64,000 bases of DNA from Bdellovibrionales bacterium (GTDB lineage: Bacteria; Bdellovibrionota; Bdellovibrionia; Bdellovibrionales; UBA1609), in assembly GCA_019637855.1 (NCBI GenBank), contig JAHBUX010000009.1, forward strand, positions 62,001-126,000. Direction: 5' to 3'. The notes beneath the pieces were generated by a model. The model saw only the letters and a list, made by a program, of their open reading frames with translations. It ran no database searches and was not told the DNA's origin. Within the stretch, counting starts at the first letter, position 1. Each line of letters opens with the position of its first letter. The translations under genes were made by a program, and so were the position numbers. This document shows, piece by piece, positions 1 through 64,000 of this stretch.

Positions 1-38
1 GGGTTAACTTAGCCGCATTTAACGGCTGAGACAACCGT

Positions 39-341
39 CTATTGGCACTCGAGATTTACGCAAGCCAAAGCCAAGTCGTCGGCCACGTCTTGCGGGATAT
101 TGCCGCGCTGAGCGATGTACTGATCGATCATCTTTTCACCGCAAGTGAGGCGTGCATTCTCTTTGGCTGACAGTGCGCTTGAGCCACGACCGATTGCGGT
201 GCCGTAACCAGTGACGATCTTGCAGGTGAAGGTGCGCGCCGGTTCACGCTCGCTCGCCGGTGCACGGCTCGGCATGGCCGAAACTTCGGTAGCAATCAGG
301 GTCAGGATCGCAACAGAGAAAAGAATCGATAAGGCACGCAT
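39..341 (-). CDS. Small secreted protein, unknown function
   Basis: The product is 100 residues. Residues 1-22 form a clear Sec signal peptide: a basic start, a hydrophobic core and a VSA cleavage site. The mature part is short and polar, with Cys residues in FTCKIV, RLTCGEK and at the C-terminus (ACVNLECQ), which suggests disulfide bonding outside the cytoplasm. An AAGGAG ribosome-binding site lies about 7 bases before the ATG. I do not recognise a family. It is a single gene, and the region upstream (342-532) shows no other gene. Confidence 0.7.
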   Translation of the reverse strand: MRALSILFSVAILTLIATEVSAMPSRAPASEREPARTFTCKIVTGYGTAIGRGSSALSAKENARLTCGEKMIDQYIAQRGNIPQDVADDLALACVNLECQ

Positions 342-532
342 GTGAAAACTCCTTGTGCCTTACCATAGAGCAAGGAAGGTTCCAGGCTCCCGTTTGGGGT
401 ATAGATCTAAGTATATGAAATTAGTAACTTTTTAAGTACGCCTGAGGCGGGTCGGAAGAGACGGAGTGAGCTAAGTGCCATTGAGGCGCAATCCGGCTCA
501 GCGACTGTCTAAATGTTCGCCATCCCCGTCCG

Positions 533-596
533 GGAAAAGGTAGGGCCTAACATTTCCGGCAATGTATTGCCGGAAATGTTAGGCCCTACCTTTTCC
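533..596 (-). terminator. 64-bp near-perfect palindrome after greB, likely terminator
   Basis: Bases 533-563 and 566-596 are perfect reverse complements (31-bp arms) separated by the two bases gt. The structure starts 6 bases after the greB stop codon on the minus strand, and the far arm ends in TTTTCC in that direction, so it can act as the greB terminator. The arms are much longer than a normal rho-independent stem, so it may also be a mobile or REP-like palindrome. The rest of 342-602 holds no recognisable gene. Confidence 0.6.
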
Positions 597-602
597 GTGG
601 GT

Positions 603-1079
603 TTATTTGAATCTGACGTCCGTGATTTCGGCGTAAAGGGGGCCGGAGGGGCGATGGACTTCGATCTCATCGCCTTTACGCTTGCCTAGCAGGGCTTTGG
701 CGACAGGAGATTTCCAGGAGATGCGGTTGCGGGCTGGGTCGATCTCGTCTTCACCGACGATTTGAATGGTTTTGCTGGCGCCATCTTCGTCTTCGTAAGT
801 CACCGTGGCGCCGAAGACGATCTTGTCGCCGGTCACAGTGGCGGGGTCCACCACCTGCGCTTTTTCAATGCGATCGCGCAGGAACTTTAAACGTTTGTCG
901 ATCTCGCGCAGACGACGTTTGCCGTAAATGTAATCGCCGTTTTCACTGCGATCGCCATTGCCTGCGGCCCAAGCCACAGTCTCTACCAGCTTGGGGCGCT
1001 CGTCGTGAAATAGCGCCAGAAATTCCTCTTGCAACTTCTTAAAACCTTCGGGAGTTATGTAGTTTATCGCATCCGCCAT
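603..1079 (-). CDS. greB: Transcription elongation factor GreB
   Basis: Binds the RNA polymerase secondary channel and stimulates transcript cleavage to rescue backtracked complexes in the cytoplasm. At 158 residues it has the usual GreB length. The N-terminal coiled coil (about 1-75) carries the GreB signature GDRSENGDYIYGKRRLREID, with the acidic tip residues, and the C-terminal FKBP-like domain follows (about 80-158, ending AEITDVRF). GreB is preferred over GreA because of the DYIYGK motif. The ATG start lies only 28 bp from the start of the divergent gene at 1108, so the two promoters must overlap the coding regions. The gene ends at a long palindrome. Confidence 0.92.
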   Translation of the reverse strand: MADAINYITPEGFKKLQEEFLALFHDERPKLVETVAWAAGNGDRSENGDYIYGKRRLREIDKRLKFLRDRIEKAQVVDPATVTGDKIVFGATVTYEDEDGASKTIQIVGEDEIDPARNRISWKSPVAKALLGKRKGDEIEVHRPSGPLYAEITDVRFK

Positions 1080-1107
1080 AAACCGACGTTACATTGAGGA
1101 AACCGCT

Positions 1108-1728
1108 TTGGCCACTGCTCACGCAACTCTCAATCCCATTCTGCGTAAATGGCTACGTGAGAGCTTAGCCGCAGAAACGGTGGATTTGGATTGCCTCGGC
1201 TGCCGCAAGCCGAACAAGTGCTGCGACTTTCAACCATTTGTGGCCAACTTCCTTCTGGGCGCGATCCTCGAGCGCGGCGGGGAGATTCCTGTTTCCACGA
1301 ACATAATATTTCAGCCGCTAGGGCTGATACCGTCGGGCGAATTTCGTGCTCGTCACGCCGCTCGCGAAGAAGGACGGCTAGGGCAAGAGCCGCTCTTGCG
1401 CTGTTCGTTTCTAAGCGTGGAGGGTCGTTGCACAATCTGGCAAGAAAGGCCAGGGGAGTGCAGCACCTACCTGTGTACGCCACCCACCGCGAGTCGCATG
1501 GCTCGTTCCGAGGAAGCGTTTGCTTTAGAAACCGCGGTCAGCCAAATGGCTTTGGCCTATTTGGGGTTTTCGTCCGACCAGATCGCCGGGCAAATTGACT
1601 TTCTGAATGCGCCCGAGCATGGATGGGGGCCGTGTCCTTCGCAAGACGAGATGTTTGCTTTGTACCGCAGAGCCTGGAATTGGGCTAGGGAGCTCTCAAG
1701 CGATGAGGTGCGCGCATGGCTGGAGTGA
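1108..1728 (+). CDS. YkgJ-family cysteine-cluster protein
   Basis: The product is 206 residues with the Cys pattern of the YkgJ / putative metal-cluster family: C29-x2-C32-x5-CC (38-39) near the N-terminus, then LRC, GRCTIW and ECSTYLC around residues 99-123. These clustered Cys are thought to bind zinc or an iron-sulfur cluster; the molecular role of the family is not established. The start is a TTG preceded by GAGGA (1096-1100). It is followed after 8 bases by sufE, so a link to Fe-S metabolism is a reasonable inference from context. Confidence 0.75.
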   Translation: MATAHATLNPILRKWLRESLAAETVDLDCLGCRKPNKCCDFQPFVANFLLGAILERGGEIPVSTNIIFQPLGLIPSGEFRARHAAREEGRLGQEPLLRCSFLSVEGRCTIWQERPGECSTYLCTPPTASRMARSEEAFALETAVSQMALAYLGFSSDQIAGQIDFLNAPEHGWGPCPSQDEMFALYRRAWNWARELSSDEVRAWLE

Positions 1729-1736
1729 AATAGACG

Positions 1737-2174
1737 ATGAGTGTAGTGAACCGACAAAAAGAGATCGTAGCCGAGTTTCAGTCGCTGAGTGACTGGGAAG
1801 AGCGCTACAAAAAGCTCATCGAACTGGGCAAAGCCTTGCCCGATCTACCGGAAGGTAAGAAGAGCGAAGAGTTCAAGGTCAAAGGCTGCCAGTCGCAGGT
1901 GTGGATGCATGCGCGACTCGACGGTGAGCGTGTGATTTTTGAAGCCGACAGCGATGCGCTTTTAGTGCGCGGTTTGGTGGCGCTTTTGCTGCGGGTTTAT
2001 TCCGGTGCTACGCCGGCTGACATTTTGCACACGCCGCCTGATTTTGTGAAAGAGATCGGTCTTGAGAGCAAGCTGTCTCCTAGTCGCGCTAATGGATTGT
2101 TTTCGATGATTAAGCAGATGAAATTTTACGCTATGGCATTTCAGGCTATGCAGAGCCAGGGAGAGGGTCGGTAG
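1737..2174 (+). CDS. sufE: SufE-like sulfur acceptor protein
   Basis: SufE accepts persulfide sulfur from the cysteine desulfurase SufS and passes it to the Fe-S cluster scaffold. The 145-residue product has the SufE fold pattern: an N-terminal helix region, LPEGKKSEEFKVKGCQSQVW with the acceptor Cys at residue 51 (the position used in E. coli SufE), then a basic C-terminal helical part. No sufS or sufBCD is seen nearby. It follows the YkgJ-like gene by 8 bases and is probably cotranscribed with it. Confidence 0.9.
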   Translation: MSVVNRQKEIVAEFQSLSDWEERYKKLIELGKALPDLPEGKKSEEFKVKGCQSQVWMHARLDGERVIFEADSDALLVRGLVALLLRVYSGATPADILHTPPDFVKEIGLESKLSPSRANGLFSMIKQMKFYAMAFQAMQSQGEGR

Positions 2175-2213
2175 CGGTTTTTCGGGTTGTTTGTGTGCGG
2201 GGGCGCCGAGTGC

Positions 2214-2238
2214 GTCGCACCCGCAACACGGGTGCGAC
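2214..2238. terminator. Convergent hairpin between sufE and yebC
   Basis: Perfect 10-bp arms (gtcgcacccg at 2214-2223 and cgggtgcgac at 2229-2238) around a 5-base loop, in the gap between the convergent sufE and yebC genes; it touches the yebC stop codon. There is no clear T-tract on either side, so it may be a bidirectional, factor-assisted terminator. Confidence 0.45.
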
Positions 2239-2942
2239 TAGAGTGTTGCGTGCACTCTGTGTGAATCGTCGTTGTCTTCCAGTTCTTCCAAAAGCTCGAA
2301 CACTTCTTTTTTTTGCTCTTCCGAGATCTGCGTTTTCTCTTTCGCCTTATATGACAGTTCTGCCACCGAAACTTCCCAGCCGCGGCTTTGCAAAGCCGAG
2401 CGAATGGAGTCTAAGTCACTAGGCGAGCCATAGAAAGAATAAGATCCCTCGTCTTCGTTGTGCTCGACTTCGTTGGCGCCCGCTTCAATTGCCTCTTCTT
2501 CCGGGTCACCGATGCTGGATTTTTTGCCGGTGATCAAGCAGACGCGCTCGAACATCCAAGCCACCGCGCCGCTTTCGCCCATATTGCCGCCGTTGGCCTT
2601 AAAGATGTTGCGCATTTGCGAAACGGTGCGCGTGCGATTGTCGGTTTGGCACTCGACGATAATGCCGACACCGTGCGGGCCGTAGCCTTCGTAAGAGATC
2701 TCTTCAATCACGCTGCCATCGTCGAGTTGGCCGGTGCCTTTTTTGATGGCGCGTTCGATGGTGTCCTTCGGGCACGACACTTCACGAGCGGCTTCGATCG
2801 CTAACTTCAAGCGAGAATTGCCTTCGGGATCGCCGCCGCCAAGTTTTGCGGCCACAGAAATTTCACGCGCGACTTTGGTGAAAATCGCACCCTTTTTCGC
2901 CGCAGCTTCCAATTTGCCCGCTTTTTTCCAGCCTTTACCCAT
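2238..2942 (-). CDS. yebC: YebC/PmpR/TACO1-family protein
   Basis: A cytoplasmic protein of the YebC family, described as transcriptional regulators and, more recently, as factors that help ribosomes through proline-rich stretches. The product from the chosen start is 234 residues, the family length. It begins MGKGWKKAGKLEAAAKKG and contains FTKVAREISVAAKLGGGDPEGN and the IKKGTG, YEGYGPHGV and RNIFKANGGNMGESGAVAW signatures. A reading frame extends 32 codons upstream, but the family N-terminus fixes the start at 2942. Only 27 bp separate this start from the divergent DUF455 gene. Confidence 0.93.
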   Translation of the reverse strand: MGKGWKKAGKLEAAAKKGAIFTKVAREISVAAKLGGGDPEGNSRLKLAIEAAREVSCPKDTIERAIKKGTGQLDDGSVIEEISYEGYGPHGVGIIVECQTDNRTRTVSQMRNIFKANGGNMGESGAVAWMFERVCLITGKKSSIGDPEEEAIEAGANEVEHNEDEGSYSFYGSPSDLDSIRSALQSRGWEVSVAELSYKAKEKTQISEEQKKEVFELLEELEDNDDSHRVHATL

Positions 2943-2969
2943 GTTGACCTGCCTGATATGTAAAATCTG

Positions 2970-3821
2970 ATGATTGCCCCTGAGAGTACGAAAACGCAAG
3001 TCCTTGTCGAGCCCTGCGTACGCCTTAAGCTGAAGCACGTAGACTCATGCCTCGAGGAGCTTTTAAGGGGCCGCACTCTCCAGATTCCGTTCGCGCCTGG
3101 ACGCGATGTGCAAATACTGCCTATTCGCGAACTGCCGCCGAAGAAGGGGTTAGCCAGTCGCGAAGGCCAAGCTCGTCTGCTGCACGATCTGGCTTCCATC
3201 GAACTGCAGGCTATGGAGCTTGGCTTACGAACGTTAAGCGAGTTCCCGAATGCACCGCCCGCCTTCCGCCAACAACTGGCAGAAGTCACTGCGGAAGAGA
3301 GCCGCCATCTACGCCTCTGCCTAGAGGGATTAGATGCGCTGGAATACCCGTGGGGAAGCTTTCCTGCACACATCGGGTTGTGGCAATCGGTGGCCGCGGA
3401 GGATTCGCTGATCGATCGCGTGTTGATCGTGCATCGCTATTTAGAGGGTTCAGGTCTAGATGCGTCGGATACCCTCTTACGCCGTCTCGCCGGGGTACGG
3501 GGAGCCAATGCGGCCATGCGCGCCGTGGAAGTGATTCGGCGTGAAGAGGTGAAGCACGTGCAGTTCGGCAGTCGTTGGTACCACCAGATGGTGCGTGATG
3601 AGGGGCTAGATGCCGCAGACGACTTTGCTCCGCGCTTGGATCGGTTGTTTCATCGCATTCCCAGACGACTAGAGCCGATTCAAAAGGATCTTCGTCAAAG
3701 CGCGGGGTTCACTGATCATGAAGTGGAAGCTTTAGAGGCGTTTCGGCAGCGGTGGCTGCGCAAGGAAGCCCCAATTCATGCGCATGCAGATCAGGCGGCG
3801 CAACGGCGATCGCCTACTTAA
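2970..3821 (+). CDS. DUF455 ferritin-like protein
   Basis: The product is 283 residues and matches the DUF455 family of ferritin-like, probably diiron-binding helical proteins. Metal-ligand motifs are visible in order: ASIELQAMEL, AEESRHLRL, RYLEGSGLDA and RREEVKHVQFG, the E...ExxH / E...ExxH arrangement of a four-helix bundle. In some bacteria relatives act with tRNA-modifying or oxygenase enzymes; the substrate here is unknown. The first 60 residues are variable. The end overlaps the convergent gene at 3814 by 8 bases. Confidence 0.82.
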   Translation: MIAPESTKTQVLVEPCVRLKLKHVDSCLEELLRGRTLQIPFAPGRDVQILPIRELPPKKGLASREGQARLLHDLASIELQAMELGLRTLSEFPNAPPAFRQQLAEVTAEESRHLRLCLEGLDALEYPWGSFPAHIGLWQSVAAEDSLIDRVLIVHRYLEGSGLDASDTLLRRLAGVRGANAAMRAVEVIRREEVKHVQFGSRWYHQMVRDEGLDAADDFAPRLDRLFHRIPRRLEPIQKDLRQSAGFTDHEVEALEAFRQRWLRKEAPIHAHADQAAQRRSPT

Positions 3822-5445
3822 GTCGATCGCGGCCGAAGATGGCGTAGATTTCCACACTCTCATAGGAGACCTCATGCCCTTGCTCCTGCACTTCACGTTG
3901 GATCATCTGCACCGCGATCGGAAAGATCTCTTTCATAATCCGCTTTTCATCCGGACTCAGACGCTTACGATCGCTCAAGATCAAAAAGACTTTTCGCACC
4001 GGTCCGGCTTGCGGAATGTAGATCTGCAGATTCAGATCATTGGAGCGTTGAATGCCTAAGCGCTGAATGATCAAGGGACGCAGGCGCTTCTCAATGCTTT
4101 CGGCATGCGTGAGCAGTTGGGACGAGTCGCCTGAGCTTGCGCTCTCTGACTTGATCACGGCCATACGGAAGTAGGGCCGTGGCATTAACGAGGCTAGCTT
4201 GCGCAACAAGAACAGCTGATCGCGCAGATTGATCGGGCGTAACGGAATAATAATTCCGTCGTCGCCGCTGAAACGCACTTGCGCCTGTCCACTAAAGTAA
4301 GCTTGTACGGCGCCTTCGACCATGGCCTTACGTTCATTGAAGTGCAATGTGACCTCGCGCTCAAACTTGCGCGTCAGGGCGATGGCCTCATCCACGTCTT
4401 GTGCCAAAATCAGAGCATGTGCAGTCGCTTTGAGATTCTCGGCGCCCAGGCCGACGAAGTCGATCGACATCGCACCAAAAGGCGCTTCGTACACCGTAAG
4501 TAGTTCGCGCCGCGGGATTAAGAGGCTGGGTGAAAAACCATCCACCAGGCGAACGTATTCCGCAATGCGCGCCACCGTGTTCTTGTGGGCAGGAGCATTG
4601 GGAAAGATCATTTTCAGGTCTTTGAGCAAAGCCTCGTTGCTCTCGGCTTTGCGAGCGGCAGCAAAAATATCTAGCTGTAGGCCTGTGCCGTCGGCAAGGT
4701 TTTCGAGCAGATCGGTCCCCCGCAACTCCTGTACAAGCTCCGCATGCAGAGTCTTTACGCGCTCAAGACTCGCCTTCAGGTTTTCCTGCACCTTCTTGTC
4801 CCAGAAATAGGCAAAGGCTTTGCCCTGACCGTGCTTCGCCGCAAAGCGGGCCGCGATATTGGCCTGCGATTCACTGGTCCCAAGGCCCATAAAAAACCAG
4901 TTCTGTTGCAAGTCTTCTTCTCGCAAGATGGTTTGCAGAATTGGGCTACTATAAAAACGCGCCTGCGCTGTCGCAAACGCCTCTTCAAGGCGCGTGTAGT
5001 CCGCAATGGTCGGAGTTAGGATCAGAGTTAAGCGGATGCCTTTGAAGTCGTGATAGGGCAGTAGCGCGAGGTTAATCCGATGTCGGTTCAACTCTTCCAG
5101 CAGAAGCTCTTTGTGATAGTTGGTGAGAGCGGTGACGAAGTCGCGATTGTTGAGGATCTCGTGATTTAAGCGCTTGGTCCATGCGTTCTCAATTGTCACT
5201 TGCAAGCCGGGCTTACGCGAATGCAAGGCATGATTGATCCACTTCTGATTCTGCTGTTCATCGGCAAAGATTTTTTGCGAATATTCGCGGATAAACCATT
5301 GCCGCAGGTCCTGGCGCTCACTGCGGCTGGCAAGATCGGCCTCGCACGAACCAAAGGAGTGCTGGCGCTCACCGGTGTGAGCCAGAGCGTTTGGCCAGGC
5401 CAAAGCGAGGATGAGCATTGAAGCTAGGTGGATCAGTTGTTTCAT
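3814..5445 (-). CDS. Large secreted protein of unknown function
   Basis: The product is 543 residues. Residues 1-22 are a Sec signal peptide (hydrophobic core, cleavage near NALA-HT). The mature protein is rich in Lys, Glu and Leu and looks mainly helical, with one Cys near the N-terminus (FGSCEAD). The last 200 residues alternate beta-like and helical segments. No catalytic motif or known family is recognised. The gene is monocistronic, 350 bp upstream of nothing obvious except repeat copy 1, and overlaps the DUF455 gene tail to tail. Confidence 0.75.
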   Translation of the reverse strand: MKQLIHLASMLILALAWPNALAHTGERQHSFGSCEADLASRSERQDLRQWFIREYSQKIFADEQQNQKWINHALHSRKPGLQVTIENAWTKRLNHEILNNRDFVTALTNYHKELLLEELNRHRINLALLPYHDFKGIRLTLILTPTIADYTRLEEAFATAQARFYSSPILQTILREEDLQQNWFFMGLGTSESQANIAARFAAKHGQGKAFAYFWDKKVQENLKASLERVKTLHAELVQELRGTDLLENLADGTGLQLDIFAAARKAESNEALLKDLKMIFPNAPAHKNTVARIAEYVRLVDGFSPSLLIPRRELLTVYEAPFGAMSIDFVGLGAENLKATAHALILAQDVDEAIALTRKFEREVTLHFNERKAMVEGAVQAYFSGQAQVRFSGDDGIIIPLRPINLRDQLFLLRKLASLMPRPYFRMAVIKSESASSGDSSQLLTHAESIEKRLRPLIIQRLGIQRSNDLNLQIYIPQAGPVRKVFLILSDRKRLSPDEKRIMKEIFPIAVQMIQREVQEQGHEVSYESVEIYAIFGRDRLK

Positions 5446-5603
5446 TGTAGTTGGGCTTTAGATTGCAAACCTACAGCCAGTCCAAGCACTTAGGCAACCA
5501 ACTGAATGTTTTTAAAGACGGCTTTAGCGGTGGTTCTGTGAAACATTTTCGGACCTGACTAGAAGTCGTCGTGTTTCTTAAGGGAGGTATACCCCTACAC
5601 ATT

Positions 5604-5794
5604 AAGAGCTGGCCTACTTGCCTGTGGTTTTGTCTTCGATATATCGAGAGGGAAACTAGGCTGCCGGAGGCAATATTGTCCGAGAGTTTCGGACGAAAAG
5701 GTGAAGGCCCTTGCTAAGGCCCATAAAAAACTTTGGAATCGACGTCCGGTTGGCGGACATGCATCCGCCAACCACACAGTGGTCAGCCAGATCT
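5604..5794. repeat. 191-bp dispersed repeat, copy 1
   Basis: Bases 5604-5794 match 57656-57846 at 189 of 191 positions, in the same orientation, with no indel. Just inside, the two ends are imperfect terminal inverted repeats (AGAGCTGGCCTAC against AGATCTGGCTGAC, 10 of 13). Internal hairpins include gtccga/tcggac (6 bp), ggttggcgga/tccgccaacc (10 bp) and the self-complementary tcgatatatcga. The right end runs into the stop codon of the pseudouridine synthase gene. The rest of the 347-bp gap 5446-5792 holds no gene I can support. Confidence 0.85.
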
Positions 5795-6512
5795 AGAACT
5801 CTTCCCCTTTGCGCAGCGTCCGCCACTTGCCTTCAGGCAGTTTACTTAAAGTGACCTTTCCAATGCGGACACGCTTAAGGCCGATCACCTTCAGGCCCAC
5901 GGCCTCGCACATCTTGCGAATTTGGCGCTTCATGCCTTCTTTGAGAATGAAGCGCAGCTGGTCTTCATTGATCCATTCAACTTGCGCGGGACGAAGCTTG
6001 CGACCTTCGATCACCAAAGAGCCATCGCATAGGCGCTTTAAACCCGCATCGCTTAAGCGGCCGATCACGCGGACGATGTACTCCTTCTCAACATCAGAGT
6101 TTTCGCCGATCAGCCTCTTGGCCACAACTCCGTCTTGAGTCATCACCAGTAAGCCTTGTGAGTCGATATCCAAACGCCCGGCCGGAGCCAAGCCATGCAA
6201 AAACTTAGCGTGATAAGGCCGCGGATCACTCGGGTCCTGATTGGCGCGAGTGACCAAATCCACAGCGCCACGATAGCCGTCTTCCGGCTGCGATGAAACA
6301 TAACCTTTTGGTTTATTAATTAGAATCGTGACTTTCTCATCGAGCGTCTTTTGTCCGCGACCAACCACTTCGATTTTCACCGAAGGAAGAACTTTGGTGC
6401 CGAGCTGATTCACCACTTGGCCATCAACCTTAACCAATCCTTTGGCGATCAGATCATCGGCCTCGCGGCGCGAGCACAGCCCGCGTTCCGACATCAATTT
6501 GCTTAAACGCAC
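5793..6512 (-). CDS. RsuA/RluF-family rRNA pseudouridine synthase
   Basis: Isomerises uridine to pseudouridine in rRNA, probably 23S, in the cytoplasm. The product from the chosen start is 239 residues: an N-terminal S4 RNA-binding domain (VRLSKLMSERGLCSRREADDLI) and a synthase domain with the catalytic motif APAGRLDIDSQGLL (Asp in RLD) and GMKRQIRKMCEAVG. It is most like RluF/RluB; the exact target base cannot be read from sequence. The GTG at 6512 is chosen because GAGGA lies 5 bases before it and it matches the family start; a longer frame to 6539 lacks a ribosome-binding site. It lies 7 bases after the pterin synthase-like gene. Confidence 0.88.
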   Translation of the reverse strand: MRLSKLMSERGLCSRREADDLIAKGLVKVDGQVVNQLGTKVLPSVKIEVVGRGQKTLDEKVTILINKPKGYVSSQPEDGYRGAVDLVTRANQDPSDPRPYHAKFLHGLAPAGRLDIDSQGLLVMTQDGVVAKRLIGENSDVEKEYIVRVIGRLSDAGLKRLCDGSLVIEGRKLRPAQVEWINEDQLRFILKEGMKRQIRKMCEAVGLKVIGLKRVRIGKVTLSKLPEGKWRTLRKGEEF

Positions 6513-6519
6513 CAGATCC

Positions 6520-6864
6520 TCAGACAAAGCGAGCCTCACTCAGTGAACTAACAAAGCGATTTTTACGCGTCTCTTGCAAAGCCACGCCGACAATAGCCAA
6601 TCCCACGGTTGAGTTTCGCAAGCGGCGATGAATCCATTCGACCAGCACTTCACCCGTGGCGGGGTCAAGTTCGCCGCCCAATTCGTGGCCGTGCAGGCGT
6701 TTAAGGACCAGTGACTCCACCGCTTCGTCGACGGCCGAAGCGGAATGGTTTTCAAAACTCACTTCCAACGCATACTCATGCCCGTGCGTGCGCTCGCGAT
6801 GTAAACCTACGTGTAGAGCATGTACCGACTTAAACGAATAGCGGCGGGTTGTGGTCACGGTCAT
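6520..6864 (-). CDS. Divergent 6-pyruvoyl-tetrahydropterin synthase-like protein
   Basis: The product is 114 residues and belongs to the PTPS/QueD fold family (tunnelling-fold pterin enzymes). The zinc-ligand histidines appear in SVHALHVG and THGHEYALEV, and a late ETRKNRF matches the conserved Glu-Thr substrate site. The usual catalytic Cys a few residues before HGH is absent, unlike in its upstream neighbour. The ATG at 6864 overlaps the neighbour's stop as ATGA, so translation is probably coupled. It may be an altered-activity paralogue or a partner subunit. Confidence 0.72.
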   Translation of the reverse strand: MTVTTTRRYSFKSVHALHVGLHRERTHGHEYALEVSFENHSASAVDEAVESLVLKRLHGHELGGELDPATGEVLVEWIHRRLRNSTVGLAIVGVALQETRKNRFVSSLSEARFV

Positions 6865-7265
6865 GGCCACACATCCACCCAAAGGTCCTCATATTCATAC
6901 AGACGTAGTTTCGCCAGCTTTACCGGCGCATGAACCTCGGCGCGCACGCGCTCAAACAGATAGGCGGCCAGAAGTTCCGTGGTGGGGACTTTGTCCTTGA
7001 ACTCGGCGATTTCCAAATTCAAATGCTTGCCTTGTAGGGGAGCGACCACTTTATCCAAGGCCGCATCCACATCGATCAGATTTAAGATCATGCCGGTGAC
7101 TGGATCCACCGGGCCTTCCAGATAGACTTCCATCTCATAGTTATGGCCGTGCCCGTGCGGCGTGAAGCAAGCGCCGAAAACCGAAGCGTTCTTCTCTGTG
7201 CTCCAGTCTTTAACGTCGTATTTGTGCAAGCATTGAAAGGCTTTGCGGCGGGCCAGTCGGGTCAT
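6861..7265 (-). CDS. 6-pyruvoyl-tetrahydropterin synthase / QueD family
   Basis: The 134-residue product carries the full PTPS signature: the catalytic Cys and zinc site in FGACFTPHGHGHNYEMEVYL, then GMILNLIDVDAALD, KHLNLE, VPTTELLAAYLF and LYEYEDLWV. It resembles the eukaryote-type PTPS as much as bacterial QueD. The reaction is either 7,8-dihydroneopterin triphosphate to 6-pyruvoyl-tetrahydropterin or to 6-carboxy-tetrahydropterin (queuosine pathway); no queC, queE or queF is in the window to decide. It is first in a three-gene operon with its divergent paralogue and the pseudouridine synthase. Confidence 0.85.
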   Translation of the reverse strand: MTRLARRKAFQCLHKYDVKDWSTEKNASVFGACFTPHGHGHNYEMEVYLEGPVDPVTGMILNLIDVDAALDKVVAPLQGKHLNLEIAEFKDKVPTTELLAAYLFERVRAEVHAPVKLAKLRLYEYEDLWVDVWP

Positions 7266-7323
7266 AGGGCGTGGAAACTAACAAAGGCGCCGCTAAAACT
7301 CAAGAAGGGGGCTAAAAAGACGA

Positions 7324-7348
7324 AAGGAGATGTATGCAACATCTCCTT
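7324..7348 (-). terminator. Terminator after small Cys-rich gene
   Basis: Perfect 10-bp arms, aaggagatgt (7324-7333) and acatctcctt (7339-7348), around a 5-base loop. On the minus strand it is followed by a T-rich run (ctttcgtcttttt), 60 bases after the stop of the gene at 7408. On the plus strand it is followed by cttttc, so it could work both ways. Confidence 0.7.
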
Positions 7349-7407
7349 CTTTTCACCCTCAAGACGTTCGCACTGTCTCTGGTGATCTTTATGGTGCTAA
7401 TGGCGGG

Positions 7408-7617
7408 TTAGGCGGCCTTTTTCATCATGTACGCCTGGTATTTCTTATCGAAATCCGTGGGGCGCACGCCTTTTTTGCTGATCAGACCTTCTTTGAACCA
7501 CATGTAATGTTCGGGACAAAAGTTCAACTTGTCGGCCTTTTTACCGCATTTTTCCACGCAGCAAACCGCCGCAGCCAGATTGATTACGTTGTCGCCGCCA
7601 GCTTCTTTCTTACCCAT
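7408..7617 (-). CDS. Small Cys-containing protein, possible zinc-binder
   Basis: The product is 69 residues with CCVEKCGKKADKLNFCPEHY, a C...C...CxxH arrangement that could bind one zinc ion, followed by a basic and aromatic tail ending KKAA. There is no signal peptide. AGGAG lies 7 bases before the ATG, and a terminator follows, so the short gene is well supported. The function is unknown; a nucleic-acid or protein-binding zinc knuckle is only a guess. Confidence 0.7.
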   Translation of the reverse strand: MGKKEAGGDNVINLAAAVCCVEKCGKKADKLNFCPEHYMWFKEGLISKKGVRPTDFDKKYQAYMMKKAA

Positions 7618-7689
7618 CGTATGACTCCTAAAAGAGAGAGATACTGTCTCTTCGGCCGGCTGGACCGAGACCTTTAGAGGGGCTAGACC

Positions 7690-9201
7690 TTAGGGCAGTT
7701 TTTCTTCGAGCTGGCTCAGATCCAGCTGATTTAGCTCGTTTAAATCCCATCCTGTGAAGCTCGGCTTAACCAAAATAGTGAAGTACATCTCACCCAAAGG
7801 AATGATGCGGCGACTTTTCAGGAGGCGGTCCATGGCCACGCGGCAGGCCTTAGCGCGGTTTTCCGTTCCCTTGGCGCTTCCGGCTTCGCGCACCAAGCGG
7901 TCATACTCCGGATCATCAAAGCGGATGAAGTTCTCCGGATCCTCTTTGGTGAAAATTTCCAGTCCGGCCATGCAGGTGGGGCGATCTAGAGAAACACCTT
8001 TGCGGAAAATGGCTGGCGCTTTCACGCGCAAATTTTTTAAGTACACACCCTGCTCTTGCGGCATCAGCTCCACAGACACGCCGGCATTTTTCTTCCATTG
8101 GCCCTGAAACCATTCGGCGGCGCGCGCGATATCATCGCCGCCCATTTTGCTGAATTGAAAATCAAGCTTCGCTGTCTTACCCGCCACGCGGGCAGCGGTT
8201 TTTGCGGCGCTCGCATCAAACCTCATGCAGTCGACCTTATCCATGTAGCGTGCCGGAAGACTGGGGCAGCCGGGAGGGGAGATAGTGAAGAACAGCTTCA
8301 AGAAAGTGTTGAAGTCAACGCTCGAAGTAAGGGCTTCGCGCAATGATTTTTTATCTTCGAGCTCAGAGCCAAAGCCGATGTAGTCAAAGCGCGCTTGTGG
8401 CACTTGATGGAACTCGGGCGAGTTTCTAAAACGCGGAATTTCAGTGGCTGTCAAACGCCGTAAGAAACTGAGTTTGCCGGCCTCATACATGCGTAAAGCC
8501 GTCGTATCCTCATCAACAAACCAGGCCTCTACCGGTGGCCGTTTGGCCTTCGACGGATAAAAGGGGTTCGGAACAAAACGCACATGCGAACCGGTTTTCC
8601 ACTGTGCGATTTTATAAGGTCCATTGACCACCATTTTGTCGCTCTTGGTGCGTTCCAGATAGCCCGTCGGCGGGAGCGGCGACAAGACCGGATGAATCAG
8701 CTTGTATTCGAACTCCGGATCTTCTTCGTCAAATTCAAACACCAAGGTTCGATCGTCAGGTGCGCTGATGCCTAGTTCGGCAGTGGGTTTACGGCCCTTC
8801 CAGATTTCACGCGCATTTTTTAGCGCAAAGATCATAGGGGCAGAAACGCTGGCCAATTGCGGATCAATCAAGCGGCGAAATGAGTTCACGTAGTCGCGTG
8901 CCTTGACCACATCGCCGTTGCTCCAGCGATACTTGTCATTCAAAACACACTTCAGACGTTTGTTTTCGCGTTCGCACTTTTCGGCCCCGGCCAGCTCAAG
9001 CCCGCGGCGGCTATGAAAGCTATAGAGACCACGGTAAATCATGTGGAAGAGGTAGTTCGAATTCGGGCTACTGGAAATCTGCGGATCGACCGAGTGCGAT
9101 TCGGTGAACATATGAAAGCGAAAGGGCTCCGCCTCGCTGAGTGCATCAGCGGTGGTCGTAACGGACAGAAGGGCGAGCGCCATTAAAATCGTTTTTATCA
9201 T
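7690..9201 (-). CDS. Family 5 (oligopeptide-type) solute-binding protein
   Basis: The product is 503 residues with an N-terminal signal peptide (cleavage near ADA-LS). It matches extracellular solute-binding protein family 5 (OppA/DppA-like): DPQISSSPNSNYLFHMIYRGLY near the start, WSNGDVVKARDYVNSFRRLIDP and GPYKIAQWKTGSHVRFVPNPFY are standard family segments. Such proteins deliver peptides to an ABC importer. No permease or ATPase gene lies nearby, so it either serves a distant transporter or has another ligand-sensing job. It is not lipidated: there is no Cys at the cleavage site. Confidence 0.88.
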   Translation of the reverse strand: MIKTILMALALLSVTTTADALSEAEPFRFHMFTESHSVDPQISSSPNSNYLFHMIYRGLYSFHSRRGLELAGAEKCERENKRLKCVLNDKYRWSNGDVVKARDYVNSFRRLIDPQLASVSAPMIFALKNAREIWKGRKPTAELGISAPDDRTLVFEFDEEDPEFEYKLIHPVLSPLPPTGYLERTKSDKMVVNGPYKIAQWKTGSHVRFVPNPFYPSKAKRPPVEAWFVDEDTTALRMYEAGKLSFLRRLTATEIPRFRNSPEFHQVPQARFDYIGFGSELEDKKSLREALTSSVDFNTFLKLFFTISPPGCPSLPARYMDKVDCMRFDASAAKTAARVAGKTAKLDFQFSKMGGDDIARAAEWFQGQWKKNAGVSVELMPQEQGVYLKNLRVKAPAIFRKGVSLDRPTCMAGLEIFTKEDPENFIRFDDPEYDRLVREAGSAKGTENRAKACRVAMDRLLKSRRIIPLGEMYFTILVKPSFTGWDLNELNQLDLSQLEEKLP

Positions 9202-9315
9202 ACGGGCGGAGTCTCGCCCGTGATGCGGCCTCGGGTCAATGTCTCAAGATGAGACGAAGTGCAAATTTCGGCCGCGGGTGGGCTCAAGTTCATCTAGACT
9301 CAAGTCGATACAGTT

Positions 9316-9891
9316 ATGATGGCATTGAACCACAAGGGCTTTCGTTTAATTTTGGCCGCGGGCTTAACCGCCCTGATGCTGACTCAGTTTAACAGCTGCT
9401 CCAGCTTCGAAGAGGGCTCCTTTAATGAATCCTCTCTTCTTGAGGTCAATTGCGTTACCGAGGATTGCGTTACGCCCACATTAGAAAACCTAGAGATCAC
9501 TCCCAATCTTGGGGGCGGCAGCGAATACGCCGTGCCTGCGAACTTGACTGAATGGAATCTCGGCGGCGATTGCAACGAGGGCGGTTTTGCCTACAACGTG
9601 ATAGTGTGGGAGCTCTATTTGAACGGCACCAAGGTGCGCGATTCAGGCATGACGGGAATGGCGGGTGGCAACAGCACCGTGAATAGCCGCTGCATCAACG
9701 GACGCTATCTGCTGTATTTCAATATGTCGGCGATCTCTCAAGACAACGTCAACCGCACGGGCTTGAACACGGGTTCAACACGTTCGCAGTACGATTTGTA
9801 TGTGGAGATTATCGGGCAAGCCACTTACAACGGTTCCGGCCAGCGCAATCCGCTCAAGGCCCGCCGGCACATTTCTTTAGTTCCGATCTGA
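9316..9891 (+). CDS. Putative lipoprotein
   Basis: The product is 191 residues. A hydrophobic N-terminus ends in LTQFNSCSS, a plausible lipobox with Cys at about residue 28, so the protein is probably anchored in a membrane. The mature part is rich in Asn, Gly and Thr, contains further Cys pairs (NCVTEDC, GDCNEGG, SRCING) and looks beta-rich. No family is recognised. The same FNSC lipobox recurs in the subtilase at 28199. It overlaps the convergent gene at 9877 by 15 bases. Confidence 0.68.
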   Translation: MMALNHKGFRLILAAGLTALMLTQFNSCSSFEEGSFNESSLLEVNCVTEDCVTPTLENLEITPNLGGGSEYAVPANLTEWNLGGDCNEGGFAYNVIVWELYLNGTKVRDSGMTGMAGGNSTVNSRCINGRYLLYFNMSAISQDNVNRTGLNTGSTRSQYDLYVEIIGQATYNGSGQRNPLKARRHISLVPI

Positions 9892-10938
9892 TCCTAAGTT
9901 CTGATCATAAATCTTTTCAAAGCGCGGCAGCGTTTCCACATTAAGATCAGGGAAACGCAATCGGTTCAACGGAAACTGGCGCAGTGCTTGTGGTCTTTGC
10001 CATGCTGAAATCGAGTCCACGTTGTCGAGAGTACTGTGTACGACACCTGCCCCAAGGCGCTTATGAGTCGCTAGCGCATGCTTGGGGTCCATCAGCTCAT
10101 TGATTAAGGCCAAAGCCAGCTCGGGCTGCGGCGATTTTTCTCCCACTGAGAGCAGACCCACTTCCATAGCGGCGCCATCCTCGGGCAAAACGAAGTGATG
10201 CTCTTTATCCAACCATGTCGACACGCGCGAAAGAGGGGCAATCACCCAATCGGCTTTGCCCATGAAAGCCGCCGCATCGGTCAGTGGTTTACCCGGCTTC
10301 ACCACTTGGGTGATTGAACGCACAAATTCATGGATGTCGTTGTCCAAACCGCGATTGTCCTCTTGCTCAAGACGCTCTTCGATCCGCACGCCCGAGTGAG
10401 TCAGCAGGCTGAGCACGTTGAGCTCCTCCCCCCAGAGCGCCACCTTGCGGGCGCTTAAGGTTTGCTTCAAAGTCGGTTCGACCTGATCGCCCTTGCCGAA
10501 GAAACCATAAAGATTCCAAAACAGCGGCAAGCCAAACTCGGCCCTGGGATCATAAGGCATATGCAAGAAATCAACGGCTAGAGTTTTGGCATTGTCGACG
10601 CCGGCGTAGTCCTCTTTCTTAAGCCAGCGGCTGCGCACCAGGCTGCGGGTTAAGAAAGAACTTGAGCAAATCACATCCACCTTGCCATCCGCATTGGCCA
10701 TCTGGCGCAAAAACTCACTGGGCCGCCCATAGGTGAACAGCTGTACCGGCACGCGATGTTCGCGAGCGAAGCGATCAATCACTTCGGGTGAAAGCCACTT
10801 GTCCGCACACAAAATGCGTAAGGGGAGAGCGTTGGCCATCTGCAGGCGATGCTGCTTGGCGCGCCAAAGACTAAAGCCCACTCCACCGAAGAAGCAGGCC
10901 ATGATTGCTGCGATAATGATTCTAGACGTGCGACTCAC
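9877..10938 (-). CDS. PotD/PotF-like (family 1) solute-binding protein
   Basis: The product is 353 residues. It starts with an N-terminal membrane-spanning or signal segment (residues 7-25) and shows the polyamine-type binding-protein layout: LRILCADKWLSPEVIDRFAREH, VDVICSSSFLTRSLVR, GLPLFWNLYGFFG, then MGKADWVIAPLSR and LALALINELMDPKHA. The ligand is not certain. The start is a GTG 9 bases after the stop of the VWA gene, so the two may be cotranscribed and coupled. No transporter genes adjoin. Convergent overlap with the lipoprotein gene at 9316. Confidence 0.72.
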   Translation of the reverse strand: MSRTSRIIIAAIMACFFGGVGFSLWRAKQHRLQMANALPLRILCADKWLSPEVIDRFAREHRVPVQLFTYGRPSEFLRQMANADGKVDVICSSSFLTRSLVRSRWLKKEDYAGVDNAKTLAVDFLHMPYDPRAEFGLPLFWNLYGFFGKGDQVEPTLKQTLSARKVALWGEELNVLSLLTHSGVRIEERLEQEDNRGLDNDIHEFVRSITQVVKPGKPLTDAAAFMGKADWVIAPLSRVSTWLDKEHHFVLPEDGAAMEVGLLSVGEKSPQPELALALINELMDPKHALATHKRLGAGVVHSTLDNVDSISAWQRPQALRQFPLNRLRFPDLNVETLPRFEKIYDQNLGSDRN

Positions 10939-10947
10939 ACATCTATG

Positions 10948-12060
10948 TTAGAAGGTGACGCTGACCGGGTCAAAGGTGACGTTGATGGCGGCGCCCTGGG
11001 GCGGCGTCCAGTTGCCCGAAAACACGACAGAGTTGGCGTCGGCGTTGTAGTAAAAGCCGCCATCATTCGCCGGATTTGCATCCACGTGCGGCACGTTGCT
11101 GCCGTTAATTACGATTTTAATCGTGGACGGAATCGGACGTGCGTTGCCCAAGTAGAACTGGGTCGAGAGTTTTACGATCTCTTGCGAGATCAGTGTCAGC
11201 TCTTGCGAGAAATCGCCACAAATGCTGGCCTTCACTCCGCCGGTCGCATCTGACATCTCGCGCACGCGGCGGCCGATCTTTTGCGCACCATTGTTGATGC
11301 TATTCAAACAGGCCTGATCAGGTACGGAGATCGAGCTCACATTGTACTTGCGGGCATTGCCGCTTGAGCCTGTAAAGCCATCCAAGAAGGTCACGAAATC
11401 TGAGATCGGCGTTAACGGACGATCATAGGATTCGTAGTGCTTGGTGCTGTTGTTCGAAAAGTCGTCTTCATCCGTGAGGATGATCACAGCCAAAAAAGAA
11501 CCGTTTCTTTTGAAGCCTTGGTTCCATTGGTTGGTGAGGGCTGCCACCATGCTATCTAAACTGCGTTCATCACCCTGACCACCCACACCTTGAGTAGCGT
11601 TGACCATAAAGGTTTGCGCTAGGTTGGGGGTGTTTTTATTCATAAGGTAAACGCCCGAGTTGCCCAGGCCGCCCCAAGAGGTCGGAGCGCCATCACGCCA
11701 GCGCGAAATCCACTCTTGCGATTGCCCCTCAAAATAGGCCGGGCGCGGATTGGAATTGAAAAACGGCGTCCATAAAGGACCTGATAAATAGGCGTGAGTA
11801 TTGGTCACGGCCATTTGGAAATCATAGCCTTTGCCGGCGAACTCTTGAATAAAGTAACTGAAGTTATTGGCCAGATTGGCCTGCGAAGAAGCCATGGAGC
11901 CAGAATTATCAATCACCCACATCACATCGATCTTAGTGTCGACGCTCGCTGTGTTTTGATAGAAGGTTTGGCCATCGGCTAGAATTGAATACGAACCGGC
12001 GCCATGATTACAAGCTGCTGTCGACATCATCATACTGAGCAGCACGATAAACTTTTTCAT
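10948..12060 (-). CDS. VWA-domain lipoprotein
   Basis: The product is 370 residues from the chosen start. Residues 1-18 are a lipoprotein signal with Cys in STAACNHG. A von Willebrand A domain follows, with the metal-binding MIDAS motif VIDNSGSM (DxSxS) near residue 50, and LAVIILTDEDDFS as the later VWA core strand. The C-terminal 90 residues look like a small beta-domain. Such proteins bind partners at the cell surface or in the periplasm. The start at 12060 is fixed by GGAGGAGCTT just before the ATG; a longer frame to 12096 has no such site. Confidence 0.82.
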   Translation of the reverse strand: MKKFIVLLSMMMSTAACNHGAGSYSILADGQTFYQNTASVDTKIDVMWVIDNSGSMASSQANLANNFSYFIQEFAGKGYDFQMAVTNTHAYLSGPLWTPFFNSNPRPAYFEGQSQEWISRWRDGAPTSWGGLGNSGVYLMNKNTPNLAQTFMVNATQGVGGQGDERSLDSMVAALTNQWNQGFKRNGSFLAVIILTDEDDFSNNSTKHYESYDRPLTPISDFVTFLDGFTGSSGNARKYNVSSISVPDQACLNSINNGAQKIGRRVREMSDATGGVKASICGDFSQELTLISQEIVKLSTQFYLGNARPIPSTIKIVINGSNVPHVDANPANDGGFYYNADANSVVFSGNWTPPQGAAINVTFDPVSVTF

Positions 12061-12392
12061 AAGCTCCTCCGCCGGGACGTCATTTCCCGCGGCCATTGAT
12101 CCATAGGGTTACAAGAGCTTACATACAGAGATGGATCACTAAGCTTATCGACCATGGTCTAGTCGGCCCTTAAAACTTTAACGGTCCTGCGTTAATTTGC
12201 ATCTCAGCCCAAATCTCCTAAAAAAGCGTTCGCCCCTTTTACACTTCACGTGAGCTGACTCACGTTGAGACCATTGTCTCCTTATAAGGCGGCCTTGTTA
12301 TCCACATCAAAAGGTTCGTCTGGTGCACCCTGGGCGGTGGGGGGTAAATTGGAGACTAGAAGCTCTCTTGAGCCTAGAAAGGAGGTGGTTGA

Positions 12393-12434
12393 GTGTTATG
12401 TGAAATACTTAAGCCGGAGGTGATCGCCACTTAG
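12393..12434 (+). other. Candidate 13-codon peptide ORF with strong ribosome-binding site
   Basis: A GTG-started frame of 13 codons (MLCEILKPEVIAT if read from GTG) follows AAAGGAGGTG by 5 bases, a near-perfect match to the 16S rRNA tail. The end of the frame contains a second site, GGAGGTGATC (12416-12425), a 10-base perfect match to the anti-Shine-Dalgarno region. A strong terminator follows at 12482. The surrounding gap 12061-12620 has no other gene on either strand that I can support. It could be a leader peptide, a small RNA or a ribosome-sequestering RNA. Confidence 0.35.
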
Positions 12435-12481
12435 TGGGCGACCATTTAGGTAGCCGATCATTTTCGGCTTATGATCTTTCT

Positions 12482-12518
12482 AGGCCAGGAGCCAAAAGCC
12501 CTGGCCTTTCTTTTTGTT
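12482..12518 (+). terminator. Strong rho-independent terminator of an orphan transcript
   Basis: Arms aggccagg (12482-12489) and cctggcct (12500-12507) around a 10-base loop, followed by a T-rich run (ttctttttgttt). No plus-strand gene lies upstream, because the neighbour at 10948 runs on the minus strand. It therefore implies a short independent transcript starting somewhere after about 12280, where TATAAGG at 12283 could be a -10 element. Confidence 0.75.
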
Positions 12519-12620
12519 TCTGTAAATCTATGTAAATTGTAAGCTTTTCCCTACATTATTCCCCGTCGTCCTGAGTAGATTGGCGCAACGCAAAAATGTC
12601 GAAATACCTGGGAGGGTTCC

Positions 12621-14393
12621 GTGAGGGGAAGGTCTGTCTTGTCAAAAGCATCAGTACTTTTTTGTTTAGGCCTATTTGCTACTGGCCTACAAGCGCATCA
12701 AACTCGAGTGGCCATTCAAAGTCCGACGACTTGTGCAGAAGAACTCGGGTTGGCCTACTCAGGCAAAACTTTGATTCTCGACGCCAACGTCATCATGAAT
12801 GACGAAAACGCTCTCGAAAAATTCCCCGGCGCCACCATTATCATTCCCTCGGCACTGCTGGAGGAGCTCGATAACAACAAATCGAATCTGAATGTCGGCC
12901 AAAAAGTTCGGGCCTTCGTTCGTCAGCTGGTCTTCTTGTTACGCGAAAGCGACGAGAAAACTAAAACCAGCATTGCCATCGCCAATGGCACAACTATCGT
13001 TTTAGATCCCTCCGACTACATCCGTGCGCTTAAAGGAACCGCCTTTGACCGCAAGAAGGCCGACAATGTGGGCTATCTGGCGGCGGCATTGGCCTATCAG
13101 GACAAGAAGGCCGACGTCACGTTGGTGACCGATGATTTGCTGTTAGAGATTAAGGCCACGGCGATGAACGTAAAGGTCGAACCCTTCCGTGGAAACGCGG
13201 CTTTGGCGCGCAAAACTCAAGCCGTGAGTGATGACGAATTGCCGATGATCGAGATCACCGACGACGAAATGCTTGAGCTGATCGGTCACGACGAATTGCC
13301 CAAGCCCGAGGGGCTTGAAATCCAGCCCAACACATTCGTGCAGTTCTTTAGCCCCACGCATCCGGCGAGCCACCAAACGATTGCGCGCTATCAGTTCAAG
13401 CGCCCCGTCACTGTTTACAAAAACAGCTCCCTTACTCCGACCGACATTCGTGATGGTGAGTTTAAGCTCGGGCGCCCGGTGTTTCCCGGCACACTCCGCT
13501 TGAGTATCGACTCGGAACCCATTCCGGAATTGGCCGACGGCAGCGAACATGGTTGGTACTGGGATAGTTCAGATAACAAAGTCGTATTGGTCGGCAAGTT
13601 TAAAGCCGCTCTCTATGAGGATTCGAATGTTCTTATTGAGGCTCAGACCGAACCGCACCGCATGCTGCGCATGAAAAGCTTTAAAGAGCTTGGCTTGTGG
13701 AACTTGCGTTCGCGCAGTTTGGAGCAAACCATGGCCGTCAACCTGGCGATGGATCTGGGACACGGGATTGATTGTTTGATTCAAGAAGGTAAGGCCGGAA
13801 CCAGCAAGACGTTCAATACGGTTGTGGCCGCCATGAAGCTGCGTGAGCAAGGCCGTCTTCAGTCGGTGATCCTCTCGCGCCCGCCTGCGGCCATGGGTGG
13901 TCACACCTCGGGCTACTTGCCCGGGGACAGCGATGACAAGAACATGCCCTGGATGGAGCCCTACATCGACAACGTGTTGGTGGTGGAGGAGGCTCAAGGC
14001 CGGATACAAAGGATGACTAAGAACGGCAAGCGCCCAGAAATGCCGGCCGGTTGGACAATCCTCGACTATGGCTTTATCCGCGGTCGGAGCTTGGCCAACA
14101 CTCTGATCAGTTTGGATGAGTTCCAAAACACCCGCGCGTTGGAAGCCGATGCGATTCTGACGCGTATCAGTAGTGGCTCGGCCTATATGATCATGGGCGA
14201 CGTTTCGCAGATCGATCCGCCACTCACTATGCAGAACAATGGACTGTCACATTTGATCAACATGGTTACCGATCCGTCGCTTACGCCGGAGCAGCGCTCG
14301 CGTGTGGGTTACATCCGACTCAAAAAGGGTGTTCGCCATCCGTTTGCGGAGTTGATCGCGGAACAGGCGAAGAAGTTTCGCACTGCCCGATAA
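12621..14393 (+). CDS. Exported PIN-PhoH family ATPase
   Basis: The product is 590 residues. Residues 1-26 are a Sec signal peptide (core VLFCLGLFATG, cleavage near LQA-HQ). A PIN nuclease domain follows (about 48-190) with acidic residues in LILDANVIM, LLEELDN and LVTDDLL, then a linker, then a C-terminal PhoH ATPase (about 365-590) with ILSRPPAAMGG, GYLPGDSDDK, the Walker B ISLDEFQNT and IMGDVSQIDP. The PIN-PhoH layout is a known RNA-unwinding and RNA-cutting type, normally cytoplasmic. The P-loop reads GKAGTSKT, where Ser replaces the usual Gly before Lys. The GTG start has GGGAGG 5 bases upstream, which puts the signal peptide within the protein. Confidence 0.85.
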   Translation: MRGRSVLSKASVLFCLGLFATGLQAHQTRVAIQSPTTCAEELGLAYSGKTLILDANVIMNDENALEKFPGATIIIPSALLEELDNNKSNLNVGQKVRAFVRQLVFLLRESDEKTKTSIAIANGTTIVLDPSDYIRALKGTAFDRKKADNVGYLAAALAYQDKKADVTLVTDDLLLEIKATAMNVKVEPFRGNAALARKTQAVSDDELPMIEITDDEMLELIGHDELPKPEGLEIQPNTFVQFFSPTHPASHQTIARYQFKRPVTVYKNSSLTPTDIRDGEFKLGRPVFPGTLRLSIDSEPIPELADGSEHGWYWDSSDNKVVLVGKFKAALYEDSNVLIEAQTEPHRMLRMKSFKELGLWNLRSRSLEQTMAVNLAMDLGHGIDCLIQEGKAGTSKTFNTVVAAMKLREQGRLQSVILSRPPAAMGGHTSGYLPGDSDDKNMPWMEPYIDNVLVVEEAQGRIQRMTKNGKRPEMPAGWTILDYGFIRGRSLANTLISLDEFQNTRALEADAILTRISSGSAYMIMGDVSQIDPPLTMQNNGLSHLINMVTDPSLTPEQRSRVGYIRLKKGVRHPFAELIAEQAKKFRTAR

Positions 14394-14434
14394 TTAAGCT
14401 GGCCAGAGGTCCTGTTCGCCCCCTGTTCATCTTC

Positions 14435-14477
14435 TCGTGAAATTTTTTCTTGCGTATCGCTCAAAAAATATTCACGA
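14435..14477 (+). terminator. AT-rich hairpin after phoH-like gene
   Basis: tcgtgaa (14435-14441) pairs with ttcacga (14471-14477), and the inner runs tttttt and aaaaaa can extend the stem. It lies 42 bases after the stop of the PIN-PhoH gene and is the first candidate transcription stop there. Confidence 0.4.
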
Positions 14478-14493
14478 TCTTAGTTGTGGGGGG

Positions 14494-14549
14494 GGCGATG
14501 GAAGGCAGGATACCTGGTTGAAGCAAGGACGCTTCACATCGCCTTTTTT
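14494..14549 (+). ncRNA. Three-way-junction RNA candidate with U-tract
   Basis: ggcgatg (14494-14500) pairs with catcgcc (14537-14543), enclosing two small hairpins: cagg/cctg around ata (14506-14516) and gaagc/gcttc (14520-14535). A run of six T follows directly (14544-14549). This is more elaborate than a simple terminator stem and resembles a compact structured RNA ending in an intrinsic terminator. No family is recognised; it could simply be a second terminator of the upstream gene. Confidence 0.35.
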
Positions 14550-14599
14550 AGACGGAAAATTCGTCTGACAGAATCTTAAAAAATCCAAAAGAAGATAGA

Positions 14600-15976
14600 C
14601 TAAAGTCCCAAGATCCCGGTCTCGAGCCCGTCGTCGACGCACTTGAGTTTCACTTCCGGGCGCAGTCTCACATTCTGTGAGTCGACCTCGATGATTTTGC
14701 CAAGCCCTGTGATCTCATGCACCAGCGTGTTCAGGCGATGGGTGCTCATGCGTAGGCGATGGTAGTATTCCGGTGAAAAGCTAGTTTGCCATAGCAGGTG
14801 AATGGCTTGATCCACGCTCAGAGATTCCTTGCGCAACAAGCCCTCCAGCAGCTGCATGGCGATTTTCTTTTTGCTCAAGTCTACGGATCTGCCCTGTACG
14901 CTGACTTGGCGGCCGCGCAGCGAAAGCTCCAGACGCACTTCGGGCGTTTGCAGTGCCTGTTTCAAACGACGATTCCACAGGCTTTGGCTGCGCGGATCTA
15001 GACCGCGAATGATCAGTTGGATTTTGCGGTTGAGCTCTTGCCGTGTCGCGGTTCCAGTTTCCAGGTTGGCGCATAGGCAGAGCAGGCGCAAATAGGACGA
15101 CCACGACAGCTGGGTGGCCAAACGGTCGAGCTCCTGGATCTTCGCCTGCTGTTCAAGTGAACCTTGAACCAACATTTTTAAGAAGCGCTCATAGGGGGCC
15201 AGATCGTCGAACTCGGAGATCCTTTTCAGCACCGTTGGGTTCAAGGGTAGATCTTGCGCTAAGCTACCTTCGACAAAATCGAAGACCAAGAGTCGCTGAT
15301 CGATGGCCGCCACGTCCGCATCTAGGCGACCGATGCGAGCCCACGCGTGATCGGCTCCTACAAGACGCAATTCAATCATCATGAGCGCGTGTTGCAATTC
15401 GATCTGCTGATCGCGAGTGATGCGTTCGTGCGGGAAGCTGATTAGTTCCCGGTAGTGATCGCTAAGCTCTTCGCCGGGTTCGTAAAGAGCTTGCCAGCGT
15501 GCTTTCTGAACTAAAACGCGAAAGCGTTGTTCGGGAGTCTTGGCGTGCTGAAGGGCACGGTCATAGAAAATCACGGCGGGTTGCAGGCGGGCGTCCTCTT
15601 CATAGAATTTACCCAACATGAGTTCGCCTTCGAGCATGGTCACCGGTTCAAGCTGCTGCTCTTTTTCCGCCAGCAAAACTTCAAGGCGGCTTAAGCCGGA
15701 GCGAAATGAGATCATGTCGTTGAGGTGGTAGTCGCACACCACCTGGTCGCGCAGCAGATTGAAGTTGTCGCCGAATTCGTCCGCGGCCTTCAACATAAGG
15801 CCTTTAGCTATACGCACACGGCCTTGATAGAATTCGCGCAAAGCCACGTAGTGTGCGTGCATGCGCAGTTCCGCGGTGGTGGTCGGCTGCAGGCGATCCA
15901 GAGCCACCCCAGCTTCCGCCAGGCGTCCGTTCATAAAAAGCAGCCGAATGTCTTCAAGTTGTTGACGAATGTTCAT
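14600..15976 (-). CDS. Helical-repeat protein with C-terminal winged-helix domain
   Basis: The product from the chosen ATG is 458 residues. Residues 1-340 form TPR-like helical repeats (for example EGELMLGKFYEEDARLQPAV and YDRALQHAKTPEQRF). The last 100 residues resemble an OmpR/BTAD-type winged helix: a beta hairpin in LSLRGRQVSVQGRSVDLS, helices in KKIAMQLLEGLL and a recognition-like helix YHRLRMSTHRLNTLV. A transcriptional regulator with protein-binding repeats is likely, but its target is unknown. A TTG at 16015 could extend it by 13 codons. The divergent upstream gap 15977-16300 holds a terminator but no gene. Confidence 0.7.
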   Translation of the reverse strand: MNIRQQLEDIRLLFMNGRLAEAGVALDRLQPTTTAELRMHAHYVALREFYQGRVRIAKGLMLKAADEFGDNFNLLRDQVVCDYHLNDMISFRSGLSRLEVLLAEKEQQLEPVTMLEGELMLGKFYEEDARLQPAVIFYDRALQHAKTPEQRFRVLVQKARWQALYEPGEELSDHYRELISFPHERITRDQQIELQHALMMIELRLVGADHAWARIGRLDADVAAIDQRLLVFDFVEGSLAQDLPLNPTVLKRISEFDDLAPYERFLKMLVQGSLEQQAKIQELDRLATQLSWSSYLRLLCLCANLETGTATRQELNRKIQLIIRGLDPRSQSLWNRRLKQALQTPEVRLELSLRGRQVSVQGRSVDLSKKKIAMQLLEGLLRKESLSVDQAIHLLWQTSFSPEYYHRLRMSTHRLNTLVHEITGLGKIIEVDSQNVRLRPEVKLKCVDDGLETGILGL

Positions 15977-16125
15977 CTCTTGAGCCGCTTTGTAACACAA
16001 AAGCCGCAGGTGCAAAAATGTTCACATTTGTTTGTTTCAAGTTTTCAAGCCGCCCAGTAGCTTCCGCTCATCTTTGGTCTTCCTTTCTTGACATGGGCGC
16101 ACCTCTTTCCTGGGTGCTCCCAGCT

Positions 16126-16184
16126 AAAAGAAGCCCGAATTCCGACTGGGGGGACACAGGGGGAGAGTTCGGGCTTCTTTTTTT
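16126..16184 (+). terminator. Strong terminator, possibly of a small RNA
   Basis: The 14-bp arms (16126-16139 and 16168-16181; core aagaagcccgaa / ttcgggcttctt) enclose a G-rich loop and run into seven T. No plus-strand gene lies upstream, since the neighbouring gene diverges. A consensus -35 hexamer TTGACA (16088-16093) precedes it, but no clear -10 follows. It suggests a short independent plus-strand transcript. Another possible -10, TATAAGG at 16255, would serve the mepA-like gene. Confidence 0.6.
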
Positions 16185-16300
16185 ATTTAAGGCCGTAGTG
16201 ACCAAATGCGGCATTCTGACTGAATCCTAGCGCTTAAAACCTGTACCTTTTCCATATAAGGCGGCCCTAGGGTTGCAATTCTCCAAGCTTTGGAGAGTTT

Positions 16301-18043
16301 ATGGCCCAGCGCATCCTGAGCCCCGCAATTTTCATCGTCGCCCTACTGTTTGTAGGCTGCGCCCCCGCCGGCAATTCCGAGCGAGCGGGCAAACCTGTGG
16401 GGCAAACGGACTTTTCCACAGATGACATTCCGCCACCGCCCCAACCGGATGGGCGCCGAGCGGCTCCTTTGGCTTTCAAAGACGAACACACGGTCACTAA
16501 ACTTCCGACCTATAAAATCCCTGAGAAAATTCGTGAACGCTTAAAAGAAGTCGATCCGTCGTTACTTGTGCCTGAGACCAAGGCTTTTGACGTTCTTAAT
16601 CAGAATCTCAACATCAAAGTGAAATCAAAAACTCTGACCTTCACCGGAGTTCTGCGTATTCCTGGAAAACAGGATGAGGCGCTCGAGTTGAGCTGCTCGT
16701 TCAATCCATCTGATGTCCCGTGGGTGTGTACGGATATGTTCCCCACGGATGTGAAGCGCGCTGAAGAAAGACGCCTGCAAGCCACAGTGAAATGTTTGGA
16801 CCCTTACTCTTGCACCACTTTGGGTCTAGAGCTTTTTGTCGTGATCGACGGAAAGACCTTATCCAAGGTCTTTCAAACCGAACCGTTCTCCATCCGTCGT
16901 GCGGAATCGGGTGATGGTGAAGATGAAGAAGCCTACGAACCGCCAGTTACGGACCAGCAACAACAACCGGCTTATAAACCGCCGGTCATCGAAGAGTCGA
17001 CAAAAGACGGGGCCTATCGTCCGCCTAAAGTTTTAGAAAAGCCTACGCCGGCGCCCACACAAAAAGATCAGTCGCGCATTCCGAGTGAACCGCGGCCCCA
17101 TAATCATATGCATAAAGAGGCCGAAGTAGAGCCTAACGTTCCTACTCCCGTTCCGCCGAGTGCCGTCGAGGCCGACGAGGAAGAAGATGTGAGCGAAGAA
17201 GAACTCGACGAGTTTATGAACGATCCCAATGTGGGAGTTGAAATCCGTACGCCGATGCGCATGCCCAATCCGACCGCGGGTAAATACTCGATCCCGGGAA
17301 TTGAAAAGTTGCGGCCGCAGGTGAGCGGTGGCCCCCAGCAAGCGATCGGCCGCCATAACTCCGGTCGCTTAATTAAAGGTAAACCTCTGCCGGCAAAAGG
17401 CGAGGGTTACATCTGTCCACGCGTATCCAAGAATACGCACTACGGCACCAATCTCCTGGTAGATATGATTCAAAAAGTTTCGGCTTCGGTCGAACGCCTG
17501 TCTCCGGGCAAGCCACCGGTGGTGGTGCACGATCTGTCGGGGCCTACGGGTGGGCGCTTGTCCGGCCATAGAAGCCATCAAAGCGGGTTGGATGTCGACA
17601 TTGGGTTTCCCTCAGAAAAACCGACCAGCGGTTTCTGGCCGGCTTGTGCCTCATCCCGAGTTTTATCGCGGCCGGCTAGCAAAGGCCGCCGGGCCACTTA
17701 CACCACCCGCTGTAATAAGGGCGCCACTATTGACGGTGCCCCCGGTCTGGATGAAGCCCGTTTTTGGAATTACCTAAAGACCTTCACTTGTACGGACACA
17801 AGCGCCAAAGATGGTAAGGTGGTGATCGCAATCTTCCTCGACAAAGAGATCAAAAGGCACATGTGTCAGTATGTGCGCAAGCTCGGCGAGTCGACGGAGA
17901 AGGGCTCTTGCGCCTATAAAGCACTGCAAGTTTTAAAGCACGAGGGGAATCACCATCACCATATCCATGTGCGTTTGAAGTGTCCGGGCAATGAGGATTG
18001 TCATGAGGCCACCGTCACTCTGGCGGATGGCACCGGTTGCTGA
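16301..18043 (+). CDS. Lipoprotein with MepA-type murein endopeptidase domain
   Basis: The product is 580 residues: a lipoprotein signal with lipobox LFVGC (Cys20), a long acidic and proline-rich middle (about 200-320), and a C-terminal LAS-type metallopeptidase domain of the MepA (penicillin-insensitive murein endopeptidase) family. Zinc ligands are visible in GHRSHQSGLDVDIGF (HxxxxxxxD type) and in HHHHIHVRLKCP. MepA cleaves the D-alanyl-meso-diaminopimelyl cross-links of peptidoglycan in the periplasm. It is about twice the length of E. coli MepA; residues 60-200 are an extra domain of unknown type. GGAGAG precedes the ATG. A role in wall remodelling or prey-wall attack is inference. Confidence 0.88.
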   Translation: MAQRILSPAIFIVALLFVGCAPAGNSERAGKPVGQTDFSTDDIPPPPQPDGRRAAPLAFKDEHTVTKLPTYKIPEKIRERLKEVDPSLLVPETKAFDVLNQNLNIKVKSKTLTFTGVLRIPGKQDEALELSCSFNPSDVPWVCTDMFPTDVKRAEERRLQATVKCLDPYSCTTLGLELFVVIDGKTLSKVFQTEPFSIRRAESGDGEDEEAYEPPVTDQQQQPAYKPPVIEESTKDGAYRPPKVLEKPTPAPTQKDQSRIPSEPRPHNHMHKEAEVEPNVPTPVPPSAVEADEEEDVSEEELDEFMNDPNVGVEIRTPMRMPNPTAGKYSIPGIEKLRPQVSGGPQQAIGRHNSGRLIKGKPLPAKGEGYICPRVSKNTHYGTNLLVDMIQKVSASVERLSPGKPPVVVHDLSGPTGGRLSGHRSHQSGLDVDIGFPSEKPTSGFWPACASSRVLSRPASKGRRATYTTRCNKGATIDGAPGLDEARFWNYLKTFTCTDTSAKDGKVVIAIFLDKEIKRHMCQYVRKLGESTEKGSCAYKALQVLKHEGNHHHHIHVRLKCPGNEDCHEATVTLADGTGC

Positions 18044-18068
18044 TAGGCTCCTCAGTTAAGGAGTCTCT

Positions 18069-18521
18069 ATGCGCCACTGCATCTTCTTACTGCTGTTTGT
18101 CTGCCTGGCCTGTGAATCGAAGCCCACACATTCTGATCCGACCACCGCGTCCGGCAAAGTGACGCGGGAGGAAGTTCCGGTCCCTCAAATCCAGTTCGAT
18201 GCAGTTCTCGAACAGGGGCCGGCTGCGGCCGAATCCGTGTTTTTGACCTCCCCCGCCATTTCTGACTGCCTGCGTGAGGCGCATGCACCGGTTCAGGTGC
18301 ACTTAAAGGGCCGCTTGAATGCGGGCGGCAGGCTCACTGCGCCCCAGGTCGAGGGGGGCTCGGAGCCGCTCCGGGCGTGCCTGCGCCAGGCTTTATCCAC
18401 CTTGGAGTTTGAGCGCGGCCTAAGTGGCTCGGTACTTATGCACTTCTCCCTCGGAACCAAGCCCTGTAAGCCCGCTAAACCCTTTGTGATCGACCTAAAA
18501 CGGGTCAAAAAGTTCGAGTAG
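18069..18521 (+). CDS. Putative lipoprotein with AgmX/PglI-like C-terminus
   Basis: The product is 150 residues. The signal ends in the lipobox VCLACES (Cys15). The C-terminal 80 residues (ISDCLREA ... VQVHLKGRLNAGGRL ... LRACLRQALSTLEFERG) follow the pattern of the AgmX/PglI C-terminal domain, with its paired Cys and the C-terminal beta strand. The function of this domain is unknown. AAGGAG lies 5 bases before the ATG, and the gene follows the MepA-like lipoprotein by 25 bases, so they are probably cotranscribed. Confidence 0.65.
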   Translation: MRHCIFLLLFVCLACESKPTHSDPTTASGKVTREEVPVPQIQFDAVLEQGPAAAESVFLTSPAISDCLREAHAPVQVHLKGRLNAGGRLTAPQVEGGSEPLRACLRQALSTLEFERGLSGSVLMHFSLGTKPCKPAKPFVIDLKRVKKFE

Positions 18522-18583
18522 CTCTTGACGGTTCCCGGCGAAAGCTTTAACTATTCGGATTCTGAACTAAAAAGGCAGGATGA

Positions 18584-18889
18584 ATGGCTAAACTGAGTTC
18601 CGTTTTGAAGAACAACCGCCGTCGCGCATTGGCTGAGAAATATGGCCGCTACCGGACTGAGCTTCGCAACAAAGCAAACAACATCAATCTTCCCGATGAA
18701 GAGCGCGCTGCCGCCCGCTTGAAGCTGGCTAAATTGCCGCGTGACACCTCGCCGATCCGTACGACTGTTCGTTGTTCGTTGACGGGCCGTCCCCGCGGTA
18801 ACTATCGCAAATTCGGTTTGTCCCGTATGGCGTTCCGTCAGCTGGCTCACAAAGGCCTGCTTCCCGGCGTGACCAAAGCGAGCTGGTAA
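18584..18889 (+). CDS. rpsN: 30S ribosomal protein S14, zinc-free type
   Basis: The product is 101 residues and is recognised from [33 protein letters not shown] and KASW at the C-terminus. It is the long form without the CxxC zinc ribbon of the short S14. It assembles into the head of the 30S subunit. It stands alone rather than within the spc ribosomal-protein operon. AAGGCAGGA lies just upstream of the ATG. Confidence 0.97.
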
Positions 18890-18920
18890 TCTCCAGCTCG
18901 TTCCGTTAACATTCCCGGCG

Positions 18921-20345
18921 ATGAAACATTTCTTTGTAGTTCTCACGTTCGTCATCGCCGGCTGTTCCACTGGCAGCAAACATCTCGCTGCCTTCGACCA
19001 AGCCCTGACAAAAATCCAGTCCTCCGCCTCTGAGAAGGGGAGGGAAGAGCTGCAAGTCCTGTGTGACAAGGGCTTAACCGGTCCATGCGCTTTGCTTGGT
19101 AAGCCTGCGGAGGCCCGAGCGCCTTTATCAGTGCTGCAAAGTGTGACCTCCGACCAGCAAAGCCGCTTTGTGGTGGTCTTGCCGAAATCAGAAAAGCCTT
19201 TGTACTTCATTCGCCGAGCTGAGTTTATCGCGCGACTTACGCCTGAACGATTCACCCATGGGGCGTCGCGCTTTGTGACGGAACAGATCGAAGCTTTCGC
19301 TCTTTCTCCCAAAGAGAAATACGAGCTCTTGATCACCACACCGGGTGGAGAGCTACTCGACAAACGCCAGTTTCGCGCGTTGGACGTCAAACGCAAACGC
19401 GTGCGCCTGGCCTTAATCAGCTGTGCCGACGATAAGCTTATGGATGTGGCGACCAAGATGTGGCCGCAGCTGATGGCGCAAAAACCCGATGCAATGCTAT
19501 GGCTGGGGGACAATGTCTACGCCGATCGCGTCGGCGACAAATGGCAGGAGCCCAATCCGGATTCTATTTGGGAGCGTTACGTGCAGACACGCAACGCTCT
19601 GCCCGTGTTCAAGTCCGCGGAGTTGATTCCGGTGTTCGCCACCTGGGACGACCATGACTACGGCCGCAATGATCGCGACCGGACCTTTGAGTACAAAGCT
19701 CAGTCCCTCGACATCTTCTTTAGCTTTTTCGCCCAACGCAAACCAGCCCCTGGATTTGAGCGTGGTCCAGGCGTGGCCTCTTGGTGGACGGCCTTTGGCG
19801 TGCAGATCGCATTGCTCGATGACCGCTACTTTCGCTCACCCAATCGTCTAGACGTTCCCGATCAAACGCATTTTGGCGTCGATCAAGAGAAGTGGATTGT
19901 GGCGTCTTTAAGTGCGGCGCGGGTGCCGGTGCTCTTGGCCAGTGGCGATCAGTTTTTCGGCGGCTATCAGAAGTTTGAGTCCTATGAAGGCAATCATCCA
20001 GCCAGCTTCAAAACTCAGTTGGCCGAATGGCGTAAGGCGGCCAAGGTGCCGCTGCTTTTGATCAGCGGTGATCGGCATTTAACCGAGATCATCAAAGTGC
20101 CGGATTCTGTATTCGGTTATCCCACCTTTGAGATCACTTCGAGCCCGATCCACGCCAAAGTTTTTGCCAACGCTCTTAAAGACGAGCCTAGCCCCAATCA
20201 GCTGGTAGGGATGGCAGGCGTCTATAATTACTCGATTCTCGAGCTGATGCGGGCTGAGCGCGGATTGCTGCAAGCTTCGGTGCAAGCCTTCACTTTGGAC
20301 AATAAACTCCTTTATCAAAAAACGCTGACGGTGAAACGCCCATGA
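18921..20345 (+). CDS. PhoD-like metallophosphatase lipoprotein
   Basis: The product is 474 residues. The lipobox FVIAGCS places Cys at residue 15, so it is exported and lipidated. The catalytic domain (about 150-474) has the PhoD-family signatures LISCADDK, MLWLGDNVYAD, ATWDDHDYGRND, LLDDRYFR, LLASGDQFFGGY and LLISGDRHLTE, which supply the two-metal site. PhoD-type enzymes hydrolyse phosphate mono- or diesters; the substrate here is unknown. The last base overlaps the next start as ATGA. It heads a run of four tightly packed genes to 21908. Confidence 0.87.
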   Translation: MKHFFVVLTFVIAGCSTGSKHLAAFDQALTKIQSSASEKGREELQVLCDKGLTGPCALLGKPAEARAPLSVLQSVTSDQQSRFVVVLPKSEKPLYFIRRAEFIARLTPERFTHGASRFVTEQIEAFALSPKEKYELLITTPGGELLDKRQFRALDVKRKRVRLALISCADDKLMDVATKMWPQLMAQKPDAMLWLGDNVYADRVGDKWQEPNPDSIWERYVQTRNALPVFKSAELIPVFATWDDHDYGRNDRDRTFEYKAQSLDIFFSFFAQRKPAPGFERGPGVASWWTAFGVQIALLDDRYFRSPNRLDVPDQTHFGVDQEKWIVASLSAARVPVLLASGDQFFGGYQKFESYEGNHPASFKTQLAEWRKAAKVPLLLISGDRHLTEIIKVPDSVFGYPTFEITSSPIHAKVFANALKDEPSPNQLVGMAGVYNYSILELMRAERGLLQASVQAFTLDNKLLYQKTLTVKRP

Positions 20346-20920
20346 TTGAAATCATCTCTGGAACTGATCGTCCCAACTCGCGCACGCTAACAGTGGCCAA
20401 GCACCTGCTGGACCTTTATCGCGGACTCAAGGCCGACGTGAACCTTATCGATTTAAACCAGCTGAATCTGGCTGATTTGGCCAGCGGGGAGTACTACAAA
20501 GGACCCGGTGAGAGCTATAAAAACGCCGTAGCACGGGTGACCGAAGCGCAAGGCATTGTCTTGGTTGTGCCCGAGTACAATGGCTCCTATCCTGGTATAT
20601 TAAAACTGTTTATAGACTATTGGCGCTATCCGGAGACTTTTGAACATCGACCAATCGCCATGGTCGGCTTAGGCACTCGCTGGGGCGGATTACGTCCGGT
20701 CGAGCACCTGCAGCAAGCCCTGGGCTATCGCAATGCCTATGTATACCCCAATCGCGTGTTCTTAAGTCATATTAAAGAGCTCTTGAAAGACGGCAGTCTC
20801 AAGGATCAAAGTTTATTGGATCTGCTTGATGTACAGGCGCGTGGCTTTATGAAGTACATCCATGCTCTAGAGCAACAGCATATGGATGCAAACTCCATTC
20901 GTAAAAACAAACCCTCATGA
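20342..20920 (+). CDS. NAD(P)H-dependent FMN reductase
   Basis: The product is 192 residues with the flavodoxin-like fold of the FMN_red family: ISGTDRPNSRTL (phosphate-binding loop of FMN), VVPEYNGSYPGILKLFIDY and the MVGLGTRWGG loop. It reduces FMN or quinone-type acceptors with NAD(P)H in the cytoplasm. It overlaps the PhoD-like gene upstream and the pcp gene downstream by 4 bases each (ATGA), so translation is coupled across the operon. Confidence 0.87.
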   Translation: MIEIISGTDRPNSRTLTVAKHLLDLYRGLKADVNLIDLNQLNLADLASGEYYKGPGESYKNAVARVTEAQGIVLVVPEYNGSYPGILKLFIDYWRYPETFEHRPIAMVGLGTRWGGLRPVEHLQQALGYRNAYVYPNRVFLSHIKELLKDGSLKDQSLLDLLDVQARGFMKYIHALEQQHMDANSIRKNKPS

Positions 20921-21507
20921 AGTGGTTGGTGACCGCCTTTGAGCCTTTTGGCGGGGCACAAAGTAACTCTTCACAGATCGTGCTTAAGGCTTTGCAAACT
21001 ATGGATTGGCAGGGCCACGTCGAGTTCTTCCCCTCCGTCCCGGTGCAATTCACCACGGCCTGGACAGTGGTAAAGGGCGTGCGGGCGCGCCTTGCGGATG
21101 TGCAGGGTGTGTTGGCTTTGGGGCAAGCCGAGCGCCGCACACGCTTAAGTTTAGAGCGAGTGGCGGTCAATTGGGTGGATGCCGCGATGGCCGACAACTC
21201 GGGATTTAAACCTGCGCAAGGCCGCATTGATCGCGGTGCCGATGGTTTGTTCACGACGATCCCATGGGAACGCCTCGAAGACTCTCCATTGTGGGAGCGC
21301 TCCTATACGGCCGGAACATTTGTGTGCAACACACTCATGTATCAAATGCTAAAAGACGGAGCCCTGGAGGCTGCAGGTTTCGTACATATTCCCTTGCTGG
21401 AATCACAGGCGGACCCACTCTTTGCGGGGGCGGCGCGTATGGCAGACGAGCAGGCGATTTCGGCCATGGAGCGCATCTTGAAGTTCTTGGTGGACTTAAA
21501 GAAATGA
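20917..21507 (+). CDS. pcp: Pyroglutamyl-peptidase I family (C15)
   Basis: Removes N-terminal pyroglutamate from peptides in the cytoplasm. The 196-residue product shows the family opening VTAFEPFGGAQSNSS and the catalytic triad context: Glu in LSLERVAVNW, Cys in AGTFVCNTLMY and His in AAGFVHIPLL. The length is near the family norm of about 210. It overlaps its neighbours by 4 bases on both sides. Confidence 0.9.
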   Translation: MKWLVTAFEPFGGAQSNSSQIVLKALQTMDWQGHVEFFPSVPVQFTTAWTVVKGVRARLADVQGVLALGQAERRTRLSLERVAVNWVDAAMADNSGFKPAQGRIDRGADGLFTTIPWERLEDSPLWERSYTAGTFVCNTLMYQMLKDGALEAAGFVHIPLLESQADPLFAGAARMADEQAISAMERILKFLVDLKK

Positions 21508-21908
21508 TCGACGTTGTTTCGGGCATCATCGAAGACAGAGAAGGACGGGTGCTTTTAGCCGAACGCCCCCCAGGTAAAAGGCTTGCGGGCTTTTGGGAAT
21601 TTCCTGGCGGCAAGATTGAGCCTGCAGAGAGCGCAGAAGCCGCCTTAAAACGCGAACTCCGTGAAGAGCTTGAGCTAGACATCCGTCTTGAACGCCACCT
21701 GGGCGTGTTTCCTTACACCTATGATTGGGGCGCGATTCGGCTTCATGTGTTTGTGGTGACCGCTTTAAACACGCCACAACCTACGCGTGACGTCCAGGTC
21801 TTCCGCTGGATAGAACCGCGGGATATTGATCATGCGGTCCTGGCGGCTGCCGATATCGAGCCGCTTGTTCAGTATATTCAACAACAATCCGGACCTTCAA
21901 AGCGCTGA
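21504..21908 (+). CDS. NUDIX hydrolase, MutT-like
   Basis: The product is 134 residues from the ATG at 21504, which overlaps the pcp stop as ATGA; the open frame continues far upstream, but that part reads through pcp. The NUDIX box is complete: GGKIEPAESAEAALKRELRE followed by ELEL (Gx5Ex7REUxEExGU pattern). The start IDVVSGIIEDREGRVLLAERP and the late FRWIEP favour an 8-oxo-dGTP diphosphatase of the MutT type, though other nucleoside di- or triphosphate substrates are possible. Confidence 0.9.
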   Translation: MIDVVSGIIEDREGRVLLAERPPGKRLAGFWEFPGGKIEPAESAEAALKRELREELELDIRLERHLGVFPYTYDWGAIRLHVFVVTALNTPQPTRDVQVFRWIEPRDIDHAVLAAADIEPLVQYIQQQSGPSKR

Positions 21909-21967
21909 ATTCTACCGATAAGAAATGAGCGGTTTTCGGCTATGAAAACCGGCTTTGTCGGGGGCGG

Positions 21968-22510
21968 ATGATGTCCATGCGCAAGATGATCGCTGAAAAG
22001 GTTTTGTGGGAGACGCTCAAGCGCTGGAAGAAGCTGTCGCCCGAGCTCGGTCGCATTCAATTTCTAAAAACAGTTCCCATTTTCAATGAGCTTTCGACGT
22101 GGCAGTTGAAAAAGGTCGGCGGCATCGTGTTTGAGCGCACCTATGACGTTGGCGAATTGATCTTTGAGGAAGGGCAGCCCGGCGCCGCTTTGTTTCTTAT
22201 CATCGAAGGGCAAGTGTCCGTCGAAATCTTGAAAGAGAAGTTCACCGCCAAGCTCGCCGTTTTGGAAAAAGGGGCGTTCTTTGGTGAGATGGCCTTGCTC
22301 GATGAATCTCCACGCTCAGCTTCGGCCCGGGTGATGGAGCCGACGCGCACCTTGGCGCTTTATCGCAACGACCTACACCGCCTGATTCAAACCGATCCCG
22401 AGACCGCTTGTCAGATCTATAAGGCTTTGGCCCGCATCGTGGGCGATCGTCTGCGTTCAACCAATGATATGGTCCAAGCCGAGGGGCCGGCGGAGAAAAT
22501 AGCCGCATGA
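21968..22510 (+). CDS. Single cyclic-nucleotide-binding-domain protein
   Basis: The product is 180 residues: a helical N-terminus (1-40), then a CNBD (about 41-160) with LFLIIEGQVSVEI, the phosphate-binding cassette FFGEMALLDESPRSASARV (it retains the Glu and Arg that contact cyclic nucleotide) and a short C-terminal helix. There is no HTH domain, so it is not a full Crp-type regulator; it may act as a protein-level sensor. It overlaps the membrane permease gene by 4 bases (ATGA), which suggests it controls that permease. Confidence 0.85.
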   Translation: MMSMRKMIAEKVLWETLKRWKKLSPELGRIQFLKTVPIFNELSTWQLKKVGGIVFERTYDVGELIFEEGQPGAALFLIIEGQVSVEILKEKFTAKLAVLEKGAFFGEMALLDESPRSASARVMEPTRTLALYRNDLHRLIQTDPETACQIYKALARIVGDRLRSTNDMVQAEGPAEKIAA

Positions 22511-23793
22511 GCCGTAATGCCGACTTCGAACGCAAAGAGCTTGAACGCAAGTTTCGCCGCCAGGTATTTCACAGCGTATTTATCACGCTGACGTTGATCT
22601 TAAGTGGCCTGTTGTTTTGGAAGCTGCGCAGTTTGCTTTTGCCTATTATGGTCGGCGCCTTGCTGGCCTACCTGTTTCGTCCCTTAAAAGATCGTTTTCA
22701 AATTCCGTGGCTGCATCACGAGCTGCGCGTGCTGACTCTGTTCGCCTTTATTGGCCTGATTATATTTGTAGGGATCAGCAGCCTACGCAAGCAGATGCCC
22801 AATGAGCGACAAAAGCTAGAGCTGCAGGTGCGCCTGAAATACAAGTTGAATGAGAAGTTTCAACAGGTCGTGGGCTCTAAGGATGGCTCGAATCCCGTCG
22901 GCAAAATGATCGCCAAAGAGGCGGGGCCGATGATGGATCAAATCAACCATCTCTTAGATTTGACGCCCTATGAAGTGGATCTGTTCAAGCGCTATCGCGA
23001 AGGTCACAATGGCGAGCCGCCGATCAACGATCGTTACTTCGATTATTTTCAAGCCAATCAGACCACGAGCGATTATACGGCCATGTCTCGCGACACCGCG
23101 GCTGTGGGTTCACACGCTAAGGATGAAGCTTTAGGCGGGGAGCCAAAGACCAAAAAGGCGAGCCTAATGGAAGGGCTTTCGATATGGATGCTGTGCCCGA
23201 TTATCTTTATCTTTCTTGGATTCGATAATGGACAGATGCGCCGCTACTTCATTGGTCTAGTGCCAAATCGCTACTTCGAGCTGGCTCTGACCGTGGTGGA
23301 TGAACTAGACGATGCCATTGGTGCTTATTTGCGCGGAACTTTGTTGGAGTGCGCGCTGGTCGGCCTGACTTTGGCGATTGGCTTTGTACTTATCGGCATC
23401 CCTTTATCTGTAGCGATTGCCATCGGCGTGATCTCAGGTCTTGTGAATGCGATCCCATTCTTAGGAACCGTGATCGGAATGGTTATTGGCTTAGGCTATG
23501 CGCTGATCGCAGAGAGCGTGGTACCGATTTTACCAGGCTTAAACGCCAACGATCTGGCCATTTATGTGGTGATTTTGGTGGTCTTAGCCCATGTTCTGGA
23601 CAACGTTTTATTTCAACCCTTTGTGCTAGGAAGCGCTGTAAACCTACATCCTTTAGTCGTCGTGGTAGCCATTATCAGTGGCTCTTTACTGATGGGTGTT
23701 TGGGGAATGCTGTTTGCCATTCCTTCAGTGGTGGTCGTTAACACTGCGGTACAAACGCTGTTTAAAGAGCTGAAGGCTTATCGAATCATATAG
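22507..23793 (+). CDS. AI-2E (UPF0118) family membrane transporter
   Basis: The product is 428 residues with about eight hydrophobic segments: two near residues 18-85, one near 222-240 and the rest from 275 to the end. The family segments LRGTLLECALVGLTLAIGF, GLVNAIPFLGTVIGMVIGLG and LGSAVNLHPLVVVVAIISG are present. The region 85-220 is a charged, probably soluble insert. Members export small molecules or ions; the substrate here is unknown. Coupled by ATGA overlap to the cyclic-nucleotide-binding gene, so regulation by cAMP or a similar nucleotide is a plausible inference. Confidence 0.85.
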   Translation: MSRNADFERKELERKFRRQVFHSVFITLTLILSGLLFWKLRSLLLPIMVGALLAYLFRPLKDRFQIPWLHHELRVLTLFAFIGLIIFVGISSLRKQMPNERQKLELQVRLKYKLNEKFQQVVGSKDGSNPVGKMIAKEAGPMMDQINHLLDLTPYEVDLFKRYREGHNGEPPINDRYFDYFQANQTTSDYTAMSRDTAAVGSHAKDEALGGEPKTKKASLMEGLSIWMLCPIIFIFLGFDNGQMRRYFIGLVPNRYFELALTVVDELDDAIGAYLRGTLLECALVGLTLAIGFVLIGIPLSVAIAIGVISGLVNAIPFLGTVIGMVIGLGYALIAESVVPILPGLNANDLAIYVVILVVLAHVLDNVLFQPFVLGSAVNLHPLVVVVAIISGSLLMGVWGMLFAIPSVVVVNTAVQTLFKELKAYRII

Positions 23794-23884
23794 TTTAGGA
23801 GATCACAGATCTGCCAAACTATAGTCCTGCTGTAACATAATATAACTTATCGGATAATTAGGCGACGACTGCAAAGTCGCGCCT
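23789..23884. terminator. Two hairpins after the permease gene
   Basis: tatagttt (23789-23796) pairs with aaactata (23816-23823), and the stem includes the permease stop codon. A second hairpin at 23860-23884 pairs aggcg-cgact with agtcgcgcct around a GCAA loop, with one bulged A. Neither is followed by a strong T-tract. They lie between convergent genes (23793 and 23964) and probably end transcription from one or both sides. Confidence 0.4.
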
Positions 23885-23963
23885 GTCCTACATTTTATTG
23901 AATAGATCGTTTGTTAGCTGAAGAAAAAAGTAACGGGTCTTTCAGATCTTGCTCGATTTGATT

Positions 23964-24542
23964 TTACTTTTTGCTCAAGCCGACAAAATAGGTCTCAAAG
24001 CTCCCCTTACGTACTGCCTCTGGCTTAAACCGCTGCACCTTCTCAAATGCCTTCTGCATACGCTTCGCAATTTGCTCAGCATCCGGCCCCTCAAACAGCT
24101 TCATCACACAATGGCCCTTAGGCACCAGATACTGATCCGCTATGTTTAAAACTTGATGACATAGCTCCAGGCTACGAGCCTGATCGACACTGCGAATTCC
24201 TGTCGTGTTATGAGCCATGTCACTCAACAGACAATTCACCTGACGGCCCTCCAGGATCTCCGGATCAAATTGAAAGGCGTCCATCACATAGAACTTGGCG
24301 TTGGGCGCCTTAAAGCCATCGATGACCTTAAGGTCTAGACCGACCACACGGCCTTGTGGACCGACCACTTTCACGGCGATCTGACTCCAAGCCCCTGGAG
24401 CCGCACCTAAATCCAACACCAGGTCACCCGCTCTGATCAGGCGATATTTCTTCTGAAGTTCGTCGAGCTTATAGGCCGAACGTGCCAAAAAGCCTTCCGC
24501 TTTCGCTTTGTGAAAGAATCGATCTTTGCGCTCAAATGCCAT
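23964..24542 (-). CDS. rlmE: 23S rRNA 2'-O-methyltransferase RlmE (FtsJ/RrmJ)
   Basis: Methylates the ribose of U2552 (E. coli numbering) of 23S rRNA with S-adenosylmethionine. The 192-residue product has the Rossmann SAM loop LVLDLGAAPGAWSQIA and the K-D-K-E tetrad in ARSAYKLDEL, CLLSDMAHN, HCVMKLFEG and GSFETYFVG. Length and motif order match the family. It is a single gene with a divergent PilZ gene upstream. Confidence 0.95.
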   Translation of the reverse strand: MAFERKDRFFHKAKAEGFLARSAYKLDELQKKYRLIRAGDLVLDLGAAPGAWSQIAVKVVGPQGRVVGLDLKVIDGFKAPNAKFYVMDAFQFDPEILEGRQVNCLLSDMAHNTTGIRSVDQARSLELCHQVLNIADQYLVPKGHCVMKLFEGPDAEQIAKRMQKAFEKVQRFKPEAVRKGSFETYFVGLSKK

Positions 24543-24646
24543 GCAACTAGCCTTCTAGCCAGTCCTCTGCCGAAAGTCCATGAATTGCCGCGGATCTCAA
24601 CGTGCAGACATGAAAAACCGATGTAATAACGGGGGTGTGTTCTTCT

Positions 24647-25339
24647 ATGGAACCGCTTTGGAGCTTGTACAACCAGCTTGAAAAATTGCGCATCGATGCT
24701 CTGAAGACAGAGCATGTGCGAATCATTTTGCTGGCCATTCCCACCCGTCGCATGGGGCAATGGTACGCTTGTCGCGAAGGCGATATGACCTGGCTCCCCA
24801 TCTCTGAAATCGCCGAATTCTATGAAGATGTACGTGCAATGAAAGGTCTTGCGCCCGCGGGCGAAGCCGCTTCTGATAAAGAGCTCGCCGCCGCCGTACA
24901 GCGCGCTGACGTGCCTTCCGATGAGCGGCGCAAAACCAGCGTAAAAACTGAAAGGCCGCCGGCCGCTTTTCATGAACGTCGTCCGCTGTTCGAAGAGGCG
25001 CCGGCGGAAGAGGCCGAAACCGTTGATTTGAAGACCTCAACCGGTATTGTGGCAGCCCCCGTAAAAGAGCGGCGCGCCGCTCGCCGTTATCCGCGCGAAT
25101 TGGAATTCAAAGTGCGCGGCAAAGAGGAGAGTTTTGTCTGCGAGACCCAAGATATATCCCTAAACGGAATTGCCCTTAAACGCCCGCTGCCGAAATGGGT
25201 GCCAAAAACCTTCAAGGCTAAACTGAGCAGCGGCGATGTTTCCGTGCGCATTCTGTGCGGTAAAGTCAGTGATTCAAGTTTACGTATTATGGAAGTTGAG
25301 AGTTGGGAAATACTGCGCAAGTGGATTGTGAAGTGGTAG
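24647..25339 (+). CDS. PilZ-domain protein
   Basis: The product is 230 residues from the ATG at 24647 (a GTG at 24635 would add four). The N-terminal 70 residues resemble a GYF_2-type module (MGQWYACREGDMTWLPISEI). A charged linker follows (75-140), then a C-terminal PilZ domain (about 145-215) with RxxxR in ERRAARRYPRE and DxSxxG in DISLNGIAL, the residues that bind cyclic di-GMP. It heads a three-gene operon with another PilZ-like gene and a cyclic-nucleotide-binding membrane protein. Confidence 0.83.
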   Translation: MEPLWSLYNQLEKLRIDALKTEHVRIILLAIPTRRMGQWYACREGDMTWLPISEIAEFYEDVRAMKGLAPAGEAASDKELAAAVQRADVPSDERRKTSVKTERPPAAFHERRPLFEEAPAEEAETVDLKTSTGIVAAPVKERRAARRYPRELEFKVRGKEESFVCETQDISLNGIALKRPLPKWVPKTFKAKLSSGDVSVRILCGKVSDSSLRIMEVESWEILRKWIVKW

Positions 25340-26053
25340 ATGATGTTGTGGCGTAAAAAACGAATCGCGCAAGCGGCGGATGAACGGTTTTCCTCGGTCC
25401 AGGCCTTGGCCCGTCAACTCGGCGTTCAACGCCGAATGAATGCTCGCATTCTCTATCCCCGACGTATCACCGGGCCACTCCCTTCCGTGAGCTTTTCTGG
25501 CCAACCCATACAGATCGCCGACATCAGCGTCGGTGGTTGCTGTTTGATCGATCCGTTTGAAATTTTAGGCAAGGACGTGGGCAATGAGCTCACTCTCACA
25601 TTGCACTTTGGTGACACCCAAGTGCGCGTCCTCAGTCGATTGGTCGGTCGGGTTGAGCACCGGCGCCACATTCAGTTTTTGAATCTGCCACAGCCGCGCC
25701 TCGAGTCCCTGCGCTTAGTTATCGCCGAAGCCGTAGGCGGCGCGGCCATGAAGCAAAACTGGCCGTCTGAGAAGAATGGTCCACAGATCAGCGTGCGCGA
25801 AATGTGGAGTTCGCTCATCGGTGACAGCCTGGCGCTCACCGATGAGGTGCACAAGACGGCACAACTCACTTTGAACGGTCGTACCTACGATCTGCATAAA
25901 AATGCCTGGCCAACCCGAGCCGGCGGTGAACGCGTGACCCGGGCCAAATTTATGGCCATGCTTTTGTTTCTGGCCAACATTCCCCATCCCAGTGCCGGAG
26001 TGCAGATACTACTGGCCGAACTGGAAGCGCTGGCGCTTGAGGAGTCGCGATGA
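25340..26053 (+). CDS. PilZ-like protein
   Basis: The product is 237 residues and starts right after the upstream stop codon. A PilZ-like domain covers about residues 28-130: the motif ADISVGGCCL fits DxSxxG, but the arginine motif is degenerate (QRRMNARILYPRR), so c-di-GMP binding is uncertain. The C-terminal 100 residues (ISVREMWSSLIGDSLALTDEV onward) are helical and match no family I know. It overlaps the next gene by ATGA. Confidence 0.72.
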   Translation: MMLWRKKRIAQAADERFSSVQALARQLGVQRRMNARILYPRRITGPLPSVSFSGQPIQIADISVGGCCLIDPFEILGKDVGNELTLTLHFGDTQVRVLSRLVGRVEHRRHIQFLNLPQPRLESLRLVIAEAVGGAAMKQNWPSEKNGPQISVREMWSSLIGDSLALTDEVHKTAQLTLNGRTYDLHKNAWPTRAGGERVTRAKFMAMLLFLANIPHPSAGVQILLAELEALALEESR

Positions 26054-28110
26054 CTCCCAATCTCGAAAGCTTCCGACCGAAACTCAGAACCGGCCGAGTC
26101 ATTCCACAGGGTTCGCGCATTATTTTTGAAACTGAAAATCCGTACAATCAGATCGTCTTGCCCATGGCCCTGGCGGATTTGGTTCTCTTGTGCTCCGGTC
26201 AATTCAGCGTGCGTGAGATCGTCGACAAGGTTTACAAAAAACAAGGCGCTGTTCCGTTTCGCTCCATGCTGACCGCCATCCATCTTCTGCACCAAGGCGG
26301 CTTTTTTGAAAATGGCGATCAACTTGCACTGAGCCCGCACCTTCAATCTTGGATGGAGCCGCGGCGCAGCCGCTGGCATCTGTCGTGGCGCTTTGGCCAA
26401 CGCATAGCCGCCGCCCATCGCTCGCCTTTGGCTTTTTACTTTTTGACCCTCGGCCTTCTACTGACCTCGATCTTTGGTCTGCAGTTTTTCCCCGGCAATA
26501 TTTTTGCCGACGCCCAAAGCTGGAGCAGTGAGAGAAGCTGGACGGAACTGATGCTCGCACTGCTGGCGGCGAGTTCGGTGCTACAGACTTGGCGCTATCT
26601 GCTGTGCGGGATTCAGCTCCTACTCCTGACGTCCAAAGCCTACAACATGTCACTGCGTTTGAGTCCTTGGGGCGTACATCTGCATGTGGGTGATGAGGCC
26701 AATGACCTATTCGAGAATCGCCTTTACACCTCGATGTTTCATATCAGCCAGATCTTGGCCAGCTGGTCCCTGATCTTGATCGCCAGCCCCTTTGTTTCGA
26801 GTGATATCCTCCAGCCTTTGATTCTGACTGGCTCCCTGATTTCGTTTTGGGAACTCAATCCGTTTCGTAGTAGTGAGGGCCGAAAACTGGTACGAGCGCT
26901 TTTGATTCCCACCGACCGTGACGTCATTTCTTGGCACTTCGACGCCGGTAATCTTTTGCATTCCATCAATCCCGAAGGCGGCCGCAAAGACCAGGACTTT
27001 GCGCGCCTGTGCGCCATCTGGGGCGTGGTGTGGCTAAGTGGCTCATTCTTCCTCTTGTATCAGATTGCCAAGCAGTTCGGTGCCGGTGTTCTGGGACAGC
27101 TCACGCATGATTCCGACCATACTCTCGGCGCGTGGCTAGCCGTCGGAGCCTGGCTCGCCACTCTCTACTACTCCGTGCAGGCGATGGTTGAGATCCTGTT
27201 TCTCTCTGTGGTGCAACCCTACTGGGATGCGCTCATCGGAAGGATCAAGCGCCTGGCATTCCGCCCGCGCAAAGAATGGTCACAAGCTGAGGTGTTAAAA
27301 AACATCGAAGGCCTGCCTTTGTTTTCCCACTTTCACGAGCAATTCTTAGAGAAGATCGTGACCCACTCGCAAGTCGTTGAATACAACGACGGTCAAACCA
27401 TCCTCCGCCAAGGCGATGCCGCTCGCGAACTCTACGTTTTACTCGAAGGTGATGTCGAAGTGATCCGTCGCACCTCAAGCCTTACGGAAGACTGGGTCTC
27501 CATTATCTCGGCTCTTTCGGTTTTCGGTGAAGGTGCCCTGGTGGACGATACCCCGCGCGCAGCCCAGATCCTTGCGCGCCGTCGAGTCACAGTCCTTTGC
27601 GTTCCCGTTCATGCCATCCGTCAAGTGGCGTTGGAATCGCAATCCGTACGTCAACTGGAAGTGTTCCGTAACGCCATTATGGTGAATCAGTTCTTCGCCT
27701 CCTCACCGGTCTTTCGTAGCCTTTCAGTCTCGTCGATCGAGTTCCTATGTAGCCGCGGTACGCTCGAATATTTCGACGAGCAACAAACTGTGTTCAAACA
27801 GGGCGAGCGTGGCGACAGCCTGTATCTCATCTTGCGCGGAAGCGTGGATGTCGAGGTGCATGGCATGAACATCAAACGCCTGCGCCAAGGTAGTTTCTTT
27901 GGCGAGATCGCCCTGATTGCCAATATTCCTCGCACAGCCTCAATCATTGCCGCCGAACCATCAGTGTTTTTTAAGATCTCGTCGGACGCATTCTGGGAGG
28001 TCTTGGTCGAGCATATGGATCTCGGGGTCTTTATCGAAACCGTATCTGAAACTCGATTGAAAGAAGACTTGGCCCTTGCCCCGCTCAAACGGGCCAGCGG
28101 TGACTCATAG
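26050..28110 (+). CDS. Membrane protein with PqqD-like and two cyclic-nucleotide-binding domains
   Basis: The product is 686 residues. Residues 15-95 resemble a PqqD-like module (VLPMALADLVLLCSGQFSVR). Residues 125-400 hold several membrane segments (for example FYFLTLGLLLTSIFGLQFF) in an arrangement like M50-type membrane proteins, but no HExxH is visible. Two CNBDs follow (about 420-535 and 550-670) with ELYVLLEGDVEVI, FGEGALVDDTPRAAQIL, LYLILRGSVDVEV and FFGEIALIANIPRTAS. Each has the Glu-Arg pocket. Its position after two PilZ genes suggests crosstalk between c-di-GMP and cyclic mononucleotides. Confidence 0.78.
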   Translation: MTPNLESFRPKLRTGRVIPQGSRIIFETENPYNQIVLPMALADLVLLCSGQFSVREIVDKVYKKQGAVPFRSMLTAIHLLHQGGFFENGDQLALSPHLQSWMEPRRSRWHLSWRFGQRIAAAHRSPLAFYFLTLGLLLTSIFGLQFFPGNIFADAQSWSSERSWTELMLALLAASSVLQTWRYLLCGIQLLLLTSKAYNMSLRLSPWGVHLHVGDEANDLFENRLYTSMFHISQILASWSLILIASPFVSSDILQPLILTGSLISFWELNPFRSSEGRKLVRALLIPTDRDVISWHFDAGNLLHSINPEGGRKDQDFARLCAIWGVVWLSGSFFLLYQIAKQFGAGVLGQLTHDSDHTLGAWLAVGAWLATLYYSVQAMVEILFLSVVQPYWDALIGRIKRLAFRPRKEWSQAEVLKNIEGLPLFSHFHEQFLEKIVTHSQVVEYNDGQTILRQGDAARELYVLLEGDVEVIRRTSSLTEDWVSIISALSVFGEGALVDDTPRAAQILARRRVTVLCVPVHAIRQVALESQSVRQLEVFRNAIMVNQFFASSPVFRSLSVSSIEFLCSRGTLEYFDEQQTVFKQGERGDSLYLILRGSVDVEVHGMNIKRLRQGSFFGEIALIANIPRTASIIAAEPSVFFKISSDAFWEVLVEHMDLGVFIETVSETRLKEDLALAPLKRASGDS

Positions 28111-28198
28111 TGAGACAGACCATTTCTCCACGCAAGCTTTTCACGCTCCAATTCGGTACTCTGAAAAGAGTCACCCCCGCCGGTGAAGGAGCCCACGA

Positions 28199-29797
28199 GT
28201 GAAACGAAGCGTCCTGCGTTTTGCTTTGCCGATCACAGTCCTGATCGCGCTGCCAATGTCTTTCAACTCCTGCCAAGGCGGACTGCTCGGCAATGGCTTT
28301 ATGGCCAAACAATCCTGCAAAGTCGGTCTAGAAAAAGGCATCGTCACCAAGATGGCCTTCGATAGCAATATCACGCCACAACCCTTTGCCGCGGGCAAAG
28401 TAAACTTGGGCCCATCGTCCTCATCAGCCAACGGCAGTTTAAGCAAAGCCACCGCGGCTCCTGATCTAAGTGCGGGTCGTCGGCTGGCTGTGATCTTAGA
28501 CAACTCCTGCTTGGATCGCAGCCAGGCGACCGTCATCAGTCAGATGGCTATCGCTTCCGGGGAGCGCATGAGTGCTCTGAATCGCCAAGCCTATGAATGG
28601 AAATTAGAGCGCGCTTACACAGAAGAAGAGCTGAACACGCTTGCGGCCGCTGATAGCTGTGTGGTGGGCGTGTCGTGGAACAAAGATTATAAGATCGCCG
28701 CCCTCACCTTTAACGACTCCAGCTTCTCGAACCAAGCCCATTTTCCCTCTGTGCGCGCGCAAGAAGCCTATAGCCTTTTTTATGGCAATGGGGGAGCCAT
28801 GTCGACCACCACCGGAAATCCGGTCGTGATCGCTGTGGTGGATACGGGTATCGATTGGATGCACCCGGATTTGAAAAACAATCTGTGGGTACACTCGCAG
28901 GGCGTGGGCATTGACATCACCACATTGGGGACATCACTGGTGGACTTCAATCCCTTTGACGTCTCTGACTTCGGTCACGGAACACACGTCGCCGGATTGA
29001 TCGCCGCTATCGCCAACAACAGTCAGGGCACTGTCGGCTTGATGCCCTATCGGGCCAAGCTCATGGCTATCAAAGTTTTTAAAAGAGAATCGAATGGAGA
29101 TCTCTCGACCACCTCCAACTTCTTTTTCAATGCTCTGCAGTTCGCCTATTTGAACAATGCCGATGTGATCAATCTGAGCCTAGGTTCAGTGACTTCAGGC
29201 TCTGCCTCCGACCCTGTAGCCGAATCCGGCCTGGACGAAGCCCTTCAGCGTGGCGTGACGGTCACCACCGTGATCGGTAACGCCGATACCGGCAATGGCC
29301 AAAACATCGATGGCAATACCATGACCTCAATTCCCGGTATTTATGCGAGCAAAGCGGGCGTGGTGGGCGTCGGTTCTTATGATGTAGCCAGCGGCGGCAA
29401 GAGTTACTTCAGTCACTATAGCACCACCTATGCCGAGATCGCCGCTCCAGGCGCGGAGTCGTCTGGCACAGGCATCTATTCGACTTTGCCCACCGCTCAA
29501 GGCTCCTATGGCCGCCTTTCAGGCACCAGTCAGTCGGCACCGCTTGTTGCCGCCGCTGCCGGCTTGACTATCGGTTTGATTCGCAACGCGTATGGGATTG
29601 ATCCGACTCCAGCCGAAGTTGAGCGTTTGCTTCTCACTTCAGCGGTTAAGAGCACAGCACTCACCACCTACTTTAAGAATGGCAATCGTTTGGACTTGCT
29701 GAACCTCGCGCAAAAGATCAATACGGATTACCCCAACACGCGCGTCACCAGCACAGCGGGTCCACCGCAGCTTGGCGCCAATTCACCTTGTCCATAA
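28199..29797 (+). CDS. Subtilisin-family (S8) serine protease, putative lipoprotein
   Basis: The product is 532 residues. The N-terminal signal ends in MSFNSCQGG, a likely lipobox with Cys at about 24. A propeptide-like part follows (30-200), then the S8 catalytic domain with Asp in IAVVDTGIDWMHPDL, His in FGHGTHVAGLIAA, Asn in TVIGNADTG and Ser in GTSQSAPLVAAAAG. The enzyme would be an exported, membrane-bound endopeptidase. The start is GTG with AAGGAG upstream. It ends 15 bases inside the convergent gene at 29783. Confidence 0.92.
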   Translation: MKRSVLRFALPITVLIALPMSFNSCQGGLLGNGFMAKQSCKVGLEKGIVTKMAFDSNITPQPFAAGKVNLGPSSSSANGSLSKATAAPDLSAGRRLAVILDNSCLDRSQATVISQMAIASGERMSALNRQAYEWKLERAYTEEELNTLAAADSCVVGVSWNKDYKIAALTFNDSSFSNQAHFPSVRAQEAYSLFYGNGGAMSTTTGNPVVIAVVDTGIDWMHPDLKNNLWVHSQGVGIDITTLGTSLVDFNPFDVSDFGHGTHVAGLIAAIANNSQGTVGLMPYRAKLMAIKVFKRESNGDLSTTSNFFFNALQFAYLNNADVINLSLGSVTSGSASDPVAESGLDEALQRGVTVTTVIGNADTGNGQNIDGNTMTSIPGIYASKAGVVGVGSYDVASGGKSYFSHYSTTYAEIAAPGAESSGTGIYSTLPTAQGSYGRLSGTSQSAPLVAAAAGLTIGLIRNAYGIDPTPAEVERLLLTSAVKSTALTTYFKNGNRLDLLNLAQKINTDYPNTRVTSTAGPPQLGANSPCP

Positions 29798-30115
29798 GAC
29801 GCTGTAACCGTCACCGCGACTGAGACGCACACGCGTCAGCGCGTGCACCCCCGCCGTGATCAACTCTTCCGCCAACCACTCCGCTAAGGCGGGAAGCGTA
29901 GGCGCGATTCCCAAATCCACGTCTACTCCTACAGCTCGATGATCAATGCGGTCGACGATCTGGCGAATGAGTTTTTTAATCTCCGGGTCAGCAGCGGACG
30001 AGTCCGCACGGCAGTAGGCCTCGACCACACAATTAAAACCCTGGCCGTAAGGCGCAGTCGTGGCCGGCCCTAGAGCCAAAGAGATATGAAATTTCTGGCC
30101 AATTTCCGGTGTCAT
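29783..30115 (-). CDS. Degenerate pterin-synthase-fold protein
   Basis: The product is 110 residues from the ATG at 30115; the frame extends to a TTG at 30163, but that would leave only 5 bases before the divergent peptidase gene. The pattern FHISLALG ... FNCVVEAYCRA ... IVDRIDHRAVGVDVDLG ... APTLPALAEWLAEEL ... VRLSRGDGYSVLW follows the PTPS/QueD fold. The zinc-binding HxH motif is missing (YGQGFN stands in its place), so catalysis by the standard mechanism is unlikely. It is a third member of this fold in the window; assignment is moderate. Confidence 0.55.
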   Translation of the reverse strand: MTPEIGQKFHISLALGPATTAPYGQGFNCVVEAYCRADSSAADPEIKKLIRQIVDRIDHRAVGVDVDLGIAPTLPALAEWLAEELITAGVHALTRVRLSRGDGYSVLWTR

Positions 30116-30168
30116 CCACCGCGTGCTATCACGAGGTTTGACTAGGGTAAAGAGCTCCCCCAATATAG

Positions 30169-31050
30169 ATGTATATGCATTCTTTTTTATTTCTCCTAGC
30201 CCTGAGTTTCGGGGTCTATGCGACGGACAAGACGCCCGAGGTCGCAGCCCCTGTGCCGCCGGTCACCACGGTCCCGACTCTGGCCGAGACGTGTCTCGCC
30301 CATATGAAGTCCATTCCGGGCTCTTATTCTATCGAAGAAATGAAAGGCGTCTGCGCCAAGATCAAACAGATGGATGGCTGCGAGAGCGTAAAGGGCGCAC
30401 CGATCTACTACTACGAACGCATCGGTTCGAACAAAAATCCAAAACGCATTTTCGCAAAATCTCTAATTCATGGCGATGAAACTTTGGCCGGCACCGTGGC
30501 CCGCGCCTGGATGCTGCGCTTGGAAAAGATCGAGCCGCGCAATTCGTGGCGCGTGATTCCGGTGGCCAATCCGGATGGCTGGAAGGCCAAGACTCGCACC
30601 AATGCGCACGGCGTGGACTTGAACCGCAATTTCCCCACCAAGAACTGGGACGTTGAGGCCTTAGGTTATTGGAAAAAGAAGATGCGTAGCGACCCTCGCC
30701 GCAATCCAGGCCCCGAATCCGCAAGCGAACCTGAAACCAAGTGCTTGATCAAAAACTTTGAAGAGTTCAACCCGGACTTCATCATCTCCGTGCATACTCC
30801 GCTTGGAGTTTTGGATTTGGACGGACCTAAGCTCGCCCCACCCGCCTTCCGCCCCTTACCCTGGACTTCGTTGGGCAATTTCCCCGGAAGCCTTGGCCGC
30901 TATATGTGGGCAGACAAGAAAGTTCCGGTGTTGACGATTGAGCTTAAAGGCAATGAGGACGTGGATAAGCTCGAAGCTTTTGATCGTCTGCAGGATATTT
31001 CGGGCACAATCGCCATTCAGGCGGATCAGGTAAAGAATAAGAAAAATTAA
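30169..31050 (+). CDS. Secreted M14-family zinc carboxypeptidase, MpaA-like
   Basis: The product is 293 residues with a signal peptide (cleavage near VYA-TD). The M14 zinc site is seen in LIHGDET (HxxE) and SVHTPLG (third ligand His), with substrate-binding GVDLNRNFPTKNW and the catalytic Glu in LTIELKG. The sequence is closest to murein-peptide amidase MpaA and related gamma-D-glutamyl-diaminopimelate amidases, which trim peptidoglycan peptides. Unlike MpaA, this one is exported. Its stop codon overlaps the convergent apt stop in the shared TTAA. Confidence 0.85.
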   Translation: MYMHSFLFLLALSFGVYATDKTPEVAAPVPPVTTVPTLAETCLAHMKSIPGSYSIEEMKGVCAKIKQMDGCESVKGAPIYYYERIGSNKNPKRIFAKSLIHGDETLAGTVARAWMLRLEKIEPRNSWRVIPVANPDGWKAKTRTNAHGVDLNRNFPTKNWDVEALGYWKKKMRSDPRRNPGPESASEPETKCLIKNFEEFNPDFIISVHTPLGVLDLDGPKLAPPAFRPLPWTSLGNFPGSLGRYMWADKKVPVLTIELKGNEDVDKLEAFDRLQDISGTIAIQADQVKNKKN

Positions 31051-31568
31051 AGGCGAATCAGGGCGTCCGCAGAACTCTTCAGTTTCTGACGCCCATTCAA
31101 GAACCCCAGCTCCAACAAAAACACCGAGCCAGTCACCGTTGCGCCGGTTTCCGTGCACAGCACTTCCGCGGCTGCAGCGGTGCCTCCGGTGGCCAACACA
31201 TCATCGACAATGCACACGCGATCCTCATTTGATAGAGCATCCACGTGAATCTGCAAAGTGTCGCGGCCGTACTCAAGATCATAGGAGTGCGAGAAGGTTG
31301 AGTAAGGCAGCTTACCGGGCTTGCGAATCAACACCAGGCCCAAGCCCCGCCGCATGGCCACCGCCGCGCCCAATAAAAAACCACGGCTTTCAATGGACGC
31401 AAGTTTCGTGGTACCTGCAGGAATTCGCTCAGCCAGATGATCCGCCAACGAAGCAAAGGCCGCCGCATCAGACAAAACGGGAGTGATATCTTTAAACAGA
31501 ATTCCTGGTTTAGGGAAATCGGGGACATCGCGGATCAGACTGTGGATTTGCTCCACACTCAGCTTCAC
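31047..31568 (-). CDS. apt: Adenine phosphoribosyltransferase
   Basis: Converts adenine and PRPP to AMP and pyrophosphate in the cytoplasm. The product is 173 residues with VPDFPKPGILFKDITPVL, ESRGFLLGAAVA, RKPGKLPYSTFSHSYDLEYG and the PRPP loop VCIVDDVLATGGTAAAA, all standard for Apt. The start is GTG, overlapping the upstream lipoprotein stop as GTGA. It is last in a five-gene minus-strand run that begins with leucine dehydrogenase. Confidence 0.96.
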   Translation of the reverse strand: MKLSVEQIHSLIRDVPDFPKPGILFKDITPVLSDAAAFASLADHLAERIPAGTTKLASIESRGFLLGAAVAMRRGLGLVLIRKPGKLPYSTFSHSYDLEYGRDTLQIHVDALSNEDRVCIVDDVLATGGTAAAAEVLCTETGATVTGSVFLLELGFLNGRQKLKSSADALIRL

Positions 31569-31954
31569 TCAAAGCTCCACTTTTTAAAGCCCTTGCTCTC
31601 GGCCTTCTTCAAATCCTTCGATGGGATCTCATAGACATTGGCTATACCGGTGGCCGATCCACACACCTGAATGTGCATCAAACCGTCGGGCTTTTTCACG
31701 GACGAGAAGATCGTAATTCCTTGCAGCTCTTTAGCCATCACTTCAACCGCTACAGGCTTGCCCATCTTACACTGCAAACTGCCGTCATACTTATAGACAA
31801 AAACGCGGTCACCAGCGACCGCAGGCGTTTGCGTGACATCGGTCGCTTCGAGCGGTTTGGCTTCCGCCGGAGGCGTGGCCGGGTGCCGACAATGTCCCTG
31901 CGCGCAGCCCAACAATCCCACCAGCATAAAAAATGAAAGAGACTTTACTGCCAT
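31565..31954 (-). CDS. Putative small lipoprotein
   Basis: The product is 129 residues from the ATG at 31954, which has AAGGA 7 bases upstream. A lipoprotein signal ends in LVGLLGCAQG (Cys16). The mature part contains VFVYKYDGSLQCKMGKPVAV and HIQVCGSATGIANVYEI, two Cys and a lysine-rich end. No family is recognised with confidence. Its start lies inside the end of bamB (10-base overlap), and its end overlaps apt, so it is coupled to both. Confidence 0.65.
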   Translation of the reverse strand: MAVKSLSFFMLVGLLGCAQGHCRHPATPPAEAKPLEATDVTQTPAVAGDRVFVYKYDGSLQCKMGKPVAVEVMAKELQGITIFSSVKKPDGLMHIQVCGSATGIANVYEIPSKDLKKAESKGFKKWSFE

Positions 31955-33072
31955 GGCCAATCCTTCGCGTAACGTTTCCAATTCACCTGCAATGCAAACA
32001 GGTTGGCATCGGTCGACATAAAGTAAACCTCGCTGCTCTTAGTATCCACAGTGACGCGCGAGGTGACACCACGGCCAGGAGCGAACTCGCCCAAAAAGTC
32101 GCCAGTGCGCGGATCTAGAAAGCGCAGAGCACCATCCATTTCACCCACCATCAAGACACCCTTGAACAAGGTGGGCGAAGTGGCGATACCGAGCGGGTTG
32201 TCTTTTTGCCAGATGACTTTCCCAGTAGCTTTTTCGACCGCCATGGTCTTGCCCGAACTGGAGGAGTAGTAAAGCGTTCCACCTTCACGCAAAACTTCGT
32301 CGTAACCGCCATCATCCAAGTTCCACACCACTTTGCCGTCGGCCGCATTCACCGCATAGAGAGAGCCGTCATAGCTCGACACGTAGGCCGTGTCGCCATC
32401 GATCACCGGACTAGCGTCCACGTCACGAAAGCGCTTGTTGCGATTCAAATTGGTTTCCCATACCAAACTACCGGAAGACTTATTCAAGCCCACCAAGGAG
32501 CCATCAGAAAATCCAATCAACACCAAATCACCGTAGAGTGCCGGCATAGAACCGCCACGTACGGAGAGGTTTCCAGCCTCGCGGCGGTTGTATAGCCACA
32601 AGAGCTTGCCGGATTTTGCGTTGAGGGCATGCGCTACATTGTTACCACCGAGCACATAGAGAACGCCGCCGTAAACTAGCGGACGAGCCAAACCCTCGGC
32701 TTTTAAAGGGTAAGTCCACAGCACGCGACCCGAGTCCGGATAAACCGCGTAGAGCTGACCATCACCGGCACCAAAATAAAGGATGTCGTCGGCGATAAAG
32801 GCGCCGCCTTCGCAACCGCCGTGGATATTCAAACGCCAACGCTCATTGCCGTTGGCGCGATCATAAGCCACCACACCATCAATAGAATTGCCGGTGATAA
32901 TGAGCTTTTCCGTGAGAATGGGGGCAAAACGGTGAATCAGACGTCCGCCCAGATACTCCTCGTTCAAAGTGCTACGAGCCCACTTGCGCTCAATCACCAG
33001 TTGATTGGGCTTGCTTTGCACCATCGAACACGCGCTGAGACTGATCGTAAGCAGACAGAAAAGTATCCGCAT
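31945..33072 (-). CDS. bamB: Outer-membrane assembly lipoprotein BamB (PQQ-like propeller)
   Basis: BamB is a lipoprotein of the BAM complex that helps insert beta-barrel proteins into the outer membrane. The product is 375 residues: a lipobox ISLSACS, then repeated propeller blades with ANGNERWRLNIHGG, DSGRVLWTYPLKAEG, KSGKLLWLYNR, SSGSLVWETNLN, ADGKVVWNLDDGG and ATGKVIWQKD, eight-bladed PQQ-repeat style. The start at 33072 is chosen at the lipoprotein signal; a frame continues upstream into the neighbour. The yfgM-like gene lies 1 base upstream, as in many proteobacteria. Confidence 0.9.
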   Translation of the reverse strand: MRILFCLLTISLSACSMVQSKPNQLVIERKWARSTLNEEYLGGRLIHRFAPILTEKLIITGNSIDGVVAYDRANGNERWRLNIHGGCEGGAFIADDILYFGAGDGQLYAVYPDSGRVLWTYPLKAEGLARPLVYGGVLYVLGGNNVAHALNAKSGKLLWLYNRREAGNLSVRGGSMPALYGDLVLIGFSDGSLVGLNKSSGSLVWETNLNRNKRFRDVDASPVIDGDTAYVSSYDGSLYAVNAADGKVVWNLDDGGYDEVLREGGTLYYSSSSGKTMAVEKATGKVIWQKDNPLGIATSPTLFKGVLMVGEMDGALRFLDPRTGDFLGEFAPGRGVTSRVTVDTKSSEVYFMSTDANLFALQVNWKRYAKDWPWQ

Positions 33073-33073
33073 C

Positions 33074-33871
33074 TTATCCCTGTTGTGGTTTGAGTTCGAG
33101 CAAGCGTAGGTACTGTTGCGCGCTAGTCGAAGCTTCGCTGCCCGGGAAGTCACGGCCCACTTTCTCATAAGTCTGCTTGGCTTTGTCAGCCTGACCTTTG
33201 AGTTCGTAAGCCACGCCCAGCTTCAACATCGCTTCCGGATGAAAGGCGCCTAAGTTCTTAGCGTCCACTACGCTCTGATAGGCTTTGGCTGCATCGTCGT
33301 ACTTTTGGTTCTCCATAAACACCAAACCCTGGTGCATCAGATAAAAACCCCCGAGAATATCGCGATAGCTGGGCTTATAGCTGACCAGCTCTAGGACTGT
33401 CAGCGCTTCCGGGTACTGCTTCTGCTGCAGGAGAAACGACGATAGATTCATAGCCGACATCAGTCCGGCTTTGGTGCCGCCCTGGCGCTTCACTTCACTT
33501 TTTAGCTTCTCTACCAAGGGAGCAAAGTCCTTGGCGTAGTCGACCGGGCGAACGGACTCGGGCTTAGCCACGCTCTTCGCTTTAGTCGACAGCCCCGCAA
33601 GCTCTTGCATAGCTTTGGCGCGCTCTTCACGAACAGAGGTTTCGGCCTTTCTAAGCTCCGCTTCCGGCGCATACAGGGCCTCCGCCGCTTTGCTTTCCAC
33701 ATGACTTTGGTAGTAACCGTAAGCCACCCAAACCACACCGACGACGATCAAAACACCAAATAAGGCGCCCACAGCGCCGGCGTTCTTCTCGATCCAATGA
33801 AACGCGCGATCGCTCACGGAATGAAACAAATCCGGTCCCTTGAGTTCTTTTTTATCCATTTTCACTGCCAT
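33074..33871 (-). CDS. YfgM-like tetratricopeptide membrane protein
   Basis: The product is 265 residues. A single membrane helix (about 35-55, VGALFGVLIVVGVVWVAYGYY) precedes a periplasmic part with TPR-like repeats (about 130-260: LLQQKQYPEALTVLELV, MENQKYDDAAKAYQSVV, ELKGQADKAKQTYEKV). This is the layout of YfgM, a translocon-associated chaperone factor, usually encoded next to bamB, as here. AGGAG lies just before the ATG. Confidence 0.82.
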   Translation of the reverse strand: MAVKMDKKELKGPDLFHSVSDRAFHWIEKNAGAVGALFGVLIVVGVVWVAYGYYQSHVESKAAEALYAPEAELRKAETSVREERAKAMQELAGLSTKAKSVAKPESVRPVDYAKDFAPLVEKLKSEVKRQGGTKAGLMSAMNLSSFLLQQKQYPEALTVLELVSYKPSYRDILGGFYLMHQGLVFMENQKYDDAAKAYQSVVDAKNLGAFHPEAMLKLGVAYELKGQADKAKQTYEKVGRDFPGSEASTSAQQYLRLLELKPQQG

Positions 33872-33877
33872 CCACTC

Positions 33878-34999
33878 CTACTTCTGCCGACTGGTCATTT
33901 CTTTTAAGGTCGAAAACGGGCGCGCCATACGACCATGATGGTGCTGACGCAGATTCGCGATCGACTTGATGCGCTTTTCCGCCAAACGATCCGCCGCCCG
34001 ATGGGTGGCGATGTTCTCTTCGCGTGAAATGCGATAAACTTGCATGAGATTGTCATACACCTGCGTGGTTTTTTCAAAGGCGCGATCACGCGAATAGCCT
34101 TCGAGCTCCACAAAAACGTTCATGAGCCCGCCCGCATTAATCACATAGTCGGGAGCGTAAAGCACTCCCATCTCGAGCAAAGCGTCGCCGTGCCGGTGTT
34201 CAGCCAACTGATTGTTAGCGCCACCCGCCACGATCTTGCATTTGAGCTTGGATATAGTTTGATCGTTGATGCCTGCACCCAAAGCACAAGGAGCAAAAAC
34301 ATCACATTCGCTGGTCACGATCTGCTCCGGATCCACCGCGCTGAGACCGAACTTGTCGCAGACGCTCTTCACCTTGTCTTTGTCGATATCAGCCACCGTC
34401 ACCTGGGCACCCTCTTTAACCAAGTACTCGACCAGATGATGCCCAACGTTGCCTAGACCCTGTACGGCTACGCGCACGCCTTTGAGCGAATCCGATTTTA
34501 GCTTCTCTTTCACTGAAGCCTTAATACCCATCAAAACACCGTGGGCGGTGAATGGCGAGGGATCGCCTGAACCACCGAAAGACACCGGAATACCGGTGAC
34601 ATAGGGGGTTTCCATAAACACATAGGCCATATCATGCACCGTGGTACCGACATCTTCGGCGGTGATGTACTTGCCATTCAACGAGTTCACATAGGCACCG
34701 AAGGTACGAAACAACGCTTCGGTCTTGTCCTTTTTAGGATCACCGATGATCACAGCTTTACCACCGCCTAGGTTAAGACCTGCGGCCGAGGCCTTGTAGG
34801 TCATACCTTTGGACAAACGCAACACGTCCACCAAGGCGTCCTCTTCGCTCTTGTAGGGCCACATCCGGGTACCACCAAGAGCCGGTCCAAGAGTCGTGTT
34901 ATGAACAGCGATAATCGCCTTTAAACCACAGTCTTTATCATGGCAGTACACGATCTGTTCGTGCTCGCCGTGCTTTTCTAGAAGCTCAAACGTAAGCAA
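33878..34999 (-). CDS. ldh: Leucine (Leu/Phe/Val) dehydrogenase
   Basis: NAD-dependent oxidative deamination of branched-chain amino acids to 2-oxo acids. The 373-residue product shows ALGGTRMWPYKSEEDALVD, the catalytic-Lys regions LSKGMTYKASAAGLNLGGGK, ITAEDVGTTV and the Rossmann motif VAVQGLGNVG. The ending (LRQHHHGRMARPFSTLKE) is unusual but in frame. The start is TTG with GGAGGG about 7 bases upstream. It could supply branched 2-oxo acids for branched fatty acids or serve amino-acid catabolism. It lies 6 bases upstream of the yfgM-like gene. Confidence 0.93.
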   Translation of the reverse strand: MLTFELLEKHGEHEQIVYCHDKDCGLKAIIAVHNTTLGPALGGTRMWPYKSEEDALVDVLRLSKGMTYKASAAGLNLGGGKAVIIGDPKKDKTEALFRTFGAYVNSLNGKYITAEDVGTTVHDMAYVFMETPYVTGIPVSFGGSGDPSPFTAHGVLMGIKASVKEKLKSDSLKGVRVAVQGLGNVGHHLVEYLVKEGAQVTVADIDKDKVKSVCDKFGLSAVDPEQIVTSECDVFAPCALGAGINDQTISKLKCKIVAGGANNQLAEHRHGDALLEMGVLYAPDYVINAGGLMNVFVELEGYSRDRAFEKTTQVYDNLMQVYRISREENIATHRAADRLAEKRIKSIANLRQHHHGRMARPFSTLKEMTSRQK

Positions 35000-35223
35000 A
35001 GGAAGTCCCTCCGAATTTTTTTGGCTCGAGTGAGAATAAAGGCTCTAAAATGCTGAGCCAAGCAAAAAGGCAGCGGGCCGATGGCGCGGACCATCATTAA
35101 AAAACCCATGGATTTGCCTTATTTAGAGGCAACGTCGGGCGGCTGCCGCGGGAGGTCAACAGGGCTCTGTTAGGGAAATGTCGAAGCTGTAAACAATATT
35201 AGATCTAATTCCGATAAGAGATC

Positions 35224-36168
35224 ATGCGCAATACTCAGCTGAACTTCCGCCGCAATCCCGTGATTCCCCTTCTCGCCATCACTGCCAACTGGGCGATCAT
35301 CGCCGGCTGCATCGCTCTCTCGCTGTATACGCAGAGTTGGACCATCTACATGCTCAGCGTGATCGTGATCGGAGCAAGGCAACACGCGCTGTTCATCATG
35401 GTGCACGAAGCGACACACATGCATATCGCTCAGAACAAGCGTCTGAATGATTGGATCTCCGATCTGTTTTGCGCCCTTCCCCTGCTGTTCGACACGGGAG
35501 TGTATCGCAAAAACCATCTCTCGCATCACCGCAACCTGAATAGCGAGCAAGATCCCGATTGGATTCGTAAGCAAGGTCGCCCTGGCTGGAAGTTTCCGGT
35601 CTCCGGCGCGCGCCTGGCGTTGCAAATTCCGCTCTACGTGGCCTTCTTAGGTCCCTTAGAGATCCTCGCCGTGTTCTGGGGGTTTTCTGGCTTCGGCGAT
35701 AAAAAACGCTGGCAGAGTGAAGCTCCTTTCCTGCTCTTTAAACTGACCTATTTCGTTGGTGTCTTTGGCTTTCTAATCAGCCAGGGCTTCGCCGCTCACC
35801 TGGCGATGTTCTGGGCCGTACCTATGCTCTTCGTCCTCCCGTTTGTGACCCGTGTGCGCAATTTATCCGAACACTGGGCCGTCAGTTACGCCGATGAAAT
35901 GACCTCAACGCGAGAGGTACGCGCGCCTTGGCTTGAGGGCTTCTTGCTGACCCCGCACAACGTGAACTATCATCTGACTCACCATCTATTTCCCCACATT
36001 CCATTTTACCGAGTGCGCGAAGCTCATAGGAAGCTGATCGAGACTGGGGCCTATGACGGTGCGCAGATCAACAGCTCGTACTTCTTTCCATATGGCGATT
36101 CGGTTTTGCGAGACGTAATTCATGGCCCAAAACCCAAAGCTGTGGCCAGTGTAGAAAAGGCGGCGTAG
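35224..36168 (+). CDS. Membrane fatty-acid desaturase family protein 1
   Basis: The product is 314 residues with several membrane segments and the three histidine boxes of the diiron desaturase/hydroxylase family: HEATHMH (about 59), HLSHHRN (about 99) and YHLTHHLFPH (about 240-250). It would insert a double bond or hydroxyl in a lipid acyl chain or related substrate in the inner membrane. It is the first of three coupled genes with a second desaturase and an FAD oxidoreductase. The C-terminus ends VEKAA, a tail shared with neighbours. Confidence 0.88.
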   Translation: MRNTQLNFRRNPVIPLLAITANWAIIAGCIALSLYTQSWTIYMLSVIVIGARQHALFIMVHEATHMHIAQNKRLNDWISDLFCALPLLFDTGVYRKNHLSHHRNLNSEQDPDWIRKQGRPGWKFPVSGARLALQIPLYVAFLGPLEILAVFWGFSGFGDKKRWQSEAPFLLFKLTYFVGVFGFLISQGFAAHLAMFWAVPMLFVLPFVTRVRNLSEHWAVSYADEMTSTREVRAPWLEGFLLTPHNVNYHLTHHLFPHIPFYRVREAHRKLIETGAYDGAQINSSYFFPYGDSVLRDVIHGPKPKAVASVEKAA

Positions 36169-36169
36169 C

Positions 36170-37162
36170 GTGACCAAAGAGCAATATATAAAGGTCCGCG
36201 CCAATCTGGATTTCAAACTGCGCTATGCCTGGCTGATCGGACATGTGCTTGGCGACGTTTTGCTTGTGGCTTTACCGTTTGCGCTTTTGTGGAACCGTGA
36301 ATTGACTTGGCAGTGGGATTGGACAACGGCGGGTTTAAGCCTTCTCGGCGCCTCCAGCTTAGCCATTTTTTATTTTCGCGCCTTCTCAATGATGCACGAA
36401 GCGGTGCATGGATTGTTAGCGACCAAGCGGCGCTACAACGATTGGGGTGGCCTGTTTTACGGCGCCGTCTGCTTTCTGCCCTTTGAACAGTGGCGCGAGA
36501 TTCATCTGCTACACCATCAATGGGCGGGCAATATCGAAAAAGATCCGGTACGCAAGCTGGTTCTAGTCTTTAAACAACCGCCCACACCCATGCGCGGTTT
36601 TCTGTCAGCCATGTGGCGCTCGTGGTTTCCCATTCTGGCTCTGCTGCAAAACTATGTGTTCTGGTATGAGAGTCTCACCCGCTTCTGGAAAAAGCGCTCG
36701 CTGGCCAGCTTCCTTGGCCTGGCCGTTCCACTTTTAGCTTGGGGCACAGTCTTCGTTTTGGCCGGCCCTAAGCTCTGCGCCTTTGTGATCGTGCCGTCGA
36801 TTCTGCTCTATTTGGCTTTGGTGGAGGTAGTGAACTTCCCTCACCATATGGATCTGCCGCAGTATGAGGGCGACGTGAAACTAACGCTTTGGGAGCAATA
36901 TAAAATCGCGCGCAGCTGCTTTTACCCGAAGGCGTTTGAGCGTTTTGTTCTACTGAATTTCAACTATCACACCGAGCACCATCTCTATCCCACGCTGCCT
37001 TGGTATCGCCTTGAGGAGCTGAGCTTGCGCCTGCGCCACGAGCTGCATGGCTATAACTTTTCGGTCGGCCATGCTTGGATCAGACGCAATCGCAGCAAGC
37101 CCTTAGCCGATGTCTGTTTATCGACCAGCGAAGATGACTCCTCCACCAGGAAAGCCGCATGA
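36170..37162 (+). CDS. Membrane fatty-acid desaturase family protein 2
   Basis: The product is 330 residues. The three histidine boxes are MHEAVHG, HLLHHQW and NYHTEHHLYP, with membrane segments between them. It is a distinct paralogue of the preceding gene. The start is a GTG one base after the upstream stop; the end overlaps the FAD oxidoreductase start as ATGA. The tail ends TRKAA. The pair suggests two successive oxidations on one lipid substrate, which is inference. Confidence 0.87.
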   Translation: MTKEQYIKVRANLDFKLRYAWLIGHVLGDVLLVALPFALLWNRELTWQWDWTTAGLSLLGASSLAIFYFRAFSMMHEAVHGLLATKRRYNDWGGLFYGAVCFLPFEQWREIHLLHHQWAGNIEKDPVRKLVLVFKQPPTPMRGFLSAMWRSWFPILALLQNYVFWYESLTRFWKKRSLASFLGLAVPLLAWGTVFVLAGPKLCAFVIVPSILLYLALVEVVNFPHHMDLPQYEGDVKLTLWEQYKIARSCFYPKAFERFVLLNFNYHTEHHLYPTLPWYRLEELSLRLRHELHGYNFSVGHAWIRRNRSKPLADVCLSTSEDDSSTRKAA

Positions 37163-38544
37163 ACCGACGCACACACGCCTTAGTGATCGGAAGTGGAGCC
37201 GCGGGCTGCCTAGCCGCGCGCGTACTGAGCGACAGCTTTGCCCAAGTGACGATTGTGGAGCGCGATCCCGCGCCCAGCGATGAACGCACTTTGCGCAAAG
37301 GCATTCCGCAAGCGGCCCATGTGCACAACGTTTTGCTGCAAGGCAATCGTCAACTCGAGCACTTTTTCCCTAACCTGTTTGGTAAAGAGTTCGATCGTGC
37401 CGCCAGTCCCCTAATCGAAGTCAGTCAGGATCAACGCATGTATGGTCCTTTTGGCTGGAACCCTGTGTACCCGACGGGCTGGCACTTTCGCGGCTATAGC
37501 CGACACCTATTGGATCGCACCCTCTCGGCGCAAACCGCTGCTCTTCAAAACGTACGCATACTCTATAGCCACGAAGTGAGCGAGCTGGTTGCCGACAACG
37601 GCCGTGTTACTGGCGTGAGAACCAAGCAAGGTGAGGTTTTGAACGCCGATCTGGTGGTCGAAACCAGCGGCCGCAGCTCTCGCTTGGAGACTTGGCTCAG
37701 TGCCATCGGGGTGAGCGAAATTCCCACACGCCGCGTGCCCACGACCGATGGTTACGCCACCCGCACTTTCCGTTGGCGGGGAGCACCTCTGCCCTATAAG
37801 CAGTTTGCGATTCTACGTAAGCCCCCGGAACGCCCACGCGGAGCCTATCTGCTTGAAATCGAAGGGGGACGTTGGATCGTCACTTTGGTCGGAGCACAGG
37901 GCGACTTCCCCCCGCATGATGAGGCTGGATTTCTGGCCTTTGCACAAAGCTTAGCTACAGCCGATGTGGCCGATTTTATCACTCAGGCTGAGCCCGAAGG
38001 TGGCATTCACCTTTACCGCAAAATGGAGAACGTCTGCCGTTTTGCGGACCGCGTGCCGAACTGGCCTGCCGGTTTAATCGTTCTGGGCGACGCCGTCTGC
38101 ACATTCAATCCTGTTTACGGACAGGGAATCACTACCGCAACCGTCAGCGCCGAATATTTGCAGCGCCTATTGAAAACCAATAGAGAGGGTTGGGAGCGCC
38201 AGTTTCACCGCGGCCTCGTGCAGATTCTAGCTGGGCCCTGGCTACTCTCCGTGCGTGAAGATTTGATCATTTTTGCAGGTACCTCGGCCCTCTATAAAAG
38301 CTGGGCCGCTCTTCGCCACCGCTTTCGGGTCACCCTTCTCAGGCATTTGCAGCAAGCGGCACCTAAAGATCGCGCCATCCACCTGCGGCTATACCAGGTG
38401 CAGAACCTGATGCGTCCTCTAAGCTCGCTCTATAGCCCTATGCTTTTTGCCCGCGCCCTATGGGCCAAATTTCGTCTCCCTCCTCCGGCTCCTCTGGCCA
38501 GTCGTCTCAATACTGTTCCCTCAGGGTCCAAGAAAGCGGCCTAA
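37159..38544 (+). CDS. FAD-dependent oxidoreductase
   Basis: The product is 461 residues: an N-terminal FAD-binding Rossmann motif (LVIGSGAAGCLAARVL), DLVVETSGRSS in the middle, and the second FAD motif LIVLGDAVCTFNPVYGQG. This is the p-hydroxybenzoate-hydroxylase / geranylgeranyl-reductase superfamily layout. It could be a monooxygenase or a reductase of isoprenoid or acyl chains; the substrate is not evident. It is translationally coupled to the second desaturase (ATGA) and ends KKAA. Confidence 0.85.
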   Translation: MNRRTHALVIGSGAAGCLAARVLSDSFAQVTIVERDPAPSDERTLRKGIPQAAHVHNVLLQGNRQLEHFFPNLFGKEFDRAASPLIEVSQDQRMYGPFGWNPVYPTGWHFRGYSRHLLDRTLSAQTAALQNVRILYSHEVSELVADNGRVTGVRTKQGEVLNADLVVETSGRSSRLETWLSAIGVSEIPTRRVPTTDGYATRTFRWRGAPLPYKQFAILRKPPERPRGAYLLEIEGGRWIVTLVGAQGDFPPHDEAGFLAFAQSLATADVADFITQAEPEGGIHLYRKMENVCRFADRVPNWPAGLIVLGDAVCTFNPVYGQGITTATVSAEYLQRLLKTNREGWERQFHRGLVQILAGPWLLSVREDLIIFAGTSALYKSWAALRHRFRVTLLRHLQQAAPKDRAIHLRLYQVQNLMRPLSSLYSPMLFARALWAKFRLPPPAPLASRLNTVPSGSKKAA

Positions 38545-38634
38545 AAACTGCATTTTCATCACGCAGCAGAGCAAAGGCCTTGGCTATTAGGCCACTTTTG
38601 TTTAGATGTGGATTGTTACATCCCAGGAGGAACC

Positions 38635-39336
38635 ATGGACTCAATGCTCGCTAACGCGCCTGTGAACCGTCCAGATATTAGAAAGCTAATGGAGATCGAA
38701 AACATTTTGATCGACGTGGCTTCGCGCTTTTCGCTGAGTTTATTGCGGGCCCCGCATAGCGCCTACTTGCATCTTTCGAAAAGCAACCCGAGTGTAACTG
38801 CCACGGCCACTAAAAATCTTTCCGAACTGACTGAGTCGCTGCTTACCTGTGCCGCCGAAGACAAGAACCCGTGGGATGATGCTGAATTTTTCCGCATCAG
38901 CATGCGGCGCATGGGCTTGAGCTATCCGCCCGATTTTCTCGATCACGTTCAGCAAGGCGATCTGATCGAAGGCTACGACATGAACCGCATTCAGATATTC
39001 CGCAACATGACGTTTATGCAAAAATCCGGATATTCGTTGATCGAAATCATGTGCTACGACTGGCCCACTTTGTTTGATCGCTCATCAGCCATCACCAACA
39101 AAATGCTAAGCTATTGCGACGAAATCCTGTGGCAAGCCAATCGCACCATCCCGTTTGAAATCCCCCACCATTTCCAGCGTGAACGCCAGTCGGGTGAGCG
39201 TCTGATGTGGGAAGTGCAGTTCCGCCACCTGGCCCCACTTTTTTCCGGACCAAATAATCCCTTTGGCCTTCTGGGCACCTGCCGCGTTAAACCTATCGAT
39301 GCATCGAACCCCCTGGAAAAGGTCACGTTCGTCTAG
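38635..39336 (+). CDS. PAS-like sensory protein
   Basis: The product is 233 residues from the ATG at 38635, preceded by AGGAGGAACC. The N-terminal 90 residues are helical (KLMEIENILIDVASRF). A PAS-like fold is suggested at about 120-225: NRIQIFRNMTFMQKSGYSLIEI, a central helix (YDWPTLFDRSSAI) and late strands around RLMWEVQFRHLAPLF and LGTCRVKPI. There is no output domain, so it may sense a ligand and bind a partner. It lies 90 bases after the desaturase operon. Confidence 0.5.
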   Translation: MDSMLANAPVNRPDIRKLMEIENILIDVASRFSLSLLRAPHSAYLHLSKSNPSVTATATKNLSELTESLLTCAAEDKNPWDDAEFFRISMRRMGLSYPPDFLDHVQQGDLIEGYDMNRIQIFRNMTFMQKSGYSLIEIMCYDWPTLFDRSSAITNKMLSYCDEILWQANRTIPFEIPHHFQRERQSGERLMWEVQFRHLAPLFSGPNNPFGLLGTCRVKPIDASNPLEKVTFV

Positions 39337-39395
39337 ATCTATTTAGTTTAGCGTTCAATTAATTAAGATGTCTAAATATGTCTGGAAATCTTGTT

Positions 39396-39420
39396 TTCCC
39401 CCTCGATTTTTACGGGGGAA
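39396..39420 (+). promoter_or_regulatory. Hairpin upstream of acyltransferase-like gene
   Basis: ttccccc (39396-39402) pairs with gggggaa (39414-39420) around a 11-base AT-rich loop in the 105-bp gap between the PAS-like and acyltransferase-like genes. No T-tract follows. No Shine-Dalgarno precedes the next ATG at 39442, and TATAAC lies just before it. Confidence 0.3.
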
Positions 39421-39441
39421 TACCGATCTTATTTATAACAT

Positions 39442-40128
39442 ATGATTAGTTTAGACGAACGCCGATTGAAGCTTGCCATGTTGCCCCTAAACTTTCGCGA
39501 CCGCCAGTATAGCAGTCTTTACCGGCAGGCCATGAGCTGCTGGGAGCAGGTCTGGGGAGATCTATTCCTGAGACATAATGTGGAGCACCCACTGTTCCTG
39601 GACCAGCTGTTTCGCCAAGACGAGGCGGCCTGTATCTACTCCGGCGAGCGCTGCGCGGCCCTTATCTTGTTTCGCACCTACGACTTTGAGTTTATCGACT
39701 ATCGCCACGATTCCTATTTCAAAGAATGGAACGAGGGCGATCTCGAAGTACTCTTACGCCACGGCAAGAAGGTCTTTGCCACCACCTATCTAACGGTGCA
39801 CCCGGACTTCCGCAGCTTTAACGATGAGTTGAAGTTCAAAGAGGTCCTGCTCAATCTGATGATTAAGCGCTTTAAAGACAGCGATGCGGATGTGATCTCG
39901 GGAGTGACCCGACGCGACCGTGGCATTCACGACGAATCCTATAAGCTCGGCGCCCGTTTAGTGCGCGAGAATGTACCCTACTTGGGTGGACGCTTTAATA
40001 TCGACCTGGTGGCCTTTTATAAGCACGAAGTGAATGAGTCGCAAAATCCCACCGTCCGTGAGATCTGCGATCGTCTGTGGGCCAGCAAGATCGATTTAGC
40101 TCCGAATACGGCTCAAAAAGCCGCCTAA
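39442..40128 (+). CDS. GNAT-like acyltransferase
   Basis: The product is 228 residues. The central segment FATTYLTVHPDFRS followed by LKFKEVLLNLMIKRF and DADVISGVTRRDRGIHDESY fits the GNAT core (strand 4, acyl-CoA loop, helix 3, strand 5), similar to N-acyl-amino-acid or autoinducer-type acyltransferases. Residues contacting CoA are not clear, so assignment is moderate. It ends AQKAA, like the desaturases and FAD enzyme upstream, and meets the convergent HTH gene with no gap between stop codons. A joint role in a modified lipid or lipid signal is inference. Confidence 0.55.
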   Translation: MISLDERRLKLAMLPLNFRDRQYSSLYRQAMSCWEQVWGDLFLRHNVEHPLFLDQLFRQDEAACIYSGERCAALILFRTYDFEFIDYRHDSYFKEWNEGDLEVLLRHGKKVFATTYLTVHPDFRSFNDELKFKEVLLNLMIKRFKDSDADVISGVTRRDRGIHDESYKLGARLVRENVPYLGGRFNIDLVAFYKHEVNESQNPTVREICDRLWASKIDLAPNTAQKAA

Positions 40129-40584
40129 CTAGCGCAAAACCAGCATCAAAATAGCTCCGCCAATAGCGCCCACCAGAAAAACGGCGGCCATCAGGCCGGC
40201 GCGGGCTTTGGCCATCTGCTGGATACCTGTTTCCAGCATCTGAAAGCGATCTTCGAACAAATTGGAAGACCAGGTCCCAATGGGCATTAGAGCCCGAGGG
40301 TCTTTTTCGATCAAAAGCAGATACCACTCCAAAGCTCTATATATATGGGGCGGGGCCTGGCCTCCGGAAGACGTCCAACGCGTCCAAGCTGACGGGTCGA
40401 CCAGAAGCAGCTGGCAAATCTTGCGACGAGTAAGACCCAATTTAGCCCGAATATCTTCGAGATTTCCGACCCTCGCCCGAATCACTCGGATTTCGGCATC
40501 ATATCGCATGCGATTTGGGGACTTCTTCTTATCCGGCGGGGTGACCTGGTCGAAGCGAAGAGGGCGATCCGTCTCGATGTTCAT
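40129..40584 (-). CDS. HTH protein with C-terminal membrane anchor
   Basis: The product is 151 residues. Residues 35-90 look like a helix-turn-helix of the XRE/phage-repressor type (NLEDIRAKLGLTRRKICQLL ... AWTRWTSSG). Residues 128-151 form a hydrophobic helix ending LMLVLR, so it is probably a tail-anchored, membrane-bound DNA-binding protein. GGAG precedes the ATG. A perfect 13-bp inverted repeat lies 19-53 bases upstream of the start, a likely operator for self-control. Confidence 0.65.
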   Translation of the reverse strand: MNIETDRPLRFDQVTPPDKKKSPNRMRYDAEIRVIRARVGNLEDIRAKLGLTRRKICQLLLVDPSAWTRWTSSGGQAPPHIYRALEWYLLLIEKDPRALMPIGTWSSNLFEDRFQMLETGIQQMAKARAGLMAAVFLVGAIGGAILMLVLR

Positions 40585-40602
40585 GGCTTATCTCCTCGAT
40601 GC

Positions 40603-40637
40603 ATTGTGATTCACATATTTAAATTGTGAATCACAAT
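40603..40637. promoter_or_regulatory. 13-bp inverted repeat, operator candidate
   Basis: attgtgattcaca (40603-40615) and tgtgaatcacaat (40625-40637) are perfect reverse complements around a 9-base AT spacer. It lies just upstream of the HTH gene (start 40584) in the AT-rich gap 40585-40911, which otherwise has no gene. The form fits a dimeric repressor site. Confidence 0.6.
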
Positions 40638-40911
40638 ATTATTAGTTGTGTAGTACAATTATAGAGAGTCCAGTTTTATATCTACACTTATGTATCAATG
40701 ACACTATTCTTTCATTGGTATGCGAACCTAGGTAATTTCAAAATCGACTATGGCTTATAACTATAAGTCACATCACTAAGTTATTGACTTAACTCGCATT
40801 GAACCTTGAAAATTAACCGTAAAGGTCGATATAGGCGTGGATTTCTTTAATGACTCGTCACGGCTAAATTGATTTTATATACATATTTCCCACACGCGAG
40901 ATTGATGCACC

Positions 40912-41448
40912 ATGGCTAATTCTTCGGCGCGCTACGCTCTCAATAAAAACAAATATCTCCTCGAACCCGAGGTCGATCGACTCGAATACATTTTGAAATC
41001 CTTCGCCAATAAGGATCCCCGCAACTGTACCCTGCTATGGACCTGCCTACATTCAGGCGCGCGGGCCCAAGAGGTTTTAAATGTGCGGGTTGAAGACCTA
41101 AACACCTACGATGAAACGGTGTTTTTTCGTGGCTTAAAGGGCAGTAACGATCGCGAACTCCCCCTACCTTCATGGCTCTTCCAAAGGCTAGTGCAGGAGA
41201 TTCCGAGCGCACGCGAAGATATCCTCTTTCCGATCACCTACAACCGCCTACGCCAGATTTGGGATCATTACAGACCGGTACACAAGAAGCTGCATGCCCT
41301 CAGGCATACGTTCGCGATTCGACTGTATAAGAAGACGAAGGATTTACGCCTGGTTCAGGTCGCCCTTGGTCACAGAAATATTACAAATACTATGGTTTAT
41401 GCCGATTACGTCTACTCACAGCAGGAGCTGCGCAAATTGATCCTCTAA
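40912..41448 (+). CDS. Minimal tyrosine recombinase (integrase catalytic domain)
   Basis: The product is 178 residues and consists of the catalytic domain only. The active-site residues are all present: Arg in SGARAQEVLNV, Lys in GLKGSNDRELPL, HxxR in HALRHTFAIR, His in ALGHRNI and Tyr in VYADYVYS. The N-terminal core-binding domain of XerC/XerD is missing, so it may be a truncated but intact single-domain enzyme. It could mark a past insertion; no attachment-site duplication was found by eye. The flanking gaps on both sides are AT-rich. Confidence 0.85.
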   Translation: MANSSARYALNKNKYLLEPEVDRLEYILKSFANKDPRNCTLLWTCLHSGARAQEVLNVRVEDLNTYDETVFFRGLKGSNDRELPLPSWLFQRLVQEIPSAREDILFPITYNRLRQIWDHYRPVHKKLHALRHTFAIRLYKKTKDLRLVQVALGHRNITNTMVYADYVYSQQELRKLIL

Positions 41449-41760
41449 TCACTGAGTTCACGCGCGCACGACTTATTAGTTACATGACGAATCATTATGT
41501 CACCATGCGACAATCGCACCGCATGATGAGCCCCTGAAAAATCTCCTCATACATACAACATTCAACTGCACATGCAGATGATTTTGTTTTCATCCGATAC
41601 GCACCAGTAACTCCCACGTTCTTTTTCAAAAGAGATGAAATTAGTACGCATTGTGAGGTTTTTGGGTGGTTCCAATTTGGATTTTGTTTTTGACGAAACA
41701 AATATGGCGTCCTTACATCACCCATCTTCAAAGAAAGAAATCCTATAAGGGGGGCCTTCA
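41449..41760. other. Non-coding gap before the exported AAA+ cluster
   Basis: The 312-bp gap is more AT-rich than the flanking genes. An 88-codon minus-strand frame spans much of it but starts with TTG and has no ribosome-binding site, so I do not call it. AAGGGGGG precedes the ATG at 41761. The promoter of the exported cluster is expected here but no clear -35/-10 pair stands out. Confidence 0.4.
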
Positions 41761-44268
41761 ATGGCTAGATTCGGTCAACTATTGGTATCCATTCTTCTCG
41801 CCTCAACGTCTATCCTCACCATGAACGCTTGGGCCAAAGACGATGAGAAGGCGATTAAAATCATAGATGATTCGGATAGCCGCTCTTGTGAGGACCTTCT
41901 TGACGATGTCATCGCCAGCTTTGAAGCCAAGAGCGCAGGTACAGAGAGCCTCTATATTGATCAAATCATCGCGAACGACAGGCCATCGTTTAGCTCTCTG
42001 ATTGATCCCGATCCCGAAAAAAACTTGTTCGCACGCGCACCTTTGAACGCCATGAACGCCGGCCAGCGCATTTTGAGCTTCGTGCTCAGCGGTGGTGTCG
42101 AAAAACGTAAAATCGGTTTCTTAAAAGAGCCCGTCACCGTTTACCCGTTCCTCTCGGACGGCACCGATTTAACCAAAGGCTATCGCGTTGAAGGCAACTG
42201 GGAAGCCCTACAAGAATGGGTGAGCTTCATGACCTCGGCCGCGGAGGGCCATCGCTCTGGCCGTACCGTCCCGATTCTCTACGGCCCCGGTGGTACCGGT
42301 AAATCAGAAACCCGCACCGTCTTGGAAAAAGGCGGCGAAGTTTTGACCGTTCAAGATCCCCGCTTCTTCTTGTACTCGTTTGACTGGGTCGGAATGAGCA
42401 AGCTGCCGGAAATAGTCAAGCGCTGGGGACCGGATGTCGATGTCATTCCGGCTCCGCAAAACACCTCCCCAATTGCCATCCTACCCCCTTCGCTGCAGGA
42501 ACAAGCTCTGAAGATGGCCAGCATCAAAGGCCAAGACATGCTGGACGGGATCCGTCCTGCCGGCCTGCTGACGCCCGACTACTGGTCACAAAACATTTTG
42601 CGCATCATTATTGAGAAATACACAGCCGATAAAGGTTCGCCGCTAACTCTTAAAGAAACCCTGCAAGCCTTAAGCAAACACGTTCAACTGCGCCGCTACG
42701 CCATTGCCGCCAGCTACCGTCAGATGCCCGTAATCAACGTTCAAGGCATTGATTCGGACCAAACGCAGCTGTTCGTGAGCTCAATGCCGGTCGTTCAAGC
42801 GATCAGCCCGCAAGGTAAACGTGATCCGTTCGCCTACTCATACTCGGGCATTTTCTTCGACGGCATGATGAACGCCACTTTTATGGAAGAAGCGTTCCGC
42901 TCGGATCCGAAGTTCTTAGAGAAGATCATGGACGGACTTGAGTCGCGTGAATTCCAAGCCAGTGGTGCCGCCAAGGTTCCATGGGATTCTTTCGTGACCA
43001 TGATCTCGAATAAAGAGAGCTACGACTTGATGCTGCAAAAGCCCGGCCTTGGCGCTCTTATGCAGCGCTTGCAGAAGATCGAAATGGTTCAACCCGTGCA
43101 ATCGCAATTGATTGCTCGCACGCTGCTCTATGAATTCAAAGACAGCCTGTTCATGCAGCCCGTGGGTGACGAAAGTGCTCCCTGGGTCAAAGGTGACGTC
43201 GACAAACTGTTCCCTATTCCTGAAAAGCTCGAGCCCGGCTACGTTGTCGGCCCCGAGCGCCGCTACCGCATGCGTATCGGCGAAGGCAAAGCCGCGATTG
43301 AAATTGCTCCGCACGCTTTGCGTTTCGTGGCGCACATCATGGCCACCACGCGTTTATCCACGGACAAAGACAAAGCATTCCAACTGGTCCCGACGCGTAT
43401 GACTCACGACCATATCTTCACCGACCCCATCCAGCGTATGCGCTACTGGGATGGAAAGCTGACAGATGTTCAGCCAGAGGAACGTCGCACACTGGACGAA
43501 ATGACCAACAAGCTGGACGAAGGCCATCACGGTATCTTCCATCGCTGGGGCCGCGGCTGGTTACGCAAAGCTCTTAGCGTCGTGAAAAACGATGCTCAGT
43601 TTGAAAACACCCTGACTGCTTCGGTCTTGTTGAAAGTGTATGAAGAGTACGGCTTCCGCGCCGACGGCTTTATCCAGATCGAAGGCGATCGCAAGAAAGA
43701 AGCCGAGTACAAGCGTTTGGGACGCTTGGTCTTGAAAGAGCTTTTGATCCCTACCGTTGAAGAAGACATCAACTTCGCGATCGGTTCGGAAACGGCTTCG
43801 ATCTCGCAGATTTACGACGACGTTCTGCAAGAGCTCGTTGAGACCGGCAAGAACGAAAACGCCACGACCTACGTTTCGAAACGCACGAATAAAGTGACGA
43901 ACATCAATAAAGAGCGCGTCGCCTTTATTCGTCAACACTACAAAAAGAACAACAGCCACGACTTGGATATGACCCAAGTGCTGTTTTTCCATATGAACCA
44001 GCTGTCGCAAGGCGAGAAGAACGTCACACCCAGCCCTGAAATCACAGCTGGCCTGTCGGCTTACTTGGCTAAGAAGACTGTAGAACTGGCGAAAGCTGCG
44101 GGCTACGGCGAGATCGCCCGCGATGAGGGCACCGGCTCCAAGGAAGAAAAAGCCCGCGTGAACGCACTAGTGAAACAGCTGGAAGGTATCGGCTACAACC
44201 GAGCCGCGGCTTTGGATGCTTTCGATCTGCATGAGCTGACCAAGCAGCCGACGGAAGCCGTTCAATAG
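41761..44268 (+). CDS. Exported PrkA (YeaG)-like AAA+ protein
   Basis: The product is 835 residues. Residues 1-25 are a Sec signal peptide with the site NAWA-KD. The rest aligns by eye with PrkA/YeaG: the P-loop YGPGGTGKSETR (175-182), KRDPFAYSYSGIFFDGMMNA (PrkA has a DPDAYGYSG counterpart), a sensor-like WDSFVTMISNKESYDLM, then APHALRFVAHIMATTRL and a PrkA-type C-terminal helical domain ending with GYNRAAALDAFDLHEL. PrkA is normally a cytoplasmic AAA+ protein once described as a Ser kinase and works with YeaH and SpoVR. AAGGGGGG lies upstream of the ATG. First gene of the exported cluster. Confidence 0.85.
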   Translation: MARFGQLLVSILLASTSILTMNAWAKDDEKAIKIIDDSDSRSCEDLLDDVIASFEAKSAGTESLYIDQIIANDRPSFSSLIDPDPEKNLFARAPLNAMNAGQRILSFVLSGGVEKRKIGFLKEPVTVYPFLSDGTDLTKGYRVEGNWEALQEWVSFMTSAAEGHRSGRTVPILYGPGGTGKSETRTVLEKGGEVLTVQDPRFFLYSFDWVGMSKLPEIVKRWGPDVDVIPAPQNTSPIAILPPSLQEQALKMASIKGQDMLDGIRPAGLLTPDYWSQNILRIIIEKYTADKGSPLTLKETLQALSKHVQLRRYAIAASYRQMPVINVQGIDSDQTQLFVSSMPVVQAISPQGKRDPFAYSYSGIFFDGMMNATFMEEAFRSDPKFLEKIMDGLESREFQASGAAKVPWDSFVTMISNKESYDLMLQKPGLGALMQRLQKIEMVQPVQSQLIARTLLYEFKDSLFMQPVGDESAPWVKGDVDKLFPIPEKLEPGYVVGPERRYRMRIGEGKAAIEIAPHALRFVAHIMATTRLSTDKDKAFQLVPTRMTHDHIFTDPIQRMRYWDGKLTDVQPEERRTLDEMTNKLDEGHHGIFHRWGRGWLRKALSVVKNDAQFENTLTASVLLKVYEEYGFRADGFIQIEGDRKKEAEYKRLGRLVLKELLIPTVEEDINFAIGSETASISQIYDDVLQELVETGKNENATTYVSKRTNKVTNINKERVAFIRQHYKKNNSHDLDMTQVLFFHMNQLSQGEKNVTPSPEITAGLSAYLAKKTVELAKAAGYGEIARDEGTGSKEEKARVNALVKQLEGIGYNRAAALDAFDLHELTKQPTEAVQ

Positions 44269-44286
44269 ACTATCCGTTTCTTCATA

Positions 44287-44320
44287 GATGAGCCTGCGTT
44301 CGGGGGAGGGCGGGCTCATC
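44287..44320 (+). promoter_or_regulatory. Intra-operon hairpin
   Basis: gatgagcc (44287-44294) pairs with ggctcatc (44313-44320) around a G-rich loop in the 77-base gap between the first two genes of the exported cluster. No T-tract follows. It may be an mRNA-processing or partial-termination site that sets the ratio of the two products. Confidence 0.4.
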
Positions 44321-44345
44321 GTAAATGTGAGCTTTGGAGTTTGCC

Positions 44346-47300
44346 ATGAGACTGTCATTCATTTCCCCCGCACTCGTGATTCTGATGACGGCAAGCTCCG
44401 CCTTCGCCAATCGCGAAGAACCGATCATCTCTGCGCAAACGGGTGGCCAGCCCTATCTGTTGGTCCTCAAAGACTCGACTAAAAAAAGCAAACGCGAACC
44501 GGGCATCTATGTCCGCAATCAGGACACCGGGGACTGGACGCTACTTTTTCCTGGCGCCGTTTTAGTCGATAAGCAACGTGGCGCTTCGACGAACATGCTG
44601 AAGCTGCAAGAGGTCGACAACCGCATGCCGATTATGGCGGTGATCGACGGCCAAATCCGCATTTGGAGTTTAATGTCGACCGCGGCAGATTCCAAAAGCT
44701 TTATCGCTTTGGGGCCTGAACCGATCACCGACATTGGTTCCGGCACGCGCTGGGAGTTACCTGCAATTACTTCGGCTGACCAACTCGCAGTCGCCCAATT
44801 TTTGACTCCAGATCGCAAGGCTATGCTGCTCTTGGTTTCGATCAAGAATCCATCACCTTCGCAAATCGCGCAAAGTGACGGATTGACCATCGCCCTGACC
44901 TTAGAGGCCGGCGATGGCAAAGCACTCGCGTTGCGCAAAGACCGCGCATTCGTCATCGATCAAAAATTCCGCCCCGTTCAGCAGTTAAACGATCTGGCTA
45001 AGGTCGATGCGGAACACGGACTCACCATCTTTAGTGAATCGCTTGAGCAGGCGACACTGAACCAATGGGACATGATGGATTATCACGATTACAACACCAA
45101 GGTTCGCAACCTTGTGTCGGGAAAGCGCTACGCGCTCCTTATGAACGCCCCTTTCTTTAAACCCACGGTGGCCCGCTGGAGCGTCGACAAACAGAAAGCC
45201 ATATACGACGATTTGTTGCAATTCGATCTAGAAACGATCACGGGCGCCCATCTGATGCAAAGATGGAATCTGTTAAGCGGAAACCCCGAGGTCGATATCA
45301 CGGACCCGAAAATAGCTTCGCAATTTCTAATACAACTCAACGGCCGCCTACGCGTGGATACAAATGGCGAAGTTTGGACCGTGCTCGATACCGAATCCAA
45401 GTCTTCCGTATTCGCGATAGAACAAGACTTTTTTATTGCAACCCGGATCAAAGACTACAAACGTCATCTCAAACTCGGAAAGTTCCGCCCTAACGCAAAA
45501 ATTCCCGACCGTTCATCTCTTTTGGTGTTCGAACGCGACGGCCGCGTTTATGTACTCATGAGCTACGGCTATCTACGTGAGGGAATCTCCGCGATCGCGG
45601 TCCCGCCACCTGAATATTTCCGCGCGGGGCGTACGGAGCTGTATGTCTTTACGTCGCAAGATGGTCCGGAGTTGCACTTTGAGCGCAGTATGTCTCTTTC
45701 GGATGCTTTCTATGACAGCAACGAACTGCGTGCGCGTGTGATCGAAGAGGTCGATGACAAAGCGTCTCTGATTATCGACGTAAAGACGCCCCCCATGGGC
45801 GGGGCCCCTCATTACCACCAAGCACATAAAGGCACTTCTCCCTACCTCGACTTGCTTCGTTCGACCGATGGCATCAAGCGTTTTGTCTACACGGTACCAA
45901 TCCATTCGGAGCGGTTAACGAACAATTTGATATATCGTGAGTTTGAGTTCTCGGACGGTAAAAATCCGAATGGGATTTACGAGATCAACGACTCCGGCGA
46001 AGCAGTGGCCTTCACCTCCGGTGAACTCTTGCAGCGGCAAGGTTTCGAAGGGTTTGAGATCCTCGGTCGCTCGGCTCCCTATCAAAGCGAGACGTTAGGT
46101 TCTTTTACCGCCAGCGGATTTTTCATAGATCCCACTTTTCGCGAAGGGAAACACGGATTTCAAACACTGCTCGATTTGCGGGGCACGAAAGATACCACTG
46201 CTTGGAGGGCCAGCGTAATTATCGCTAGCAATACTGCCGATCTGCACTCGAACATTGTCGACCTGCGCTTGCTTAACGGAACCCGTAAGCATGCGTCGGA
46301 TATGTGGATGCTGCAGTTCTATCCAAACACCGTTTGGATAGGAACCTTTTCGATCGTCAAATCGGACAAGGGTCTTACGGCCAGCGCGGTCAAAGGGATC
46401 ACTCAAAAATATGACGGCGATCCACAAAAGTTTATGGAACGTGTGGTGTATTCGTCAAACGGCGACCCGTACCTGATCGAGACACCGGAAATCTCACCGG
46501 ATTCGCGCGAATTCCAGATGCGCAGCCTTCGCACAGGACAGAGTATTTTCCCAAAACGGCTCTACGGAAATGATGCGATTACATTCGATTTCAATATCAA
46601 TGCCGGCGATCTATTTCAGTCATTCAATGAAAATTCAGCGTTCAGCTGGAAAGTCCAGCCTTTCCGACAACTCGAGGAAAAGCGCAATGGTTCTGTCGCC
46701 GCTCTGGTGAAAAACCAGCTATTCGCGAAGTTCTCGCAGTACTTAAGCGAGGCCGCCGACCCTCAGCAGCCTAAACGTCGTCGCATTCTGATTGTGCCGG
46801 ACGAGCTAAAGGCACTGGCAGACGACTTTGTGCGCGAGTCCTATTTGATCCCGCAGCGGAAAGACGCGCCAAAAGATTCTCTGTTCCACCGCTTTAACCG
46901 TAAGCTGGGTCTGTACTTGTTCAATCGCGATCAGGCGACTCCCGATGCCGTCTTCGAAAATTTCGAAATGGCCGCACGTAAAAAAGATGAAGCTTCGGTG
47001 ATCGTGGCAAGCCTTGAGGACCTCATTGAAGTCAACCGCCCCGTCACCGACGACGACAATACCTTCTTGCTGAAAATCCCCGAATCCGTATCCGACGACG
47101 AAGGCCAGGCGCGGATGTATTTCGAGGAAATCACGCCGCACATCTTCTATCTGATGGCAGCCGGTGCACCGGTTGAATTTGAGGAGTTTCGCAAAAAGGC
47201 GCCCGCGCCGCGCGCCACGACCCTATTGATCGGTACGCGCGACGAACTCGTTCAACTGCAGGAGGACGCCGCGTCCGAGATGGCTGCTGGTCTAGTAGAC

Positions 47301-49685
47301 GCTTTCGAGGTCATCGAACTTCCACAGCCGACTTTGGACTCAAAAGCGGCGATCCTCGAGGAAGTCATGAACCGTCCTGAAATCAAAGGATTGGGTTTTG
47401 ACTATGACGCGAGCGAAATTTTGGAGATGCCCAGTGAAAGCAAGGACGAGCAGCGCCGCAAGCTCTTTGAATACGCGATCACCCGCATCGATGCGCTGAC
47501 CGCGGAACGTGGTAAAAATTCATATTCCAAGTTCGCCGAATTTGAAACTCTGTACCGAGAGCGCATTATCTCGGATCCGATCGTACGCACCACGCGTCTG
47601 ATCGACCGAGCCTTTATCGAACGCATACTGAAAACACAGTTCAATTTAGCTCTGAACCTGGCTGACCTCCCCGAAAACGATCACCGCAAGATTTTGAGCC
47701 GCGCAGATGCGATCATTCGCCTTCATCGTTCAGGCATGCTGGGCGAGTTTGAACTGAAAGCTCAACTCATTCGCGTCATCTTGTCTCAGATGACCCACGA
47801 TCCCGCTCGCAATATAGCAGCAAGCCTGATCTTTGCCGGTGAACCCGGCACCGGAAAGTCCCAGGCCTGGTGGGCGCTTGTCGAAGCATTGGATCTGAAG
47901 CTCTATAAACCAGGGCTGAAGAACAATGACGCCAACGCGTTCTATTTGGATACGGTGAATGTAAAGAAGGGTGATCCCGAGGCTCGTAAGCGCGTGCTAC
48001 GCGAACTCAATGAGTTCGTGACTAGCGAAAAAGGCTCGACCGGATTTATCTTCATCGATGACTTGAGCTTCGCCGACGACGATCTAGGTAAGGACATTGT
48101 CCAGTGGATACGCGCCCTGCAACAAGCTGAAGGCGGCGTTTATCGTTATACGAACGAAGAAAAATCCACCTTCAGCGTTTCAGTGCGCAACCTCTTCATT
48201 GGTTTGGCGATGAACTTCACGGACAATAAAAGCACACTTAGCCAATACTCCGGCGACGACGTGAACGGCTTAGTCTCGAAAATCGTGGCAACCGGTAGCC
48301 GTTACGGAATGGATAAGTCTTTCGTCGACCGCTTCGGAGCGGTCTTCAATTTCGACAAGTTCCATCAAAGCGTAAAAGAACCGGCGCTTAACAACGCTCT
48401 CTTAAATGGCGCTCAGTCCAAAATGACCCGGGCCGGCCAATACGTTGTGGCCGATCCCGAGCTGGTTCGCGAAGCCTCAAAAGCCTTTCCAGACTTAGGC
48501 GCACGTCCCTTCTTATCGAAGGTTACGGAAGCAATCCTCAGCCAGCCCGATCAATTGCAGGGGAGCCGCTCGAAGATCTTTGCCATTATCCCCAAGACCC
48601 AAGAGGAAAGGGCCCTAGCCGAAAATGTGGGAACCGCTGTTACAACCGGCGCCTGGGGCGAACAATCCTCCGAGGTAAAAGCTTGGGTTAATAAAAATGC
48701 ACGAGTGATCGAAATCGACCAAAGCCAAACGGCAGCTCTTATGTTGATGCGCTTGATGGTCCCCTCGTTCCGCTCGCCCATCATCGAATCGCTTGTCTTC
48801 GCGATCCAGACGGATCCACGCTACAACTCGGATCGCCTAGCGCAAAACTACTTCTTGTCACCAGCACTTCTGGCCGTGGTCGACCATATGAACCGCGCCG
48901 AAACGATTCCACTTAAAGACATAAAGATGGATGAGTCCCTGTTCGGCATTAAGACACGCGAGGATCGCGAAGAGTTCGGCAAACTTTTGGAAGAAATGTC
49001 CGTCGGGCAAACGCCGTTCGTTGTCCCTCTCGGCGAATCACGCGACCGCTTAAGCTTGTGGGCGGAACTCGGTGTAAATGGTACCCGTGCGAACCCGATG
49101 AACTCGCGAAACAGCGTTATCCGTACCTATCGCGGAAAAATCGAGGAGCTGCTAGAGAAGCACTTGCTGCGCACCTTAAACGTTCATGACTTGAGTGTTT
49201 TAGACAATCCCGAGGACTGGTTGCGTGGCCTGCCCGAAAAGGTTCCGGATCACACGGACGAGCTGGGTCGCGAACTGAACAACTTGCTGTTCGCTTTTGC
49301 ACGCGAGTTCCAAGCTTCGGATCTACGCGAAGCCATGGGCGAAAACTCCCCGAAGCTCGATCCTTACGTATCTGCGCGTTTCTTCTTGATGACACTCGAC
49401 CAAGCGATCTCGCGCCTGCCGTGGACTCGACTGTCACAAAAGATGATGGTGGCCCTAGAGGCCGCAACTCATGACTTGGTTTTGGGCCAGTCCGTGAGCG
49501 TGAAAAACTGGCTCTTCAATCCTAAGGACCGCGTGTCTTTATTGAAGCCGGTTACGACAAACCTGATCCGTGAAATCGTCGAATTCAATTCGTCCGTGCG
49601 CGAAGTCAGTCAGGACGAACGCAGCCGTAAGGACACCGCCTTCACCACGAACTGCGAGAAGTATCTAGACAAGGGGACACAGTGA
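44346..49685 (+). CDS. Giant exported Clp-like AAA+ protein
   Basis: The product is 1779 residues from the ATG at 44346 (GGAG 6 bases upstream). A signal peptide ends SSAFA-NR. Residues 25-800 are beta-rich with no known family. Residues about 830-1090 look like a degenerate Clp D1-type AAA module lacking a P-loop (TTLLIGTRDELVQLQ, VDAFEVIELPQPT). Residues 1130-1400 form an intact AAA+ module with Walker A GEPGTGKS (1165-1172), Walker B FIFIDDLSF (about 1235) and an arginine-finger-like DRFGAVF. The end overlaps the next start by GTGA, so the two are translationally coupled. Confidence 0.75.
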   Translation: MRLSFISPALVILMTASSAFANREEPIISAQTGGQPYLLVLKDSTKKSKREPGIYVRNQDTGDWTLLFPGAVLVDKQRGASTNMLKLQEVDNRMPIMAVIDGQIRIWSLMSTAADSKSFIALGPEPITDIGSGTRWELPAITSADQLAVAQFLTPDRKAMLLLVSIKNPSPSQIAQSDGLTIALTLEAGDGKALALRKDRAFVIDQKFRPVQQLNDLAKVDAEHGLTIFSESLEQATLNQWDMMDYHDYNTKVRNLVSGKRYALLMNAPFFKPTVARWSVDKQKAIYDDLLQFDLETITGAHLMQRWNLLSGNPEVDITDPKIASQFLIQLNGRLRVDTNGEVWTVLDTESKSSVFAIEQDFFIATRIKDYKRHLKLGKFRPNAKIPDRSSLLVFERDGRVYVLMSYGYLREGISAIAVPPPEYFRAGRTELYVFTSQDGPELHFERSMSLSDAFYDSNELRARVIEEVDDKASLIIDVKTPPMGGAPHYHQAHKGTSPYLDLLRSTDGIKRFVYTVPIHSERLTNNLIYREFEFSDGKNPNGIYEINDSGEAVAFTSGELLQRQGFEGFEILGRSAPYQSETLGSFTASGFFIDPTFREGKHGFQTLLDLRGTKDTTAWRASVIIASNTADLHSNIVDLRLLNGTRKHASDMWMLQFYPNTVWIGTFSIVKSDKGLTASAVKGITQKYDGDPQKFMERVVYSSNGDPYLIETPEISPDSREFQMRSLRTGQSIFPKRLYGNDAITFDFNINAGDLFQSFNENSAFSWKVQPFRQLEEKRNGSVAALVKNQLFAKFSQYLSEAADPQQPKRRRILIVPDELKALADDFVRESYLIPQRKDAPKDSLFHRFNRKLGLYLFNRDQATPDAVFENFEMAARKKDEASVIVASLEDLIEVNRPVTDDDNTFLLKIPESVSDDEGQARMYFEEITPHIFYLMAAGAPVEFEEFRKKAPAPRATTLLIGTRDELVQLQEDAASEMAAGLVDAFEVIELPQPTLDSKAAILEEVMNRPEIKGLGFDYDASEILEMPSESKDEQRRKLFEYAITRIDALTAERGKNSYSKFAEFETLYRERIISDPIVRTTRLIDRAFIERILKTQFNLALNLADLPENDHRKILSRADAIIRLHRSGMLGEFELKAQLIRVILSQMTHDPARNIAASLIFAGEPGTGKSQAWWALVEALDLKLYKPGLKNNDANAFYLDTVNVKKGDPEARKRVLRELNEFVTSEKGSTGFIFIDDLSFADDDLGKDIVQWIRALQQAEGGVYRYTNEEKSTFSVSVRNLFIGLAMNFTDNKSTLSQYSGDDVNGLVSKIVATGSRYGMDKSFVDRFGAVFNFDKFHQSVKEPALNNALLNGAQSKMTRAGQYVVADPELVREASKAFPDLGARPFLSKVTEAILSQPDQLQGSRSKIFAIIPKTQEERALAENVGTAVTTGAWGEQSSEVKAWVNKNARVIEIDQSQTAALMLMRLMVPSFRSPIIESLVFAIQTDPRYNSDRLAQNYFLSPALLAVVDHMNRAETIPLKDIKMDESLFGIKTREDREEFGKLLEEMSVGQTPFVVPLGESRDRLSLWAELGVNGTRANPMNSRNSVIRTYRGKIEELLEKHLLRTLNVHDLSVLDNPEDWLRGLPEKVPDHTDELGRELNNLLFAFAREFQASDLREAMGENSPKLDPYVSARFFLMTLDQAISRLPWTRLSQKMMVALEAATHDLVLGQSVSVKNWLFNPKDRVSLLKPVTTNLIREIVEFNSSVREVSQDERSRKDTAFTTNCEKYLDKGTQ

Positions 49686-52600
49686 GAACCTTAATTTCGC
49701 TTTTAATCGCTCTTACGTCGGTATCACCGGCGTGGGCGAACGACGACGACGCCGGTGCCGCCCGCAGCAAATTCATCTGTGAGGAAGCCCTAAGCGTGCA
49801 AAAAGGTACGGTTCGCGTACACGGCGATGGTCTTTCCAGCGCCTATGCGGAACAGGGCCAGCGCGAGGCTGAAGAGGCACGGGAAGTTTTAAACAAACTT
49901 GGCGTGCCCACCCCCCCACACCAGATTATCTTTGCGCCCGAACAACAGTTGAACGTATTGGCCGCAACCGGGGCTCTTCCGATGCCACACGCGATTTCGG
50001 GCGCTGAAATCTACCGTGCCCTTTCGACCGGCAGCACAATGGGTATTCTTGAGTTCGCTCAGCCGGGTGGCGCGCCCTTAAAGCACTCCGGATGCGCGAC
50101 TTGCCGCTCGTACTACTCAAACATGACAGCCATTCGCGATCAGCGCCCCATCTACTTTCACGTTGGCGGCCACAACCATGTCTTCCAACGTTCACTTCTG
50201 GCTCGTGCCCGCAACGTCGATCCCATTGCCGCCAGCGCCGTGATGGCTAAGGACATGGAAGAACAATACAAGAAGCACGGCCAGGAACCGATCAGCCTCT
50301 TTTATCATTACTTGCACGCCATGATGGAGCTGCAGGACTTCACGGGTGGAACCTTTGACTCGCCTGACAAGCTGACCCCGGGAGCGAGCGCCATTCAAGA
50401 GATCAAAGTCAAGAAAGACGGCGGCAACTGGGACTTCTTGACGCCAGAGAAAAAAATCAAAGAAGTGCCGTGGACAAAGACTCCGTCCGTACTGCAGTTC
50501 ATGACAGCCAACCTTCCCCCGCATATCACCGGCTATAAGCGCGAGATGCTCGAGAAGTATGAGCTCACCGTTCGCACCTACCCGTCCGTTGCCAGTCAAA
50601 AGTTTGTGCACGAGGGCTGGGCAACATTCTTGATGATGCTGGGCCAGAAGCACTCGAACTGGAACTCAGACCGCGACGTGTTCGACTTTGCCCGTATCGT
50701 CTCAGGCGCCGTCGGCAAGCAGCTCAACGTGCAGCAGCCGTACTCGTTCGGCGTGCACGGCTTCCATCATCTGTACATGAAGTTCAAGCGTCGTCCCGAG
50801 TTGAAGGGCTTGACCGAACTCGCACAAGACGTTGAGTTTGTGAAGTACATCGACGGAATTCTACCGACGATGATCGACGCGGTCTTCGTCAACATGGTCA
50901 TCGACGAAGAGTTTGTAAACCGTCACAATCTGGCCCTTCTGCGCGGCGGTACGGAAGAAGAGCTAGGCCCGATCCACGAGAAATTAAAAGCGCGAGGCGT
51001 TCCCGACGACCAGTTGCCCAACGCCGTGATCGTCTCAAAGAGCGCCGAGCGTTTACGCAAGGCGATCATGCGCCGTGTGGGCGTGAAGCACATGCCGCAG
51101 ATGGTGGCCGTCAATTCCGCGATCACCAATCCGTTCCAGCTAAATCTGGAGCAAAAGAACCTCGAAGACGCTCCCCTTGAACCGGTTTCGGCCGCCCAGA
51201 TTTTCTTTGCCGCGACCCAAGTGATGGAGCAGCCCGTTTCGGCGACGATCCTGATGTCGTCGCGCCACTTCCTCGCCGAAGGTGCCAAAGCCGAAGGCCC
51301 ATTGACGACCGTTCCCGTTCGCATGGAAGTGCGTCCTGACGGAAAAGTAAGAGTCTTCAAACGCGCCACCCTTGACTCTCAAGCGAAAGGTGTCGCCGAA
51401 GAAGAACTGCCGCAAATGGCAGCCGAATTGGAAATGGCCATCGACTACTATCGCACCGATCAAAGCTTTAGTTTTTCGGACGAACTGGTCGAGGAAGACC
51501 GTCAACGCTGGGAGAATATGTTCCCGCGCATGATAAATGAAGAAGTCGCGAAGTCAGCCACGGCAAAAATGGAGCCATTGGTGGACTATGCACCGGCGGC
51601 AGCGCGCGCCATCATGCTTTTTGGCGAGTTGATCAAGAATCGCTTCAATAAACAAATGGAAGCGGCTTTCCAAGGTAAGATGAAGCTGAAGTTTGGTCCT
51701 CAGGGCGTGAGGCTGCCCATGCTACCAATGACGCCGCATTTGCAGTATGACCGCGAGCATATCAATGCCGTCAACGCGGCCCTGCCACCGGCGCCGATGG
51801 ACACGATCGATCAGCGTCTGCTGAACATGAAAACAGCACTGGATGCGAACGTGGACGATGGCTCGCTTTTAGGCCCCGTACCTGGAGCTTCGGTCGGCGA
51901 TGCGATTAAGATCCCCGGCAGCGGTAGTGGCCAAGGCAAAAAGAAGCCGGGTCAAGGCGATGAAGGTGAGTCGGATGAACAAGAGATCACCATTCCCGCT
52001 GAACTCTATCGCAAACTCTTGGCAATGCACTTCGATATCCCGAACCCGCGCATGACTGAGGGTGAAACGCCGATGGTTCGCGAGATCAAGATGGGCGAAC
52101 GTCGCGACTCTTCGGAAGAGCCATTGTGGGAAAAGATGGTCGCCGACGCTTTGGTGAAGTCCATTGTCGCTCGCAAAGCCAAGGGTGAGAGCAATCCGTT
52201 CCAAACAACGTCAACAGCTAAGCTCATCCGCGACGGCTTCGGCCTACTGGACGAAGACGACTACATTATCCGCTCACGTCGTGAAGTCATGATCCCGTCA
52301 TTCGACGCGGTCGTGGTTGTAAACGTCGACATTTCGGGCTCGATGCAAGGGCACCGTCTGCAATTGACGAAGAACGCCGTCTACAACGTGCGGGAATTGT
52401 TTCGGGCCGTGTACCCGAACGTAAAATTCCACTATGTAGGCTTCGACAATAAGGCCAAAGAATATAAAGAATCGGAAATCTGGGATACGTATCGCGGGGG
52501 CTCGACCGAGTTCACACCGGCATTGATAGAAACAGAAAAGATCCTTGCGAAATATCCGCGCGCTCAATGGAACCACTATGTCTTGTTCGCGGGTGATTCA

Positions 52601-52843
52601 GAGCTCTTCGATTTGCAAAAGTTCATGTCCGAATTCGAGCGCCAATCGGCGGGCTGGCAGTGGGCGGGCTTTATTGTCTCGCGCGATGAACGAGATCCGC
52701 CAGGCATCGACAGCAACGGCTTAAGGGCAGCACTTGATAACTTTAAGACAAAGTGGAAATGGATCGGCGTAACGCAGATCAACGGAGATGAAGATATTTT
52801 TCGCGGCTTGGGCGAACTCTTCCCGAAAACCTCTGCAAAATAG
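49682..52843 (+). CDS. Exported SpoVR-YeaH (DUF444/VWA) fusion protein
   Basis: The product is 1053 residues; the GTG start overlaps the upstream stop (GTGA). A signal peptide ends SPAWA-ND. Residues 50-500 match SpoVR/YcgB: PTPPHQIIFAPEQQ (PHQI shared with YcgB), YFHVGGHNHVFQ, then VLQFMTANLPPHITGYKREM and FVHEGWATFLMML (HEGWA at 310-314; NEGWATFWHY in YcgB). A Gly/Lys-rich linker near 740-770 leads to a DUF444/YeaH-type VWA domain with MIDAS VDISGSMQG (D883, S885, S887), GGSTEFTPAL and AQWNHYVLFAGDSE. SpoVR and YeaH are separate cytoplasmic proteins elsewhere; here they are fused and exported. Confidence 0.88.
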   Translation: MRTLISLLIALTSVSPAWANDDDAGAARSKFICEEALSVQKGTVRVHGDGLSSAYAEQGQREAEEAREVLNKLGVPTPPHQIIFAPEQQLNVLAATGALPMPHAISGAEIYRALSTGSTMGILEFAQPGGAPLKHSGCATCRSYYSNMTAIRDQRPIYFHVGGHNHVFQRSLLARARNVDPIAASAVMAKDMEEQYKKHGQEPISLFYHYLHAMMELQDFTGGTFDSPDKLTPGASAIQEIKVKKDGGNWDFLTPEKKIKEVPWTKTPSVLQFMTANLPPHITGYKREMLEKYELTVRTYPSVASQKFVHEGWATFLMMLGQKHSNWNSDRDVFDFARIVSGAVGKQLNVQQPYSFGVHGFHHLYMKFKRRPELKGLTELAQDVEFVKYIDGILPTMIDAVFVNMVIDEEFVNRHNLALLRGGTEEELGPIHEKLKARGVPDDQLPNAVIVSKSAERLRKAIMRRVGVKHMPQMVAVNSAITNPFQLNLEQKNLEDAPLEPVSAAQIFFAATQVMEQPVSATILMSSRHFLAEGAKAEGPLTTVPVRMEVRPDGKVRVFKRATLDSQAKGVAEEELPQMAAELEMAIDYYRTDQSFSFSDELVEEDRQRWENMFPRMINEEVAKSATAKMEPLVDYAPAAARAIMLFGELIKNRFNKQMEAAFQGKMKLKFGPQGVRLPMLPMTPHLQYDREHINAVNAALPPAPMDTIDQRLLNMKTALDANVDDGSLLGPVPGASVGDAIKIPGSGSGQGKKKPGQGDEGESDEQEITIPAELYRKLLAMHFDIPNPRMTEGETPMVREIKMGERRDSSEEPLWEKMVADALVKSIVARKAKGESNPFQTTSTAKLIRDGFGLLDEDDYIIRSRREVMIPSFDAVVVVNVDISGSMQGHRLQLTKNAVYNVRELFRAVYPNVKFHYVGFDNKAKEYKESEIWDTYRGGSTEFTPALIETEKILAKYPRAQWNHYVLFAGDSELFDLQKFMSEFERQSAGWQWAGFIVSRDERDPPGIDSNGLRAALDNFKTKWKWIGVTQINGDEDIFRGLGELFPKTSAK

Positions 52844-52850
52844 CCTTCTC

Positions 52851-52882
52851 AGCGCCGATGAAGGACCCAAATCATCGGCGCT
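52851..52882 (+). terminator. Hairpin after SpoVR-YeaH gene
   Basis: Perfect 11-bp arms agcgccgatga (52851-52861) and tcatcggcgct (52872-52882), 8 bases after the stop codon, followed by attcatta. The U-tract is weak, so termination may be partial. The remaining gap 52883-53152 is AT-rich and has no gene. Confidence 0.6.
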
Positions 52883-53152
52883 ATTCATTATCGTGTGAAT
52901 AACGATCCATTATAGAAGGCACAGTGCACCTGAAAACGCGAAAAACTTGCCTGGTTCCAATATTGAACCTCTCTCCGCACTCTCCTATCGCTTTTGAGTA
53001 AAATGATCCACCGCATTTAATAGCTGTTCCTACAATATGAGTGAAAATAATATCCGCTATAAATCTCGGCACACACATATTTATCCGCACACAAGTTGGA
53101 AATGAAAATGCGTTCAGCTACTTCAGATCTCTCACAACAATCAGGGGGAAGC

Positions 53153-56100
53153 GTGCGCGAAAGGATCTGGAAGATGGGGCTATTGGGGTTAGTCCTCTCG
53201 TTCATCATAAGCAGCAACAGCAGTTTCGCAAAAACCGATGTGATCGAAAAGGTCTACACGATCAAAGAAATTGCCGGCATGGATCTCGACGAGCTTTTTT
53301 CTTTGGGCGAAGAGTTCAATGCCCCTTTGATTCGCGTCAATAAACTCATGAAACGCACAGACAATGAAAATGCAGACATCGCGGCGATTGTCGCACTGGC
53401 GCGCTTTCCCATTCAGGAGTCGCAACTCACGCTGTACGCCTTACTTCGCTCCGAGTTCAAAAAGGGCGAGGGCCTCGGTAAGGTGGAGATGCTACCGGAA
53501 GTGATCACCGCTGCGTTGGACACCTTGAAAGCCTTCGGTACGGGCCAACCGAACGACCTCTTCGACGAGTTGCTCGAGGTGCGCGAAGAGGCCACAAAGC
53601 GCCTTAAAGGCGACGACGGCGAAATCGTCGCCGCCATGATCGATGAGGTCTTGGATGTCATCGGCAAGCGCAAAGACCGTTTAATCCATCTGAACGATCG
53701 TATCTCCGCGCGCAAAAAGCAAATGATGCAGACGAACGAGCGCTTGAAACGCATCCAAGATTGGATGGAGAAACACTACAAGGGCCAGCCAGAAATCGTC
53801 GAAGGCTTTTTAGATCTGGAGTGGCGGCGCGCGCTCTACGGCAAAACCCGCAACAAGCCGGATGCCATCTACATGATGGGGCTACCCGGAACTGGGAAAG
53901 ACACAGGCGCTGAGGTCTTCACCGACGCGATCCATGGTTATAAGGGCGCTCATAAGACACATCTTTTCCGCATGCCTCTGATGAAGTCCAAAGCGGACAC
54001 CTGGCAGGTTTTCGGCTCGGCCACCGGTTACGTTGGCTCGGAATCCTTCCCGCCATTCCTGGCTTTCTTGGTGCAACACTCCGGCGGCAAATACAAACTT
54101 GAAAAAAAGCAAAACAGCCGCGGCGAAGACACCTTTTTCGTAGTCGAAAACACCTCTTACAGTGGCGAGACGTTAGAAGGTTACTTTTCACCTGAAAGCG
54201 CCGTGGTTTTCGTCAACGAATTCCACAACTGGTCTAAGCAACTCAAAGATGATGTCATCAAACAAGCACTCGAAAAAGGCTTGTTCCATATCAATAACCC
54301 CAATGGCGGGCTTTCTGAGATTTCCGTGCCCGTACGCTTTGTTCTGGCCTCCAACGAAGGCATTCGCCTACTCACTTCACGTGAAGCCAATGGTCAGCGC
54401 CATGGCAAACAAATGACCTACGAACATATTCTCAACAAATGGGAAGTGAATCATAATAACAAGCCAGCACTGAAAAATGAGATCTTGGCCACTAATGGCA
54501 GTCGCAATAGTTCCGTAAACGGTGAAGGCGCGCCCGGCATCTCGGAAGAACTGCTTAATCGCATCCCTGATCGTTTTATCTTCTTGCTGCGCCCACTTTC
54601 GCCAGCCGACCTAAAAGACATCGCTGAACTTGGTTTGGTCGAGCTCTCTAAGAGCATCTCTGATGAGAGCGGCGTTCTCGGCAAAGTGAAACTGGCCTGG
54701 TCGCGTAACCTAATCGACCTTATTCAAGAGTATGATTATCTGGCCGAAGAGAATGCGCGCCCGATCCTCGGCCACCTCGGCACCATGGTCGAAGATCCTC
54801 TGATCGATGCGATTAAATCCGGCAAACTAAAGAATCTTCCGAACGGCACCACGGTCGAGTTGGATGTGAAGTTGAACGCCGACAAGACCCGCAGCCTGAT
54901 CTTCACGGTGAACAAAGGCAAGGGGGCTACCGAGCAGTTCGAACAACAGATTCGCCAAACGCTGAAGGATATCCCGAAGGAAGCCATCAGCGATTCACGC
55001 ATCGATCAATTGAGCGGCCTGGAAGAAGCCCTGAGCAGTGTGGTTTTCGGTATCGACCCGATCTTGAAGCGCCTTTCGCAGAGAGTGATCAGCATTCAAA
55101 ACGAAGCCGGCGGCAACAATGCCCGACCGGTGAACGTGATGATGCTTACCGGGCTATCTTCCACGGGTAAGACAGAAACTGCAAAACAGTTGTCACGTCT
55201 GATGTCGGGCTCAAACGACGAGTTGCTGACATTTGACTTCAGCAATATCCAAACGCTATCGGCCTTCCAGGAAAAAATCTTGGGCTTGAAAGACGGGCTC
55301 GGCAATCCGATCCCTTCTGAGTTCATGAAGTATTACGATCGCAACAATGGTTGCGTGACCGTGGCCTTTGATGAATTGGCCAACGTGCAAAGTGAAGTTC
55401 TGCTGAAGACGCTCTATGATTTCTTCCGCGAGCCTGTGGTCGGAACGTTTTCTGACGGCAAACCGCGCGGCATGGGCTGCGTAACGGTGATCATCACCGG
55501 TAATGCAGGCCAAGAGCTCTACACTCAAGTGCCCAGCTCTATTCCTATGGAAGCGCAGATGCACGCTTGGAGCGAAATCTTCAAACGCACAGCCAACGAT
55601 CCGGCCTTACAACGCCGTGTGCTTGAAAAGACCTATCCAGGCCCTCTGGTGAATCGCATCGGCATGAACAATATCTTCTTCGTGCCGCCGCACACTTATA
55701 AGTCGTTACGCCAGCTGGCTCAGCTGAAGCTGCACTTGGCACTAGAACGGCTTGCGGACACCAATGGTCGCCGCGGTTGGAACATCACCTTTCCGACGAC
55801 AGAAGAATACAAAGGATTTGTCACCAACGTGATCAATGAAGGCTTTGATCTGCGGGCACAAGGGGCCTCGATCGACTCATTTATTCGCGATGATTTCGAA
55901 GAGCCGGTCAAATACCTGTTGCTGCGCCACAAAGTCCCATCGGGCAGCCACGTGGTTCTTAAGTTTAGGAACATGACGGATAACCATGATAACGAAAACC
56001 CCGGCTATATCACCTACGACGTGTACGTCGATGGCCAAAGCGAGCCCTTAGAGTATCAAATCCGGCGCCCTTATAAAAATATGCCGATGGAAAAGGACGA

Positions 56101-56983
56101 GTCGGGCCAGATCTTCACAGCCTATCACGAGGCCGGCCATAGTCTGGTGCGTGAGGCCTTGAACGACGGCGTCTATGAACCCTACGCCATATCGATCATT
56201 CCTGGCGTCACCATGATTGGTGCGGATTGGATCTACTATGACGGTATCGCCAAGCACAGCCAACGCAAAGAAGTGGCTCTAACCCGTGACTGGGTGATCC
56301 GCGAGATCGCGGCCCTCGCCGCAGGTGAAACCGCAGAACGCCTGGCCTCACGTGGTGAGAATCACACAGCTGGCAAAGAGAACGACTTCGCGCGGGCGAG
56401 TCGTTTAGCGAAGAACGCCATCTTACGTTACGGTCTCTCGGGCGCTTGGGGTGTACACTCCGTACCCACCGATCAAACGGAGGAAAAGTACTTGGACAGC
56501 CTGTCACAAGAGCGTCGCAATATCTTGGAGAAAGAAGTTGCGGCCATGGTGAACGAAGGCCGTGACCTGGCCCAGCAGACTCTGGAAGCGAATTTGGCCG
56601 CACTCGGCGAGCTGGCCGTGGCCTTGGCAGAAAAAGGCACGTTGGAAAAAGACGATTTGGCCAAGTTCTATAAAGAGCATACGCTGATCAATCCGCGCCA
56701 GAGCTCAAGACTCGCGCGCACTATCAACCGCGTACGCACCAAGATCAATCAGCTCAAGCACCCGCGCCGCAGCCACCAGGTGAACGCCGAAGTGCACCCG
56801 GCCTTCCCACAACCCAGACAGATTGCGGACATTGATCAAATGGCGGAAGAGGCCAAACACCAGCAGTTCGAAGAAGTGGCCTTGCCGGATAAACTACCGG
56901 TAGGAACCAACGCTCATTATGACCGTGCTCATTCAGTTGTGGACGTTGAGAGCTGTGAAGGCGCTTTAGCGCAAGCGATCTAA
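53153..56983 (+). CDS. Exported double-AAA+ protein fused to FtsH-type M41 peptidase
   Basis: The product is 1276 residues from the GTG at 53153, preceded by AGGGGGA; the frame runs further to 53096, but the signal peptide (core MGLLGLVLSFIISSNSS, site SSFA-KT) fits the later start. AAA module 1 has Walker A GLPGTGKD (243-250) and FVNEFHNW as Walker B. AAA module 2 is Clp-D2-like, with GLSSTGKT (667-674), VAFDELAN and ITGNAG. A Peptidase_M41 domain follows, with AYHEAGHSLV (H992, E993, H996) and the third zinc ligand D1078 in ENDFARAS. FtsH has this peptidase after one AAA module with membrane helices; this order with two AAA modules and export is unusual. Confidence 0.85.
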   Translation: MRERIWKMGLLGLVLSFIISSNSSFAKTDVIEKVYTIKEIAGMDLDELFSLGEEFNAPLIRVNKLMKRTDNENADIAAIVALARFPIQESQLTLYALLRSEFKKGEGLGKVEMLPEVITAALDTLKAFGTGQPNDLFDELLEVREEATKRLKGDDGEIVAAMIDEVLDVIGKRKDRLIHLNDRISARKKQMMQTNERLKRIQDWMEKHYKGQPEIVEGFLDLEWRRALYGKTRNKPDAIYMMGLPGTGKDTGAEVFTDAIHGYKGAHKTHLFRMPLMKSKADTWQVFGSATGYVGSESFPPFLAFLVQHSGGKYKLEKKQNSRGEDTFFVVENTSYSGETLEGYFSPESAVVFVNEFHNWSKQLKDDVIKQALEKGLFHINNPNGGLSEISVPVRFVLASNEGIRLLTSREANGQRHGKQMTYEHILNKWEVNHNNKPALKNEILATNGSRNSSVNGEGAPGISEELLNRIPDRFIFLLRPLSPADLKDIAELGLVELSKSISDESGVLGKVKLAWSRNLIDLIQEYDYLAEENARPILGHLGTMVEDPLIDAIKSGKLKNLPNGTTVELDVKLNADKTRSLIFTVNKGKGATEQFEQQIRQTLKDIPKEAISDSRIDQLSGLEEALSSVVFGIDPILKRLSQRVISIQNEAGGNNARPVNVMMLTGLSSTGKTETAKQLSRLMSGSNDELLTFDFSNIQTLSAFQEKILGLKDGLGNPIPSEFMKYYDRNNGCVTVAFDELANVQSEVLLKTLYDFFREPVVGTFSDGKPRGMGCVTVIITGNAGQELYTQVPSSIPMEAQMHAWSEIFKRTANDPALQRRVLEKTYPGPLVNRIGMNNIFFVPPHTYKSLRQLAQLKLHLALERLADTNGRRGWNITFPTTEEYKGFVTNVINEGFDLRAQGASIDSFIRDDFEEPVKYLLLRHKVPSGSHVVLKFRNMTDNHDNENPGYITYDVYVDGQSEPLEYQIRRPYKNMPMEKDESGQIFTAYHEAGHSLVREALNDGVYEPYAISIIPGVTMIGADWIYYDGIAKHSQRKEVALTRDWVIREIAALAAGETAERLASRGENHTAGKENDFARASRLAKNAILRYGLSGAWGVHSVPTDQTEEKYLDSLSQERRNILEKEVAAMVNEGRDLAQQTLEANLAALGELAVALAEKGTLEKDDLAKFYKEHTLINPRQSSRLARTINRVRTKINQLKHPRRSHQVNAEVHPAFPQPRQIADIDQMAEEAKHQQFEEVALPDKLPVGTNAHYDRAHSVVDVESCEGALAQAI

Positions 56984-56990
56984 AGTTTCC

Positions 56991-57028
56991 CAAAAGAAAA
57001 AAGCCGGGCTGGTGGGGACCAGCCGGCT
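56991..57028 (-). terminator. Terminator of small secreted-protein gene
   Basis: On the minus strand, agccggctggt pairs with accagcccggct (one bulge) and runs into ttttttctttt (plus-strand 56991-57002 is A-rich). It lies about 50 bases after the stop of the gene at 57080 and just past the convergent exported cluster. Confidence 0.7.
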
Positions 57029-57079
57029 CGAGTGGGGGTCATCCATAGGGGGTATGGGGGGTCTATGGAATCTTTAAAT

Positions 57080-57400
57080 TTACAAACCAAGTGTCTTTAA
57101 ATCGACGACCTGAGCATCGCTAACGCTGTCAAAGCGGCGATCCACAACGGTGGGAGTTTGGCCGACGCCGATCTCCACGTCGATAAAGTCGATGACCTTA
57201 TTCTTGTCATCTTTTTTGGCCACAACCTGCTTCTCTGAAGCTGGGGCGGCGACTTCCTTCTGCAATTCGTTCTTCACCATATTGTTCTCATCGATCATTT
57301 TATTGAAATCGATGCGAACAGCTTTTTTGCCTTCCGAGAAAGCGGTGGAGCTGAACACAGCTGCCATCACCAAGGCGATGATTTGAATCTGATGTTTCAT
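57080..57400 (-). CDS. Small secreted protein, unknown function
   Basis: The product is 106 residues from the ATG at 57400, with GGAG 8 bases upstream; a longer open frame to 57604 is not used because the signal peptide (residues 1-22, ending STAFS-EG) starts here. The mature part is short and highly charged (KKDDKNKVIDFIDVEIGV) with no Cys. No family is recognised. A good terminator follows. The gap 57401-57655 holds an inverted repeat (see 57545) and no gene I can support. Confidence 0.65.
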   Translation of the reverse strand: MKHQIQIIALVMAAVFSSTAFSEGKKAVRIDFNKMIDENNMVKNELQKEVAAPASEKQVVAKKDDKNKVIDFIDVEIGVGQTPTVVDRRFDSVSDAQVVDLKTLGL

Positions 57401-57544
57401 ATGTGCAACTCCTTTTCTTAAAGTTCTGCTTTGGAGTATTGCAGCGGCCGTGCCACGCACGCTGCTGGATATTTTGAGAGCATAGGCGCCGGATCTGAAC
57501 AAAGGTTGAACACGGGGATTGCCACTTTGGGCAGGTGGGGTTTG

Positions 57545-57581
57545 ACCATACAGTTGTAGCCACAAGCTACAACTGTATGGT
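57545..57581. repeat. 16-bp perfect inverted repeat
   Basis: accatacagttgtagc (57545-57560) and gctacaactgtatggt (57566-57581) are perfect reverse complements around the loop cacaa. On the plus strand ttctgg follows. It lies upstream of the small secreted-protein gene and about 75 bases from repeat copy 2. A further small hairpin, gtctca/tgagac (57641-57655), directly abuts that repeat. Function unknown: terminator or regulator site. Confidence 0.6.
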
Positions 57582-57655
57582 TTCTGGTTGCTGGACCTGA
57601 GCAAGGGCTCTCTGGATAGCCCCCATAATTGAAAACACCCGTCTCAAAATGAGAC

Positions 57656-57846
57656 AAGAGCTGGCCTACTTGCCTGTGGTTTTGTCCTCGATATATCGAG
57701 AGGGAAACTAGGCTGCCGGAGGCAATATTGTCCGAGAGTTTCGGACGAAAAGGTGAAGGCCCTTGCTAAGACCCATAAAAAACTTTGGAATCGACGTCCG
57801 GTTGGCGGACATGCATCCGCCAACCACACAGTGGTCAGCCAGATCT
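57656..57846. repeat. 191-bp dispersed repeat, copy 2
   Basis: Matches 5604-5794 at 189 of 191 positions, same orientation. The two differences are gtcctcg for gtcttcg and aagaccc for aaggccc. The right end stops exactly at base 57846, one base before the stop codon (57847-57849) of the outer-membrane protein gene, as copy 1 abuts the stop codon of its neighbour. The differences lie outside the largest hairpin stems. Confidence 0.85.
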
Positions 57847-58668
57847 CTAAAACCAATAGAAAACCGTAGCCCCGGCTTCCATGGAGAAAATCGATTGGTT
57901 AAAAAACTCTCCGGCGCGCAACTCAAACGCCGAAGACCAGTTCTCTCCGTGCATAAACTGCAGCCCTGTCATAGCATGCAGACCCACATACAAAGGCAAG
58001 TCCTCTGATGTGGTCGGCAGATCTAGTGAACCAAGACGGATTTTGATCTTTGTGGCCCGATCAACCTCGCCCCCTATTCCGACATAGAAGGGGGCGAAAC
58101 GCTTTAGCGGATTAAACGCCCTTTGCACGCCAAAGGACATCATGGTGTGCTCTACTTGCAGATCCTGTTGCACCGAACCGGGAATGTCTTTGACCGCCGT
58201 CGCTTTGTAGCGAGTCAAGCGCGTGCCGGCGAAAAAACGCCAGAAATTTTTGCGCGCCACCTGTACCCAGAAAAGGCCAGAAACCATCTGACTCTTATAG
58301 TTGCTGGTGGTGTATTCCACCTGATCTTCCGTGTGAAAGCTTTTGCCCTTTTGATCTAAACTTGAAATTAGCGGGCCAGCACCAATGGCCCACCCGTCTT
58401 GCGCATACAGGTCGACCGCCCTTTTGCCATAGAGCTCGGCACTCAGCACATAGCCGCCATAGATCTTGCCAGAACGCTTAAGGCGGATCCGGGTGTACTC
58501 TCCTTCGACCTTGCCAATAGCTACCCGCTCGCCGCGCGTAAGCAGAAAGATTTGGGCGTAGCCGTCGCCCGGGCCCTTGCGAACCGCAATGCTGCCTGGG
58601 GACTCAAGAATGGAGGGGGCGGCCGGGGCTTGCGACCACACAAGAAACAGGGCCAGAATCCAATGCAT
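57847..58668 (-). CDS. SH3-like plus beta-barrel outer-membrane protein
   Basis: The product is 273 residues. A signal peptide (1-17) precedes a bacterial SH3-like segment (about 22-80: GSIAVRKGPGDGYAQIFLLTRGERV). The rest looks like alternating amphipathic strands (LFWVQVARKNFWRFFAGTRL, PFYVGIGGEVDRATKIK, WSSAFELRAGEFF) ending in an aromatic, FYWF, the typical C-terminal signal of outer-membrane barrels recognised by BAM. The specific role is unknown. The stop codon is adjacent to repeat copy 2. Confidence 0.65.
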   Translation of the reverse strand: MHWILALFLVWSQAPAAPSILESPGSIAVRKGPGDGYAQIFLLTRGERVAIGKVEGEYTRIRLKRSGKIYGGYVLSAELYGKRAVDLYAQDGWAIGAGPLISSLDQKGKSFHTEDQVEYTTSNYKSQMVSGLFWVQVARKNFWRFFAGTRLTRYKATAVKDIPGSVQQDLQVEHTMMSFGVQRAFNPLKRFAPFYVGIGGEVDRATKIKIRLGSLDLPTTSEDLPLYVGLHAMTGLQFMHGENWSSAFELRAGEFFNQSIFSMEAGATVFYWF

Positions 58669-58721
58669 ACCCTATGTTAGGAGACATTTACGCGTAGAAC
58701 AAATGCGGCGCGGATAGGGTC

Positions 58722-58751
58722 TTGACTGCATCGCGCCATAAAGCATAGATT
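58722..58751 (+). promoter_or_regulatory. Candidate promoter of the yceD-rpmF-fab operon
   Basis: TTGACT (58722-58727) and TAGATT (58746-58751) with an 18-base spacer. The yceD ATG is at 58761, so the predicted transcript would start about 3 bases before it, suggesting a near-leaderless mRNA. No strong Shine-Dalgarno precedes that ATG, in keeping with this. Confidence 0.4.
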
Positions 58752-58760
58752 CTGCGGGCT

Positions 58761-59342
58761 ATGAAACTACGCTTGAATCCCACTGAAATTGTTTTGAAAG
58801 ACCTGCCCCCAGAGGGCCGCAACTTTGAATTCACCCAAGAATCCGGTGAGTTAAACGACGCCCTTAAGGATTTAATTGGCTTGAATGCCTATGATCTGAA
58901 ATTCCACCTATCCCCCATGGGGAACACCTTTGATCTGAAAGGGCACCTGTCAACCAAGATGGATCTGCAGTGCTCTTTGTGCGCCGAGGACTACAAGCAG
59001 CCGGTCGAGCTCAACTTACACGAATATATAGTCATCGAGCGTGCGCTCGGAAAGAACGATCAAGGCGCCAAGTCCAATCACGCGCACGAGTGGGAGTCTG
59101 GCGGACCGGATTACATCGTGCTCAATAACGACACGTTTAATGTGGGTGAATACGTGCACGAAGCCATCGGCCTAGCCGAACCTATTCGTCCTCTGTGTGC
59201 GCCCGAGAAGCCTGAAGGCTGCGCGAATGCAGGCCAACGCATAGAGCGTGAGTGGCTGTCTTTCAACGATGAGAAAAACCCCAAGTCAGAGATCCGCGCC
59301 AATCCCTTTCAAGTGCTGGAAAAACTCAAATTAAAGAGTTGA
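58761..59342 (+). CDS. yceD: YceD (DUF177) family protein
   Basis: The product is 193 residues of the YceD/DUF177 family, encoded almost universally next to rpmF and linked to ribosome or 23S rRNA biogenesis. Family features: LKFHLSPMGNTFDLKGHL, the Cys pair in MDLQCSLCAEDYKQP and YVHEAIGLAEPIRPLC, with a further Cys in EGCANAGQR. It is followed by rpmF after 55 bases. Confidence 0.88.
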   Translation: MKLRLNPTEIVLKDLPPEGRNFEFTQESGELNDALKDLIGLNAYDLKFHLSPMGNTFDLKGHLSTKMDLQCSLCAEDYKQPVELNLHEYIVIERALGKNDQGAKSNHAHEWESGGPDYIVLNNDTFNVGEYVHEAIGLAEPIRPLCAPEKPEGCANAGQRIEREWLSFNDEKNPKSEIRANPFQVLEKLKLKS

Positions 59343-59397
59343 TTTCGCTGGCTTTATAGATGATCTTTGGCGCTTTCGAACATTATTAAGGTGATGT

Positions 59398-59577
59398 ATG
59401 CCAACTCCGAAGAAGAAAACCTCGCGTTCCCGCCGTAACATGCGCCGCTCGCATGATTTCCTGACGGTTCCGGGTGTGCAAGCTTGCCCCAACTGCGGCG
59501 CTCTTGCAAAACCGCACCACGTCTGCGCCTCCTGCGGTTACTACAAAGGTCGCGAAGTCGTAACGGCTCAAGCATAA
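59398..59577 (+). CDS. rpmF: 50S ribosomal protein L32
   Basis: The product is 59 residues, [20 protein letters not shown] at the start, then a zinc ribbon with CPNC and CASC Cys pairs. L32 is a component of the large subunit. Its length and the MPxPKKKTS start are standard. fabH follows 3 bases later, but plsX, which usually sits between rpmF and fabH, is absent here. Confidence 0.96.
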
Positions 59578-59580
59578 GCC

Positions 59581-60573
59581 ATGACACAATATAGATCGCG
59601 GATCGCGGGCACTGGCTCCTTCTTACCCGAAAAGCGTCTATCCAATCACGATCTCGAAAAGATGGTCGAAACCAGTGATGCTTGGATTGTCGAGCGCACT
59701 GGAATTCGTTATCGCCATTTGGCTGAAGACGGCGTCAACACCAGCGACTTAGCTTTGCAAGCCGCTCGTAAAGCATTGGACGAAGCCAAGCTCGCGCCCA
59801 CCGATCTGGACATGATCTTGGTGGCCACAGTTTCCCCCGATATGCCAATGCCCAATACCGCCTGCATTTTGCAGCACAAACTGGGCGCGCGCGATTGTAT
59901 GGCTGTCGATATTTCCGCGGCTTGCACAGGCTTTGTTTATGGCCTAACCATTGCCGATCAATTCATCCGCACCGGCATGTACAAAAACATTCTGGTGGTC
60001 GGTGCGGAGATCTTGCATCGCTACGTAAATTACAAAGAGCGTGAAACCTGCATCCTGTTTGGTGATGCTGCTGGCGCTGCGGTCCTGACTCGCGCCAAAG
60101 ATAACGAGGACTCCAAAATCTGGAGCTCGCATCTGCATGCGGACGGCACCATTTCGGATTTGTTTGTATTGCAAGCCGGTGGCTCAGCCATCCCCTTCTC
60201 GCAGCGTGTGCTCGATGAAAATCTCCAGTACGTAAAGATGAAGGGCCGCGAGATCTTTAAGCATGCTGTGCGCACCATGTCCAATGCCTGCGACGAAGCT
60301 CTCGCACACAATGACTTGAAAGCCGAAGACGTGAATTGGATCATCCCGCATCAAGCCAACCTACGTATCATCGAAGCCGTGGCTAAGCACTTCGGTGCGC
60401 CGATGGAAAAGGTCGTGGTTGAGATCGCGGAGATGGGAAACACCTCTGCCGCTACCATCATTGTGGCACTAGACAAAGCCATTCGTGACGGACGCATTCA
60501 GCGCGGTCACAATGTGCTACTCACGGCGTTCGGCGCTGGAATCACCAGCGGCTCTCTTTTACTGAGGTACTAA
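59581..60573 (+). CDS. fabH: 3-oxoacyl-ACP synthase III
   Basis: Starts fatty-acid synthesis by condensing acetyl- or branched acyl-CoA with malonyl-ACP. The 330-residue product has the catalytic Cys in ISAACTGFVYGL, His in WIIPHQANLRI and Asn in MGNTSAATI. The start ATG lies 3 bases after the rpmF stop. First enzyme of the fab operon. Acyl-CoA preference cannot be read with confidence. Confidence 0.97.
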   Translation: MTQYRSRIAGTGSFLPEKRLSNHDLEKMVETSDAWIVERTGIRYRHLAEDGVNTSDLALQAARKALDEAKLAPTDLDMILVATVSPDMPMPNTACILQHKLGARDCMAVDISAACTGFVYGLTIADQFIRTGMYKNILVVGAEILHRYVNYKERETCILFGDAAGAAVLTRAKDNEDSKIWSSHLHADGTISDLFVLQAGGSAIPFSQRVLDENLQYVKMKGREIFKHAVRTMSNACDEALAHNDLKAEDVNWIIPHQANLRIIEAVAKHFGAPMEKVVVEIAEMGNTSAATIIVALDKAIRDGRIQRGHNVLLTAFGAGITSGSLLLRY

Positions 60574-60575
60574 AT

Positions 60576-61535
60576 ATGTGGAGCGCATTGTTCCCCGGCC
60601 AAGGCAGTCAATCTCCGGGCATGGGAAAATTCCTGTGCGAGGAATTCGCAACGGCTCGTCGTGCTTTTGAAGAGGCGTCCGACATATTGTCTATCGACTT
60701 CAAGAAATTATGTTTCGAAGGCAGCGAGGCCGATTTAGCGCTAACCGAAAATACTCAACCCTGTTTGCTACTGGTCTCAACCGCCACCTACCGTGTGCTG
60801 AATGAAGAGTTTGGTTTTGCACCGAAAGCCGCGGCTGGACACTCAGTCGGCGAATATGCGGCCGTGGTGGCAGCCGGCAGCTTGCCGTTTTCCTCCGCTG
60901 TGCGCGCTGTGCGTACGCGTGGTGAAGCTATGCAAAGTGCTGTGCCGCTTGGCGAAGGTGGAATGACCGCTGTGATGGGCTTAGAACCCGAACAGGTTTT
61001 TGAGCTGTGTCGTTGGGCTGAGAAAACTTCGGGCCTGACACCCGTACAACCGGCCAATATCAATGCTCCTGGACAGATCGTGATCAGCGGGCGCAAAGCG
61101 CTTTTGGATTGGATTCCGACAAACTTTAAGTCCGATATGTTTGCGAGCAATCCCCGCGTAAAGTTCATTCCTCTGAAGGTGTCGGCGCCGTTTCACTGCG
61201 CCATGATGAAACCCGCGGAAGAAAAAATGGCCATCGTCCTTGGCGAGATGACCTTTGCCGATGCTCGCTTTCCCGTCGTGCAAAATGTGAGCGCTGAACC
61301 TGTGACGAGCGGGTCGGACCTGCGCGCCAACCTGATAAAACAAGTTTCAGCTCCCGTACGCTGGATCGAGTGCACGCAAAAACTGACACAGATGGGTGCG
61401 GATCGCGCCATCGAGTGCGGCAGCGGCAAGGTGATTGCCGGCTTGGTTAAAAAAATCAGTGTGGATGCACTTAAGGTTTTCAACATCAATTCAATGGATG
61501 ATTTAAAGCTAGCTGAAACGCAGCTGAAGGGTTGA
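60576..61535 (+). CDS. fabD: Malonyl-CoA:ACP transacylase
   Basis: Transfers malonyl from CoA to acyl carrier protein. The product is 319 residues with the family opening LFPGQGSQSPGMG, the catalytic Ser in AAGHSVGEYAAV, Arg in RTRGEAMQ and His in KVSAPFHCAMM. The start lies 2 bases after fabH, so translation is coupled. Confidence 0.96.
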   Translation: MWSALFPGQGSQSPGMGKFLCEEFATARRAFEEASDILSIDFKKLCFEGSEADLALTENTQPCLLLVSTATYRVLNEEFGFAPKAAAGHSVGEYAAVVAAGSLPFSSAVRAVRTRGEAMQSAVPLGEGGMTAVMGLEPEQVFELCRWAEKTSGLTPVQPANINAPGQIVISGRKALLDWIPTNFKSDMFASNPRVKFIPLKVSAPFHCAMMKPAEEKMAIVLGEMTFADARFPVVQNVSAEPVTSGSDLRANLIKQVSAPVRWIECTQKLTQMGADRAIECGSGKVIAGLVKKISVDALKVFNINSMDDLKLAETQLKG

Positions 61536-61538
61536 GAG

Positions 61539-62276
61539 ATGGAATTAAAAGGCAAACGCGTTGTTATCACTGGCTCTAGCCGCGGCATCGGCGCCGGTAT
61601 CGCCAAGTACATGGCCGCCCAAGGAGCGCGCGTCGCGGTCACTTATAGCAGCAATCCGGATTCAGCAGAAAAAGTTCTGGCCGAGCTTGAAGGTGATGGC
61701 CATATGTTGCTCAAGCTTGACGTGACCTCTTCGGAATCTGTTGAGAAGGGCTTTGACGAAGTCTTTAAAAAATTCGACGGATTGGATGCTCTGGTCAACA
61801 ATGCGGGTATCACCCGCGATCAGCTCTTGATGCGTATGAAAGATGAGGATTTTGACGCCGTGATGGCCACCAATCTGCGTGGCGCCTACCTGTGCTGCAA
61901 GGCCGTGATGCGCCCCATGCTGAAGGCCCGTTCAGGTTCGATCGTGAACGTATCCAGTGTGGTGGGTCAGATGGGCAATCCGGGTCAAAGCAACTACTCC
62001 GCCAGCAAAGCAGGGCTAGAGGGTTTGACTCGCTCCATCGCACTTGAGGTCGCCTCCCGTGGCATTCGCGTCAACGCGGTGGCTCCGGGCTTTATCGTTA
62101 CCGATATGACTGACGCGCTCAATGAACAGCAAAAAGAGGCCATCCAAGGTCGTATTCCACTCGGCCGACTCGGCAGTGTGGACGATATTGCACAGAGCGT
62201 AAGCTTCCTAGTGAGCGATATGTCGCTCTACATCACAGGCCAGGTTTTGCAGGTCAACGGCGGCCTGTACATGTAA
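61539..62276 (+). CDS. fabG: 3-oxoacyl-ACP reductase
   Basis: NADPH-dependent reduction of 3-oxoacyl-ACP. The 245-residue short-chain dehydrogenase has the cofactor loop ITGSSRGIGAGIA, NNAG at about 88, the catalytic Ser in VNVSSVVGQM, YxxxK in SNYSASKAGLEG and the ending ITGQVLQVNGGLYM. The start is 3 bases after fabD, preceded by GAGAG. Confidence 0.97.
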   Translation: MELKGKRVVITGSSRGIGAGIAKYMAAQGARVAVTYSSNPDSAEKVLAELEGDGHMLLKLDVTSSESVEKGFDEVFKKFDGLDALVNNAGITRDQLLMRMKDEDFDAVMATNLRGAYLCCKAVMRPMLKARSGSIVNVSSVVGQMGNPGQSNYSASKAGLEGLTRSIALEVASRGIRVNAVAPGFIVTDMTDALNEQQKEAIQGRIPLGRLGSVDDIAQSVSFLVSDMSLYITGQVLQVNGGLYM

Positions 62277-62363
62277 GCGCGTTTCGCCTTTGGGCGACAT
62301 GCTGAATTCTGTACACATGCAATTTAATTAAGATATAACAATTTACTCAAAAAAGGAGAGTAC

Positions 62364-62600
62364 ATGTCTTTGCAACCTAAGGTGTTGAAAATTATTGAAG
62401 AGCAATTGGGTGTGGATCCCGAGCGCGTAAAACCCGAATCCTCATTTATCGACGACCTGGGTGCAGATAGCCTCGATATCGTTGAATTGGTGATGGCGAT
62501 GGAAGAAGAATTCGAAATCGAAATCCCCGATGAAGATGCCGAGAAGCTGCGCACCGTTCAAGACGTGATGAAGTATCTCGAAACCAAAGGCAAAAACTAG
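62364..62600 (+). CDS. acpP: Acyl carrier protein
   Basis: Carries growing acyl chains on a 4'-phosphopantetheine attached to the Ser in [13 protein letters not shown]. The product is 78 residues, acidic, of standard length. AAAAGGAGAG lies 6 bases before the ATG. The 87-base gap from fabG is the longest in the operon and may hold its own promoter to raise acpP expression. Confidence 0.97.
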
Positions 62601-62610
62601 AGGTCAAGCG

Positions 62611-63879
62611 TTGAGCACCAACATCTTTGTACGCCAAACCAATCCCCAGCGCCGTGTGGTTGTCACCGGCATGGGTATGATGACTCCGCTCGGTCTGACG
62701 CTGAATGAATCATGGCAAGGATTGATCAACGGGAAATCGGGCATCGGCACGATCACCATGTTTGATCCTTCCGCGTACGACGCCAAGATCGCCGGCGAAA
62801 TCAAAGGGTTTAATCCCGATGATTGGATTCACAAAAAAGAACAAAAGAAAATGGATCGCTTTATCCAACTTTCTTTGGCGGCAACTAAGATGGCGCTCGA
62901 CGATTCTGGTCTCGAAGTACGCGAAGAGGATAAACCCCGCGTCGGCACCATCATTGGTGTGGGCATGGGTGGTTTACCTGTCATCGAAGCACAAAATGAT
63001 ATTTTGAAATCGCGCGGCCCCGGAAGGGTGTCGCCGTTCTTTATCCCGGCCGTCATCACCAACCTGGCTTCCGGTCAAGTTAGCATGGCCTACGGTTTTA
63101 AAGGCCCGAACTACGCCGTAACTTCAGCCTGTGCTTCCGGCGCCCATGCAATCGGCGAAGCTACCGAGTTTATCCGCTCCGGACGTTGCGATGTGATGAT
63201 CGCCGGCGGCTCCGAAGCGGTGGTGACGCCCATGGCGATCGCCGGCTTCGCTTCGATGCGCGCACTCAGCACGCGTAACGACAATCCGCAAGCGGCTAGC
63301 CGCCCGTGGGATCGTGATCGCGATGGTTTTGTTCTCTCTGAAGGTTGCGCGGTTTTGGTTCTTGAGGACTATGAACACGCCTCTCAGCGTGGAGCCCGTA
63401 TTTACGCCGAAGTGTGTGGCTACGGAACCTCGTCGGACGCCTACCATATGACTTCACCGTCGCCTGGTGGAGCGGGTGCCTCAGCCTCCATGCAGTACTG
63501 TCTGGACGACGCTCGCTTGCGGCCGGAACAGATCGACTATGTGAATGCGCACGGTACTAGCACTCCGGCCGGTGACGAGCTCGAGACCGAGGCCATCAAA
63601 CGCACCTTCGGCGACCACGCCAAGAAACTATGGGTCTCGTCCACCAAAAGTATGATTGGGCACACGTTGGGTGCAGCCGGCGCGGTCGAGAGCGTGATTT
63701 GTATTCAGGCGATGGCTACAAGCACGGTCCCACCTACAATCAACTTAGATAATCCCAGTGCAGACTGTGATTTAGACTACGTGCCTAAGGTGGCGCGTGA
63801 AAAGAAACTCAACTACGTTCTGAACAATAGCTTTGGGTTTGGTGGTACAAACTGTAGCGTCTTGTTTGGACGGATTTGA
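62611..63879 (+). CDS. fabF: 3-oxoacyl-ACP synthase II
   Basis: Elongates acyl-ACP by condensation with malonyl-ACP. The 422-residue product has the catalytic Cys in VTSACASGAHAIGE, His in YVNAHGTSTPAGD and SMIGHTLGAAGAVE, and the ending NNSFGFGGTNCSVLFG. The start is TTG with GAGG 8 bases upstream. A 1-base overlap joins it to the next gene. Confidence 0.96.
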   Translation: MSTNIFVRQTNPQRRVVVTGMGMMTPLGLTLNESWQGLINGKSGIGTITMFDPSAYDAKIAGEIKGFNPDDWIHKKEQKKMDRFIQLSLAATKMALDDSGLEVREEDKPRVGTIIGVGMGGLPVIEAQNDILKSRGPGRVSPFFIPAVITNLASGQVSMAYGFKGPNYAVTSACASGAHAIGEATEFIRSGRCDVMIAGGSEAVVTPMAIAGFASMRALSTRNDNPQAASRPWDRDRDGFVLSEGCAVLVLEDYEHASQRGARIYAEVCGYGTSSDAYHMTSPSPGGAGASASMQYCLDDARLRPEQIDYVNAHGTSTPAGDELETEAIKRTFGDHAKKLWVSSTKSMIGHTLGAAGAVESVICIQAMATSTVPPTINLDNPSADCDLDYVPKVAREKKLNYVLNNSFGFGGTNCSVLFGRI

Positions 63880-64000
63880 TGATTTCAGAGAAGAACGAAC
63901 GCTTTCCTTTTAAAACTATCTACGTGGCCAGTGATCATGCTGGCCTTGAATTGAAACAACATTTGATCGGTCGCTTTCCGTTTTTACCGTGGAAAGATCT
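63879..64000 (+). CDS. rpiB: Ribose-5-phosphate isomerase B, partial
   Basis: The frame starts at ATG 63879 (overlapping the fabF stop by 1 base) and runs off the window end after about 40 codons. The motif IYVASDHAGLELKQHL matches the RpiB opening (IASDHAGFELK), which includes the active-site Asp-His. RpiB converts ribulose-5-phosphate to ribose-5-phosphate. The assignment rests on the N-terminus only. Confidence 0.8.
   Translation, partial: MISEKNERFPFKTIYVASDHAGLELKQHLIGRFPFLPWKD

What the first reader, a model, noticed from the sequence alone, without database searches (positions are those of the whole stretch)
41761..52843. Exported PrkA-YeaH-SpoVR module
The three families PrkA (YeaG), DUF444/YeaH and SpoVR (YcgB) form a known conserved cytoplasmic module. 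Here PrkA-like (41761) and a SpoVR-YeaH fusion (49682) occur in one operon, but each has a classical Sec signal peptide with an AxA-type site (NAWA-KD, SPAWA-ND). The gene between them encodes a giant AAA+ protein, also with a signal peptide (SSAFA-NR). Matched motifs include PHQI and HEGWATF for SpoVR, DISGSM and AQWNHYVLFAGDSE for YeaH, and DPFAYSYSG for PrkA. Export of an ATP-dependent module poses an energy question, as the periplasm lacks ATP. A role in or on a prey cell, or a novel energy link, is inference.
Basis: partly seen in the sequence, partly recalled or inferred. Interest (0 to 1): 0.95.

Follow-up and report, generated by a model that had tools for sequence, protein, structure and literature searches.

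The report
Exported ATP-dependent PrkA-YeaH-SpoVR protein machine
A group of bacteria related to bacterial predators carries a second copy of a well-known cytoplasmic stress module, and every protein of that copy bears a secretion signal while keeping the parts needed to burn ATP, which is surprising because no ATP is thought to exist outside the cell membrane.

Summary
Window 41761-52843 encodes a full-length PrkA homologue, a giant protein (beta-propeller-like region, Walker-less Clp-type AAA domain, intact AAA domain) and a SpoVR-DUF444 fusion, each with a Sec signal peptide. The same genome also carries the ordinary cytoplasmic PrkA-YeaH-SpoVR operon.

The fusion occurs in 30 of 369 searched genomes of the phylum (14 families), nearly always in the order PrkA*, giant, fusion. 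All strong named matches belong to Bdellovibrionota. Hydrophobic signal-like N-termini are present in 52 of 54 intact homologues, against 3 of 184 canonical relatives. The exported proteins are cysteine-poor (1.6-3.1 versus 6.5-10.0 per 1000 residues) apart from one conserved terminal cysteine, C-[ED]-x-x-L. That tag recurs on other exported proteins, including the neighbouring AAA-AAA-M41 protease. Walker A, Walker B-region, sensor-1 and arginine-finger positions are (nearly) invariant.

Best reading: an extracytoplasmic AAA+/vWA remodelling machine that uses ATP met outside the cell. Export is well supported; the ATP source and any prey role are inference. The module is nearly absent from the family that probably holds the model predators, and its genome lacks an ATP/ADP translocase.

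The parts
41761..44268 (+). Exported PrkA homologue (835 aa): signal peptide ...MNAWA|KDD, single Cys C43 (SCEDLL), Walker A GPGGTGKS 175-182, E377, sensor N417, R436
   Evidence: Pfam AAA_PrkA; hhalign to canonical PrkA E 4e-33 over 635 columns; best PDB hit 9xip 'Serine protein kinase' 9.7e-36; invariant catalytic positions; one Cys in 835 aa
44346..49685 (+). Exported giant AAA+ protein (ORF from TTG 44334, ATG 44346 preferred): signal peptide ...SSAFA|NRE, beta-propeller-like region ~25-740, degenerate Clp-type AAA D1 ~770-1105 without Walker A, intact AAA D2 (Walker A GEPGTGKS, DD 1242-1243, N1294, R1333), C-terminal Cys C1774 (NCEKYL)
   Evidence: Structure model pLDDT 69.8; Foldseek propeller and Clp matches; VIA Z 12.8, rmsd 6.0, 242 residues to ClpB 6qs4 over 770-1104; invariant motifs; one Cys in 1783 aa
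49682..52843 (+). Exported SpoVR-DUF444 fusion (1053 aa): signal peptide ...SPAWA|NDD, Cys C33 (ICEEAL), CATC 138-141, HVGGH 160-164 and HEGWAT 310-315 (SpoVR), vWA domain ~872-1050 with MIDAS DISGS 883-887, T942, D972; GTG start overlaps the stop of the giant by 4 nt
   Evidence: Pfam; hhalign; alignment A1 with C33 invariant in 20/20; structure model pLDDT 76.5, vWA Z 17.3; overlap read in sequence
53096..56983 (+). Neighbouring exported AAA-AAA-M41 metalloprotease (1295 aa), signal peptide ...SSNSSFA|KTD, HEAGH zinc motif, C-terminal Cys tag SCEGAL; probably its own transcription unit
   Evidence: Pfam Peptidase_M41 77.3 bits, Clp-like AAA by NCBIfam; 26/369 genomes, mostly not next to the module; tag kept in homologues L097, L099, L101-L103; hairpin sequence in the 252-nt gap before it

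Best explanation
The three genes encode a Sec-exported paralogue of the cytoplasmic PrkA-YeaH-SpoVR module that works outside the cell's inner membrane as an ATP-driven protein-remodelling complex. Shown by sequence: signal peptides, cysteine depletion, a conserved terminal cysteine tag, complete PrkA and Clp-type ATPase sites, a vWA domain with an intact MIDAS, and the HxxGH/E site of SpoVR. Inferred by analogy to AAA+/vWA pairs such as NorQ-NorD: the AAA+ rings (PrkA* and the propeller-bearing giant) pull on or twist client proteins presented through the vWA/SpoVR partner. Inferred: the terminal cysteine tags hold the parts, and other exported proteins including the AAA-M41 protease, to a common partner or anchor. 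Inferred: ATP is met outside the cell, for instance from lysed or invaded cells, much as Plasmodium HSP101 works in the parasitophorous vacuole.
For: Signal peptides conserved in 52/54 intact homologues versus 3/184 canonical relatives. Cys per 1000 aa 2.36/1.62/3.10 in the exported families versus 9.23/6.53/9.96 canonical; in a 1.3 Mb sample of this genome none of 23 cytoplasmic proteins of 700 aa or more has one Cys or fewer. Terminal Cys invariant in 20/20 fusions and at least 90% of giants, and present on unlinked exported proteins. ATPase residues (nearly) invariant. Gene order kept across many families. Canonical module present separately, so this is not a displaced housekeeping copy. 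Tagged exported proteins include S41, M3 and M41 peptidase families. NorQD mechanism: PMC13036017; HSP101: PMC6550532.
Against: No ATP source is identified. The ATP/ADP translocase family PF03219 is absent from this genome and found in only 3 of 30 fusion genomes. The module is absent from nearly all genomes of the family that probably includes the model predator Bdellovibrio. Location is predicted, not measured; almost all relatives are MAGs. The role of the cysteine tag is unknown.
Confidence: 0.45

Rival explanations
1. The complex sits in the organism's own periplasm or on its surface and runs on nucleotide that the cell itself supplies or on nucleotide trapped during assembly, with no link to prey; function would be envelope protein quality control or cofactor insertion.
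For: Signal peptides and tag fit any extracytoplasmic site. The canonical module in E. coli is a starvation/stress module (PMC4664914), so an envelope version is plausible. Nearly absent from the probable Bdellovibrionaceae.
Against: No known ATP supply to the periplasm; no conserved exporter gene seen next to the module.
Confidence: 0.27
2. The proteins are effectors that cross into a prey or host cell and act in its ATP-rich cytosol.
For: Phylum rich in predators; very large proteins; two deeply divergent allele types at one locus within a genus, as expected under antagonistic change.
Against: Sec export alone does not cross a second membrane; no conserved secretion genes in the cluster; near-absence from the probable Bdellovibrionaceae.
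Confidence: 0.13
3. ATPase motifs are kept for folding or oligomer assembly only; outside the cell the proteins act as a static scaffold or adhesin (propeller plus vWA).
For: Propeller-like and vWA domains are common in extracellular adhesion proteins; D1 of the giant has no Walker A.
Against: Walker A lysine, Walker B-region acids, sensor-1 Asn and Arg finger stay (nearly) invariant at 20-25% overall identity.
Confidence: 0.1
4. The signal peptides are uncleaved anchors or mis-called starts and the module works in the cytoplasm at the membrane.
For: SignalP could not be run; starts are GTG or TTG for some genes.
Against: Positive n-region favours the C-terminal part outside; AxA sites; cysteine depletion; conservation across three protein families and many bacterial families.
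Confidence: 0.05

Closest known systems
Canonical PrkA(YeaG)-YeaH-SpoVR(YcgB) operon
   Same: Full-length homology of all three parts; conserved AAA, MIDAS, HxxGH and EGWA motifs; a canonical copy lies in the same genome at C1:291-296 kb
   Different: Signal peptides, SpoVR and DUF444 fused in one chain, an extra giant Clp-like AAA+ protein between them, cysteine depletion, terminal Cys tag
MoxR AAA+/vWA pairs (NorQ-NorD, RavA-ViaA, CobS-CobT)
   Same: AAA+ ATPase paired with a MIDAS-bearing vWA protein; NorD appears among the fold matches
   Different: PrkA-type, not MoxR-type AAA+; exported; SpoVR domain added
Plasmodium HSP101 (PTEX)
   Same: Clp-type AAA+ unfoldase that acts outside the exporting cell; the PTEX core is among the fold matches of the giant's D1
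   Different: No PTEX150/EXP2 pore partner found; propeller-like N-terminal region; D1 without Walker A; bacterial
TorsinA (ER-lumen AAA+, own knowledge)
   Same: AAA+ protein with a signal peptide working in a non-cytosolic compartment with conserved cysteines
   Different: Eukaryotic, ER lumen holds ATP, single AAA domain
FtsH / ClpB families (for the neighbouring gene)
   Same: M41 peptidase domain with HEAGH and Clp-like AAA modules
   Different: Two AAA modules plus M41, signal peptide instead of membrane anchor, C-terminal Cys tag

Membership tests
PrkA (AAA_PrkA PF08298 + PrkA C-terminal PF06798) | AAA_PrkA domain above cut-off | tested here: met
   26.7 bits against cut-off 25, only 95 residues matched
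PrkA (AAA_PrkA PF08298 + PrkA C-terminal PF06798) | Homology over AAA and C-terminal region together | tested here: met
   635 aligned columns, probability 99.9, E 4e-33 with own canonical PrkA; PF06798 itself not hit
PrkA (AAA_PrkA PF08298 + PrkA C-terminal PF06798) | Cytoplasmic, no signal peptide | tested here: not met
   Hydrophobic signal-like N-terminus in 14/14 intact homologues versus 2/56 canonical
DUF444/YeaH | DUF444 match and MIDAS DxSxS...T...D | tested here: met
   70.6 bits; D883, S887, T942, D972 invariant or nearly so
DUF444/YeaH | Separate gene | tested here: not met
   Fused behind SpoVR in one frame of 1053 aa
SpoVR | SpoVR match with HxxGH and EGWA motifs | tested here: met
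   32.2 bits, cut-off 27; H160, H164, E311, G312 invariant in 20 sequences
MoxR AAA+/vWA systems | MoxR-type AAA+ partner | tested here: not met
   The AAA+ partner's best PDB profile match is PrkA (9xip), far ahead of Clp
Clp/Hsp100 (giant protein) | Two AAA modules, D1 fold of Clp type | tested here: met
   Model 770-1104 aligns to ClpB D1, Z 12.8, rmsd 6.0, 242 residues; second AAA with Walker motifs from 1169
Clp/Hsp100 (giant protein) | Clp family HMM match | tested here: not met
   No Clp HMM hit in Pfam or NCBIfam; N-terminal region is beta-rich, propeller-like
Lipoprotein (lipobox) | Cys directly at the cleavage site | tested here: not met
   Tag Cys lies 14-18 residues after the predicted cleavage site in the first and third proteins, or at the C-terminus in the giant

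The most novel reading that the evidence does not exclude
Bdellovibrionota possess an extracytoplasmic, ATP-driven protein-remodelling and proteolysis apparatus: several unrelated AAA+ proteins (PrkA*, the propeller-Clp giant, AAA-AAA-M41, a ClpB-like protein) carry signal peptides and a shared terminal single-cysteine tag that gathers them outside the membrane, where ATP from other cells powers them.
Probability: 0.3. Interest if true: 0.95.

Novelty: new variant of a known kind. Interest (0 to 1): 0.85.

Why it matters
AAA+ machines are assumed to need cytosolic ATP; a conserved bacterial family that keeps its ATPase sites after export would show either ATP-powered work outside the membrane or a new way of supplying nucleotide there. 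The PrkA-YeaH-SpoVR module is widespread and its mechanism unsolved; a paralogue with fused and added parts shows which parts act together. The terminal C-[ED]-x-x-L tag may be an unrecognised sorting or anchoring signal. No paper in the searched library uses the phrases exported, secreted, periplasmic or extracellular AAA+.

Tried and rejected
Viral contigs: no close relative. No Rfam family above its gathering score and no tRNA in the window. ATP/ADP translocase as an energy clue: absent here, no association with the module. The neighbouring AAA-M41 gene as part of the operon: rejected, since 26 genomes hold it mostly away from the module and a hairpin sequence stands in the gap. A conserved fourth gene in the neighbourhoods: none besides the syntenic fab genes within the genus. 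The hits of the PrkA model at C1:688225 and C24:31986 are short and sub-cut-off in 810-839 aa frames, probably Lon by length, not tested. PDB sequence search for SpoVR-DUF444: only weak vWA-type and unrelated matches. The SpoVR part of the structure model is not among the listed fold matches, which one domain (vWA) filled, so its fold is untested. A first Pfam call failed on wrong coordinates; a first tree call failed on labels.
Full report
What is there. Three large same-strand genes lie at 41761-44268, 44334(46)-49685 and 49682-52843. The second and third overlap by 4 nt, and the first two are about 80 nt apart, so they look like one operon. Pfam finds AAA_PrkA in the first, and SpoVR and DUF444 in the third; the giant gives only sub-threshold DUF815/AAA hits. 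Profile comparison shows that the first protein is a PrkA homologue over its whole length (635 columns, E 4e-33) and that the third contains essentially all of SpoVR (407 columns, E 3e-28) followed by most of YeaH (300 columns, E 2e-25). The best PDB profile match of the first family is a PrkA chain, 9xip, at 9.7e-36, against 5.5e-12 for the next, ClpC1.

The ordinary module is elsewhere. The same genome (26 contigs, 3.37 Mb) carries a canonical SpoVR, DUF444 and PrkA operon at C1:291-296 kb with high scores (474, 207 and 292 bits). The window genes are therefore a second, divergent version, not the housekeeping copy.

Distribution. A search of 369 genomes of the phylum with the fusion finds it in 30 of them (my count), spread over 14 families; other hits are the short canonical proteins. 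The named scan gives Bdellovibrionales, Bdellovibrionaceae, Bacteriovoracaceae, Oligoflexales and unplaced or delta-type MAGs, plus one contig labelled Zetaproteobacteria that groups with Oligoflexales at full support. Of about 33 loci read, 17 show PrkA*, giant and fusion side by side (in one the PrkA* gene is on the other strand), about 10 show giant and fusion up to a contig end, and two lack the giant. Family f3 (probably Bdellovibrionaceae, because its one positive genome G173 shares its contig length with a 'Bdellovibrio sp.' record) has it in only that one genome (the family name is inference).

Export. SignalP was not available. A hydrophobicity test on homologues with intact N-termini is positive in 14/14 PrkA*, 17/17 giants and 21/23 fusions; the two exceptions are a contig with N-gaps and an over-long reading frame. 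Canonical relatives score 2/56, 1/63 and 0/65. A stricter test with cleavage site gave 34 of 60 exported proteins and 0 of 187 canonical ones. An independent sign is cysteine depletion: 2.36, 1.62 and 3.10 per 1000 residues against 9.23, 6.53 and 9.96. The window PrkA* has one cysteine in 835 residues and the giant one in 1783; none of 23 sampled cytoplasmic proteins of 700 residues or more has so few.

A terminal cysteine tag. The few cysteines that remain are at one end, in the context C-[ED]-x-x-L: SCEDLL and ICEEAL after the signal peptide of the first and third proteins, NCEKYL at the C-terminus of the second. C33 of the fusion is invariant in 20 of 20 sequences and C1774 of the giant in at least 90%. 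The neighbouring AAA-AAA-M41 protease ends in SCEGAL and its homologues in ACAEFL, PCEELL, DCQALL, NCASLL and SCELLF. In about 1.3 Mb of this genome, 5 of 26 other exported single-cysteine proteins carry the strict tag against 0 of 98 cytoplasmic ones (Fisher p 3e-4). One is window 3814-5445 (SCEADL), whose relatives L233 and L234 keep LCEILL. Others with a looser form include M3, S41 and DUF2608 proteins. The function of the tag is unknown; anchoring or disulfide assembly is inference.

ATPase sites. In PrkA*, the Walker A glycines and lysine, E377, N417 and R436 are invariant or nearly so. In the giant, K1175, D1242, D1243, N1294 and R1333 are invariant in 16 sequences. The fusion keeps the MIDAS residues and the SpoVR HxxGH and EGW motifs. 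Such conservation at 20-30% overall identity implies working sites.

Architecture of the giant. A model of residues 1-1110 (mean pLDDT 69.8, 11 sequences) shows a beta-rich region with propeller-type Foldseek matches at low TM-scores, then residues 770-1105 that align to the first AAA ring of ClpB (Z 12.8, rmsd 6.0, 242 residues) but lack a Walker A. The intact AAA module follows. It is thus a Clp-type double AAA protein with a propeller-like front, by fold and not by family HMM. The fusion's vWA domain is modelled well (Z 17.3).

Evolution. In four genomes of one genus the module stands next to the same fab operon. The fab genes are 66-82% identical there, while the module is 55-61% identical in one pair and only 22-25% in the two others. 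The tree puts these in two well-supported clades. Either divergent alleles replaced one another at the locus or ancient copies were sorted.

How it probably works. Canonical PrkA/YeaH is a stress module whose AAA and kinase residues are needed in E. coli (PMC4664914); B. anthracis PrkA oligomerises with ATP but showed no protease activity (PMC13001217). AAA+/vWA pairs such as NorQD remodel a client by twisting the vWA partner (PMC13036017). I infer that the exported module remodels or unfolds proteins outside the membrane, with the vWA/SpoVR chain as adaptor and the two AAA+ proteins as motors, possibly feeding exported tagged proteases. Plasmodium HSP101 is the nearest precedent for an AAA+ unfoldase working outside the cell that makes it (PMC6550532). 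ATP from lysed or invaded cells is the simplest supply, but there is no direct evidence; PF03219 translocases are absent here and in 27 of 30 fusion genomes, and near-absence from the probable Bdellovibrionaceae speaks against a core predation role. In B. bacteriovorus the canonical operon bd0228-bd0231 is listed among putative attack-phase core genes (PMC5430801).

Verdict. Export: about 0.9. ATP-driven work outside the cell with external ATP: about 0.45 as a whole account. Prey-cytosol action: about 0.13. Members of known families in an unexpected compartment with new parts: a new variant of a known kind, of high interest.

Noticed in passing
window 53096-56983: Fourth exported AAA+ protein: signal peptide, two Clp-like AAA modules, M41 protease domain, C-terminal SCEGAL tag; found in 26/369 genomes, mostly unlinked to the module.
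   Followed up: partly
window 3814-5445 (-); L207 7746-9062; L088 3821-4870; L223 9997-10512; L075 9056-9730: Other exported proteins whose only cysteine sits in a terminal C-[ED]-x-x-L tag; a possible general sorting or anchoring signal.
   Followed up: partly
L054 1756-4365: Signal-peptide protein with two AAA domains (AAA and AAA_2) and a near-C-terminal KCDSHL tag, next to the module in a Bacteriovoracaceae-type genome.
   Followed up: partly
L081 8697-11804 (own genome, C1:108697-111804): Signal-peptide-like protein of about 1030 aa with an AAA_22 domain near residue 727-834; another candidate exported ATPase.
   Followed up: no
window 40912-41448: Short phage-type integrase (Pfam 69.7 bits) directly upstream of the module; might bear on mobility of the locus.
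   Followed up: no
L044 2-5590: Two tandem SpoVR-DUF444 fusions behind one giant gene.
   Followed up: no
L039, L046, L066 versus window: Within one genus the module at the same locus is either 55-61% or only 22-25% identical while the flanking fab genes stay at 66-82%: hyperdivergence or allele replacement.
   Followed up: partly
window 10948-12096 (-): Exported protein whose predicted mature part starts ACNHG, with a vWA-like MIDAS motif (DNSGSM).
   Followed up: no
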